From Halichondria panicea (lineage: Eukaryota > Porifera > Demospongiae > Suberitida > Halichondriidae): a DNA stretch of 64,000 nucleotides. How positions within the stretch are numbered: position 1 is the stretch's first letter; the number at the start of each line of letters is the position of its first letter. The DNA lies in contig NC_087379.1 in assembly GCF_963675165.1 (NCBI RefSeq), forward strand, positions 7,532,339 to 7,596,338, written 5' to 3'. A program made the position numbers and the translations under genes. Under the pieces are notes generated by a model. The model was not told the DNA's origin and did no database searches. It saw only the letters and a list, made by a program, of their open reading frames with translations. Below are positions 1-64,000 of this stretch, piece by piece.

Positions 1-1269
1 ATCTTCATCCTATGCAATGAAACACACACTATTAGAAATACAGACCAGCACAGTATAACACCATACACACACACACATGTAGTGCATACAGCAGAGGCTA
101 GAATGATTGATGCACATACCCCACTTCCACATTGGGGGCGAACTGCATGCATGATGACCTTGAGCACGTCCACATTGCCAGCTGCACAGGCACAGTGGAT
201 GGCCGCCTTGCCAGCTGCCTTGGTGTTCACCTGGGCAACACAATAAGTATTAGTTTGTGAATAACTTAAACACTATGACATCCACCCACATACAACCAAA
301 CAGCTACTGGATGCTCCCCGACACAAGTTATGACCTCTGAGACAGCTCTAAAAACAGGCCTGATGTTTCAACGGCCATAATTTTAATACTGTCGATCCAA
401 TGTCAAAAATTTTATGATTTTCTAAAAGCTTAGAAAGAGACCTTTCAAATGGTATGTTTCAATCCAAAATTTTGTTGGGGGCCTAATTTGTCATTTTTCG
501 GCCTTGGACCATGGGCTATTATTCATGGTATGGTCAAATTGACAAATAGTTTATTGCTGCAATATGAACTTTGATGATACCATTTGAAAGGTCTCTTTCT
601 AAGCTTTCAGAAAATAAAAAAATTATTGCAATTGGATCCACAGAATTCAAGTTATGGCAGCTGAAAGAGCCTCCCAAACAATAATTAAACGTGGTTGGTG
701 GTGGTGTAGTTGAAGATCTTTCAGCAGCCACAACTTTTGTTCTGATGATGTTATGATTTTCTGAAAGCTTACAAAGAGACCTTTCAAATGGTGTGTTTCA
801 ATCCAAAATTTCGTTGGGGCCCTAATTTGTCATTTTTCGGCCTTGGACCATTTATGGTATGGCCAAATTGACAAATAGCTGGAATATGAACTTTGATTAC
901 ACCATTTGAAAGGTCTCTTTGTAAGCTTTCGGAAAATCCAAAAAATTATTGCAATTGGATCCACAGAATTCAAGTTATGGCAGCTGAAAGGTCCCCAAAA
1001 TTGAAAGAAGGGAGAGAGAGTACATAACACTGTGTCCTCACCTCAGTGGGATGTTTGCGTAGGAACTCTCTGAGAGTGTTGGCATCTCCGGCTGCAGCAG
1101 CTGCCACGATGACGGCCAGGTTCTGTACCTGGAAGTTCAGGAGGGTTCTCATCCGGGGAGGCAACCATGGCCTGAGGGTTGAACGTCCACACTCGGCCAT
1201 TGACTGCCACTCGAACATCTCCAGAGGGAATCGAAACACTTTCATCACTCGGCCAACCTGACTCAGCGC
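1..1269 (-). pseudogene. Mind bomb-like 5' ANK exons of the preceding unit, damaged
   Basis: Exons 1269-1042, 230-120 and the first 9 bases of the next exon (DED...). The first exon begins LSQVGRVMKVF and ends ANTLREFLRKHPTE in one frame. The middle part, which matches Mind bomb proteins (SGDVRVAVNGRVWTFNP), lies in another frame. The exon length stays a multiple of 3, so the frame stays open but about 38 residues are scrambled. The exon 120-230 reads VNTKAAGKAAIHCACAAGN (ankyrin). Only 1.1 kb lies between 1269 and the end of gene A, and no MIB/HERC2 or ZZ domain is visible, so the 5' end is missing. Confidence 0.6.
400..960. repeat. Two tandem foldback elements (~215 bp each)
   Basis: Arms GAGACCTTTCAAATGGT and ACCATTTGAAAGGTCTC face each other around 445-600 and again around 776-915. 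Both copies share the flank ATTGCAATTGGATCCACAG. Part of the same element occurs at 36690-36800 and a diverged one at 34660-34935. A dispersed palindromic repeat, probably a MITE family. Confidence 0.65.
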
Positions 1270-1409
1270 CTGGGAGGGTAGCATACGAATATGAACAGTT
1301 TTCCACTACTTTTGAGAGGCTAACACTAGCTTGGGTTGTACTCCCTCTATTCTTAAACTAGGGTGACATGGGGCGAGCGTGAGCGCAGTACAGGTGGTTC
1401 ACATCTGTG

Positions 1410-1862
1410 TTATTGTGAATACCTATGCCTGTCTTGTTCCAAGCGTGCCTCAGGAGTGTCTATAGAAAAAAAACACTGGCTTATCATCATGAACGCCACT
1501 GACAAGTGGCACTTACCCGAGGCTCTGCTGGTTTGAGTTGAAGCAGCCATTTGCTGTAGGCGTGCCGAGTATCTGTAATGAAAATTACACTGGCTTATAT
1601 CACCTGTACGCCACTTGTACTTACCTGAAGCTCTGCTGGTTTGGGTGGAAGCAGCCATTTGCTGTAGGCGTGCCTGCCTAGCCTCAGGAGTCTCTGTGTC
1701 CCGTCTCAGTTGCTGGGATGCTCTATTGGCATCCAGTGCATGCAATGGTTACCTTGAATTTGAGTGCCCTGTGCTTTTCTCTGCGTTTGGCTAGCCTGAC
1801 TTCTTTCTCTTCAGCTGTTTCTTGGGCTGTTGCTTGTCTCTCTCGATCCCTCCTTATTCGTC
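1410..1862 (-). other. Arg/Glu-rich repeat coding fragments
   Basis: Minus-strand blocks reading RRDRERQATAQETAEEK, LRRDTETPEARQARLQQMAA and a second copy of ARLQQMAASTQTSRASG, each followed by GTAAG-like donors. This kind of charged repeat is often found in mobile-element-derived animal proteins. It is a repeated ~100-bp exon unit and no complete gene is visible. It may be an exon set of a neighbouring gene or a transposon relic. Confidence 0.35.
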
Positions 1863-2039
1863 TTGTTTGCTTTCTTTGTCAGGATTCATTTTATGCAACT
1901 TTTTCTTATCGCTGTGCAAAATACAATAAGAATACACGAAATTGGTAAGGACCGCGTGTGCAAAAATCGGCTATCAGGCCTCACGTACCATGACATACAT
2001 ACATGTACATACAGAGAAATTGTCTACAGAGGTCACTAA

Positions 2040-2130
2040 GATAGGGCTCGCTACGCTAGCCCCAATAATAATACTACTAAGTCCACATCTATACAGCCAC
2101 TCACCACTTCAGCGAAGGCAGTGACCCTTT
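2040..2130. repeat. Fragment of the Mind bomb-like exon/intron border
   Basis: CACTCACCACTTCAGCGAAGGCAGTGAC matches 35506-35533 (end of the exon reading VVTAFAEV). A short displaced piece of that gene. No other gene is seen in 1870-2372. Confidence 0.5.
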
Positions 2131-2371
2131 TAAAATGAAAACACAAATAAAATGTGATCAGACAAAAGCTAGCTTCAAATTTTGAAATATAGGACCTAGC
2201 TTCCAAATTGAAACTTGGCTCCATGTTACAAATACATGCACACAATTGACAAGACCTGCCGTGTCACACGAACCCAATATATACGGGCAATACAAAACAC
2301 ACTACCGGTATAAAACTCTACTAACCTGATAAAAATACAGGATACAAAACAAATAATTCGCTACACATGTA

Positions 2372-2700
2372 CTATGTCAGTTTACTATTATCTAGGCAAT
2401 GTTTATATACTTTACTTGCAATCTCATATTTCTTTAATCTTAGGAGTAGTTTCACTAGAGTTCTATAAGTTGCAGCAGCTGGGTTTCTACTCTGCCACAG
2501 GGACAAGCATTGCATCATGGCCGTTTGCGTGTCTTCTAAAACTTTAATCTGCCTCACATCAGCTTGCTGAGCAGGAGTGAGTCCCAACGCTAGACTGTAC
2601 ATTTTCACGTTGTCCAAATGAGCCGCCAAATAAACGAACTCTGTTGTCTCAATCTCGTTGTTGAGTAGAGGGTGTTCAATGTCTATCCTCTCTGCCAGGC
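2372..2700 (-). CDS. Terminal death-domain exon, copy A
   Basis: Acceptor CACACTGCAG, then [17 protein letters not shown] and a death-domain core ([39 protein letters not shown]). It ends LDNSKLT-stop. It enters in phase 1, matching exon 3158-3209. The first half is like copy B's terminal exon but the last ~35 residues match the relic at 37597-37698 better. Confidence 0.85.
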
Positions 2701-5700
2701 CTGCAGTGTGGATAGGGTGAGGGTCAGCATGGTGTGGATTGCAATACAATGACAATACATAGCTCAGAGGAGGTCTGGAGTCTGACTCTCATGCAGAGAA
2801 GTATGGCTCCTGGGGAGTAGGATCCCAGAGTCAGCTAACAGAGACAAACCAGACACAATTCTAGCTTTCCCAGAGGCTTATGTTTCAAATAATAGCCGCG
2901 TTTAGATTGCTAGTACGCAAAAAGCTTTTTAGGTTTAGCTCGCGCCTTTTCTGCGAAAAAAAGACTTCTTTGCAAAATCTGCCAAATTTTAAGCCTTAGT
3001 TTTAATGCTACAAGTTTCCCTACGTACAAATTGTGATGCCTAAATCACCAGGTAAGCCAAACTGAGCAGTGATAGACACACACAGACAGACAGACTGACA
3101 GACTGACAGACTACTGTAACCGAAGCCGCCTACGCACCTCGGGTTAATTATACTTACCACCATGAGTAAGATGACAAATATCAGGAGAGATGTCGCTGGT
3201 AGCTTTTGTCTGTAAAGAGAAATCAAATATTAGCTACTTGTGTTTGTAACGTAGAGTATAGAACATGTACTGTAAAAATTTATACAAAATAAAGCTTTCA
3301 ATTGTAATATAGTTGATAGTTTCCCACCTTAATGGTTGCTGCAATGTCCCCACGAGCAATGGCGGGAGACTCTAGTGCTCTAATAAGGGCACACCAGGAG
3401 GGGGGAGGAGAGGAGCGCTTCACCCAGTGTGTCAGCATGGCCTCAAAGCACGGCTCAACCCAGTGATAGTCCTTCTCAAGACTCTGTATCAGTACACACA
3501 GTGAAACACAGTATTAAATACTTAGTAAGAGCTCAACATTACGTTGCTATAGTAATCTGTTAAATAAGTTGGTACTTCATACAAGACCACACCAAATATG
3601 CAGAGTCAGCATTGCTATAGATACCTCATTCTAAAAATGTAATGCTCACTATTCAACCATTAAATAACCGCAGCAGTCAATTAAATAGTGCACACACATA
3701 ATTAGGACTACACTGGGAGAATACACTCAAGGTGGTGGAGGGACACATTCTTAAGGTCTCACCTTCCTAGTTGCATAGTCAATGTCCAGTTCTATAGCCA
3801 GGCTGTACCAGTCAGAGCGTATCTCTTTGATCACTTCCTTCACATCTGCAAACAGCTGATCAGTTTCAGAGCTGGAGGTGTTCTCTGTAACAATTGAAAT
3901 TGTAAATAGATGATTATACATGTACAGTACACACGTAACAATGTATTATACATGTACACATTACACACATTATAATCTGCATACAAGCTCTAACATTATT
4001 CTCACCAACACTCTCTTTGAGGCAGTGGTACACGGTGAAGAAATGCTTCTGGTTCTTGGAGATCTCACAACTGATAAAGCCCTTGAAGTGACCATGTGAC
4101 GAAGCCTTGAATTCCAACTTGTGTTCATCACCATCAATTTCAGGACTTCTTTTGCTCCACTCGAAGGAGAGGCTCTTGTCCCTCAACTCTCGCCTAGAGG
4201 CAAAGGGCAGAGCCTTGAGAGTAACATCCTCTCTCAGACTGACTTCCTGTACACAGGGATACGTACTAGTTAATGCACGGTTGCAAGTGCTCTATATATT
4301 ATGGATATTATTGGCCAATAGCTCGAGGCGAAGCCGAGTGCTACATGATGCTTCGAGAACTTCCGCGAGGCCAAAATATCCATAGAGCACGAGCATAAAA
4401 CAGTGCATTAACTGGTTTGTAACTTTTAGCTGCTTGCAGCTACCAATAGCTATCGGCTCTAATATGTAGAATAGCAACTTTCTACGAAAATATTTTGCTA
4501 TTCCTGATTCTGGAGAGTCTGCAATGGCCTTCAACGTACTGGTAAGCAAAACTAGCCTTTACTCGAGAATAAAGCCTTTGTTAGAAAGATAGCATTGCTA
4601 GAAGCTTATAGAATCACTTAGCTGTACTCGCATTGCAACCATGGAGCAGTTGTAGCTATTATAAAATTCTATGGCTTAAAATCAATTATTTTGACCACCA
4701 ACTGTGCTCTAACTACCAAAAATTCCAACCACAGAATAATAGAGCACAGTTTGTGTTTACTACAGTTGTAGATCCTAGTCTATGGCATTTGCATAGTTCT
4801 TCCTTTGATCTTTGTACAAAAAACAATGTACAATGAATGCTTGCACACATAATATTAATAGTTAAATACACAAAAAACTGTTATAATCTGATACTAAAAT
4901 TAAATGCTAGTACACAGGAATGGTAATTCTTATAGTGCATACACTGTAACTGTTAGTTCACTTACTTCTGCGAACCAGCATTCTTGGTGAGGACTCAGAG
5001 AGACTTTGCTGGTGCATTTAAAGCAGGGATCAGCTCCAGGTGTGAGGAGACAAAGCTTGGAACCATCTTCATGTTTGCCACAGTAGCAGTCGAAGGCAAT
5101 GATTGGAGTGAGTAGTGGACTGATGTCCTTCATCACCAACAGGAGGGTTGAGAGGACGTAGGAACAAAGCTCGTGCATCGTATGGTCCCTGTCCTGTCGA
5201 ATAATCCGTATCTCATAGCAATCGACGTTAGCGATAAGGGTAACAAAATGCTTGGCAGATTCGTCAATGTGAAAGGAGACGAGGTTTCTCTTTACTGAGG
5301 TATCAGTGGCAAGTTTCCAAGTCATGCCCAGAATTCCAGTACTCCCCCTTGAGACCAATTCACTGATCATGGCACAAAATACTCCAATGGGAACGTATTG
5401 GGGTTTGAATGTGATCTTGATTGGAGAGGGTGTATCAATGCCAGTGGGGGGTGGTTTCGTTAGTTCCTCGCGAGATGCACACTTGAGAATAGCGGGGATG
5501 AAATATGTCGTTTCAACTTCTTCTGTGGTATGGTCTTCCTCCACTGTTGTGATTTTGGCCAAAAGGTGGGAATGCTCGAGCAGTATGAGCAGCTTCTCAA
5601 CAGGAATCAACTGGTCTTTCTTCACCCCCTGGTTTTCCTCCGAATGGCATCGAGTGATTGTTTTCAGTAAGAATGAACCCTTGAGTATCCAATTTTTTCT

Positions 5701-8700
5701 CTCATTATCGTTAAACTGAATATTGCCCTCTTCAGAATGGAGCTCCAGCAGCGGATTGACAACGAGAACACTGAGGCTGTTGAATACCACTTGGGGGTTG
5801 CAAATGACAAAGTTTCCAAACCAACCATCTTTATCCTTGATCTCTGGATGATATATCAAAGCTCCGACAAATCGATCAAGGTACCAAACGGTGAATCGAA
5901 CTTCCTCCTCACTCATCTTTAACCCCTCGGTACCGATACGAATGCATTCTTCCATAGACACAATGTCATACTCTTTTCTCAGTACAACTCCCAACAAAAG
6001 CTGTTGTGGGCGAATTCGAAGCTTGGCATCTTTGAAATAGCTACTGAATATGCCATGAAGATGTTCACGAAGAGGTTCCATATCAGAATCAGTGCCTTCA
6101 TAGTTGTCGACTGCTATGAACTTCTTGTCTTTTGGGTGTGAAAGTAATTTCTCAAACTTGCTGGTAATCTTGCTCACAGCTTCGTTTTTCTCTGTCAACT
6201 TTTGCTCTAAGCGGTCTTGGACATCTTTCTTGAAAGTGTCTGAGTTGAGGTGTTGGCTGACTGTTTGCTCAATGGCAGCCATGTCTTCTGCACTGACGTT
6301 AGCAGGCTCATCACTCTTCAGTAGAGTCAAAATATTCCGAATTGCTTTCTTTTGTTCGTGTTCATTTAGGCTCTTGTCGGCAGTGGTACTATCGCTCTTG
6401 CTGGCAGTGGTGCTATCGCTCTTGCTGGCAGTGGTGCCATCGCTCTTGCTGGCAGTGGTGCCATAGCTCTTGCTGGCAGTGGTGCCATCGCTCTTGTCGG
6501 CAGTGGTGCCATCGCTCTTGTCGGCAGTGGTGCTTTCGCTCTTGCTGGCAGTGGTCTTGCTGGCAGTGGTACTATCGCTCTTGCTGGCAGTGGTACTATC
6601 GCTCTTGCTGGTAGTGGTATTGCTGGCAGTGGTGCTATCGCTCTTGCTGGCAGTGGTGCTATCGCTCTTGCTGGTAGTGGTCTTGCTGGCAGTGGTACTA
6701 TCGCTCTTGCTGGAAGTGGTACTATCGCTCTTGTCGGCAGTGGTACTATGGCTCTTGCTGGCAGTGGTACTATCGCTCTTGCTGGTAGTGGTACTATCGC
6801 TCTTGTCGGCAGTGGTACTACTATGGCTCTTGCTGGCTGTAGTACTATCGCTTTTGCTGGCAGTGGTACTATCGCTCTTGCTGGTAGTGTTACTATCGCT
6901 CTTGCTGGCAGTGGTACTATCGCTCTTGCTGGCAGTGGTCTTGCTGGTAGTGGTCTTGCTGGCAGTGGTACTATTGCTCTTGCTGGCAGTGGTACTATCG
7001 CTTTTGCTGACAGCTTTTGTGGAGGCACAACATTTCTCGTACAGGAGATCGACTTTGATTTGCATTGCCAGTTCATCCTTGAAAGTACCTATGAGGGTAG
7101 CAACAGGCTTAGCAGAGCCTAGATTGCCCAGTTTACTACACTGCTCTCTGTCAATGTCCGAGTCAATCTTGGTATGGTGGCTGATAGCTGACAGGATTTG
7201 AGAGAGCGTTTCTCTGCTTGTGTACGTTGAATCGTATGGTGTGATCTTGTCCTTTCCTCGTTCGTACGAGACTTGACACATGTCATCGAGGTCTTTGTCC
7301 AGTCGAAAGAATACTAGGAAAATCCCTGCGCCTTTGCTTAGAAAAGGAAACATCTCCACAAATCCAGGCTGCCCACCTATATCGACCAGATTGAGTAGGA
7401 CTTTGTTCAGCAGCTCTTTAGTGTACTCTCCTGAACCCACAATACTCCGGAGTCTCGAGACAACCTTTCCAACATCTACAGTAGTCACTTTCACGACCTT
7501 TTCCGGTGGTTCTGGTGTTGGTGATACCGGTGTTGGTGACACCGTTTCTTTGGGTACAGTAGCAGTTTCATCGATCTTGAGTTGAGTTTGCTTCTTTGGG
7601 TCAGTGGTTTCTTTTTTGGGCTGTTCCTTAGGTGTACTAGTATTGCTGACAGTGCTGTCTTCAATAGGTTCACAGGACATAAGGTAAGAGAAGATAAACT
7701 GTGTTTCTTCCTCTAGACTTGAAGACGCTTTGAATTCAAGCTTTGTTCCAGATTTGTCCACAAAGGCCAATACTTGTTCACACTCGGCTAGTAATGTACT
7801 GCAACGTTTCCTTTGATCTTCAGGCAGCAAAGACAGGTTAGTGATGGATCCAACAAGCCGCTGTCGAGTGGTCGTTTTTCCAAGACCCGAGGGACCAATG
7901 AAGTGCGTCTTGAGATAATGTAGCTCTATAGTGCCACTTGTGTCGGCCATCATCTCACCCAGTTTCTTTAAGTAGGTTCGGTTTTGAATATTGACTGCAA
8001 AAAAGTAAACAATCGGTAATATTATTGAACCAAAGTAGTGGTAAATAATTATTATTTTTGTGGCACATTTTTGTATCAAAATTAAGGTCCGATTGATATA
8101 AATAATGAAAGCACCGCGGGTGCTGATGCCTCGGTGGAGGTGCCAAGCTACATAACATAAAGCTACTAATAGCTAGCTTTTATACACACATTGATTATAA
8201 TTATCACGATAAACATTTTTAATTTTGTTGCGCAGAATACACAATCACAGGGAAACTCAAATAGTGGGTAATGATCGACGATGATTGTTGTTAAAAACGA
8301 TCGATGCCAAAAGTTCAAGTCTAAAATTAATGGCTGCAAGTCAGCACAGCCTTCCAGCTCTCTTCTCACTCTTGCAGCTACCAATAGCTAGCGTTCTAGT
8401 GCAGAGCTAACTACTAAGTAGAGTAGCAACACTCTGTGAACAAGTTTTGCTACGGACTCTTCTGAAAAGGCTGCAATGGCATTCCAAGTAAGCAAAACTA
8501 GGCATAATTCGAGAACGAAGCTTTATTTTGCAAATCCACAAATATGAATCTATGACTAGAAGCCTATAGAAACTCTTACTTGCATTTCATTGATCCTTGA
8601 GCAGCTCTAACAGTCAATACACAAACACACTAGCTACCCTATACCTCGCTTGTACTCAACAGTGCAGTCTAGGAGAGACGTGTACAAGCATGCATGCATG

Positions 8701-11700
8701 ATGGTCACAATTTATAGGGATTCTTCTCTGTTGTGATTTCAATATTAATACCGGTAATTACGGATAGAGTCGAATAGCTACTTAGTAGAGGGCTTAGGCG
8801 GAGGGTGGTTATCACCTGACATGTAGTAACATGTGTACATGTACTTACGTTGGGTCAATTGCTGACAGATTTGATGAGCTGTGTCTCCTTTCCCCAATCT
8901 CAGTGCGATATCCAGTAGAGCTCTGTAAGTTGCTTGTGAAGGATTATGTTGTTTCCAGATTTGCAAGCACTTCATCATGGCTGCTTGAGTTCCACGTGAT
9001 TGGTTCACATCGGCTTGTTCAGCAATAGCTAGCCCCATTGCAGTTGAATAAAGTTCCACATCATCAAAACATAAGGCCAATTCGGGAGTATCAGGGTCAT
9101 CTATTTCACTGTTGAGTTGCTCGTCAGTCAGATTGTATTGCTCTACTAGTTCTTGAAGAGTGACTCGTTTAGCGGATGGTCCTATAATTATACATTGATT
9201 AGTGGCGTGAACAATTATCATAACACCAATGCAGCTAAGCTTCCATACTCAATGTTGGAGACATAAGGCCATGCATGCAAAGTCAATTTATAGTTTCTCA
9301 GGCTATTATTCCTAAAATAGCAAGCGGATTGAGGCATATTTGATAAACATTAATGATAATAATATTCATAGAATTTTAATTGAAAACACACCCCTAACTT
9401 CCTCAATAAGCGGAAGTGCATAATTTTTACTAATTAATTTTAGTCATAATTATTTCATGACCAAAAAACCATACAAATTTATCCTTTTCTTTTCTTTAAT
9501 TTGAGGTCACACATGTGATATTGTAAAGCTGCCAATTTCGAGCGCGAGGGCCTGAGAAACTACAAATTGACTTTGCATGGCATAATGATGGTAAGATATG
9601 GGGCAGGTGAATTATCTGCAGTATAGAATAATTATGCCTATTAAGTAGGTAAATTATATTCTTTTGCAGAATGAGTAACTGAGTCTGAGTTTGGTAAATT
9701 ACCAGCTGACGAGCTAGTTCAGATTATAGTGAGACAAGAATTGTTAGGTACAGTAGCGTCACTGTACTTTATATTGACCGCTACTGTACCAGAGGAGGTA
9801 CGACATCCGCGTGTCATCCGCATGTCTTTAACGCACACATTTCTTAGGTCAAAGTTCGGAATGTGTGTGTTTAAGACACGCGGATGTCGTACCTCCTCTG
9901 CTACTGTAGAACACTTCCACACACAATATTATAGTTATAGCCTTGTTCCTGCTGACATACCTAATTTAGAAGGCACCTCTTCTCTGACTGTATCATGGTC
10001 CTGTGAAGAGCAATACAATATAATACATATTCCACGCTTCAATTATCCATGCAATGCACGTCTACTAGAATACTAATCGATACTGTACAATATGTACACC
10101 TATAGCTTGAATGCTAACAACACCTCTTGATCCTCACCACAGATACTAACATGAGCCACAACAATATACAATAATAGGCTATACCGAAAAGGAAGGGGAC
10201 CAGGCCTCCCTGTGTAAATGGTTGAAACACTCCGCGTTATGATTTTGCGCTCGCGAATATTTTCGTTTTGACCGTACTCTGGTTGTTATTTCAACTATTT
10301 CTAGCTCTCCTATCTACTAGCGATCACTCAGGGCTGGGAGGTACTCTAGAGAAGTAAGTTTACACCACCATGACTTCTGACAAGCTCTAAGTCCGTTGTC
10401 TTTACTCTGTTTTTAATTTTTGTTCACTATGTTATTCATTGCAAATTTGATTTCACAGTTTATGCAACAGCATGTGGTTGTGACGGAGGGTTGAAGAAAC
10501 GCCTACTACTGTTTTAAGTGGAGTTGCGTACTCTTCCTCTTGGTGAAAGGTTGATTAATGTGTTTTTGATGAATGTTACAGTATTTGTAATTCAGGAACA
10601 ACAAACTCTTAAACTAAAACACTTATGATCAATGCAGAGGAGGCTAATTGTACCTCCTCTGTGATCAGTGTGTGCATTATTGAGGTATGGACTCACATGT
10701 GATTCAGTAGCTTCCTCCAGCAGCTTTATTATTGAAGGGTTAGAGTATTTTGATCTCTTGGCCTTCATCAGAACAGTCCATCCATCCTGTGATGATGATC
10801 ATATGAAGGGATGAGACGTACATTGTAAGAGGTAAAGTGGTCTAATGCGTATTACATGTAATTTGCTGACAGAGCAATACTGGCAATGGTAATTGCATAT
10901 TAAGAGGTTGGGGATATCTGTTAAGGTACAAATGACTGGGACATCAGTTTAAAGCACTAAGGAAATGTACAGTCATGCATGTGATTGTCAGTACATGTAC
11001 TTAACAATGATGTACAGTACACCTACAACTGCATGTATATATACGTATGTACGTCACAGAAAATTTAGCAAATCAGACACCCTACAAGAGTGAGAGCATA
11101 CGGTAACTTTTGAGAACACATCTGTGCGATAGACCATAAATAAAGTAAAGGAAAGGGATTGGCAAAGAACAAAAATGCAACTATCTAGCTATGTTGTTAA
11201 ACTGTACAACCTTTTTAAGTGCTACGTACGTATCATAATTATTCATTTGTGTACAACATATCCACGAAAATGTATGCAGCCCAGTTCGTCAACTTAGACA
11301 CAAATAAGCAAGATAAGCGTAAAATTATAAGCAAAACGTAACAATTAAAATACTGGCAATGTGCATAATTGTAAGTACATGCGCAAATATTTCATTTGCC
11401 AAATGCTGCCTATAAACACAATCAGATACTCACCTTGTTAGCCAGGTCCACCACTGCTCCTGAGGAGAGCAGCTCTCTAGTACAGTCAGTGTGACCTTCA
11501 TAGGCTGCCCACATGAGTGGAGTCCACCCATCCTACAAGAGTGAGAGCATAATAATAACTTTTGACAACACATCTGTGTGATAGATCATAGTTACACTTA
11601 TTTTTGGAATTTACCATTTGCCCCAAACTGAGTGTGCAGTGAGCGTAGTTTACAGCGCCCAAATCAACTTTTATAACCTCACAAATATTATGGTGGCGCT

Positions 11701-14700
11701 TAAGCGCACAGCTATTCTAGTGTTGAGTGCAAACTTTCAGTATGCAGTGGACCAACTGTACGGTTTGATTTTTCGTCTCTGTATTTTACAGCAGCTCTAC
11801 AAATCAAATGCATGTGCATAATAAAAGAAAAGCCGACTGCCTTGAGCCTGACATCACAAATAATTACGTCTTTTAATTACAGCAACCGTTGGAGGACTTA
11901 AATAATGGAATTCAGTCAGAGTTGGTGCTGTAATTACAAATAAAGTAAGGATTGGCAATATTTACTATAATAGAGTGGTTGCATCTGACGTCATCCATCC
12001 ACACACACAAAAGTACATAACACTAACTCTAACCTTTCAGCAAGTTAGCTCGTAGTTGAGTGACGGTAGATTAAAATCCACACAAACCAAAATAATAGTC
12101 AACCCAATCAATTCCATGGAATGCTTGTCAACAATTATTCAGCATAGAGGTGATTTTAAGGCAATGTCCATGTATAATTATAACTCCTATAGACCATCAG
12201 TTTAGTATCAGATACTCACCTTGTCAGCCAGGTCCACCACGGCTCCTGAGGAGAGCAGCTGTATAACACAGTCAGTGTGACCTTTCCTGGCTGCCTCCAT
12301 GAGTGGAGTCCGCCCATCCTACAAGAGTGAGAGCATAATAATAACTTTTGACAACACATCTGTGTGATAGATCATAGTTACACTTATTTTTGGAATTTAC
12401 CATTTGCCCCAAACTGAGTGTGCAGTGAGCGTAGTTTACAGCGCCTAAATCAACTTTTATAACCTCAAAAATATTATGGTGGCGCTTAAGCGCACAGCTA
12501 TTCTAGTGTTGAGTGCAATCTTTCAGTATGCAGTGGACCAACTGTACGGTTTGATTTTTCGTCTCTGTATTTTACAGCAGCTCTACAAATCAAATGCATG
12601 TGCATAATAAAAGAAAAGCCGACTGCCTTGAGCCTGACATCACAAATAATTACGTCTTTTAATTACAGCAACCGTTGGAGGACTTAAATAATGGAATTCA
12701 GTCAGAGTTGGTGTAGCCTCGATCCCAGTCCGCACTTCCTCGAAGAGTGGGCCTGGTATCGACTGCTTGCGCATGCGCTAATCTTCCGCCGGTATCTGGC
12801 GGATTCGGATAACAACGTGTATGGTCAGTAAAACTATGACATCACAACGAACGGAAGTGGATTGAAGGAAGTAGATAGAAAGTTCGATTGAAGGTTTCTA
12901 GCCCATCGGATAGATAGCTACCCTTAGCCTGCTATGTTAACAAAAGACTCACAGCCTGCAACAGTGTTGATGACAATCGTCTGAACGGAATGAAAGCTGA
13001 CAAGAGCCTATATGGACTGGCCACGCCCATTTAACATTAACTTTGGTGAAAGTCTACTATACTACTGATGCTGATTCTATCAGAAGAAAATAGCTGTACA
13101 ACAACCTACACAGCTCTGTCTCTAGCTAGCTAGCTATATAGCTCTGTGTATGACCTTTAGGATATTTTCTCTGATGAATTCTGTATTATAGGAAATTTTA
13201 CGGGAAAAAATAAATAATTTAGCGCATGCGCAAGCAGTTGATAGCAGGCCTTCTTTTCTATGAAGGCCGGTGAAGGAGGCTAGAGTTGGTGCTGTAATTA
13301 CAAATAAAGTAAGGATTGGCAATATTTACTATAATAGAGTGGTTGCATCTGACGTCATCCATCCACACACACAAAAGTACATAACACTAACTCTAACCTT
13401 TCAGCAAGTTAGCTCGTAGTTGAGTGACGGTAGATTAAAATCCACACAAACCAAAATAATAGTCAACCCAATCAATTCCATGGAATGCTTGTCAACAATT
13501 ATTCAGCATAGAGGTGATTTTAAGGCAATGTCCATGTATAATTATAACTCCTATAGACCATCAGTTTAGTATCAGATACTCACCTTGTCAGCCAGGTCCA
13601 CCACGGCTCCTGAGGAGAGCAGCTGTATAACACAGTCAGTGTGACCTTTCCTGGCTGCCTCCATGAGTGGAGTCCGCCCATACTACAAGAGTGAGAGCAT
13701 AATAATAACTTTTGACAACACATCTGTGTGATAGATCATAGTTACACTTATTTTTGGAATTTACCATTTGCCCCAAACTGAGTGTGCAGTGAGCGTAGTT
13801 TACAGCGCCTAAATCAACTTTTATAACCTCAAAAATATTATGGTGGCGCTTAAGCGCACAGCTATTCTAGTGTTGAGTGCAATCTTTCAGTATGCAGTGG
13901 ACCAACTGTACGGTTTGATTTTTCGTCTCTGTATTTTACAGCAGCTCTACAAATCAAATGCATGTGCATAATAAAAGAAAAGCCGACTGCCTTGAGCCTG
14001 ACATCACAAATAATTACGTCTTTTAATTACAGCAACCGTTGGAGGACTTAAATAATGGAATTCAGTCAGAGTTGGTGCTGTAATTACAAATAAAGTAAGG
14101 ATTGGCAATATTTACTATAATAGAGTGGTTGCATCTGACGTCATCCATCCACACACACAAAAGTACATAACACTAACTCTAACCTTTCAGCAAGTTAGCT
14201 CGTAGTTGAGTGACGGTAGATTAAAATCCACACAAACCAAAATAATAGTCAACCCAATCAATTCCATGGAATGCTTGTCAACAATTATTCAGTATCAATG
14301 TCCATGTATAATTATAACTCCTATAGACCATCAGTTTAGTATCAGATACTCACCTTGTTAGCCAGGTCCACCACTGCTCCTGAGGAGAGCAGCTGTATAA
14401 CACAGTCAGTGTGACCTTTCCTGGCTGCCTCCATGAGTGGAGTACTCCCATTCTACAAGAGTGAGAGCATAATAATAACTTTTGACAACACATCTGTGTG
14501 ATAGATCATAGTTACACTTATTTTTGGAATTTACCATTTGCCCCAAACTGAGTGTGCAGTGAGCGTAGTTTACAGCGCCTAAATCAACTTTTATAACCTC
14601 AAAAATATTATGGTGGCGCTTAAGCGCACAGCTATTCTAGTGTTGAGTGCAATCTTTCAGTATGCAGTGGACCAACTGTACGGTTTGATTTTTCGTCTCT

Positions 14701-16248
14701 GTATTTTACAGCAGCTCTACAAATCAAATGCATGTGCATAATAAAAGAAAAGCCGACTGCCTTGAGCCTGACATCACAAATAATTACGTCTTTTAATTAC
14801 AGCAACCGTTGGAGGACTTAAATAATGGAATTCAGTCAGAGTTGGTGCTGTAATTACAAATAAAGTAAGGATTGGCAATATTTACTATAATAGAGTGGTT
14901 GCATCTGACGTCATCCATCCACACACACAAAAGTACATAACACTAACTCTAACCTTTCAGCAAGTTAGCTCGTAGTTGAGTGACGGTAGATTAAAATCCA
15001 CACAAACCAAAATAATAGTCAACCCAATCAATTCCATGGAATGCTTGTCAACAATTATTCAGTATCAATGTCCATGTATAATTATAACTCCTATAGACCA
15101 TCAGTTTAGTATCAGATACTCACCTTGTTAGCCAGGTCCACCACTGCTCCTGAGGAGAGCAGCTGTCTAACACTACCAGTGTGACCTCCCCTGGCTGCCC
15201 ACATGAGTGGAGTACTCCCATTCTACAAGAGTGAGAGCATAATAATAACTTTTGACAACACATCTGTGTGATAGATCATAGTTACACTTATTTTTGGAAT
15301 TTACCATTTGCCCCAAACTGAGTGTGCAGTGAGCGTAATTTACAGCGCCTAAATCAACTTTTATAACCTCAAATATATTATGGTGGCGCTTAAGCGCACA
15401 GCTATTCTAGTGTTGAGTGCAATCTTTCAGTATGCAGTGGACCAACTGTACGGTTTGATTTTTCGTCTCTGTATTTTACAGCAGCTCTACAAATCAAATG
15501 CATGTGCATAATAAAAGAAAAGCCGACTGCCTTGAGCCTAACATCACAAATAATTACGTCTTTTAATTACAGCAACCGTTGGAGGACTTGGAATTCAGTC
15601 AGAGTTGGTGCTGTAATTACAAATAAAGTAAAGGAAGGGGATTGACATTATTTACTATAATAGAGTGGTTGCATCTGATGTCATCCACCCACGCACGGAA
15701 GTACGTAACATTCCTTTCAGCAAGCTAGCTCGCAGGTGATCTACTGTGTGATTTTTTGTCTCTGTAGGAAGCTGCTTCTCGATAGTTTTATCAAATCAGG
15801 AGTGGTGATCAAAGCATGCACATAACAATGTTATAGGCCAAGTAAAGGTGACTTGCCTTGGTATGCCTTTTATAAGCCATAAAAATTATTACAGCAACTG
15901 CTGGCGCTAATTTAGGACCTAAAATTGCGTTCAGTCTGAGTTCTAGCTGAGTTTGCGCTGTACTAGGGTACAGTTGAACAGCCAAGACCAGGAAGTTCAA
16001 TGTAAATGCCGTACATTTATTTAAGTATGCATTATGTATTGAATACACCATTGGTTGAGTTTGTCGGATTGGGTAGGTATTAAAATTAATTTATAGCACG
16101 ACAGCAAAAATAAACTTTCACAGCTTCAGTTCTACATACCCACAAACCAGCTTACCCAATTCACACTGTTGACATCCTCTCCCCTCCTGATGGCATCTCG
16201 CAAAGCACTCAAGTCACCAGCCTCGGCAGCCCTGAGTATGTCAGCCAT
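2372..16248 (-). CDS. ANK - death domain - ROC-like GTPase/COR - death domain - death domain protein, copy A
   Basis: Spliced gene of 12 coding exons, reconstructed from GT-AG sites and phase. Exons from the start: 16248-16156, 15222-15124, 14452-14354, 13682-13584, 12318-12220, 11532-11434, 10786-10697, 10000-9961, 9181-8849, 7994-4966, 4246-4006, 3884-3763, 3483-3328, 3209-3158, 2700-2372. They total 4,980 nt, an exact multiple of 3 (1,659 aa). Domains: N-terminal cap 1-31, five 33-residue ankyrin repeats 32-196, a degenerate repeat to 226, linker, death domain ~240-350, P-loop GPSGLGKTT ~384-392, G3-like DIGGQPG ~555, G4-like GTFKDE ~653, Lys/Ser/Thr octapeptide insert ~677-890, COR-like region ~970-1200, beta-rich exon, split death domain, terminal death domain. 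No signal peptide or membrane segment is seen, so it is probably cytosolic. The start MADIL is preferred over an in-frame MII because copy B lacks the upstream ATG. The role (immune or death signalling switch) is inferred. The joins lack transcript proof. Confidence 0.85.
4268..4413. mobile_element. MITE in GTPase-gene intron, copy A only
   Basis: Foldback of 146 bp with ends AGTTAATGCAC and GTGCATTAACT. Internal arms TATGGATATT...TTGGCC and GGCCAAAATATCCATA also pair. The matching intron in copy B (39829-39922) is only 94 bp and lacks it. Confidence 0.6.
4416..4640. repeat. Dispersed repeat related to 8375-8610
   Basis: Shares blocks such as GCAGCTACCAATAGCTA, GAGTAGCAAC-like and GTAAGCAAAACTAG with 8375-8610 (and with 43525-43745 in unit 2). 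Noncoding, within the intron that is longer in copy A. Confidence 0.5.
4966..7994 (-). CDS. Large GTPase/COR exon, copy A
   Basis: 3,029-nt exon with acceptor TTTTTTGCAG and donor GAA|GTAAGT. It contains P-loop [27 protein letters not shown] (switch II/G3 as in ROCO GTPases), IGTFKDEL (G4-like), then the octapeptide insert. After the insert come [20 protein letters not shown] and a winged-helix/COR-like region with [14 protein letters not shown] and [17 protein letters not shown]. The apparent ORF extension upstream to 8,079 is intronic: it crosses the acceptor and differs from copy B. The copy B equivalent is 39923-43056. Confidence 0.88.
6374..7010 (-). repeat. Octapeptide (KSDSTTAS) coding minisatellite inside GTPase exon, copy A
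   Basis: 24-bp tandem repeat coding for Lys-Ser-Asp-Ser-Thr-Thr-Ala-Ser and variants ([14 protein letters not shown]), about 210 residues. It lies after the G4-like motif and before the next conserved GTPase/COR block. Both other frames of this tract are also open, giving large shadow ORFs. It is probably an unstructured, Ser/Thr-rich, possibly phosphorylated loop (inference). Confidence 0.9.
8849..9181 (-). CDS. First death-domain exon, copy A
   Basis: 111-codon exon entered and left in phase 1. It encodes a death-domain-like fold: [18 protein letters not shown], then [18 protein letters not shown], then [18 protein letters not shown]. The downstream donor is a strong GTAAGT. Reading past it gives a short junk tail and a stop, so a separate small ORF here is unlikely. 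It receives one nucleotide from the 40-bp exon 9961-10000 and passes one to the GTPase exon. The copy B equivalent is 43991-44323. Confidence 0.85.
9267..9580. mobile_element. MITE inserted in copy A only (5-bp target duplication)
   Basis: Terminal inverted repeats GGCCATGCATGCAAAGTC ... and GACTTTGCATGG, extending to TTTCTCAGGC/GCCTGAGAAA. Flanked by CATAA at 9262-9266 and 9581-9585. Copy B (around 44400) has a single CATAA and no element. Confidence 0.75.
9790..9900. mobile_element. hAT-like MITE inserted in copy A only (8-bp target duplication)
   Basis: 111-bp element with near-perfect ~26-bp inverted ends starting CAGAGGAGGTACGACATCC. Flanked by CTACTGTA at 9781-9788 and 9901-9908; one extra C sits at 9789. 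Copy B (around 44605) has one uninterrupted CTACTGTA. An 8-bp duplication and CAG ends are typical of hAT elements. Confidence 0.8.
9961..10000 (-). CDS. 40-bp micro-exon linking ankyrin repeats to the death domain, copy A
   Basis: Bounded by an acceptor after CTCTTCACAG and a donor GTATGT. It encodes [13 protein letters not shown] plus one base. Its length (1 mod 3) is exactly what is needed to join the phase-0 ankyrin exon at 10697 to the phase-1 death-domain exon at 9181. Copy B has the same exon at 44666-44705 ([13 protein letters not shown]). Too short to be found by ORF length alone. Confidence 0.75.
10697..15222 (-). repeat. Tandem ankyrin-exon cassette array, copy A (6 exons)
   Basis: Six single-repeat exons: 15124-15222, 14354-14452, 13584-13682, 12220-12318, 11434-11532 (99 bp, phase 0 in and out) and the diverged 10697-10786 (90 bp). 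Each 99-bp exon encodes one ankyrin repeat of form xGxTPLMxAAxxGHT...LLSSGAVVD. The introns between the five regular exons are almost the same sequence, so the duplicated unit is exon plus intron (spacing 770-786 bp, or 1,364 where a transposon is inserted). Phase-0 symmetry means copies can be gained or lost without breaking the frame. Confidence 0.9.
12714..13282. mobile_element. Nonautonomous DNA transposon, MULE-like (9-bp target duplication)
   Basis: 569 bp with imperfect inverted ends of ~65 bp (TAGCCTC ... ACTGCTTGCGCATGCGCTAA and its reverse). Flanked by GAGTTGGTG at 12705-12713 and 13283-13291. It interrupts one ankyrin-cassette intron; the other cassettes show the empty site. No transposase ORF. 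Confidence 0.8.
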
Positions 16249-16444
16249 TATTATCATGTAGCAGATACTCCCCTTTGTTGTTTGTTTGCCCTCACAAGAT
16301 CGAGACAACGCCTTTCTACTGCCCACAGTAGAATGGGCATGGTCTCCATACAATATAGAAGATCAAGAGCTGACACTGTGAGTGTATGTGTAGACTGATC
16401 GACTAGTTCTATAGTAGTTCCATACAAGAAGATTCAAGGAAGCT
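16249..16444. promoter_or_regulatory. Divergent intergenic region, ANK-DD-GTPase copy A / SELENOK copy A
   Basis: Only ~196 bp separate the minus-strand start at 16248 from the plus-strand SELENOK ATG at 16445. Any core promoter must be shared or overlapping. No TATA box is recognised. The equivalent interval in unit 2 is 52964-53152. Confidence 0.5.
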
Positions 16445-16823
16445 ATGGTGTATTTATCAGGAGGTAAGTGTGAGTGTGATATTAGCTGACACACACTCCA
16501 TACTCTACTGTCTGCAGGTAAAGTCCTTGAGAACAGGTCATGGCTGAGCCCGGTGTGGACGGTATCGTTGACTTGTTCTGGGCTGTCATTAACTTCTTTG
16601 TCTTGTTGTAAGTTACACACACCCTGATCATGCCAGTGTGTTTCAACCCTCCCCTGCTCTCTAGTGTCTCTTATACTGTTTTGTTTTGTATTGTGTCCAA
16701 TTTTAGTATTTATTATTCCTACCTTTGTGTGTGCAGTGCTGATCAAGGGAGACGTATTGGTCGTGTTGGTAAGGGTGCTGGTGGTGGTGCTGGACCTCCC
16801 CCCATGGGCGGTGGATGAGGAAG
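16445..16823 (+). pseudogene. SELENOK: Selenoprotein K-like gene, copy A, frame broken in exon 2
   Basis: Exons 16445-16463, 16518-16607 and 16737 to about 16823, with the Sec-type TGA at 16816-16818. Exon 2 is 8 nt longer than in copy B (an extra CCCGG and an extra TGA triplet). The membrane segment IVDLFWAVINFFVLF and exon 3 therefore lie in a different frame from the MVYLSGG start. If the splice sites are the same as in B, the product would be a truncated nonsense protein. An assembly or haplotype error, or an unseen alternative splice site, could rescue it. Part of the downstream sequence, including the GGTGGATGAGGAAGG context, is repeated at 16855-16869. Confidence 0.6.
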
Positions 16824-17069
16824 GTGTGTGGGTGGTGTGTGTGTGAATGTGGGCGGTGGATGAGGAAGGTATTGTGTGGGCGGTGTGTGTGGTGGGTGGG
16901 TGGTGTGTTTTGTGATAGGAAGTTGATACACGTGTTTAATACGATATCCTTTTTTATAGTGTACATTGACCGCACACAAACTTGTACTGTACTGCATGCA
17001 AGTACTGTATGCTTCAGCAGACCTACATTGTACAACTGTGTGTGTTATCTGATCATGATCTCTCTGCAG

Positions 17070-17306
17070 AGCACCAGTCCTAACTGGGACAGCCCCAACA
17101 TGTGGTCAACAGACACTGCTCCATTCTACAGTAATGACATCACCTCCGATATGAGCCCCCTACCTATCAGCAGTGGCACCACCGACCCAACCTCACCCTC
17201 CGAGGACACCACACTCTCAGCCACCACCTATGACCTCTTTGAGAACCAAAGTATCTGGAGCTTGAGCAACGCTGATAGTTCAACACTTCTTTCCTGGGCC
17301 CAATAG
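17070..17306 (+). other. Open 3' exon-like block after SELENOK, copy A
   Basis: Follows a good acceptor (CTCTCTGCAG). It is open for ~78 codons (TSPNWDSPNMWSTD...LSSWAQ type, Ser/Thr/Asp-rich), ending at TAG 17304-17306. Joining to the SELENOK donor in phase 2 reads a different frame with a stop after ~27 codons. In copy B (53761-53959) a 2-nt insertion shifts its last third. It may be 3' UTR of SELENOK or the last exon of another transcript. No family recognised. Confidence 0.35.
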
Positions 17307-17309
17307 AAA

Positions 17310-18060
17310 TCTGAACCGCCACTAAGCAAGACTGAGTAAAGCCCCCTCTGACCTACTGCAACGATTTGGACTATGAATTTTGGATAACGATTTCAACTTA
17401 ACCTCATTTCAATTGAGTTGTCTGCTATTAGCTCTAGTATCAGCATTTTAGCGAGTGATTATCTAGCCAGCTATCTAGTTTATTATTGTTATCGTGTAGC
17501 TACTAGTAGATCGTTCAGTTGCCATTTTGAGAGCTGTATGTGTTTAGTAGCTAGCTGATGACATTATTGTGTCTTGGCATTATATGAATTAACCATTAAC
17601 AATTGTGACCTGCCGGGTAATGTATACTTATACATGCATACCGTAATCGTTCTAATTATAGAACCAGTAAAAAATAATTATTTTTCTAAAAACAATGTAC
17701 GTGATTTTATATGGTAGTATAATTATAGGCGTTATAAAAGAGGGCGTCCTAACCGAGGCTGGTGCTATAATAGAATGATAACGGTACATACAAGGAATGT
17801 AGACAGAATATTAATACATGAGGTGATATAAGGTATAAACAATATACACAGCCAACAATCCGTGCATGGCATGGGGATATATAATTATAACCATCATAAT
17901 AATTAAATACGTTACTGGTACTGCACATAATTATATACAAATTATGTATCAAGACATTCACAAATTATAATACAAGCAAACCGATTCATAAATAACAGGC
18001 ACAAAACAAATAATGCTAAAATAACAATAATTATAATTATGATCAAGTGTAAGTGTACAG
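17310..18060. other. Spacer after SELENOK, unit 1
   Basis: AT-rich, no gene seen. It probably holds the SELENOK 3' UTR. I could not assign a SECIS element by eye. Counterpart 54005-54755. Confidence 0.4.
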
Positions 18061-18061
18061 T

Positions 18062-18139
18062 TCATTGTTCCTTCTCTAGGCAATGTTTAAACACTTTACT
18101 AGCAATTTCGTCTCTTCTCATATTTTGGAGTACTTTAAG
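18062..18139 (-). pseudogene. Relic of a terminal death-domain exon, unit 1
   Basis: Reads LKVLQNMRRDEIASKVFKHC plus LEKEQ-stop, nearly the same as the end of gene B (VLQNMRTDEIASKVFKHCLEN). Sequence on the 5' side is unrelated, so only the last ~25 codons are kept. It abuts the 90-bp satellite. Confidence 0.65.
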
Positions 18140-18213
18140 GCGAGCGGATTACACACCCTAGCTTGCTATCACCAGGGAACTCACTGTTTCTAGGAGGGCT
18201 TAATTGTACTAGA

Positions 18214-21200
18214 CACACACACTGGTCTGAAATCAGAATATTTCACAGCACATGCAGAACTATTAATGGAGCTTACTGTTGGTTCTTGAGGTACGCACAC
18301 ACACTGGTCTGAAATCAGAGACAGAATATTCTACAGCACATGTAGAACTATTAATGGAGCTTACTGTTGGTTCTTGAGGTACGCACACACACTGGTCTGA
18401 AATCAAAGAGACAGAATATTCCACAGCACATGTAGAACTATTAATGTAGCTTACTGTTGGTTCTTGAGGTACGCACACACACTGGTCTGAAATCAGAATA
18501 TTCCACAGCACATGTAGAACTATATTAATGTAGCTTACTGTTGGTTCTTGAGGTACGCACACACACTGGTCTGAAATCAAAGAGACAGAATATTCTACAG
18601 CACATGAAGAACTATTAATGTAGCTTACTGTTGGTTCTTGAGGTACGCACACACACTGGTCTGAAATCAAAGAGACTGAATATTCCACAGCACATGAAGA
18701 ACTATTAATGGAGCTTACTGTTGGTTCTTGAGGTACGCACACACACTGGTCTGAAATAAAAGAGACAGAATATTCCACAGCACATGTAGAACTATTAATG
18801 GAGCTTACTGTTGGTTCTTGAGGTACGCACACACACTGGTCTGAAATCAAAGAGACAGAATATTCTACAGCACATGAAGAACTATTAATGTAGCTTACTG
18901 TTGGTTCTTGAGGTACGCACACACACTGGTCTGAAATCAAAGAGACTGAATATTCTACAGCACATGTAGAACTATTAATGAGGCTTACTGTTGGTTCTTG
19001 AGGTACGCACACACACTGGTCTGAAATAAAAGAGACAGAATATTCCACAGCACATGTAGAACTATTAATGTAGCTTACTGTTGGTTCTTGAGGTACGCAC
19101 ACACACTGGTCTGAAATCAAAGAGACAGAATATTCTACAGCACATGTAGAACTATTAATGTAGCTTACTGTTGGTTCTTGAGGTACGCACACACACTGGT
19201 CTGAAATCAAAGAGACAGAATATTCCACAGCACATGAAGAACTATTAATGGAGCTTACTGTTGGTTCTTGAGGTACGCACACACATGCACTGGTCTGAAA
19301 TAAAAGAGACAGAATATTCCACAGCACATGTAGAACTATTAATGTAGCTTACTGTTGGTTCTTGAGGTACGCACACACACTGGTCTGAAATCAAAGAGAC
19401 AGAGTATTCCACAGCACATGTAGAACTATTAATGGAGCTTACTGTTGGTTCTTGAGGTATGCACACACCCTAACCCTAACCATAGAGCCCTGGTCTGAAA
19501 TTAAAGAGACAGAATATTCCACAGCGCATGCAGAACTATTAATGTAGCTTACTGTTGGTTCTTGAGGTACGCACACACACTGGTCTGAAATCAAAGAGAC
19601 AGAATATTCCACAGCACATGTAGAACTATTAATGTAGCTTACTGTAGGTTCTTCAGGTACGCACACACACTGGTCTGAAATCAAAGAGACAGAATATTCC
19701 ACAGCACATGTAGAACTATTAATGGAGCTTACTGTTGGTTCTTGAGGTATGCACACACACTGGTCTGAAATCAAGAGGTTACAAAGTACACAATGGAGCT
19801 TACTGTTGGTTATTGAGGTACGCACACACACAGGGCTGAAATAAAAGAGACAGAGTATTCCACAGCACATGTAGAACTATTAATGTAGCTTACTGTTTGG
19901 TTCTTGAGGTACGCACACACACTGGTATGAAATCAAGAGGTTACAAAGTACACAATGGAGCTTACTGTTGGTTCTTGAGGTACGCACACACACTGGTCTG
20001 AAATCAAGAGGTTACACAGTACACAATGGAGCTTACTGTTGGTTCTTGAGGTACGCACACACACAGGTCTGAAATCAAGAGGTTACAAAGTACACACGTA
20101 CAATGGAGCTTACTGTTGGTTCTTGAGGTACGCACATACACTGGTCTGAAATCAAGAGGTTACAAAGTACACAATGTAGCTTACTGTTGGTTCTTGAGGT
20201 ACGCACACACACTGGTCTGAAATAAAAGAGACAGAATATTCCACAGCACATGTAGAACTATTAATGGAGCTTACTGTTGGTTCTTGAGGTACGCACACAC
20301 ACTGGTCTGAAATCAAGAGGTTACAAAGTACACAATGGAGCTTACTGTTGGTTCTTGAGGTACGCACACACACACAGGTCTGAAATCAAGAGGTTACAAA
20401 GTACACAATGGAGCTTGCTGTTGGTTCTTGAGGTACGCACACACACGGCTGAAATCAAGAGGTTACAAAGTACACAATGGAGCTTGCTGTTGGTTCTTGA
20501 GGTACGCACACACACGGCTGAAATCAAGAGGTTACAAAGTACACAATGGAGCTTGCTGTTGGTTCTTGAGGTACGCACACACACGGCTGAAATCAAGAGG
20601 TTACAAAGTACACAATGGAGCTTACTGTTGGTTCTTGAGGTACGCACACATACAGGTCTGAAATCAAGAGGTTACAAAGTACACAATGGAGCTTACTGGG
20701 TTATTGAGGTACGCACACACACAGGTCTGAAATCAAGAGGTTACAAAGTACACAATGGAGCTTATTGTTGGTTCTTGAGGTACGCACACACACTGGTCTG
20801 AAATCAAGAGGTTACAAAGTACACAATGGAGCTTACTGTTGGTTCTTGAGGTACGCACACACACTGGTCTGAAATCAAGAGGTTACAAAGTACACAATGG
20901 AGCTTACTGTTGGTTCTTGAGGTACGCACACACACAGGGCTGATATCAAGAGGTTACAAAGTACACAATGGAGCTTACTGTTGGTTCTTGAGGTACGCAC
21001 ACACACTGGTCTGAAATCAAGAGGTTACAAAGTACACAATGGAGCTTACTGTTGGTTCTTGAGGTACGCACACACACTGGTCTGAAATCAAGAGGTTACA
21101 AAGTACACAATGGAGCTTACTGTTGGTTCTTGAGGTACGCACACACACAGGGCTGATATCAAGAGGTTACAAAGTACACAATGGAGCTTACTGTTGGTTC

Positions 21201-21570
21201 TTGAGGTACGCACACACACTGGTCTGAAATCAAGAGGTTACAAAGTACACAATGGAGCTTACTGTTGGGTTTTGAGGTACGCACACACACTGGTCTGAAA
21301 TCAAGAGGTTACAAAGTACACAATGGAGCTTACTGTTGGGTTTTGAGGTATGCACATACACAGGTCTGAAATCAAGAGGTTACAAAGTACACAATGGAGC
21401 TTACTGTACGTTGGTTCTTGAGGTACGCACACACACAGGGCTGAAATCAAGAGGTTACAAAGTACACACTGGAGCTTACTGTTGGGTTTTGAGGTACGCA
21501 CACACACAGGTCTGAAATCAAGAGGTTACAAAGTACACAATTAATGGAGCTTACTGTTGGTTCTTGAGGG
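18214..21570. repeat. 90-bp then 71-bp minisatellite field, unit 1
   Basis: Units share GGTACGCACACACACTGGTC and GAGCTTACTGTTGGTTCTTGA. Left part (to ~19,770): 90-bp type with AATATTCCACAGCACATG in the middle. Right part: 71-bp type with GAGGTTACAAAGTACACAATG. The 90-bp type keeps a reading frame (30-residue repeat) only because its length is a multiple of 3. An interstitial CCCTAACCCTAACC lies at 19468-19481. Confidence 0.9.
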
Positions 21571-23830
21571 GCTTGTACTAGAAGTACACACATGACCATT
21601 CACAGGTAAGCGTAAAGAAATACGATAATTACAAAGTACACAATTGGAACTTGATAGTGGATGAACTGGTTTGCAATTGACGAGTCACAGCGGCCACCAT
21701 CACTACGTGTACTGGAGAGACAGGCTCACGAACTGAACCTTCAGAGGCATATGAGCTGAAAGCAAATCAATACAGATCAGGCCAACTATTTGTTAACATG
21801 GCAACCTGTGGAAAAGTATTGCACATGCACACAACCATGTACATGACACTGGTTAGCCAGCATGGGCTGCATACAAGCAAGCAACAGACAAGACACAGTA
21901 CAGTGCCCTGGGGCATATTGATCTTGACACAGGCCAAGACAGGTGCCGTGCTCTTCTTCCTGTCACTGGCAGTATGCAGTGTTTTCCCAACTAAGCAGCT
22001 CTGTTGCTCATGTGATCATCTGTTCTTGTAAAAGATATACAGAGAGTGGATAAGTACAATTATAATTATATGTATGACACAGAGTGTTGCCATGGTAGCA
22101 ACCACAGCCGACAGTTGGTGCTTTGACCCACTGCTGCAATGCTGCTAGATCTATATGATTATAGAGAGCATAGTTCCATAGAGCTTATAAGTGGCAACAC
22201 ACTTAGTCAGTTAAAATTATAACAGGCACTTGATTTGTGCTGTTAATAGCCTAAGCTCGATCTGAGCAACACTGGGAGTGCTGGTTAGGAGGGTTCAAAT
22301 CTGAGTCACCGTTACGATGATCAGTGATGATATAGGTAACTCAATCATGCAGGCAGTTACTGGCTACAATATACTCACATGTTGCATCATAATGGTGATA
22401 CACATTGCATGACACATCATATATTGCATGATAAGTACACCACTGGGGTCAATGCAGCAACTCTTGATTAAGGCTTTCAGGCATATATTGTCATTGTCAT
22501 TGGTTAAGTGACATTCTCCTTTGTTGGGAGTAGTCTGATCTATTAGCCAACATTCAGTAAGAGGCTTTGAATTGGGCAATAGGCACTTCATTTGTGCTCC
22601 TGCCATTGGTTAGATAAGCTCGCTCTGAGCAGGACAGTTGGCTTTGCAGCCATTGGTTAGTACAAGAGCTCGCTTTGAGCTGGACTGTCTGAGCTCAGTT
22701 GGCTTTGCAGGCATTGGTAAGAGTGAGTGTAGAGCCTAGCATTGACCCCGGGATTAGTATCCCCTGTGTGGTGACTAGTCATGTGATGTGTGCGTGATCA
22801 TTGCAGAGGCCACCACCACCCGCCACCAATTGCATACAAGCCTCGCCGACAAGACAAACATAGAACAGAAACAAAAAAACTAAACTATCCTAAAAAAGCA
22901 CAAACAAGATTGAACACAAAGTAAGTAAAGTACGCACGAATGAAAGCTCTTACTCTAAAACAAAAAAAGGTTTTTTTGGTGGTGTTACCCGGTTTTTTTT
23001 TGTTGGTTATATTAAGGTGGTTCTAATAATCTTGCATGCATTTAATTGTGATAAAGCCTGATTCTTATAACTTCTATAACGAGTATGTAGGGATATTTAT
23101 ATAAATGTAAGTACACAAAGAAAAATTAAACTGCACAACCACACAGTGGCTGTGCAGAACTACAACTACTAATTGGCCTAAGGGAGAATTTGGTCTGATA
23201 ACGAACAAAAAAAACAAACACAGTGATTACACAAAAAGAGTATAGTATATATGAATCATTACCCTCACTTTGAGGGTATTAGATCTATACTAATGCTCAT
23301 GGATCTGATAATCTGGCTGGTGCAAGATTATGTGAAAAGAAAAAAAAAGCTATCTATCTATACCTAACAAATCAAGCTACAAGTGTAGAAACACAAACAA
23401 ATTGGCCTAACCTAATTAACACAGGCGAGGCAATGCAATGGCTTTGGAGGGGGGCATGCAGATATAGATAGTATGATGGTACCTCAGCTGCAGGGTCGTG
23501 AAGAGCGGTAGGAGGTCTCGACGGTTACAGACGAAGGAGTTGAGCTGGCCAGACAATGCTATCTGCAGTCGAATAGACCACTCTACACGAGGGGCTACAA
23601 GCTACCTGCAGTCCGAAGCATCCAGCCCACCAGTGCTATTCCATGACTGTTCCAACCACCAATGGAGACAACAAACCCAAACCAAACCCCCATACAGAGG
23701 TACAACCATGCACAGAGGCATTACACAGCCAAACCACCTTAGAGGCAAACCCCCTTGCAGAGGAATCACAACCACCTTATATAGAGAGAGGCATACACAA
23801 CTAAACTCCCTTACAGAGGAATGCACAACC
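21571..23830. other. Noncoding stretch, unit 1
   Basis: No supported gene. It holds a short repeated phrase (GGCTTTGCAGCCATTGGTTAG, two or three times near 22,600-22,715), homopolymer tracts near 22,980 and short ORFs that differ by frame-changing indels from the unit 2 equivalent (59016-61290). Confidence 0.5.
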
Positions 23831-23837
23831 AAACAAA

Positions 23838-24220
23838 CCTCCTTATAGAGAGGCATCAGTACAACCAAGTCCCCTTAGAGAGAGGCATCAGTACAACCAA
23901 GCCCCCTTAGAGAGAGGCATCAGTACAACCAAGCCCCCTTAGAGAGAGACATCAGTACAACCAAGCCCCTTTAGAGAGAGGCATCAGTACAACCAAGTCC
24001 CCTTAGAGAGGCATCAGTACAACCAAGCCCCCTTAGAGAGAGGTATCAGTACAACCAAGCCCCCTTAGAGAGAGGCATCAGTACAACCCTTAGAGAGAGG
24101 CATACACAACTAAACTACCTTACAGAGGAATGCACAACCAAACAAACCTCCTTAGAGAGAGGCATCAGTACAACCTAGTCCCCTTAGAGAGAGGCATCAG
24201 TACAACCAAGTCCCCTTAGA
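23838..24220. repeat. ~32-bp minisatellite, unit 1
   Basis: Tandem TTAGAGAGAGGCATCAGTAC AACCAAGCCCC type units with occasional AACTAAACTCCCTTACAGAGG variants. Confidence 0.85.
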
Positions 24221-24779
24221 GAACTAAACCCCTTACAAGGGAATGCACAACCCCCTTACAGACCAATTAGGAAAACATACCCATGCACAATTAATTTAGA
24301 CACCAATTCATTGATGAGAGAGACTTGATGAGAGTGAGAGACTTGATGGGAGGGACTTGTAAGAGAGATGTCGACGGAGACGTTGACGGAGACAGGATAT
24401 AGTTTCGAGCAGCAAACTTGCAGCGCCCGCCATCTTGCAACAGATTACACCTCGAGGCGTAGAGCCAAACATAGCGCAATCATGTATTTTAGCTGCTCAA
24501 CGCGGTTGCAATGCCTCGAAAATTAACAGCTTCTAACGCAAACAGTTAACTAGCTATCTATACTAGATAAATGCTTCCAGTAATTAATACAATGCATGCA
24601 TTATAATTATTCTCCCCCATGCAGTTTGCAGTTTTAGAGGGCAGGCAGGTCAAGGGGCAGGCATAAATCCTACAAAAAGGTTGGGATATTTTTTCTCAAT
24701 TGTTTTTTTTACCTAGGCTTTTAGGACCGTATGAAAAAAAGAGTTAAAAAAGAGATACATCAACAAGCTTAAGAGATAC

Positions 24780-25080
24780 ACAAGTCAGTGTAACGTACCA
24801 AACAACCAAAGCTCTACAGTAGACACAGTCCCGAGCAGAACAAGCTTAAGCCAACAACATCAACCGACACAAGTACAGCCCACTATCAGAACAACGAGCC
24901 CGACAATCAACACAGACAACATCCACCGACACAAGTACAGTCACCAGAACAGCAAGCCACAGAGACACATCATCGACACAAGAGTACAATTCCTAGAACA
25001 TCAAGCTCCACAGAGACACATCATCGACACAAGTACAATTCCTAGAACATCAAGCTCCACAGAGACACAACACAACGTCC
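24780..25080. repeat. Imperfect ~45-50-bp repeats, unit 1
   Basis: Irregular repeats of CGACACAAGTACAGTCACC, AGAACAGCAAGCCACAGAG and CATCAAGCTCCACAGAGACA. Counterpart at 62590-62880. Noncoding. Confidence 0.6.
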
Positions 25081-25242
25081 ACAGCTAGCTGTAGTCCAGA
25101 AGGAGCTTAAAGCAAGGCAATATAATTATTAGCAAATCGTTTATTTTATTAATGGCAGACCACATTACTACAAAATAAATTTAAATTATGGGTAGTGACC
25201 TCATAGATAGATATAGTCAGTGTGCATGATATGATATATAGA

Positions 25243-26335
25243 GTTATAATTATGAGAGTAGAGAGTCAGTGTGCTTCCATGATATACAGTTATAATTATG
25301 AGAGTAGAGAGTCAGTGTGCTTCCATGATACAGTTATAATTATGAGAGTAGAGAGTCAGTGCGCTTCCATGATACAGTTATAATTATGAGAGTAGAGAGA
25401 CAGTGCGCTTCCATGATACAGTTATAATTATGAGAGTAGAGAGTCAGTGCGCTTCCATGATACAGTTATAATTATGAGAGTAGAGAGTCAGTGCGCTTCC
25501 ATGATACAGTTATAATTATGAGAGTAGAGAGTCAGTGCGCTTCCATGATACAGTTATAATTATGAGAGTAGAGAGACAGTGCGCTTCCATGATACAGTTA
25601 TAATTATGAGAGTAGAGAGTCAGTGCGCTTCCATGATACAGTTATAATTATGAGAGTAGAGAGTCAGTGCGCTTCCATGATACAGTTATAATTATGAGAG
25701 TAGAGAGTCAGTGCGCTTCCATGATACAGTTATAATTATGAGAGTAGAGAGTCAGTGCGCTTCCATGATACAGTTATAATTATGAGAGTAGAGAGACAGT
25801 GCGCTTCCATGATACAGTTATAATTATGAGAGTAGAGAGTCAGTGCGCTTCCATGATACAGTTATAATTATGAGAGTAGAGAGTCAATGCGCTTCCATGA
25901 TACAGTTATAATTATGAGAGTAGAGAGTCAGTGCGCTTCCATGATACAGTTATAATTATGAGAGTAGAGAGTCAGTGCGCTTCCATGATACAGTTATAAT
26001 TATGAGAGTAGAGAGACAGTGCGCTTCCATGATACAGTTATAATTATGAGAGTAGAGAGTCAGTGCGCTTCCATGATACAGTTATAATTATGAGAGTAGA
26101 GAGTCAGTGCGCTTCCATGATACAGTTATAATTATGAGAGTAGAGAGTCAGTGCGCTTCCATGATACAGTTATAATTATGAGAGTAGAGAGTCAGTGCGC
26201 TTCCATGATACAGTTATAATTATGAGAGTAGAGAGACAGTGCGCTTCCATGATACAGTTATAATTATGAGAGTAGAGAGACAGTGCGCTTCCATGATACA
26301 GTTATAATTATGAGAGTAGAGAGTCAGTGTGCTTG
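25243..26335. repeat. 44-bp minisatellite with 220-bp higher-order period, unit 1
   Basis: About 24 copies of CAGTTATAATTATGAGAGTA GAGAGTCAGTGCGCTTCCATGATA. A GAGAGACAG variant recurs at 25395, 25571, 25791, 26011, 26231 and 26275: spacing 176, 220, 220, 220, 44, that is every five units in the core. Confidence 0.9.
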
Positions 26336-26339
26336 CATG

Positions 26340-27600
26340 CATGATAATATGAGTGTTGTGTTACCATACTTGATCATCCACGATTTTTAGAGTCCTTTGT
26401 TTCGATTCATCAGGGGAGGTGACGAGTGTTAAAAGTTTTTCCAGCAACGATGGAGAGTACACCAGGTAGAATAGTCATAGATTGAAGAGTTGTTCAGTAT
26501 ACGGTATATAACCAGGAGTCTTCTGCTTCATCATCATCATCAGGGGGTTGCCACAGTAGACACGTCCCACGCAGTGCTGCGTATAATAATTATAGTGTTC
26601 AGATAGAAGTGCTTATATTAGAGTTGTTTGAGAGTTCATTGCACTGCACTGCATATTGATCCAGGGTCTTCGAGATGTTCCATTAGTCCCAGCTGGTTGT
26701 CACCGAAAGATGTGCAGTTGTAGATAGATAGCTTAGGATGCACAAAAACAATTGAGAATTGACATACATACATACATTGATGGAAGATGGAGTATGACAT
26801 GACATGGCATCTTAGCACAAGAATTATAGGAAGAGAATTGTTCGTAATTTATAGAGAAAAAGAAGAATATTATGTTCGGAAGAGAATTGTTCGGAGTTGA
26901 GAGAGAGAGAGAAATAATTATGTTATAATTATGGGAAGACAATTGTTCAGTTATGAGAGAAAGAATTGATACAAGATTTAATTATGTTTTTATAGGAAGA
27001 CAATTGTTCGGTTATGAGAGTAATTATGATATGCACAGACTTGTAGAGGCTACAAAGCTTGGTTACAAAAGGTTTTGTAGAGAGAGATATGAATATCAGC
27101 AAATGATAGACTGCAGATGACTCCATGCATGACAGTAATTGATGCACACAATGTTGTAGAATGTGCACAAGCATTAATAATTCAAACTAAAAAGGGTAGC
27201 ACATGGTCTGCCAATTTTTTTTTTTTTTTTTTACGTCATACGTAATCAGCGAGAGAAAGCCAAATGAAATACTCCATAATTATAGTCAAGAAGAAGCCGT
27301 TATACATAACATACAGCAGTAACTAGAGTCACCAAAGAAGTAAGCCAATCCATAATCCAAGTACCATCCCACTAACACTTATATTTATACACAAGAAGAA
27401 CCTTTACACCGCATAACAACGTAACTACAAATTATAGGCAAGAATTCCCAAGATACAGAACAAATCCATATGCCGGCCAAACAACATCGAAAATCTAGTT
27501 TGTATATTTAAAAGAAAAGGTCCCTCCTATATAAGTATGAATTATTGAAACACCCATATAATTATGGCCCCCGCCTGCCCTCAAGCAACTCACTATACAA
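26340..27600. other. Noncoding stretch right of the 44-bp satellite
   Basis: No gene supported. It contains repeated GGAAGAGAATTGTTCGGAG-like phrases (26,830-27,010), a poly-T run at about 27,217-27,232 and AT-rich spacer. The first ~600 bp match the right end of unit 2 (63,355-64,000). Confidence 0.5.
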
Positions 27601-29730
27601 TTATTCCCCCCTCCCCCTGTCCTCAAGTTCATGCGCAGCATCGAAATTTTTCCTGCAAGTATGAAAGGGAAAGAGATGAAATTTACACAAGTATATAAGA
27701 TGCACAAAATATGAAGTGCATGCATGGCCTTTTAGAAATTTGTTGTAGTACTCTTCACATGTACCTTTTTTTATAGTCGTAATGTAAATTCATTGTTGCG
27801 GGTGATCTCTTTCGTTTACGTGATGAACTAGCAGACGGTCCAACGTTGGACCCTGAGCCACTCGGGGTGGTGACGACAGGGCCGCGAGGGGTGGTGACGA
27901 CAGGGCCGCGAGGGGTGGTGACGACAGGGCAACGAGGGGTGGTGACGACAGGGCCGCGAGGGGTGGTGACGACAGGGCCACGAGGGGTGGTGACGACAGG
28001 GCCGCGAGGGGTGGTGACGACAGGGCAACGAGGGGTGGTGACGACAGGGCCGCGAGGGGTGGTGACGACAGGGCCACGAGGGGTGGTGACGACAGGGCCA
28101 CTTGGGGTGGTGACGACAGGGCAACGAGGGGTGGTGACGACAGGGCCGCGAGGGGTGGTGACGACAGGGCCGCGAGGGGTGGTGACGACAGGGCCACGAG
28201 GGGTGGTGACGACAGGGCCACGAGGGGTGGTGACGACAGGGCCACGAGGGGTGGTGACGACAGTTGATCTAGGATTTTCGGCCCCCTCCATAGCACTAGC
28301 CGTCGTCAGCCCTCTTAAAGCCTCCTCAACCGTGGGTGGTAAAGGTTGAGGGAGTAGTCCCACGAGTAGATGTACTACTTTTGTTAACGCTCTCTGCAAG
28401 AAAAGGACACGGTGAAAAAATAATCAATGATTGTAATACACAATAAAATTAATTTATTTGTAAGGAATTTCTCCTTATTGTAAGGAACTTTCAGTACATA
28501 CACATGCATGCATGCATGTATTCAACTTACATTTTGTGCCATTAATGATTCTATCATTCTGGTGTCCAATCCTTGTCCTCTCTCTCCCCTCTCTCCTCTC
28601 TCTCCACGTTGTCCATCTACACCATTCACACCGTCTACCCCTGGCCTACCATCCACACCGTCCACACCATTCACCCCGTCTACCCCTGGCCTACCATCCA
28701 CACCTGGCCTACCATCCACACCGTTCACCCCGTCCACACCATTCACACCGTCTACCCCTGGCCTACCATCCACACCGTCCACACCATTCACCCCGTCTAC
28801 CCCTGCCCTACCATCCACACCATCCATGCCATCAATCCCATCAACACCTGGTGGCCCTGGTGGCCCCCGTGCAACAATGGGGGGAAACCTTACAGCCCTT
28901 TGCCACTGGGCATAGGCCAAATCTCTCAGTTGGTGGTCAAGAAATAGCACTGTTGGACTGGAAACGCCGGTGTCTGTAAAATAAGAAACGGAGCAATATA
29001 AAATTATTGTTATAAAGTACTTAATGAGCTAATTAATGAATTATGCTGTCCAAGCTACATATTATATTTAATTATAGGCGATAAAATTTCGCAAAGTAAA
29101 ATCGGAAAATTTACCCGGGAAAACCCATGAATATCATTAAAATCAATCTGTATAAGCATGGGAACTAAATACTACGACAATGTAAAGTTGCATAATTTTA
29201 CTTACGATGATCAAACTGCAGATGTTCGATGTAGCGTGTAGCCTCGCGCGTAGAGTGGTCCCCGACACCAAGATGAGCTTCACCCTTCCACCAGAACTCA
29301 GTCTGTGGGGTGGAAATGAATTGCAAGCTTAAAAAAATAATTGTGTAGCCGTGATAATTTCAGGAGCATATTAGGCTGCAGCAATAGAGTAATACTGCAT
29401 TTAGACTTACGGTGACCGGACCACTCGGCTGTAGATAGCATTGTGGGCACAAGAACTTGTCTGTGGCCCAACTCCTCTTCCCAAACCGGAGAACGCTCAC
29501 TATGTGCTTCTTCGTTATCGGCTGCACAAAAACCATAATTTATTGATTGTACTGGCATAGCTAGAGCATAGCTAGAACATGCATGCATCCTTACTGCTAG
29601 CTAGAACAGAACATCTATAGATCTATCATGCAAAACTCACTGGATTGTTGGTGGACCCGTAGTGCAGCTGGGTCTTTGGCAGTCTTGGTGGTGGTGCTGC
29701 CGGCGGCGTAACCAGAGGTGCAGAGGCCAT
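27601..29730 (-). CDS. Collagen-like / VVTTPRGP repeat protein with basic C-terminus
   Basis: Six exons with consistent phase: 29730-29641, 29521-29411, 29302-29206, 28973-28531, 28393-27765, 27652-27601. They sum to 1,422 nt (473 aa). The N-terminus is Pro-rich (MASAPLVTPPAAPPP) and has no signal peptide. Next comes a C-x-x-C motif (KFLCPQCYLQPS) and FWWKGEAHLGVGDHST. A Gly-X-Y tract follows (GPPGPPGVDGIDGMDG ... GERGERGQG), then ~16 VVTTPRGP octapeptides, then a basic cluster SSSRKRKRSP and YDYKKRKNF resembling a bipartite nuclear signal. Lack of a secretion signal argues against an ordinary extracellular collagen. Family not recognised; transposon domestication is possible but not shown. 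Confidence 0.7.
27863..28262 (-). repeat. 24-bp coding minisatellite (VVTTPRGP)
   Basis: About 16 near-perfect 24-bp copies in the fifth exon of the collagen-like gene, with variants PRC, PSG and PRG. All three frames on both strands are open here, creating shadow ORFs. Confidence 0.9.
28563..28868 (-). repeat. Gly-X-Y coding tract (GVDG type)
   Basis: Collagen-like triplets, mostly Gly-Val-Asp and Gly-Arg-Pro, starting GPPGPPG and ending GERGERGQG. Repeated at the DNA level, so opposite-strand ORFs are artefacts. Confidence 0.85.
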
Positions 29731-30178
29731 TGAGCTTGATAGTTGTTGATTAAACTGATGATAGTTGATGATAGCTGATAGTTTGATGAACTCCCTTGTC
29801 AAATTTCTTCACTCCAAACCTCCAAGCCGTTAGACTGAAGAATCCAAGTGCTGCAGCGCCGCATAGACCCCTTTTTCGCCCACGCAATGACCGGATGTTA
29901 ATTTTACATCCTGCAATAGATTACAATCCTGAAAGCTGCTGGTCTACTCAGACTACTGCTCTGTAACTCTTAATCAGGTGCCTTTTGACTTCTAATTATC
30001 CTCACTTGTGCTCCATCCATCACATATAGTATGTCTTACTGTACTGTGTAAGCATGCACTGCCATGCTAAGTTATTCTGTGTTTTTGTTTGTGTTCTCAT
30101 TCAAATTCAATCAATTCTTTGCTGTATCAAGATATACAATATACATACTAACTTATGAGTTTGTTTGATTCCCTGCAG

Positions 30179-30871
30179 ATGTGCAAGTATAGGCTGACTA
30201 CTTGGACAGTGCAGCTCAGTTTTGAGGTCTCTTCTGTTGAATATCTCAATGTGGCCATGCCAGACAACAAGACAGTATACTGCACTGAGGATGATAGCTA
30301 CCAGAGTTCCAGTCATGGAAGTCTAGCAATGTGGTATGTATAATAAATGTCAGTGGACCCTGTACTTCTTTAGATCTGTACAGTCATGCAGACAGTCATG
30401 ATAATTATGGTGTATGGTGCTTTGCAAATGTAAGGAATTGCCTACAAGCTATAGCTAGATCTAGGGGTCACACCTGGCTACTGCACTGCACTGGTGTTCA
30501 TGTAAATAGTACAAGACTTGTTAGGTCTAGACCAGCACGTTTTAAGGAATTTACTATAATACTTAAAATGTATTTGACTCCTTGTCTTAATAATGTAAAT
30601 GCATGAGGGCAGGAGTGCACTCCTGACGAGGGACACAATTCACTGTGTCTATTATTCATAGTCTTCTCACTAACAACCATGGATGGTGGCTGATTTACAC
30701 GCCAGGAAGTATAATTATATGTCTTTGGCACAGCATATAATACAAGTATCTCTGTCAACACAAGCACCTACAGCTCCAAATTACAGCTGAAGCGCACTCA
30801 TTCATGGTTCTTATGTCTTCTTCTTCCTCAGGCTTTATGGTATAGCTGATTCTATGGATAATTGGTGGTAG
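30179..30871 (+). CDS. 3' end of an unrecognised plus-strand gene
   Basis: Exon 30179-30333 (acceptor TTCCCTGCAG, donor GTATGT) joined to 30832-30871 (acceptor CTTCCTCAG). It reads MCKYRLTTWTVQLSFEVSSV ... GSLAMW | LYGIADSMDNWW-stop in continuous phase. Upstream exons were not located; the first ATG may be internal. Family not recognised. Confidence 0.35.
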
Positions 30872-31439
30872 TGCAATATTAGTGTAGAGGTGTGTAATAT
30901 TATGTGCAGTATAATAGTTATAGCCATTTATTCACTAATTAATGATTGTCTCCCTGGCATGCATTCTTTACGTACAGGGAACTCTAACTGCTGTCTATCA
31001 TGTGATCATGATATGGTCATGCATTGTGAGCGTGCTGCATGGTCACATGATGGATTGGTTCGGGATCCGGCGAAGCACCCCTCTGTCTGACTGTCTGTGG
31101 ATGTATGCATGTGTCTACTGGATATAATAATTATGGATTAATTATGGCTAGCTAGATAATTCTTTGATCGCAATATAGAATATATGTTAATTCTGAATTT
31201 TGTTCTTGTAATTTTGTTCATGTAATTACGTTATCAAACGTTATCAAAAGAGTATACAATTAAACATGGTAACTAATAATTGACATAAATAACGAAACAA
31301 CAATTAACACTACACACAAAAGTTGTCTAATGTTCACTGCACGTGTACAAACCAATTAAAACGGAGTCCATAAAATCAAAACAGTCTGCATAAGATATAC
31401 AAAGTCAGAAAAGAAAGGAACGAAACAAATACTAAATTG

Positions 31440-34400
31440 TCACTGGAACAACTGAATTCTATGAGTCACAAACTTCCTGCACACTGGGCAATGGTCGACC
31501 TTCTGTGCACAGTCCCAGCATGTCTGGTGTCCACAGAGGAAGGCCGTGTTCTTAGGCTCTGTCAGACAAATAGGACAATTAGATTCAGAGTCAGGGCTGG
31601 CCAGCGGATGGACACTGGTGGCCGAGACGGGGGCTGTGTGTGTGTGTGTGTGTGTGGGTGTATGGGTGTGTGTGTAGGGTGGGACATAAAATCACATTAT
31701 TGCTAAGTACATGAACTATACAAGACAGCTAGAGGTTATCTAATTAAGCAACACAGCTTGTGTAAACTTGTAATGCAGTTTACGTACGTAGTCCCTCTTT
31801 TGCAGTAATAAGCACTCGACACTCGAAGCATGTCTTCATCCTCCGGGCACATTCTATACAGTGAGAGAGGGAGAAGACAGTAAATGAAAGCTAGTACATA
31901 TGAAAGAAAGGTGAGACTGTGGAGGATAGTGGGGGCTTATATAATACACAGAGAGGCCGTTTCTGAGTGGTACATATACCTATCATTAAGTACCAGTACC
32001 TGGACAGAAGGTGTGATCACATGGCTTGACAGTGGCTGTGGCCTCCTCTTCATTACACATCACACAAACCTTGGACAGCTTGGAGATAGTCTTGACTGCA
32101 GCCTGTGTAAGGAAGAACCATAAAATTCAACATATGCAACTTGAGAAGTACTGTATCTGGGAAGTTATTTAGGATATAAATAAAGCAAATTGTAGCTATG
32201 TACTTAGTACTCACTTTGCAAATGGGGCATTTCTTGGCTCTCTGTGCACATTCTGCACACATGACAGCGTGACCACATGGCTCAAACTTGACGTCCACTG
32301 GAGCCTCACACAGGAAGCACGGCTCAATGGCCACACCCACACTACCTGGAGGGGGGTGGTATGGATACAATTCAGATAAGAACAGAACAGACTATTGCTC
32401 AGAGTTGGTTCTGTGCAATATGCACAACCATACAAAGTACAGTCATGTAAAGGCCACTTAAAATATGAGATTTATCAGAACTTGTATCTAAACACATAAC
32501 TGGAAAGGTGACCTAACAAAAAAAGTTTTAAGACAAAGGTACAACACAGAGACAGGTCTTACCACCGCCAGTGGCTCCAGCAGTGTCCATAACTCCAACT
32601 GGCAGAGAGGCTGTGGGTGGGTGGCACTGCCAGTACGTAGGGGAGTAGGGTACACCTGATGGATGCAAGGGCAGGACTAATTCAGAGTGGGTACTTATTA
32701 ATAGCATACACTGTTCATGTTTATAAAAGAGGCAATGTTCAACAGTATCTGGCTCACCACCTCTCTTGTGTTCCCTGTGGCAATAGGGGGGGCAGGTGAT
32801 CTCAGACTGGCTCACCACCTCTCTGTGTGCCCTATAGCTGTGGCAGTAGGGGGGCAGGTGATCTCAGACTGGCTCACCACCTCTCTGTGTGCCTATAGGT
32901 GTGGCAGTGGGGCAGGTGATCTCAGATGTATGTGTATGTGTGTGTGTGGGGACATAAAATCACATTATTGCTAAGTACATGTACTATACAGTTATAGAGG
33001 TTATCTAATTAAGCAACACAGCTTGTGTAAACTTGTAATGCAGTTTACGTACGTAGTCCCTCTTTTGCAGTACTTAATAAGCACTCGACACTCGAAGCAT
33101 GTCTTCATCCTCCGGGCACATTCTATACAGTGAGAGAGGGAGAAGACAGTAAATGAAAGCTAGTACATATGAAAGAAAGGTGAGACTGTGGAGGATAGTG
33201 GAGGCTTATATAATACACAGAGAGGCTGTTGCTGAGTGATACATAATTATACCTATCATTAAGTACCAGTACCTGGACAGAAGGTGTGATCACATGGCTT
33301 GACAGTGGCTGTGGCCTCCTCTTCATTACACATCACACAAACCTTGGACAGCTTGGAGATAGTCTTGACTGCAGCCTGTGTAAGGAAGAACCATAAAATT
33401 CAACATATGCAACTTGAGAAGTACTGTATCTGGGAAGTTGTTTAGGATATAAATAAAGCAAATTGTAGCTATGTACTTAGTACTCACTTTGCAAGTGGGG
33501 CATTTCTTGGCTCTCTGTGCACATTCTGCACACATGAGAGCGTGACCACATGGCTCAAACTTGACGTCCACTGGAGCCTCACAGAGGAAGCACGGCTCAA
33601 TGGCCACACCCACACTACCTGGAGGGGGGTGGTATGGATATACAATTCAGATAAGAACAGAACAGACTATTGCTCAGAGTTGGTTCTGTGCAATATGCAC
33701 AACCATATAAAGTACAGTCATGTAAAGACCACTTTAAATACAGACTTACAGAACTTGTATCTGAACACATAGTTGGAAAGGTCACCCTAACAAAGGTGAC
33801 CTGACAAAGAAAGTTTTAAGACAATGGGGGAGGGTACAGCACAAAAATGCAAGGTCTTACCACCTCCAGTGGCTCCAGCAGTGTCCATAACTCCAACTGG
33901 CAGAGAGGCTGTGGGTGGGTGGTGGGTGGCACTGCCAGTACGCAGGGGAGTAGGGTACACCTGATGGATGCAAGGGCAAGACTAATTCAGAGTGGGTACA
34001 GTTAACAGCATGTACTGTTTATAAAGCTAGTATATCAAAGAGGCAACAGTATCTGGCTCACCAAAGGTCCTCTCTGTGTGCCCTGAACCACCACTGGGGG
34101 GGCAGGTGATTTCAGACTACCATGGAACTTCACACCACCACTGCAAGGAGGCAGTTCAGTACACATAACTAAAAATCAAAATCTATACAGTAGCAACAAC
34201 ATTATACAGGTATGCTAGTACATACCAGAGTACACAACTAGCTGCAGCTGTGCTATCTACTTCCTTGGACTGCTGTTAAATTTAGCAATTATAACGAGCT
34301 TTTGCTACCAACAACAGTGCATTTTAGGTCTTAAAATGGATTGAATAAATTCAGTGAAATTACAATGAAGTGGCTATATATAATTGTGTCCCCAGCTCAC

Positions 34401-36579
34401 CCGTCCTTGTCGAATCCCATGACGATGGTTGCTACGTCAGGTGAGCAAACCTCCAATGGATTTCGACCCTTCTTGTTAGTCTTGAACATCTCTGAACCTT
34501 CTTGTACTAGGAAGCACGGAATAACCGCCTTCAGCTGCTGACCAGGCAACCTGTCTTTCACCTGGTAGAGGGGGAGGGGCATACGTGTATGTTCACAGTA
34601 CAATCTAAGCACAGTGTACACATGATGGGTAAGTACATGTAATAATGCGACACAGCGTTCAATTTGAATATGTTTGAACGGCTATAACTTTAGTTCCGAT
34701 GGTCCGATCACATTAATTTCACGATTTTTTTAAAACTTAGAGAAAGGCGTTTCAGATGATGTGTTAAAATCAAAGGTCTAATTTGGGCTTGATTTTCACA
34801 AAATACCATGGTATCTTCCCGAAAATAGAAAATTATGGCCAGTTTCCAATTTGGGATTTGAGCATACCATCTGAAAGAGCTATTTCTAAGCTTTCAGAAA
34901 ATCATAAAATTGTTGAATTTGGATCATCAGAACTCTAGTTACAGAGCTAACTCTAGGACTCTAAGGCCCTGCGTTAACTAGAGCATCTTTGAACAGCCAC
35001 AACTTTTAGCATTCCTACTAGCCTACCTTCTTGAGTTGAGGAGTCTCTTGTGTGAGGTTGTCCACTGTCTCCTTGACCACGGCCATGTGAAGAGCTGTGT
35101 CTCCATCACTGTCTAGAATATTCATGTCTACCCCGAACCCCACCAGTCTCTCAATGATACGAGCGTGACCTTGGTGGACAGCAAGATGAAGTGCTGTCTG
35201 ACCTTGGTTGGTCTTAGCATTGAGATCACACTGCACCTGTTGGGGGAGAGAGGTCAGATTATAATGGCCACACCTGAAGAAAGTTAAACTGCAATAAAAG
35301 CCAGGCACAAGGTCCCAAATTAATAATTATATAATGTAGATTTTAACAACTCCTCAACAAAGGCCACTGTATAATAACTTAAAATTGTCACATAATTATC
35401 TGTGCAATATAAAGGCTTTCAACTAAGTTTTGAACTTTCCATTCTTGAAAATTCTTGAAAATTGTGTAGTGCTCTACTACATGTAAGACCATATCTACAG
35501 CCAGTCACTCACCACTTCAGCGAAGGCAGTGACAACGTCCAGGTGATCATTAAGTGCTGCAAGGTGGAGGGGAGTGTACCCGTCGTCCTTGAGCAGGTTG
35601 ATGTGCTCCACAAACCGACGATTGAAGTGCTCCACAGCTCTGTAGGGGGGATAAGAGTGTGGATTATACATGCAGTGTATACTAGGGCCTTGATATGATC
35701 ATTTTACTGTTTTCGGAGCTAACTTTGAGAGACCATAATTTGAGTTAGAAACGTCTAATCTTAAAACCAGGAATGCACTCCTGTTAAAACAAAACATACA
35801 CAGTCATATCTATATTAAAGCCAGCTACAAAACACAACTTTTATTTTCGTACTCCATGTTATATACACACAATTGACGGGATCTGCCATGTCACATGATC
35901 AAGCACTCACGGTAGGAACCCAATACGAGCAGCCTCGTGGATTGGTGTGAATAGTCTGAAGTTGAGGAGGGTGGGGTCTGCTCCAGCGTCCAATAGGATC
36001 GTCACACTCTCATTCTTCTGTGCGAGGACAGCGCAGTGAAGTGCAGTATCTCCATCGGAATCCTGTGTGGTGTGTGTGTGGTGTGGGTGTGTGTGTGTGT
36101 GTGTGGTGTGTGTGTGTGTGTGTGTGTGGTGTGGGTGTGTGTGTGTGTGTGGTGTGGGCGTGTGTGTGGGGAGGTGATAATAGGAGGGTAGTAGATAATC
36201 AGCTGCCATGATTTAGACTGCCCAGTCTTCCCCCACATATCATATCTTACTGCATGCTCTGCCTCACCTGCTCATGGAGCTTGATGTTGGGATGGTTGGC
36301 TAGCTTCCTCAGCACACTGTAGTGGCCCTTGACAGCTGCTATGATGAGAGGGGACACCCCCTTAGAATTCTTAGAGTTGACATCAGCTCCAGCATCGATA
36401 AGAATGGTCGTGGCTTCATCTTTATCACTATACGGACAAATAATATCAATTAATGGCGTACAAGATAAAACTGGGCCAGCCATTAATTTTGACTACAGGT
36501 AATGGCATTCGTAGCTAGTACTTAGAGCTACAGTTCACCTGTAAGCACAGAGATGCAGTGGTCTGTCACCATCTTCATC
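31440..36579 (-). CDS. Mind bomb-like ankyrin and triple-RING protein, 5' end missing
   Basis: Exons from the 5' side: 36579-36539, 36427-36268, 36062-35911, 35639-35513, 35236-35027, 34561-34401, 34093-34062, 32655-32563, 32345-32215, 32102-32000, 31853-31788, 31633-31440. They total 1,470 nt and read without interruption to TGA (489 aa). Ankyrin part: DEDGDRPLHLCA, ILIDAGADVNSKNSKGVSPL, DSDGDTALHCA, DDGYTPLHLAALNDH, NQGQTALHLAVHQGH. RING 1: CFLCEAP...CGHAVMCAECA...CPIC. RING 2: VCVMCNEEE...CDHTFCPECA...CFEC. RING 3: CPICLTEPKNTAFLCGHQTC...CPVC, ending HRIQLFQ, all like Mind bomb E3 ubiquitin ligases, which act in Notch-ligand endocytosis. N-terminal MIB/ZZ exons and the ankyrin exon seen at 120-230 are absent upstream, so it is either a 5'-truncated copy or has an unseen first exon. 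Confidence 0.75.
31636..31682 (+). repeat. TG microsatellite
   Basis: Run of TG dinucleotides with interruptions directly upstream (in the minus direction) of the last RING exon. Confidence 0.8.
33053..33960 (-). pseudogene. Duplicated RING1-RING2 exon cassette, frame damaged
   Basis: Second copy of the linker, RING1 and RING2 exons lying upstream of the intact set: linker 33861-33960 (100 bp against 93), RING1 33488-33618, RING2 first half 33273-33375, RING2 second half 33053-33122 (70 bp against 66). The 7-bp and 4-bp length changes break the frame. Joining 34062 directly to the intact linker at 32655 restores phase, so this cassette is probably skipped. Confidence 0.7.
36064..36172 (+). 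repeat. TG-rich microsatellite
   Basis: Long TG/GTGGTG tract in the intron next to the ankyrin exon 35911-36062. Confidence 0.85.
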
Positions 36580-36899
36580 CTATACAATAAGGTATTAGTT
36601 TGTGAATAACTTAAACATTGTGACACCCACCCACATACTACCAAACAGCTACTGGATGCTCCCCAACACAAGACCTGATTTTTCGACGGCCATAATTTTA
36701 ATACTGTTGCTCCAATGTGTTAAAAATTTTATAATTTTTTCTAAAAGCTTAGAAAGAGACCTTTCAAATGGTGTGTTTCAATCCGAAATTTCGTTGGGGC
36801 CCTAGGGTTTCACTTTATATAATACAACTGCAGATACAGACTATCCAGGCACTAGATTTAAACACTTGTTAGCTGTGTAGTAACCAAGGTATGAAGGTT

Positions 36900-37196
36900 C
36901 AGAGTACATAGTCACCGTGTTTCTCGTAGATGATGGTAGGGCTCCACTAGGTTGTAGTTGACACACTCTACCAATCCCATCCTCGCCTTGACCTCCTCTT
37001 CACACACTCTAATTAAAAGAAGGAATATTCAAATGACAACCGACTTATACGCCTGCATGTACAGTGAGCAAATGGTAGCAATGAAATGTGACTTCCCAAC
37101 AGAAGTAAATCTGCTATTAGCTACTACATTCTCGTAGATGATGGTAGGGCTCCACTTGACACACTCCACCAATCCCATCCTCGCCTTGACCTCCTC
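36900..37196 (-). repeat. Short direct duplication of an exon-like block
   Basis: TTCTCGTAGATGATGGTAGG ... CCAATCCCATCCTCGCC occurs at 36918-37005 and again, 10 bp shorter, at 37127-37195. The first reads EEEVKARMGLVECVNYNLVE on the minus strand. No family recognised. A further minus-strand block at 37437-37520 reads DAFVSQKYVILYLATLYESL. Their gene is unknown. Confidence 0.4.
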
Positions 37197-37596
37197 CTAC
37201 ATAACTAGCTCACGTTAACAACCACTTGTAATTAAAGTGGCCAGATTGTAAATGTGTACATTTTAAAGGGCTAGTATTGAGACAGTACTCGTCACCTCAG
37301 TGACAATGGCATGGAGGTGAACTTGGCACACACCTCACGCACTGTACAACACTGTAACATTGAAACAGTAGCACATAGTCATGTCACACAATTCATGTGT
37401 ATGATAAATGCATTATCAGTCCTTGAGGTCATTGTTATGAGGGGGCTTGTAAGCTAAGCTCTCGTACAATGTAGCCAGGTAGAGGATCACATACTTCTGA
37501 CTCACAAATGCATCCCTAGTATAAATTAGGAGCATTCAAATTCTACTCACAAGTATGGATCCATCACAAAACAGATTATGTTACGCTACACATGTA

Positions 37597-37698
37597 CTAT
37601 GTAAGTTTACCATTCTCTTGGCAATGTTTGAACACTTTACTAGCAATGTCATATTTCCTCATTCTTAGGAGTAGTTTCACAAGAGCTCTGTAAGTTGC
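37597..37698 (-). pseudogene. Extra terminal death-domain exon fragment next to gene B
   Basis: Reads ATYRALVKLLLRMRKYDIAS then KVFKHCQENGKLT-stop, about 280 bp beyond gene B's own stop. Its ending (KLT) and the LLLR..KY motif match the end of gene A, not gene B. It could be a relic or an alternative last exon. Confidence 0.6.
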
Positions 37699-37980
37699 AC
37701 CAGCATGCAGGGTCTCTTCTCTTCTTGGCTGGTTTGGTGATTTGGTAAAGATCGCCAATTCTATTATTGCTAGTTACACAATGTTTTACAGATAATGAAG
37801 GCATAATTAATAACAATCCTGACAGTACACTCCCACCATAAAAATGTGACTCACAATTCATAGTCAGATTATGGTATCAAAAAAATACGATACAAAAACA
37901 CCACAAAATATTATGTGCATTCAAACTCTACTAACCAGCACCACGGACGATCACAAAACAAATAATACACTACACATGTA

Positions 37981-40900
37981 CTATGTATTCTCTAGGCAAT
38001 GTTTAAACACTTTACTTGCAATTTCGTCTGTTCTCATATTTTGGAGTACTTTAATAAGAGTTCTATATGTTGCAGTAGCTGGGTTTCTACTCTGCCACAG
38101 GGACAAGCATTGCATCATGGCCGTTCGTGTGTCATACAAAACTAGAAACCGCCTCACATCAGCTTGCTCAGGAGGAGTGAGTCCCAACGCTAGAGAGTAC
38201 ATTTCCACGTTGTCGAAGTAAGCGGCCAAATATGCGAACTCTTTTCTATCAATCTTGTTGTTGAGTAGAGGGTGTTCAATGTCTATCCTCTCTGCCAGGC
38301 CTGTAGTGTGGATAGGGTGAGCTAGGTCAACATGGTGTGGATTGCAATACAATGACAATACATAGCTCAGAGGAGGTACGACACAGCAAAGAAGCCTAGA
38401 GTCTGACTCTCATGCAGAGAAGTATGGCTCCTGGGGGAGTAGGATCCCAGAGTCAGCTAACACAGACAAACCAGACACAATTCTATAGCTTTCCCAGAGT
38501 CTTATGTTTCAAATAATAGCCGCGTTTAGATTGCTAGTACGCAAAAAGCTTTTTAGGTTTAGCTCGCGCTTTTTCTGCGAAACAAAGACTTCTTTGCAAA
38601 ATCTGCCAAATTTTAAGCCTTAGTTTTAATGCTACAAGTTTCCCTACGTACAAATTGTGATGCCTAAATCACCAGGTAAGCCAAACTGAGCAGTGATAGA
38701 CACACACAGACAGACAGACTGACAGACTGACAGACTACTGTAACCGAGGCGCGTAGGTTAATTATACTTACCACCATGAGTGAGATGACAAATATCAGGA
38801 GAGATGTCGCTGGTAGCTTTTGTCTGTAAAGAGAAATCAAATATTAGCTACTTGTGTTTATAACGTAGAGGATAGAACATGTACTGCAACAATTTATACA
38901 AAATAAAGCTTTTAATTGTAATATAGTTGATAGTTGCCAACCTTAATGGTTGCTGCAATGTCCCCACGAGCAATGGCGGGAGACTCTAGTGCTCTAACAA
39001 GGGCAGACCAGGAGGGGGGAGGAGAGGAGCGCTTCACCCAGTGTGTCAGCATGGCCTCAAAGCACGGCTCAACCCAGCGATAGTCCTTCTCAAGACTCTG
39101 TATGACACACAGTGAAACACAGTATTAAATACTTAGTAAGAGCTCAACATTACGTTGCTATAGTAACCTGTTAAATAGGTTGGTACTTCATACAAGACCA
39201 CACCAAATATGCAGAGTCAGCATTGCTATAGATACCTCATTCTAAAAATGTAATATTTAAATGCTCACTATTCAACCATTAAATAACCGCAGCAGTCAAT
39301 TAAATAGTGCACACACATAATTAGGACTACACTGGGAGAATACACTCAAGGTGGTGGAGGAACACATTCTTAAGGTCTCACATTCCTAGTTGCATAGTCA
39401 ATGTCCAGCTCTATAGCCAGGCTGTACCAGTCAGAGCGTATCTCTTTGATCACTTCCTTCACATCTGCAAACAGCTGATCAGTTTCAGAGCTGGAGGTGT
39501 TCTCTGTAACAATTGATTAAATTATACATGTACAGTACACACGTAAAAGCGTCATAATTATAATCTGCATACAAGCTCTAACATTATTCTCACCAACACT
39601 CTCTTTGAGGCAGTGGTACACGGTGAAGAAATGCTTCTGGTTCTTGGAGATCTCACAACTGATAAAGCCATTGAAGTGACTATTTGACTTGACTTCCAAT
39701 TCATTTTCAGTCCCACTAATTCTGGGTCTTCTCTTGCTCCACTCGAAAGAGAGGCTGTTGTCCCTCATCTCTCGCTTAGAGGCAAAGGGCAGGGCAAGGA
39801 GGAACACATCATCCCCGAGGCTGACTTCCTGTAATTTATTAAAGATACAGAAATGATATAGGTCACTGTATGTATGAAGAATTAAAATGCTATAGTACAC
39901 GTATGCACTAGAGTTCACTTACTTCTGCGAACCAGCATTCTTGGTGAGGACTCAGAGAGACTTTGCTGGTGCAGCATTTAAAGCAGGGATCAGCTCCAGG
40001 TGTGAGGAGACAAAGCTTAGAACCATCTTCATGTTTGCCACAGTAGCAGTCAAAGGCAATGATTGGAGTGAGTAGTGGACTGATGTCCTTCATCACCAAC
40101 AGGAGGGTTGAGAGGATGTAGGAACAAAGCTCGTGCATCGTGTGGTCTCTGTCCTGTCGAATAATCCGTATCTCATAGCAATCGACGAGAGCGATAAGGG
40201 TAACAAAATGCTTGGCAGATTCGTCAATGTGAAAGGAGACGAGATTTCTCTTTACTGAGGTATCAGTGGCAAGTTTCCAAGACATGCCCAGAATTCCAGT
40301 ACTCCCCCTTGAGACCAATTCACTGATCATGGCGCAAAATACTCCAATGGGAACGTATTGGGGTTTGAATGTGATTTTGATTGGAGAGGGTGTATCAATG
40401 CCAGTGGGGGGTGATTTCGTTAGTTCCTCGCGAGATGCACACTTGAGAATAGCGGGGATGAAATATGTCGTTTCAACTTCTTCTGTGGTATGGTCTTCCT
40501 CCACTGTAGTGATTTTGGCCAAAAGGTGAGAATGCTCGAGTAGTATCAGCAGCTTCTCAACAGGGATCAACTGGTCTTTCTTCACCCCCTGGTTTTCCTC
40601 CGAATGGCATCGAGTGATTGTTTTTAGTAAGAATTGACCCTTGAGTATCCAATTTTTTCTCTCATTATCATTGAACTGAATATTGCCCTCTTCAGAATGG
40701 ACCTCCAGTAGCGGCTTGACAACGAAAACACTGAGGCTGTTGAATACCACTTGGGGGTTGCAAATGACAAAGTTTCCAAACCAACCATCTTTGTCTTTGA
40801 TCTCTGGATGATATATCAAAGCTCCGACAAATCGATCAAGGTACCAAACGGTGAATCGAACTTCCTTCTCTGTCATCTTCAACCCCTCGGTACCGATACG

Positions 40901-43900
40901 AATGCATTCTTCCATAGACACAATGTCATACTCTTTTCTCAGTACAACTCCCAACAAAAGCTGTTGTGGGCGAATTCGAAGCTTGGCATCTTTGAAATAG
41001 CTACTAAACATGCCATAAAGATGTTCACGAAGAGGTTCCATATCAGAATCAGTGCCTTCGTAGTTGTCGACTGCTATGAACTTCTTGTCTTTTGGGTTTG
41101 AAAGTAATTTCTCAAACTTGCTGGTAATCTTGCTCACAGCTTCGTTTTTCTCTGTCAACTTTTGCTCTAAGCGGTCTTGGACATCTTTCTTGAAAGTGTC
41201 TGAGTTGAGGTGTTGGCTGACTGTTTGCTCAATGGCGGCCATGTCTTCTGCACTGACGTTAGCAGGCTCATCACTCTTCAGTTGAGTCAAAATGTTCCGA
41301 ATTGCTTTCTTTTGTTCGTGTTCATTTAGGCTCTTGTCGGCAGTGGTACTATCGCTCTTGCTGACAGTGGTGCTATCGCTCTTGCTGGCAGTGGTGCTAT
41401 AGCTCTTGCTGGCAGTGGTACTATCGCTCTTGCAGGCAGTGGTGCTATCGCTCTTGTCGGCAGTGGTGCTATCGCTCTTGCTGGCAGTGGTCTTGCTGGC
41501 AGTGGTACTATCGCTCTTGCTGGTAGTGGTCTTGCTGGCAGTGGTGCTATCGCTCTTGCTGGTAGTGGTCTTGCTGGCAGTGGTACTATTGCTCTTGCTG
41601 GCAGTGGTACTATCGCTCTTGCTGGCAGTGGTGCTATCGCTCTTGTCGGCAGTGGTGCTATCGCTCTTGCTGGCAGTGGTCTTGCTGGCAGTGGTACTAT
41701 CGCTCTTGCTGGTAGTGGTCTTGCTGGCAGTGGTGCTATCGCTCTTGCTGGTAGTGGTCTTGCTGGCAGTGGTACTATTGCTCTTGCTGGCAGTGGTACT
41801 ATCGCTCTTGTCGGCAGTGATACTATGGCTCTTGCTGGCAGTGGTACTATCGCTCTTGCTGGTAGTGGTACTATGGCTCTTGTCGGCAGTGGTACTATGG
41901 CTCTTGCTAGCAGTGGTACTATCGCTCCTGCTGGCAGTGGTACTATCGCTTTTGCTGGCAGTGGTACTATCGCTTTTGCTGGCAGTGTTACTATCGCTCT
42001 TGCTGGCAGTGGTTTTGCTGGCAGTGGTACTATCGCTTATGCTGGCAGTGGTACTATTGCTTTTGCTGACAGCTTTTGTGGAGGCACAACATTTCTCGTA
42101 GAGAAGATTGACTTTGATTTGCATTGCCAGTTCATCCTTGAAAGTACCTATGAGGGTAGCAACAGGCTTTAGGGCAGTGAAGTTAGCAGAGCCCAGTTTA
42201 CTAAACTGCTCTCTGTCAATATCCGAGTCAATCTTGGTATGGTGGCTGATAGCTGACAGGATTTGAGAGAGCGTTTCTCTGCTTGTGTACGTTGAATCGT
42301 ACGGTGTGATCCTGTCTTTTCCTCGTTCGTAGGAGACTTGACACATGTCATCGAGGTCTTTGTCCAGTCGAAAGAATACTAGGAAAATCCCTGCACCTTT
42401 GCTTAGAAAAGGAAACATCTCCACGAATCCAGGCTGCCCACCTATATCGACCAGATTGAGTAGAACTTTGTTCAGCAGCTCTTTAGTGTACTCTCCTGAA
42501 CCCACAATACCCTGGAGTCTCGAGACAACCTTTCCAACATCTACAGTGGTCACTTTCACGACCTTTTCCGGTGGTTCTGGTGTTGGTGATACCGGTGTTG
42601 GTGACATCGTTTCTTTGGGTACAGTAGCAGTTTCATCGATCTTGAGTTGAGTTAGCTTCTTTGGGTCAGTGGTTTCTTTTTTGGGGTGTTCCTTAGGTGT
42701 ACTAGTATCGCTGACAGTGCTGTCTTCAATAGGTTCACAGGACATAAGGTAGGAGAAGATAAACTGTGTTTCTTCCTCTAGACTTGAAGATGCTTTGAAT
42801 TCAAGCTTTGTTCCAGATTTGTCCACAAAGGCCAATACTTGTTCACACTCGGCTAGTAATGTACTGCAACGTTTCCTTTGATCTTCGGGCAGCAAAGACA
42901 GATTAGTGATGGATCCAACAAGCCGCTGTCGAGTGGTCGTTTTGCCAAGACCCGAGGGACCAATGAAGTACGTCTTGAGATAATGTAGCTCTATAGTGCC
43001 ACTTGTGTCGGCCATCATCTCATCCAGTTTTTTTAAGTAGGTTCGGTTTTGAATATCTGTAAAAAAGTAAACAATCGGTAATATTATTGAACCAAAGTAG
43101 TGGTAAATAATTATTATTTTTTGGCACATTTTTATATCAAAATTGAGGTCCGATTGATATAAATAATGAAAGCACCGCAGGTGCTGATGCCTCGGTGGAG
43201 GTGCCAAGCTACATAACATAAAGCTACTAATAGCTAGGTTTTATACACAGATTGATATAAATAATGAAAGCATCGTGGGTGCTGATGCCTCGGTGGAGGT
43301 GCCAAAGCTACATAACATAAAGCTACTAATAGCTAGCTTTTATACACACATTGATTATAATTATCATGATAAACATTTTTAATTTTGCTGCGCAGAATAC
43401 ACAATCACAGGGAAACTCAAATAGTGGGTAATGATCGACGATGATTGTTGTTAAAAACGATCGATGCCAAAAGTTCAAGTCTAAAATTAATGGCTGCAAG
43501 TCAGCAGAGCCTTCTAGCTCTCTTCTCGCTACCAATAGCTAGCGTTCTAGTGCAGAGCTAACTACTAAGTAGAGTAGCAACACTCGGTAAACAAGTTTGG
43601 CTACGTGCTCTTCTGAAAAGGCATTCCAAGTAAGCAAAACTAGGCATAATTCGAGAACGAAGCTTTATTTTGCAAATCCACAAATATGAATCTATGACTA
43701 GAAGCCTATAGAAACTCTTACTTGCATTTCATTGATCCTTGAGCAGCTCTAACAGTCTACACACAAACACACTAGCTACCCTATACCTCGCTTGTACTCA
43801 ACAGTGCAGTCTAGGAGAGACGTGTACAAGCATGCATGCATGATGGTCACAATTTATAGGGATTCTTCTCTGTTGTGATTTCAATATTAATACCGGTAAT

Positions 43901-46900
43901 TACGGATAGAGTCGAATAGCTACTTAGTAGAGGGCTTAGGCGGAGGGTGGTTATCACCTGACATGTAGTAACATGTGTACATGTACTTACGTTGGGTCAA
44001 TTGCTGACAGATTTGATGAGCTGTGTCTCCTTTCCCCAATCTCAGTGCGATATCCAGTAGAGCTCTGTAAGTTGCTTGTGAAGGATTATGTTGTTTCCAG
44101 ATTTGCAAGCACTTCATCATGGCTGCTTGAGTTCCACGTGGTTGGTTCACATCGGCTTGTTCAGCAATAGCTAGCCCCATTGCACTCGAATAAAGTTCCA
44201 CATCATCAAAACATAAGGCCAATTCGGGAGTATCAGGGTCATCTATTTCACTGTTGAGTTGCTCGTCAGTCAGATTGTATTGCTCTACTAGTTCTTGAAG
44301 AGTGACTCGTTTAGCGGATGGTCCTATAATTATATTGATTAGTGGTGTGAACAATTACCATAACACCAATGCAGCTAAGCTTACATACTCAATATTGGAG
44401 ACATAATGATGGTAAGATATGGGGCAGGTGAATTATCTGCAGTATAGAATAATTATGCCTATTAAGTAAGTAAATTATATTCTTTTGCAGAATGAGTAAC
44501 TGAGTCTGAGTTTGGTAAATTACCAGCTGACGTAAGCTAGTTCAGATTATAGTGAGACAAGAACTGTGTTTGGTACAGTAGCGTCACTGTACTTTATATT
44601 GACCGCTACTGTAGAACACTTCCACACACAATATTATAGTTATAGTCTTGTTCCTGCTGACATACCTAATTTAGAAGGCACCTCTTCTCTGACTGTATCA
44701 GGGTCCTGTGAAGAGCAATATAATATAATACATATTCCACGCTTCAATTATCCATGCAATGCACGTGTACTAGAATACTAATCGATACTGTACAATATGT
44801 ACACCTATAGCTTGAATGCTAACAACACCTCTTGATCATCACCACAGATACTAACATGTGCCACAACAATATACAATAATAGGCTATACCGAAAAGGAAG
44901 GGGACCAGGCCTCCCTGTGTAAATGGTTGAAACACGTTATGATTTCGCGCTCGCGAATATTTCGTTTTGACCGTACTCTGGTTGTTATTTCAACTATTTC
45001 TAGCTCTCTTATCCACCAGCGATCACTCAGGGCTGGGAGGTACTGTAGAGAAGTAAGTTTACATCACCATGACCACTGACAAGCTCTAAGTCCGTTGTCT
45101 TTACTCTGTTTTTAATTTTTTTTCACTATGTTATTCATTGCAAATTTGATTTCACAGTTTATACAACAGCATGTGGTTGTGACGGAGGGTTGAAGAAACG
45201 CCTACTACTGTTTTAAGTGGAGTTGCGTACTCTTCCTCTTGGTGAAAGGTTGATTAATGTGTTTTTGATGAATGTTACAGTATTTGTAATTCAGGAACAA
45301 CAACCTCTTAAACTAAAACACTTATGATCAATGCAGAGGAGGCTAATTGTACCTCCTCTGTGATCAGTGTGTGCATTATTGAGGTATGGACTCACATGTG
45401 ATTCAGTAGCTTCCTCCAGCAGCTTTATTACTGAAGGGTTAGAGGAAAATGATTCCTTGGCCATCGTCAGAGCAGTATATCCATCCTGTGATGATGATCA
45501 TATGAAGGGATGAGACGTACATTGTAAAGAGGTAAAGTGGTCTAATGCGTATGACATGTACTTTGCTGACAGAGCGATACTGGCAACGGTAATAGCACGT
45601 TAAGAGTTATCTGTTAAGGTACAAATGACAGCTCTGTTCAGTCATTAACTACTGTGAGAGGTATAGGTGTACAGTACATGTAAAGTTGTTCATTAAGTAT
45701 AACTACGCAACTATGTACTCTATAAAGTACATGTGCTCACATTATTAGTGCAGAGAGGGGAAGCCCCTGCTGAGAGAAGCTCCTTTACAGCATCTTCCTC
45801 TCCATAGTGGGCTGCCTCCATGAGTGGAGTGTCCCCATCCTGCAGGAGTGGAGACAGTGACAACACAATATGAATGTACACTGAACAATACAGACATTCA
45901 CTGCTCTACATTTCCAACCACATCCTAGAGTGAGAACACAAGCACAACAACCTCGTACAGTACATAAAAAATTAAAACCGGCTGGGGCATCAGTTTAAAG
46001 CACTAAGGAAATGTACAGTCATGCATGTGATTGTCAGTACATGCACTTAACAATGATGTACAGTACACCTACAACTGCATGTATATATACGTATGTACGT
46101 CACAGAAAATTTAGCAAATCAGACACCCTACAAGAGTGAGAGCATACAGTAACTTTTGAAAACACATCTGTGCGATAGACCATAAATAAAGTAAAGGAAA
46201 GGGATTAATTGGCATTATAATTTAATAGAGTGGTTGCATCTGACATCATCCACCCACGCACAAAAGTACAAACACTAACTCTACATGTAGCCTTTCAGCA
46301 AGCTAGCTCGTAGTTGAGCGATGGCAGATTAAAATCCACACACAAACCAAAATAATACTCCCACCCAATTCAATTCGATGGAATTCTTGTCAACAGTTAT
46401 TCGATCAGCATAGAAGTGAGTTTAAGGCAATGTCCATGTATAATTATAATTCCTAAATGATTAATAATGCTGCCTATAGACACATCAGTTTAGTATCAGA
46501 TACTCACCATGTTAGCAACGTCCACCACGGCTCCTGAGGAGAGCAGCTCTCTAATACAGTCAGTTTGACCTCTATTGGCTGCCGACATGAGTGCAGTCCA
46601 CCCATTCTACAAGAGTGAGAGCATACAGTAACTTTTGACAACACATCTGTGTGATCATAGTTACACTTATTTTTTGGAATTTACCATTTGCCCCAAACTG
46701 AGTGTGCAGTGAGCGTAGTTTACAGCGCCCAAATCAACTTTTGATTGGGTAGGTATTAAATTTATAGCATGACAGCAAAAATAGACTTTCACAGCTTTAT
46801 TTTAAGGCAATGTCCATGTATAATTATAACTCCTATAGACCATCAGTTTAGTATCAGATACTCACCTTGTTAGCCAGGTCCACCACGGCTCCTGAGGAGA

Positions 46901-49900
46901 GCAGCTCTTTAACACTGTCTGTGTGACCTTCACTGGCTGCCGCCATGAGTGGAGTCCGCCCATTCTACAAGAGTGAGAGCATACAGTAACTTTTGACAAC
47001 ACATCTGTGTGATAGACCATAAATAGAAAGGGATTGGCAAAGAGCAAAAATGCAACTATCCAATGATGTGCTATGTTATCAACTTCATTAATTTTCAGCT
47101 TCCATTTAGAAATTTAAGCACCCAAAACAATCATATTTTAGTGACTGTACAATATAATTAACAAGAACATTTATGTAGCCCAGTTCATCAACTTAGATAT
47201 AAATAAGCAAGATAAGCGTAAAATTATAGACAAAACACTGATAATAAGGGTTCGAATTGAAAATGCCGGTAATGTCCATATATGTGTATGTAACCTAGCT
47301 ACAAGAGCGAGAGTATAATATTATTGACAACACGTACATCTGTGTGATAGAGGGGATTGGAATTATTTAATAGAGTGGTTGCATTTAACGTCATCCACCA
47401 GTGCACGTACGAAAGTACATAACACTAACTCTAACCTTTCTAGCTTATAGGTGGATCTACTGTGTGATTTTTCTTCTCTGTAGGAAGCTACTTCCCGATA
47501 GTCAGGAGTGCTGATCAAAAGCATGCACATAACAATGGTACATAACAATGGTATAGGCCAAGTAAAGGTGACTTGCCTTGTTATGCCTTTTATAAGCCAT
47601 AAAAATTATTACAGCCACTGCTGGCGCGCGCTAATTTAGGACCTAAAATTGCGTTCAGTCTGAGTCGTAGCTGAGTTGGCGCTGTACTAGGGTACAGTTG
47701 AACGACCAAGACCAGGAAGTTCAATGTAAATGCCGTACATTTATTTAAGTATGCATTATGTATTGAATACATCATTGGTTGAGTTTGTCGGATTGGGTAG
47801 GTATTAAATTTATAGCACGACAGCAAAAATAAACTTTCACAGCTTCAGTTCTACCATAGATTGAAGAGAGAGGGATAGGAAACGGAGTGGTGCACGTGGA
47901 ATGCTTGTCAACAATTATTCAGCATAGAGGTGATTTTAAGGCAATGTCCATGTATAATTATAACTCCTATAGACCATCAGTTTAGTATCAGATACTCACC
48001 TTGTTAGCCAGGTCCACCACTGCTCCTGAGGAGAGTAGCTGTATAACACAGTCAGTGTGCCCTCCCATGGCTGCCTCCATGAGTGGAGTCCACCCATACT
48101 ACAAGAGTGAGAGCATAATAATAACTTTTGACAACACATCTGTGTGATAGATCATAGTTACACTTATTTTTGGAATTTACCATTTGCCCCAAACTGAGTG
48201 TGCAGTGAGCGTAGTTTACAGCGCCTAAATCAACTTTTATAACCTCAAAAATATTATGGTGGCGCTTAAGCGCACAGCTATTCTAGTGTTGAGTGCAATC
48301 TTTCAGTATGCAGTGGACCAACTGTACGGTTTGATTTTTCGTCTCTGTATTTTACAGCAGCTCTACAAATCAAATGCATGTGCATAATAAAAGAAAAGCC
48401 GACTGCCTTGAGCCTGACATCACAAATAATTACGTCTTTTAATTACAGCAACCGTTGGAGGACTTAAATAATGGAATTCAGTCAGAGTTGGTGCTGTAAT
48501 TACAAATAAAGTAAGGATTGGCAATATTTACTATAATAGAGTGGTTGCATCTGACGTCATCCATCCACACACACAAAAGTACATAACACTACTCTGTGTA
48601 GTTAAGGCCTGGGTCAGGCACTGATAAGTTATTCATTACCAACATTTAATGTAGATGATGTAGATTATGTAGTGTTAATGAGTTCATAACCATTATTAAT
48701 GTTATTCATTGCAATTGATGTCACTTGTCAAGAAGAAGTCAAGGTACTTGCTTAGCTAGCTGCTGGAACTATTGTACAGAATCTTTAGCAACAAATGCGG
48801 TGGACTTGCACAAGGTAAGACTAGTTGTTTAGGCCCTCAAAAGATAGAGTAGGTTGTCATGATTATATTTCCAGCGGGGGAAGTCAATATGTGCAAAACT
48901 GCCTTAGCTATACTGGCTTCTTTAGCTCTGACAACCACTCTAGAGGTAGGCTATGCTGTGTATCTCAAGAATACAGTAACTCCTACTCTTCCCCCGCTGG
49001 ATATTAGTACCTAGCAATGATAAGTTCATCTAGCCTTGTTTTTGAAGCTTGATCTTAGCATCTTCATGGCCCCATTTGTAGTTCTTCTTATTAAAAGTGG
49101 CATGACGTCATCACCATTTTTGGGGCTAATTAGCATAATTGAATTAAGCTAATTAGTTTTTTGGAAAAAGAAAACATTGAGCTTCATTTTGGATCATTTT
49201 GATGCAGCATACACTGTATATTGCAAATAATACAGCAGTATGAACATAGTGTTAAATTTTGGTATTTACAGCCAGACCCGGGCCTTAACTACGCAGAGTA
49301 ACTCTAACCTTTCAGCAAGTTAGCTCGTAGTTGAGTGACGGTAGATTAAAATCCACACAAACCAAAATAATAGTCAACCCAATCAATTCCATGGAATGCT
49401 TGTCAACAATTATTCAGCATAGAGGTGATTTTAAGGCAATGTCCATGTATAATTATAACTCCTATAGACCATCAGTTTAGTATCAGATACTCACCTTGTC
49501 AGCCAGGTCCACCACGGCTCCTGAGGAGAGTAGCTGTATAACACAGTCTGTGTGACCTTCACTGGCTGCCAATAAGAGTGGAGTCCGCCCATCCTACAAG
49601 AGTGAGAGCATAATAATAACTTTTGACAACACATCTGTGTGATAGATCATAGTTACACTTATTTTTGGAATTTACCATTTGCCCCAAACTGAGTGTGCAG
49701 TGAGCGTAGTTTACAGCGCCTAAATCAACTTTTATAACCTCAAAAATATTATGGTGGCGCTTAAGCGCACAGCTATTCTAGTGTTGAGTGCAATCTTTCA
49801 GTATCCATGAGGACCAACTGTACGGTTTGATTTTTCGTCTCTGTATTTTACAGCAGCTCTACAAATCAAATGCATGTGCATAATAAAAGAAAAGCCGACT

Positions 49901-52900
49901 GCCTTGAGCCTGACATCACAAATAATTACGTCTTTTAATTACAGCAACCGTTAGAGGACTTAAATAATGGAATTCAGTCAGAGTTGGTGCTGTAATTACA
50001 AATAAAGTAAGGATTGGCAATATTTACTATAATAGAGTGGTTGCATCTGACGTCATCCATCCACACACACAAAAGTACATAACACTAACTCTAACCTTTC
50101 AGCAAGTTAGGTCGTAGTTGAGTGACGGTAGATTAAAATCCACACAAACCAAAATAATAGTCAACCCAATCAATTCCATGGAATGCTTGTCAACAATTAT
50201 TCAGCATAGAGGTGATTTTAAGGCAATGTCCATGTATAATTATAACTCCTATAGACCATCAGTTTAGTATCAGATACTCACCTTGTCAGCCAGGTCCACC
50301 ACGGCTCCTGAGGAGAGTAGCTGTATAACACAGTCTGTGTGACCTTCACTGGCTGCCAATAAGAGTGGAGTCCGCCCATCCTACAAGAGTGAGAGCATAA
50401 TAATAACTTTTGACAACACATCTGTGTGATAGATCATAGTTACACTTATTTTTGGAATTTACCATTTGCCCCAAACTGAGTGTGCAGTGAGCGTAGTTTA
50501 CAGCGCCTAAATCAACTTTTATAACCTCAAAAATATTATGGTGGCGCTTAAGCGCACAGCTATTCTAGTGTTGAGTGCAATCTTTCAGTATCCATGAGGA
50601 CCAACTGTACGGTTTGATTTTTCGTCTCTGTATTTTACAGCAGCTCTACAAATCAAATGCATGTGCATAATAAAAGAAAAGCCGACTGCCTTGAGCCTGA
50701 CATCACAAATAATTACGTCTTTTAATTACAGCAACCGTTGGAGGACTTAAATAATGGAATTCAGTCAGAGTTGGTGCTGTAATTACAAATAAAGTAAGGA
50801 TTGGCAATATTTACTATAATAGAGTGGTTGCATCTGACGTCATCCATCCACACACACAAAAGTACATAACACTAACTCTAACCTTTCAGCAAGTTAGCTC
50901 GTAGTTGAGTGACGGTAGATTAAAATCCACACAAACCAAAATAATAGTCAACCCAATCAATTCCATAGAATGCTTGTCAACAATTATTCAGCATAGAGGT
51001 GATTTTAAGGCAATGTCCATGTATAATTATAACTCCTATAGACCATCAGTTTAGTATCAGATACTCACCTTGTCAGCCAGGTCCACCACGGCTCCTGAGG
51101 AGAGTAGCTGTATAACACAGTCTGTGTGACCTTCACTGGCTGCCAATAAGAGTGGAGTCCGCCCATCCTACAAGAGTGAGAGCATAATAATAACTTTTGA
51201 CAACACATCTGTGTGATAGATCATAGTTACACTTATTTTTGGAATTTACCATTTGCCCCAAACTGAGTGTGCAGTGAGCGTAGTTTACAGCGCCTAAATC
51301 AACTTTTATAACCTCAAAAATATTATGGTGGCGCTTAAGCGCACAGCTATTCTAGTGTTGAGTGCAATCTTTCAGTATGCAGTGGACCAACTGTACGGTT
51401 TGATTTTTCGTCTCTGTATTTTACAGCAGCTCTACAAATCAAATGCATGTGCATAATAAAAGAAAAGCCGACTGCCTTGAGCCTGACATCACAAATAATT
51501 ACGTCTTTTAATTACAGCAACCGTTGGAGGACTTAAATAATGGAATTCAGTCAGAGTTGGTGCTGTAATTACAAATAAAGAGGATTGGCTATTAATAATA
51601 GAGTGGTTGCATCTGACATCATCCACCCACGCACGAAAGTACAAACACTAACTCTACATGTAGCCTTTCAGCAAGCTAGCTCGTAGTTGAGCGATGGCAG
51701 ATTAAAATCCACACACAAACCAAAATAATAGTCCCACCCAATTCAATTCGATGGAATTCTTGTCAACAGTTATTCGATCAGCATAGAAGTGAGTTTAAGG
51801 CAATGTCCATGTATAATTATAATTCCTAAATGATTAATAATGCTGCCTATAGACCATCAGTTTAGTATCAGATACTCACCTTGTTAGCCAGGTCCACCAC
51901 GGCTCCTGAGGAGAGCAGCTCCCTAATACAGTCAGTGTGACCATCCCTGGCTGCCACCATGAGTGGAGTCCACCCATACTACAAGAGTGAGAGCATACAG
52001 TAACTTTTGAGAACACATCTGTGTGATAGACCATAAATAGAAAGGGATTGGCAACTATCCAATGATGTGCTATGTTATCAACTTCATTAATTTTCAGCTT
52101 CCATTTAGAAATTTAAGCACCCAAACAATCATATTTTATAGTGACTGTACAATATAATTAACAAGAACATTATTTTATGCAGCCCAGTTCATCAACTTAG
52201 ATATAAATAAGCAAGATAAGCGTAAAATTATAGACAAAACACTGGTAATAAGGGTTCGAATTGAAAATGCCGGTAATGTCCATATATGTGTATGTAACCT
52301 AGCTACAAGAGTGAGAGTATAATATTATCGACAACACATCTGTGTGATAGAGGGGATTGGAATTATTTAATAGAGTGGTTGCATTTAACGTCATCCACCA
52401 GTGCACGTACGAAAGTACATAACACTAACTCTAACCTTTCTAGCTTATAGGTGGATCTACTGTGTGATTTTTCTTCTCTGTAGGAAGCTGCTTCCCGATA
52501 GTCAGGAGTGCTGATCAAAAGCGTGCACATAAGAATGGTACATAACAATGGTATAGGCCAAGTAAAGGTGACTTGCCTTGTTATGCCTTTTATAAGCCAT
52601 AAAAATTATTACAGCAACTGCTGGCGCTAATTTAGGACCTAAAATTGCGTTCAGTCTGAGTCGTAGCTGAGTTGGCGCTGTACTAGGGTACAGTTGAACG
52701 GCCAAGACCAGGAAGTTCAATGTAAATGACGTACATTTATTTAAGTATGCATTATGTATTGAATACATCATTGGTTGAGTTTGTCGGATTGGGTAGGTAT
52801 TAAATTTATAGCACGACAGCAAAAATAAACTTTCACAGCTTCAGTTCTACATACCCACAAACCAGCTTACCCCATGCACACTGTTGACATCCTCTCCCCT

Positions 52901-52963
52901 CCTGATGGCATCTCGCAAAGCACTCAAGTCACCAGCGATGGCAGCACTGAGTATGTCGGCCAT
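37981..52963 (-). CDS. ANK - death domain - ROC-like GTPase/COR - death domain - death domain protein, copy B
   Basis: Paralogue of the gene at 2,372-16,248 with the same architecture and exon phases. Exons: 52963-52871, 51978-51880, 51167-51069, 50380-50282, 49593-49495, 48098-48000, 46964-46866, 46606-46508, 45839-45741, 45485-45396, 44705-44666, 44323-43991, 43056-39923, 39828-39594, 39503-39382, 39097-38942, 38823-38772, 38300-37981. The sum is 5,367 nt (1,788 aa), in frame throughout. It has eight full ankyrin repeats plus the degenerate one (five plus one in copy A) and a Lys/Ser/Thr insert about 35 residues longer. One extra repeat, exon 45741-45839, diverges from the others (DGDTPLMEAAHYG) and its counterpart is deleted in A. 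The protein ends HCLENT, whereas A ends HCLDNSKLT. Both copies look intact, so neither is an obvious pseudogene. Confidence 0.85.
39923..43056 (-). CDS. Large GTPase/COR exon, copy B
   Basis: 3,134-nt exon, the same domain series as 4966-7994 with scattered substitutions. The acceptor differs slightly (TTTTTTACAG followed by ATATTC), so the first codon becomes His instead of Leu-Asn, with phase kept. The octapeptide insert is about 100 bp longer. All GTPase motifs ([23 protein letters not shown]) are conserved. Confidence 0.88.
41330..42068 (-). repeat. Octapeptide (KSDSTTAS) coding minisatellite inside GTPase exon, copy B
   Basis: Homologous to 6374-7010 but about 100 bp longer, with a different order of variants (KSHSITAD, ISDSTTAS). 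Contraction and expansion kept the frame. Confidence 0.9.
43150..43345. repeat. Local ~115-bp tandem duplication, unit 2 only
   Basis: The block ATTGATATAAATAATGAAAG ... GGTGCTGATGCCTCGGTGG ... ACATAACATAAAGC occurs twice in a row here and once in unit 1 (8092-8185). It lies in the intron before the GTPase exon. Confidence 0.75.
48592..49298. mobile_element. Nonautonomous TA-target DNA transposon, copy B only
   Basis: 707 bp with 28-bp inverted ends (CTCTGTGTAGTTAAGGCC / GGCCTTAACTACGCAGAG). The TA target is duplicated at 48590-48591 and 49299-49300. Empty sites exist in sister cassettes. No transposase ORF is evident. Tc1/mariner-type target use; superfamily uncertain. Confidence 0.8.
48871..49000. 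mobile_element. Nested palindromic insert within the 48592 element
   Basis: 130 bp bounded by CCAGCGGGGGAAG and CTTCCCCCGCTGG. ATATT-like sequence flanks both sides. It may be a second MITE nested in the first or a subterminal palindrome of the host element. Confidence 0.5.
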
Positions 52964-53152
52964 TATTATCAGGTAGCAGATACGCCCCTTTGTTGTTTGT
53001 TTGCCCTCACGAGATAGAGACCACGCCTTTCTACTGCCACCCACAGTAGAAGGGGTGTGGTCTCCATACAATATAGAAGATCAACTGAGAGCTGAGTGTA
53101 GACTGATCGACTAGTACTATAGTAGTTCCATACAAGAAGATTCAAGGAAGCT
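52964..53152. promoter_or_regulatory. Divergent intergenic region, ANK-DD-GTPase copy B / SELENOK copy B
   Basis: 189-bp head-to-head spacer, largely the same sequence as 16249-16444 with small indels. Conservation of this spacing in both units fits a bidirectional promoter (inference). Confidence 0.5.
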
Positions 53153-53523
53153 ATGGTGTATTTATCAGGAGGTAAGTGTGAGTGTGATATTAGCTGACAC
53201 ACACTCCATACTCTACTGTGTGCAGGTAAAGTCCTTGAGAACAGGTCATGGCTGAGTGTGGACGGTATCGTCTTGTTCTGGGCTGTCATTAACTTCTTTG
53301 TCTTGTTGTAAGTTACACACACCCTGATCATGCCAGTGTGTTTCAACCCTCCCCTGCTCTCTAGTGTCTCTTATTCTGTTTTGTTTTGTATTGTGTCCAA
53401 TTTTAGTATTTATTATTCCTACCTTTGTGTGTGCAGTGCTGATCAAGGGAGACGTATTGGTCGTGTTGGTAAGGGTGCTGGTGGTGGTGCTGGACCTCCC
53501 CCCATGGGCGGTGGATGAGGAAG
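53153..53523 (+). CDS. SELENOK: Selenoprotein K-like protein, copy B
   Basis: Exons 53153-53171, 53226-53307 and 53437 to about 53523. It starts MVYLSGGKVLENRS (vertebrate SELENOK starts similarly), has a hydrophobic stretch VLFWAVINFFVLF (single membrane anchor; SELENOK acts at the ER membrane), then a Gly/Pro/Arg-rich tail RRIGRVGKGAGGG...PPPMGGG. The TGA at 53516-53518 is followed by Gly and AG|GT. The GGG-TGA-G context is the SELENOK selenocysteine site. The tail is much shorter than the ~94 aa of vertebrate SELENOK. The end after Sec is uncertain: a donor follows GGAAG and acceptors exist at 53651 and 53761. No SECIS element was found by eye. Confidence 0.72.
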
Positions 53524-54758
53524 GTGTGTGGGTGGTGTGTGTGGGCGGTGGATGAGGAAGGTATTGTGTGGGCGGTGTGTGTGGTGGGTGGGTGGCGTGT
53601 TTTGTGATAGAAAGTTGATACACGTGTTTAATACGATATCCTTTTTTATAGTGTACATTGACCGCACACAAACTTGTACTGTACTGCATGCAAGTACTGT
53701 ATGTTTCAGCAGACCTACATTGTACAACTGTGTGTGTTATCTGATCATGATCTCTCTGCAGAGCACCAGTCCTAACTGGGACAGCCCCAACATGTGGTCA
53801 ACAGACACTGCTCCATTCTACAGTAATGACATCACCTCCGATATGAGCCCCCTACCTATCAGCAGTGGCACCACCGACCCAACCTCACCCTCCGAGGACA
53901 CCACACTCTCAGCCACCACCTATATGACCTCTTTGAGAACCAAAGTATCTGGAGCTTGAGCAACGCTGATAGTTCAACACTTCTTTCCTGGGCCCAACAG
54001 AAATCTGAACCCCCACTAAGCAAGACTGAGTAAAGCCCCCTCTGACCTACTGCAACGATTTAGACTATGAATTTTGGATAACGATTTCAACTTAACCTCA
54101 TTTCAATTGAGTTGTCTGCTATTAGCTCTAGTATCAGCATTTTAGCGAGTGATTATCTAGCCAGCTATCTAGTTTATTATTGTTATCGTGTAGCTACTAG
54201 TAGATCGTTCAGTTGTCATTTTGAGAGCTGTATGTGTTTAGTAGCTAGCTGATGACATTATTGTGTCTTGGCATTATATGAATTAACCTAATTATTAACA
54301 ATTGTGACCTGCTGGGTAATGTATACTTATACATGCATACCGTAATCGTTCTAATTATAGAACCAGTAAAAAATAATTATTTTTCTAAAAACAATGTACG
54401 TACGTGATTTTATATGGTAGTATAATTATAGGCGTTATAAAAGAGGGCGTCCTAACCGAGGCTGGTGCTATAATAGAATGATAACGGTACATACAAGGAA
54501 TGTAGACAGAATATTAATACATGAGGTGATATAAGGTATAAACAATATACACAGCCAACAATCTGTGCATAGCATGGGGATATATAATTATAACCATCAT
54601 AATCATTAAATACGTTACTGATACTGCACATAATTATATACAAATTATATATCAAGACATTCACAAATTATAATACAAGCAAACCGATTCATAAATAACA
54701 GGCACAAAACAAATAATGCTAAAATAACAATAATTATAATTATGATCAAGTGTACAGT

Positions 54759-54836
54759 TCATTGTTCCTTCTCTAGGCAATGTTTAAACACTTTACTAGC
54801 AATTTCATCTCTTCTCATATTTTGGAGTACTTTAAG
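54759..54836 (-). pseudogene. Relic of a terminal death-domain exon, unit 2
   Basis: Counterpart of 18062-18139 carried by the segmental duplication, with one or two substitutions. It shows the relic is older than the duplication of the two units. Confidence 0.65.
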
Positions 54837-54904
54837 GCGAGCGGATTACACACCCTAGCTTGCTATCACCAGGGAACTCACTGTTTCTAGGAGGGCTTAA
54901 TTGT

Positions 54905-57900
54905 ACTAGACACACACACTGGTCTGAAATCAGAATATTTCACAGCACATGCAGAACTATTAATGGAGCTTACTGTTGGTTCTTGAGGTACGCACACACA
55001 CTGGTCTGAAATCAGAGACAGAATATTCTACAGCACATGTAGAACTATTAATGGAGCTTACTGTTGGTTCTTGAGGTACGCACACACACTGGTCTGAAAT
55101 CAAAGAGACAGAATATTCCACAGCACATGTAGAACTATTAATGTAGCTTACTGTTGGTTCTTGAGGTACGCACACACACTGGTCTGAAATCAGAATATTC
55201 CACAGCACATGTAGAACTATATTAATGTAGCTTACTGTTGGTTCTTGAGGTATGCACACACACTGGTCTGAAATCAAAGAGACAGAATATTCTACAGCAC
55301 ATGTAGAACTATTAATGTAGCTTACTGTTGGTTCTTGAGGTACGCACACACACTGGTCTGAAATCAAAGAGACAGAATATTCCACAGCACATGAAGAACT
55401 ATTAATGGAGCTTACTGTTGGTTCTTGAGGTACGCACACACACTGGTCTGAAATAAAAGAGACAGAATATTCCACAGCACATGTAGAACTATTAATGGAG
55501 CTTACTGTTGGTTCTTGAGGTACGCACACACACTGGTCTGAAATCAAAGAGACAGAATATTCTACAGCACATGAAGAACTATTAATGTAGCTTACTGTTG
55601 GTTCTTGAGGTACGCACACACACTGGTCTGAAATCAAAGAGACTGAATATTCTACAGCACATGTAGAACAATTAATGAGGCTTACTGTTGGTTCTTGAGG
55701 TACGCACACACACTGGTCTGAAATAAAAGAGACAGAATATTCCACAGCACATGTAGAACTATTAATGTAGCTTACTGTTGGTTCTTGAGGTACGCACACA
55801 CACTGGTCTGAAATCAAAGAGACAGAATATTCTACAGCACATGTAGAACTATTAATGTAGCTTACTGTTGGTTCTTGAGGTACGCACACACACTGGTCTG
55901 AAATCAAAGAGACAGAATATTCCACAGCACATGAAGAACTATTAATGGAGCTTACTGTTGGTTCTTGAGGTACGCACACACACTGGTCTGAAATAAAAGA
56001 GACAGAATATTCCACAGCACATGTAGAACTATTAATGTAGCTTACTGTTGGTTCTTGAGGTACGCACACACACTGGTCTGAAATCAAAGAGACAGAGTAT
56101 TCCACAGCACATGTAGAACTATTAATGGAGCTTACTGTTGGTTCTTGAGGTATGCACACACCCTAACCCTAACCCTAGAGCCCTGGTCTGAAATTAAAGA
56201 GACAGAATATTCCACAGCGCATGCAGAACTATTAATGTAGCTTACTGTTGGTTCTTGAGGTACGCACACACACTGGTCTGAAATCAAAGAGACAGAATAT
56301 TCCACAGCACATGTAGAACTATTAATGTAGCTTACTGTAGGTTCTTCAGGTACGCACACACACTGGTCTGAAATCAAAGAGACAGAATATTCCACAGCAC
56401 ATGTAGAACTATTAATGGAGCTTACTGTTGGTTCTTGAGGTATGCACACACACTGGTCTGAAATCAAGAGGTTACAAAGTACACAATGGAGCTTACTGTT
56501 GGTTATTGAGGTACGCACACACACAGGGCTGAAATAAAAGAGACAGAGTATTCCACAGCACATGTAGAACTATTAATGTAGCTTACTGTTTGGTTCTTGA
56601 GGTACGCACACACACTGGTCTGAAATCAAGAGGTTACAAAGTACACAATGGAGCTTACTGTTGGTTCTTGAGGTACGCACACACACTGGTCTGAAATCAA
56701 GAGGTTACACAGTACACAATGGAGCTTACTGTTGGTTCTTGAGGTACGCACACACACTGGTCTGAAATCAAGAGGTTACAAAGTACACAATGGAGCTTAC
56801 TGTTGGTTCTTGAGGTACGCACACACACTGGTCTGAAATCAAGAGGTTACACAGTACACAATGGAGCTTACTGTTGGTTCTTGAGGTACGCACACACACT
56901 GGTCTGAAATCAAGAGGTTACACAGTACACAATGGAGCTTACTGTTGGTTCTTGAGGTACGCACACACAGGGCTGAAATCAAGAGGTTACAAAGTACACA
57001 ATGGAGCTTACTGTTGGTTCTTGAGGTACGCACACACACAGGTCTGAAATCAAGAGGTTACAAAGTACACAATGGAGCTTACTGTTGGTTCTTGAGGTAC
57101 GCACACACACTGGTCTGAAATCAAGAGGTTACACAGTACACAATGGAGCTTACTGTTGGTTATTGAGGTACGCACGCACTCAGGTCTGCAATCAAGAGGT
57201 TACAAAGTACACAATGGAGCTTACTGTTGGTTCTTGAGGTACGCACACACACTGGTCTGAAATCAAGAGGTTACAAAGTACACAATGGAGCTTACTGTTG
57301 GTTCTTGAGGTACGCACACACACTGGTCTAAAATCAAGAGGTTACAAAGTACACAATGGAGCTTACTGTTGGTTCTTGAGGTACGCACACACACAGGTCT
57401 GAAATCAAGAGGTTACAAAGTACACAATGGAGCTTACTGATGGTGCTTGAGGTACGCACACACACTGGTCTGAAATCAAGAGGTTACACAGTACACAATG
57501 GAGCTTACTGTTGGTTCTTGAGGTACGCACACACACTGGTCTGAAATCAAGAGGTTACAAAGTACACAATGGAGCTTACTGTTGGTTCTTGAGGTACGCA
57601 CACACACAGGTCTGCAATCAAGAGGTTACAAAGTACACAATGGAGCTTACTGTTGGTTCTTGAGGTACGCACACACACAGGTCTGAAATCAAGAGGTTAC
57701 AAAGTACACAATGGAGCTTACTGTTGGTTCTTGAGGTACGCACACACACTGGTCTGAAATCAAAAGGTTACAAAGTACACAATGGAGCTTACTGTTGGTT
57801 CTTGAGGTACGCACACACACAGGTCTGCAATCAAGAGGTTACAAAGTACACAATGGAGCTTACTGTTGGTTCTTGAGGTACGCACACACACAGGGCTGAA

Positions 57901-59015
57901 ATCAAGAGGTTACAAAGTACACAATGGAGCTTACTGTTGGTTCTTGAGGTACGCACACACACTGGTCTGAAATCAAAAGGTTACACAGTACACAATGGAG
58001 CTTACTGTTGGTTATTGAGGTACGCACGCACTCAGGTCTGCAATCAAGAGGTTACAAAGTACACAATGGAGCCTACTGTTGGTTCTTGAGGTACGCACAC
58101 ACATGCACACAGGGCTGAAATCAAGAGGTTACAAAGTACACAATGGAGCTTACTGTTGGTTCTTGAGGTACGCACACACACGGCTGAAATTAAGAGGTTA
58201 AAAAGTACACAATGGACTTACTGTTGGTTCTTGAGGTACGCACACACACAGGTCTGAAATCAAGAGGTTACAAAGTACACAATGGACTTACTGTTGGTTC
58301 TTGAGGTACGCACACACACAGGGCTGAAATCAAGAGGTTACAAAGTACACAATGGAGCTTACTGTTGGTTCTTGAGGTACGCACACATACAGGTCTGAAA
58401 TCAAGAGGTTACAAAGTACACAATGGAGCTTACTGTTGGTTCTTGAGGTACGCACACACACTGGTCTGAAATCAAGAGGTTACAAAGTACACAATGGAGC
58501 TTACTGTTGGTTCTTGAGGTACGCACACACACAGGGCTGAAATCAAGAGGTTACAAAGTACACAATGGAGCTTACTGTTGGTTCTTGAGGTACGCACACA
58601 CACTGGTCTGAAATCAAGAGGTTACAAAGTACACAATGTAGCTTACTGTTGGTTCTTGAGGTACGCACACACACTGGTCTGAAATCAAGAGGTTACACAG
58701 TACACAATGGAGCTTACTGTTGGTTCTTGAGGTACGCACACACACTGGTCTGAAATCAAGAGGTTACAAAGTACACAATGGAGCTTACTGTTGGTTCTTG
58801 AGGTACGCACACACACTGGTCTGAAATCAAGAGGTTACAAAGTACACAATGGAGCTTACTGTTGGTTCTTGAGGTACGCACACACACAGGGCTGAAATCA
58901 AGAGGTTACAAAGTACACAATGGAGCTTACTGTTGGTTCTTGAGGTACGCACACACACTGGTCTGCAATCAAGAGGTTACAAAGTACACAATGGAGCTTA
59001 CTATTGGTTCTTGAG
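54905..59015. repeat. 90-bp then 71-bp minisatellite field, unit 2
   Basis: Same two-part structure as 18214-21570. The 71-bp part is about 750 bp longer. The telomere-like CCCTAACCCTAACCCTA is at 56161-56177. Confidence 0.9.
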
Positions 59016-61290
59016 GGGCTTGTACTAGAAGTACACACATGACCATTCACAGGTAAGCGTAAAGAAACACGATAATACAAAGTACACGATTGGAACCTGA
59101 TAGTATAGTGGATGAACTGGTTTGCAATTGACGGGTCACAGCGGCCACCATCACTACGTGTACGTACTGGAGAGATAGGCTCACGAACTGAACCTTCAGA
59201 GGCATATGAGCTGAAAGCAAATCAATACAGGTTAGGCTAACTATTTGTTAACATGGCAACCTGTGGAAAAAGTATTGCACATGCACACAACCATGTACAT
59301 GACACTGGTTAGCCAGCATGGGCTGCATACAAGCAAGCAACAGACAAGACACAGTACAGTGCCCTGGGGCATATTGATCTTGACACAGCTAGGCCAAGAC
59401 AGGTGCCGTGCTCTTCTTCCTGTCACTGGCAGTATGCAGTGTTTTCCCAACTAAGCAGCTCTGTTGCTCATGTGATCATCTGTTCTTGTAAAAGATATAC
59501 AGAGAGTGGATAAGTACAATTATAATTACATGTATGACACAGAGTGTTGCCATGGTAGCAACCACAGCCGACAGTTGGTGCTTTGACCCACTGCTGCAAT
59601 GCTGCTAGATCTATATGATTATAGAGAGCATAGTTCCATAGAGCTTAAAGTGGCAACACACTTAGTCAGTTAAAATTATAACAGGCACTTGATTTGTGCT
59701 GTTAATAGCCTAAGTTCGCTCTGAGCAACACTGAGAGTGCTGGTTAGGAGGGGTTCAAATCTGAGTCACCGTTACGATGATCAGTGATGATATAGGTAAC
59801 TCAATCATGCAGGCAGTTACTGACTACAATATACTCATGTTGCATCATAATGGTGATACACATTGCATGACACATCATATATTGCATGATAAGTACACCA
59901 CTGGGGTCAATGCAGCAACTCTTGATTAAGGCTTTCAGGCATATTGTGCCATTGTCATTGTCATTGGTTAAGTGACATTCTCCTTTGTTGGGAGTAATCT
60001 GATCTATTAGCCAACATTCAGTAAGAGGCTTTGAATTGGGCAATAGGCACTTCATTTGTGCTCCTGCCATTGGTTAGATAAGCTCGCTCTGAGCAGGACA
60101 GTTGGCTTTGCAGCCATTGGTTAGTACAAGAGCTCGCTCTGAGCTGGACTGCCTGAGTTCAGTTGGCTTTGTAGCCATTGGTAAGAGTGAGTGTAGAGCC
60201 TAGCATTGACCCCAGGATTAGTATCCCCTGTACATGTGTGGTGACTAGTCATGTGATGTGTGCGTGATCATTGCAAAGGCCACCACCACCCGCCACCAAT
60301 TGCATACAAGCCTCGCCGACAAGACAAACATAGAACAGAAACAAAAAAACTAAACTATCCTAAAAAAGCACAAACAAGATTGAACACAAAGTAAGTAAAG
60401 TACGCACGAATGAAAGCTCTTACTCTAAAACAAAAAAAGGTTTTTTTGGTGGTGTTACCCGGTTTTTTTTTTTGGTTATATTAAGGTGGTTCTAATAATC
60501 TTGCATGCATTTAATTGTGATAAAGCCTGATTCTTATAACTTCTATAACGAGTATGTAGGGATATTTATATAAATGTAAGTACACAAAGAAAAATTAAAC
60601 TACACAACCACACAGTGGCTGTGCAGAACTACAACTACTAATTGGCCTAAATTGGAGAATTTGGTCTGATAACGAACAAAAAAAAACAAACACAGTGATT
60701 ACACAAAAAGAGTATAGTATATATGAATCATTACCCTCACTTTGAGGGTATTAGATCTATACTAATGCTCATGGATCTGATAATCTGGCTGGTGCAAGAT
60801 TATGTGAAAAGAAAAAAAAAGCTATCTATCTATACCTAACAAATCAATTAAGCTACAAGTGTAGAAACACAAACAAATTGGCCTAACCTAATTAACACAG
60901 GCGAGGCAATGCAATGGCTTTGGAGGGGGGCATGCAGATATAGATAGTATGATGGTACCTCAGCTGCAGGGTCGTGAAGAGCGGTAGGAGGTCTCGACGG
61001 TTACAGACGAAGGAGTTGAGCTGGCCAGACAATGCTATCTGCAGTCGAATAGACCACTCTACACGAGGGGCTACAAGCTACCTGCAGTCCGAAGCATCCA
61101 GCCCACCAGTGCTATTCCATGACCGTTCCAACCACCAATGGAGACAACAAACCCAAACCAAACCCCCATACAGAGGTACAACCACAGAGGCATTACACAG
61201 CCAAACCACCTTAGAGGCAAACCCCCTTGCAGAGGAATCACAACCCCCTTATATAGAGAGAGGCATACACAACTAAACTCCCTTACAGAG
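59016..61290. other. Noncoding stretch, unit 2
   Basis: Counterpart of 21571-23830 with scattered small indels. No supported gene seen on either strand. Confidence 0.5.
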
Positions 61291-61304
61291 GAATGCACAA
61301 CCAA

Positions 61305-61975
61305 ACAAACCTCCTTAGAGAGAGGCATCAGTACAACCAAGCCCCCTTAGAGAGAGGCATCAGTACAACCTAGTCCCCTTAGAGAGGCATCAGTACAACC
61401 AAGCCCCCTTAGAGAGAGGCATCAGTACAACCTAGTCCCCTTAGAGAGGGATCAGTACAACCAAGCCCCCTTAGAGAGAGGCATCAGTACAACCAAGTCC
61501 CCTTAGAGAGAGGCATCAGTACAACCCCCTTAGAGAGAGGCATACACAACTAAACTCCCTTACAGAGGAATGCACAACCAAACAAACCTCCTTAGAGAGA
61601 GGCATCAGTACAACCTAGTCCCCTTAGAGAGCGGCATCAGTACAACCCCCTTAGAGAGAGGCATACACAACTAAACTCCCTTACAGAGGAATGCACAACC
61701 AAACAAACCTCCTTAGAGAGAGGCATCAGTACAACCTAGTCCCCTTATAGAGAGGCATCAGTACAACCAAGTCCCCTTATAGAGAGGCATCAGTACAACC
61801 CCCTTAGAGAGAGGCATCAGTACAACCCCCTTATAGAGAGGCATCAGTACAACCAAGCCCCCTTAGAGAGAGGCATCAGTACAACCCCCTTATAGAGAGG
61901 CATCAGTACAACCAAGCCCCCTTAGAGAGAGGCATCAGTACAACCAAGCCCCCTTAGAGAGAGAGGCATATATAT
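61305..61975. repeat. ~32-bp minisatellite, unit 2
   Basis: Same family as 23838-24220, nearly twice as long. Confidence 0.85.
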
Positions 61976-63019
61976 ATACAACCTACTTAGAGAACTAAAC
62001 CCCTTACAGAGGAATGTACAACCCCCTTACAGACCATTAGGAAAACATACCCATGCACAATTAATTTAGCCACCAATTCATTGATGAGAGAGACTTGATG
62101 AGAGTGAGAGACTTTCTAAGAGGGACTTGTGAGAGAGATGTCGACGGAGACAGGATATAGTTCCTCTGAGCAGCAAACTTGCAGCGCCCGCCATCTTGCA
62201 ACAGATTACACCTCGAGGCGTAGAGCCGAACATAGAGCAATCATGTATTTCAGCTGCTCAACGCGGTTGCAATGCCTCGGAAATTAACAGTTAACTAGCT
62301 ATCTATACTAGATAAATGCTTCCAGTAATTAATACAATGCATGCATTATAATTATTCTCCCCCATCCAGTTTGCAGTTTTAGAGGGCAGGCAGGTCAAGG
62401 GACAGGCATAAATCCTACAAAAAAGTTGGGATATTTTTTCTCAATCAGTGCTTTTTTACCTAGGCTTTTAGGACCGTATGAAAAAAGAGTTAAAAAAGAG
62501 ATACATCAAAAAGCTTTAAGAGATACACAAGTCAGTGTAACGTACCAAACAACCAAAGCTCTACAGTAGACACAGTCCCGAGCAGAACAAGCTTAAGCCA
62601 ACAACATCAACCGACACAAGTACAGCCCGCTATCAGAACAACGAGCCCGACAATCAACACAGACAACATCCACCGACACAAGTACATGCAGTCACCAGAA
62701 CAGCAAGCCACAGAGACACATCATCGACACAAGAGTACAGTTCCTAGAACATCAAGCTCCACAGAGACAACGTCCATCGACACAACAGTACAGTCACCAG
62801 AACAGCAAGCCACAGAGACACATCATCGACACAAGTACAATTCCTAGAACATCAAGCTCCACAGAGACACAACACAACGTAGCAAGGCATAATTATTAGC
62901 AAATCGTTTATTTTATTAATGGCAGACCACAGTACTACAAATTATAAATTTAAATTATGAGTAGTGACCCCATAGATAGATATAGTCAGTGTGCATGATA
63001 TGATATGTAGAGTTATAAT

Positions 63020-63350
63020 TATGAGAGTCCATGATACAGTTATAATTATGAGAATATGAGTAGAGAGTCAGTGTGCTTCCATGATACAGTTATAATTATG
63101 AGAGTAGAGAGCCAGTGTGCTTCCATGATACAGTTATAATTATGAGAGTAGAGAGCCAGTGTGCTTCCATGATACAGTTATAATTATGAGAGTAGAGAGC
63201 CAGTGTGCTTCCATGATACAGTTATAATTATGAGAGTAGAGAGCCAGTGTGCTTCCATGATACAGTTATAATTATGAGAGTAGAGAGTCAGTGTGCTTCC
63301 ATGATACAGTTATAATTATGAGAGTAGAGAGCAGAGAGTCAGTGTGCTTG
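63020..63350. repeat. 44-bp minisatellite, unit 2 (short allele)
   Basis: Only about 7 units, mostly with GAGAGCCAGTGTGC. The higher-order pattern of unit 1 is absent. Confidence 0.85.
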
Positions 63351-64000
63351 CATGCATGATAATATGAGTGTTGTGTTACCATACTTGATCATCCATGATT
63401 TTTAGAGTCCTTTGTTTCGATCATCAGGGGAAGTGACGGGTGTTAAAAGTTTTTCCAGTATCAAACAGTAGTGTTGAGAAATATTGGTGGCCATGAATTC
63501 GAGTTGAGGGGCTGCCATTGGATGTATCTTGCCCACGACAATGATGGAGAGTACGCCAGGTAGTATGGTCATAGATTGAAGAGTTCTTCAGTATACGGTA
63601 TATAACTAGGAGTCTTCTGCTTCATCATCATCATCAGGGGGTTACCACAGTAGACACGTCCCACGCAGTGCTGCGTATAATAATTATAGTGTTCAGATAG
63701 AAGTGCTTATATTAGAGTTGTTTGAGAGTTCATTGCACTGCACTGCATATTGATCCAGGGTCTTCGAGATGTTCCATTAGTCCCAGCTGGTCGTCACCGA
63801 AAGATGTGCAGTTGTAAATAGATAGGATGCACAAAAACAATCGAGAATTGACATACATACATACATGGATGGAAGATGGAGTATGACATGACATGGCATC
63901 TTAGCACAAGAATTATAGGAAGAGAATTGTTCGTAATTTATAGAGAAAAAGAAGTAATATTATGTTCGGAAGAGAATGGTTCGAAGTTGAGAGAGAGAGA

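Follow-up and report, generated by a model that had tools for sequence, protein, structure and literature searches.

To our knowledge, cytosolic immune switches of animals have mostly been described as NACHT/NLR proteins. Roco proteins fall into three architecture groups according to the available part of PMC6337361, and in that account a death domain occurs only in the third one, the DAPK1 group, which is restricted to animals and has no leucine-rich repeats. The domain order of DAPK1, ankyrin repeats included, is given in the accessible portion of PMC12365538 as kinase-ANK-Roc-COR-death domain. In brown algae the leucine-rich repeats of ROCO proteins are encoded by shuffled exons of 72 bp in phase 2, for which the available sections of PMC11378527 also report alternative splicing. 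A third point of comparison is the sponge Amphimedon, where according to PMC8195603 a wide range of architectures is found among 357 proteins that couple domains of the death superfamily to ankyrin, SH3, SH2, kinase and further ones.

The locus described here lies in a window of 64,000 nt, the whole stretch analysed, from the sponge Halichondria panicea (NC_087379.1, 7,532,339-7,596,338, forward strand); all coordinates are window-based. An earlier note on this DNA had proposed that separate open reading frames, together with a 40-bp micro-exon, join into one frame. When the gene model was rebuilt independently from splice signals and reading phase, a product of exactly 1,659 aa was obtained: 15 exons on the minus strand, from 16248 to 2372, form one open frame with a stop codon, GT-AG borders are present at all 14 introns, the phases are consistent throughout and the 4,980 coding bases contain no stop or frameshift. 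The predicted product consists, in order, of an ankyrin cap, six ankyrin exons, the micro-exon, a first death domain (DD1), a GTPase exon of 1,010 codons, an 80-residue linker, a split second death domain (DD2) and a third one (DD3). Exon 1 (16156..16248, minus strand like all features below) carries the start codon and the N-terminal ankyrin cap in 31 codons, phase 0, and has a 90% identical counterpart in a second copy in the window. Five ankyrin exons of 99 bp follow in the model at 15124..15222 (phase 0-0; Pfam Ank in the joined protein), 14354..14452, 13584..13682, 12220..12318 and 11434..11532, the last of which is matched by Pfam Ank when scanned alone (E 3.3e-10), and the sixth is degenerate, with 90 bp (10697..10786). 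The micro-exon (9961..10000) is entered in phase 0 and left in phase 1, and DD1 occupies a 333-bp exon of phase 1-1 (8849..9181). The GTPase exon (4966..7994, 3,029 bp) contains the P-loop GPSGLGKTT, the switch II DIGGQP and the G4-like GTFKD, and then a COR-like region; 24-bp tandem repeats at 6370..7013 encode a linker rich in Ser/Thr/Ala/Lys, which joins the Roc-like to the COR-like part and is variable or absent in paralogs. The linker exon of about 80 residues (4006..4246), in which Pfam found nothing above its cut-off, separates the COR-like part from DD2, whose two exons (3763..3884 and 3328..3483, the second being DD2b) are supported by the model and by Pfam on the joined protein. A second micro-exon of 52 bp (3158..3209) precedes DD3 and the stop codon (2372..2700). 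The second copy of the same gene lies at 37984..52963 and has more ankyrin exons (8 by pattern versus 5). Taken from sequence, the predicted gene structure is well supported.

As in DAPK1, so far as the cited portions describe it, ankyrin repeats precede and a death domain follows the Roc-COR GTPase, and leucine-rich repeats are missing: the best Death stretch (1454-1520) is C-terminal of the GTPase, and no leucine-rich repeat is among the Pfam families listed. Unlike DAPK1, the sponge protein appears to have no kinase, since no protein kinase family is in the Pfam listing of the 1,659-aa model, and the gene was therefore not filed as DAPK1. It also differs in the extra death domain before the GTPase and the two after it, in a long insert in the Roc-like part, and in being one of many copies in a family that devotes a separate exon to each ankyrin repeat. 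The Roc-COR core is shared with LRRK1/LRRK2 and MFHAS1, but leucine-rich repeats and kinase were not found in the sponge gene by the Pfam scan; LRRK-type ORFs do exist in the same genome (L021 and L022, architecture judged by eye). The brown-algal ROCO genes, in the part of PMC11378527 available, are likewise an expanded Roc-COR family in which the recognition repeat is one exon of constant length and phase, tandemly duplicated and variable at binding positions, whereas the sponge ankyrin exons have 99 bp and phase 0 and are accompanied by death domains. The combination of death domains with ankyrin repeats is common to the Amphimedon set, which in the accessible text of PMC8195603 is centred on TRADD-N and not on a Roc-COR GTPase; TRADD-N is absent among the Pfam families listed for the 1,659-aa model. 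No ANK-DD-Roc-COR-DD sponge family was recognised in the literature by title or abstract opening, in a search with subscription titles mostly outside its scope and hence with absence unproven.

The GTPase had been called ROC-like in the earlier note. The Ras-like GTPase motifs of the Roco family are present in the exon: GxSGxGKTT and DIGGQP, at G1 and G3, do not vary among the 17 GTPase exons that were aligned out of 22, and the G4-like motif reads GT(F/Y)(K/Q)D in the gene's own subfamily, GTHKD in L031 and GTHLD in the in-genome LRRK-type ORFs. These we take to be the Ras-like P-loop, the DxGGQ switch II and the Roco-type G4. Pfam on the joined protein matched neither Roc nor COR, and on the 17 paralog exons the matches were weak, with Roc in 10 (best E 0.0023) and COR-A in one (E 0.036). 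A profile of the gene's own subfamily (A1) was aligned to the in-genome LRRK-type Roc-COR at an hhalign probability of 6.3 and matched P-loop fragments only in the PDB. The profile of more divergent relatives (A3) reached 95.8 over 310 columns, and its best PDB match was LRRK2 (E 0.005 over 44 positions). Of 14 ORFs selected for COR, A1 recovers eight (L025, L026 and L029-L034) with E values from 1e-24 to 1e-174, and L025, L026 and L033 exceed the Pfam COR-A cut-off; for L023 and L027, taking the longest ORF had left out the COR frame. Homology through these intermediates thus points to a COR region after Roc in the GTPase exon. The ROC-like reading stands mainly by way of the intermediates, the match of the own subfamily being weak, and of the four profiles proposed for a check of the full protein, Ank and Death were matched while Roc and COR were not. 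NACHT and NB-ARC are absent among the 10 Pfam families listed for the 1,659-aa model and among the 25 families shown, of 26, for the 17 paralog exons; switch II is Ras-like, and the NACHT or NB-ARC NTPase of NLR/STAND proteins was not found in these listings. The GTPase is the sole catalytic domain predicted in the protein. A single-sequence AF2 model of the GTPase exon was discarded (pLDDT 36).

Pfam on the joined protein gave Ank_2 at 4.9e-47 and Death at 1.5e-12 in three stretches, as would be expected if the three modules were death domains, which had been the earlier reading. Scanned alone, the DD3 exon exceeds the Death cut-off (23.2 bits against 22.6), the DD1 exon is below it (19.2 bits, E 0.0014; 20.6 bits in another scan), the second half of DD2 is far below it (E 0.14) and the first half is unmatched. 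Among the members of a death-domain profile (A5), 17 of 18 match Pfam Death at E <=1, the best at 2.3e-5. The AF2 model of DD1 has a pLDDT of 88.1, and its nearest solved folds are the death domains of RAIDD, FADD, p84 and RIPK1; Foldseek gave a probability of 1.00 to the first three at E 0.08 to 0.2, and the VIA-align Z was 12.8, values near 13 being possible by chance for helical bundles. By profile match for DD3 and the A5 members and by the six-helix death fold for the DD1 model, the gene's modules are placed in the death domain family. Against the PDB, the A5 profile did not match any death domain; its matches were helical-repeat design proteins over about 33 residues, the best at E 2.3e-6. 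Since death domains lead the fold matches of the DD1 model, these were taken to reflect similar helix hairpins.

The ankyrin exons were compared in a set of 21, from which four of another type were removed and two identical ones merged, leaving 15. Their overall dN/dS is 1.52, with 15.5% of column bootstraps at or below 1, so overall positive selection is not claimed. Six positions give a ratio of 4.55, having been chosen after inspection of the data. A fairer test is that of seven positions known from designed ankyrin proteins, which presumably face the ligand: their mean entropy is 1.27 versus 0.58 for all positions (P 0.006). Among the 12 ankyrin units of the window the exon difference (0.116) is smaller than that in the preceding 60 bp of intron (0.236, ungapped), and thus the ankyrin exons are not outrunning neutral change.

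The domain order, which had seemed an oddity, is not that of a lone gene. The GTPase exon occurs at at least 44 loci in the genome, and DD1 lies directly upstream of it, on the same strand and at 775-1558 bp, in all 10 C3 copies beyond 5 Mb; at the 34 remaining loci no DD1 was found within 3.5 kb upstream. Seven of these copies, both window copies among them, were read in detail. All seven keep the exon order from the ankyrin exons through micro-exon, DD1, GTPase, linker and DD2 to the second micro-exon, and have intact splice sites at the first micro-exon and at DD1. DD3 is present in four (both window copies, L004 and L005), the sequence piece of L003 stops short of its position, and L001 and L002 have a DD2b-like exon in its place. 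Among the seven copies the COR-like half has a dN/dS of 0.19 and the Roc-like half one of 0.43; DD2b is an exception, with 46.5 nonsynonymous versus 5.5 synonymous pairwise differences from few events. A 97%-identical DD1 exon is present in another context. The family has expanded by duplication and apparently also by exon shuffling. A tblastn search for relatives found none among 128 bacterial or archaeal and 58 viral-contig pattern stretches.

These data are probably best explained by one multi-exon gene of an expanded ANK-DD1-Roc-COR-linker-DD2-DD3 family acting as a switch. The product, which would be translated from a single mRNA and bind GTP, would most likely be a DAPK1-like Roco switch that lacks a kinase and feeds into death-domain signalling, and a role as a putative innate-immune or cell-death switch is plausible. 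The ankyrin array could bind a partner or a foreign molecule as ligand, and this binding would shift the Roc-COR unit to another nucleotide or dimer state. Such a change may free or cluster the death domains, which in turn would recruit other death-domain proteins, and the output could be inflammatory or cell-death signalling. If this is true, Roco GTPases would be a second platform of cytosolic immune switches near the base of animals, and DAPK1 would be placed within a larger repertoire. The sponge family, in which dozens of copies set ankyrin repeats and several death domains around a Roc-COR GTPase, would then also offer an exon-level route to repertoire change, by one ankyrin repeat per exon and phase-1 death-domain exons.

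A possible, though rather doubtful, alternative is that the protein is a scaffold of ordinary cell biology, in adhesion, the cytoskeleton or development, in which the death domains merely oligomerise and neither immunity nor cell death is involved. Death domains and Roco GTPases also have non-immune roles, and DAPK1 binds the cytoskeleton according to the available part of PMC6337361. Such a scaffold fits less well with the large expansion into many very similar copies and with the raised variability at ankyrin positions expected to contact ligand. A large expansion with variable ligand-facing positions is more typical of recognition families.

It is improbable that two genes adjoin here, with an adaptor of the ANK-DD1 type occupying 16.2 to ~8.78 kb and GTPase-DD2-DD3 encoded separately, behind a non-coding first exon, from the in-frame ATG at ~7.95 kb near the beginning of the GTPase exon. 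The DD1 frame does continue beyond its donor to a stop at ~8.78 kb that is kept in 6 of 7 close copies (lost in L004), and at 7 of 18 C3 DD1 rows the 10 kb that follow downstream lack a GTPase exon of this subfamily; two of these rows were read, and their context is different. However, the in-frame sequence before the ATG ends at an acceptor, the best-scoring one, whose phase is shared by 25 of 26 relatives (in the exception, L016, an AG 4 bases upstream restores it), and 6 of the 26 have no Met at all between acceptor and P-loop (3 of 22 in this subfamily and 3 of the 4 more distant). The GTPase exon therefore looks internal. Phase 1 is common to the donor of DD1 and the acceptor of the GTPase exon, both of which are present in all seven C3 copies; the second window copy has its acceptor displaced by 3 bases with the frame preserved. 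Substitution rates across the DD1 donor do not decide the matter: the C3 copies arose too recently for exon and intron to be told apart well by their substitution patterns. A single gene in the order ANK-DD-GTPase-DD-DD, as had been suggested, is well supported by splice phase, paralogs and the internal-looking GTPase exon. A decayed or chimeric locus, with exons of several duplicated genes aligned by segmental duplication and the working protein lost, would fit the recent, very similar duplications and the broken DD3 pieces near DD1 at other loci, but it is very improbable given the uninterrupted coding bases, the dN/dS values of the two GTPase halves (DD2b being an exception) and the exon order kept to the second micro-exon in every copy read.

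A broader and more tentative proposal is that the single-gene switch belongs to a combinatorial cytosolic receptor family, on a Roc-COR core and parallel to the NACHT NLRs. A constant GTPase-linker-DD2 cassette entered in phase 1 would take up different N-terminal modules, among them ANK-DD1, tandem SH3 and split death domains and perhaps more, and the death domains at its C-terminal end could likewise be swapped, with ankyrin specificity arising by duplication of single-repeat exons. The brown-algal ROCO receptors with their shuffled exons would then have a counterpart in animals. Exchange of modules at the phase-1 junction is at this stage a lead, for which the SH3-GTPase copies L008, L009 and L020 and the split-DD copies L017-L019 are the candidates. 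Counter-examples are L013 with mixed phases, L015 with phase 0, and L020 and L011, which have no phase-1 donors. For the astacin exon of L016 and the death domain of L011, nothing pointed to one gene with the GTPase exon. A 'ZU5-like' reading of an ORF at L054 was dropped, being unmatched in Pfam. Phase-1 donors were found in an SH3 exon of L008 and in the split death domains of L017. Of the 20 loci fetched, 3 have the tandem SH3 exons upstream, as do 2 of the 6 from C1 among them, the sequence of L007 being partly N.

The gene on the minus strand, rebuilt from 16248 to 2372, has 15 exons. Its introns are all GT-AG, the phases agree throughout, and the joined exons give 4,980 coding bases for 1,659 residues and a stop. 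An earlier note had proposed that the separate ORFs of this region join into one spliced frame, and the rebuilt model reproduces its ends (16248/2372) and its length of 1,659 aa exactly, with a 52-bp second micro-exon in addition to the exons named there. The core of the gene is formed by the 1,010-codon GTPase exon together with five ankyrin exons, each 99 bp long and in phase 0; the exon of the first death domain (DD1) has phase 1-1. As judged from the sequence, the observation of an ANK-DD-GTPase-DD-DD order is confirmed and the architecture is real. The window corresponds to C3:7532339-7596338 in a source genome that comprises 131 Mb in 39 contigs.

The ankyrin and death-domain part of that proposal held in the profile check, as Pfam gave Ank_2 at 4.9e-47 and Death at 1.5e-12 over three stretches of the joined protein. 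Kinase, NACHT, LRR, Roc and COR were not among the ten families listed for the joined protein, in a scan whose HMMER filters discard most matches above ~0.1. When the domains were scanned singly, DD3 scored above the Pfam Death cut-off, DD1 slightly below, and the halves of DD2 far below or without a match. DD1 and DD3 are 41% identical, and when more such domains were collected from the genome, 17 of 18 matched Death (E up to 1, best 2.3e-5). An AF2 model of DD1 from four sequences reached pLDDT 88.1 and pTM 0.78. In Foldseek it was placed first with the death domains of RAIDD, FADD, p84 and RIPK1, with probability up to 1.00 and E of only 0.08; VIA-align against RAIDD gave Z 12.8 and rmsd 1.6 over 88 residues, a Z of ~13 being also reachable for helical bundles through common arrangement. 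In the structure ranking death domains lead and CARDs come next. Genome-wide, at least 148 Death matches were found with 150 of 503 candidates scored. In the second DD2 exon (DD2b, 3328-3483) the differences among seven copies on C3, the contig of the window, are almost all amino-acid changing (46.5 vs 5.5 pairwise, from few events).

A single gene is the favoured reading; less probably, the same exons could be read as two genes, with DD1 ending one and the GTPase exon beginning another. Against one gene, reading past the DD1 donor meets a stop common to 6 of 7 copies, a GTPase exon of this subfamily is missing within 10 kb of 7 of the 18 DD1 rows on C3, and four of the seven copies read yielded a DD3. 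In favour of one gene, DD1 lies 775-1558 bp upstream of the GTPase exon on the same strand in 10/10 C3 copies beyond 5 Mb. Near other GTPase loci it was found in 0/34 within 3.5 kb and 1/34 within 10 kb, where weaker DD1-like exons could be missed because the search scored 150 of 660 candidates. All seven C3 copies compared keep intact splice sites at the 40-bp micro-exon and at DD1. Among the 26 relatives in which a P-loop was recognised, the top-scoring acceptor before the GTPase exon falls in one phase in 25; the exception, locus L016, has an AG in the shared phase four bases upstream, and L031, the 27th examined, falls outside this count as the P-loop pattern did not match it. A methionine between acceptor and P-loop is absent in six of the 26 (L017-L019, 3/22 of the subfamily; L029, L030 and L034, 3/4 of the more distant ones), so in those six the GTPase exon must follow a coding exon.

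The GTPase had also been called ROC-like. The 1,659-aa protein gave no listed Roc or COR match, and the gene's own subfamily barely matches Roc/COR profiles; the link comes mainly through divergent relatives. COR-A has 60 matches in the genome at E up to 0.001, 25 above cut-off, and the subfamily profile recovers 8/14 ORFs drawn from them (E 1e-24 to 1e-174). A joint profile of 13 sequences matched in-genome LRRK-type Roc-COR with probability 95.8 over 310 columns. Among solved structures it matched best to the Roc domain of LRRK2 (E 0.005 over 44 positions around switch II), followed by LRRK2 Roc-COR over 284-570 (E 0.04) and, lower down, other small GTPases. The P-loop GxSGxGKTT and DIGGQP are invariant across 17 aligned GTPase exons of 22 in hand, and a G4-like motif runs from GTHLD (LRRK type) through GTHKD (L031) to GTFKD (window gene). 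Because of the profile matches of the intermediates, the LRRK2 match and the G4-like series, we interpret the exon as a divergent Roc-COR unit in which a long insert separates the P-loop from switch II and a repeat linker precedes the COR-like part. This linker is a coding 24-bp tandem repeat (6370-7013) of Thr-Ala-Ser-Lys-Ser-Asp type; its length differs strongly between paralogs, and several lack it. Two adjoining ORFs at C15:5.14 Mb (L021, L022), both above the COR-A cut-off, appear LRRK-type by eye (LRR, Roc, COR, kinase start).

The GTPase exon is present at no fewer than 44 loci, a lower bound from 99 rows merged by hand with 45 of 2,171 first-look candidates scored. A second minus-strand copy of the gene (37984-52963) has eight ankyrin exons by pattern vs five in the first, and its GTPase-exon acceptor has moved 3 bases with the frame kept. 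At 7.76 Mb (L054, 3199-3531; C3:7759698 on) a DD1 exon stands in another context with broken DD3 pieces downstream. Its protein is 97% identical, and it shares the 333-bp length and the splice signals; DNA similarity covers the exon, 14 bp before and ~200 bp after, a pattern suggestive of exon shuffling, or of gene conversion, affecting a single domain. Other exons lie upstream of GTPase copies on the same strand: tandem SH3 exons (L008, L009, L020; C1 and C15), split exons resembling death domains (L017-L019; those of L017 score 19.7 and 22.0 bits, below cut-off), ankyrin exons (L013), and, before a divergent copy (L015), exons of SH2, RhoGEF and PH-like type that may belong to a neighbouring gene. 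Their joining to the GTPase is putative, phase-1 donors being present in L008 and L017 and not clearly in L013, L015 and L020. In L001 and L002 the next downstream match is a DD2b-like exon instead of DD3. An astacin-like peptidase exon upstream of the L016 copy probably belongs to another gene.

Among 15 distinct 99-bp ankyrin exons (window, L002, L003, L005), variability peaks at positions 1, 3, 8, 11 and 12. Seven positions were tested, which we take to be those randomised in designed ankyrin proteins; their mean entropy is 1.27 vs 0.58 for all positions (P 0.006, random sets of seven) and their pN/pS 4.84 vs 0.93 elsewhere. The overall excess of amino-acid change in the ankyrin exons is not significant, and they are less variable than the flanking introns.

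By analogy with DAPK1, LRRK2 and RAIDD/FADD, the families behind every functional reading here, the ankyrin array could be a variable binding surface, the Roc-COR unit a nucleotide-dependent dimer switch, and the three death domains the output, recruiting other death-domain proteins. DAPK1 is the closest parallel in domain content, but no kinase was found in the window gene; in exon logic the closest are the brown-algal ROCO genes (PMC11378527). The death-domain/TRADD-N expansion of Amphimedon has such domains combined many ways in a sponge (PMC8195603).

Upstream of both gene copies lies a long array of ~90-bp tandem repeats (18234-19936, and the matching part of the second copy at ~54.9-59 kb), inside which a minus-strand frame is open for 361 codons (18263-19348). 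Elsewhere in the genome, silicatein-like exons, taken together with the count of Death matches, suggest that the animal is a siliceous demosponge. The silicatein active-site pattern CGASYAF has three matches, all within 11 kb of C2 (C2:656915-667884), vs 0 for the reversed-pattern control; they mark a cluster of three exons whose translations are silicatein-like by eye.
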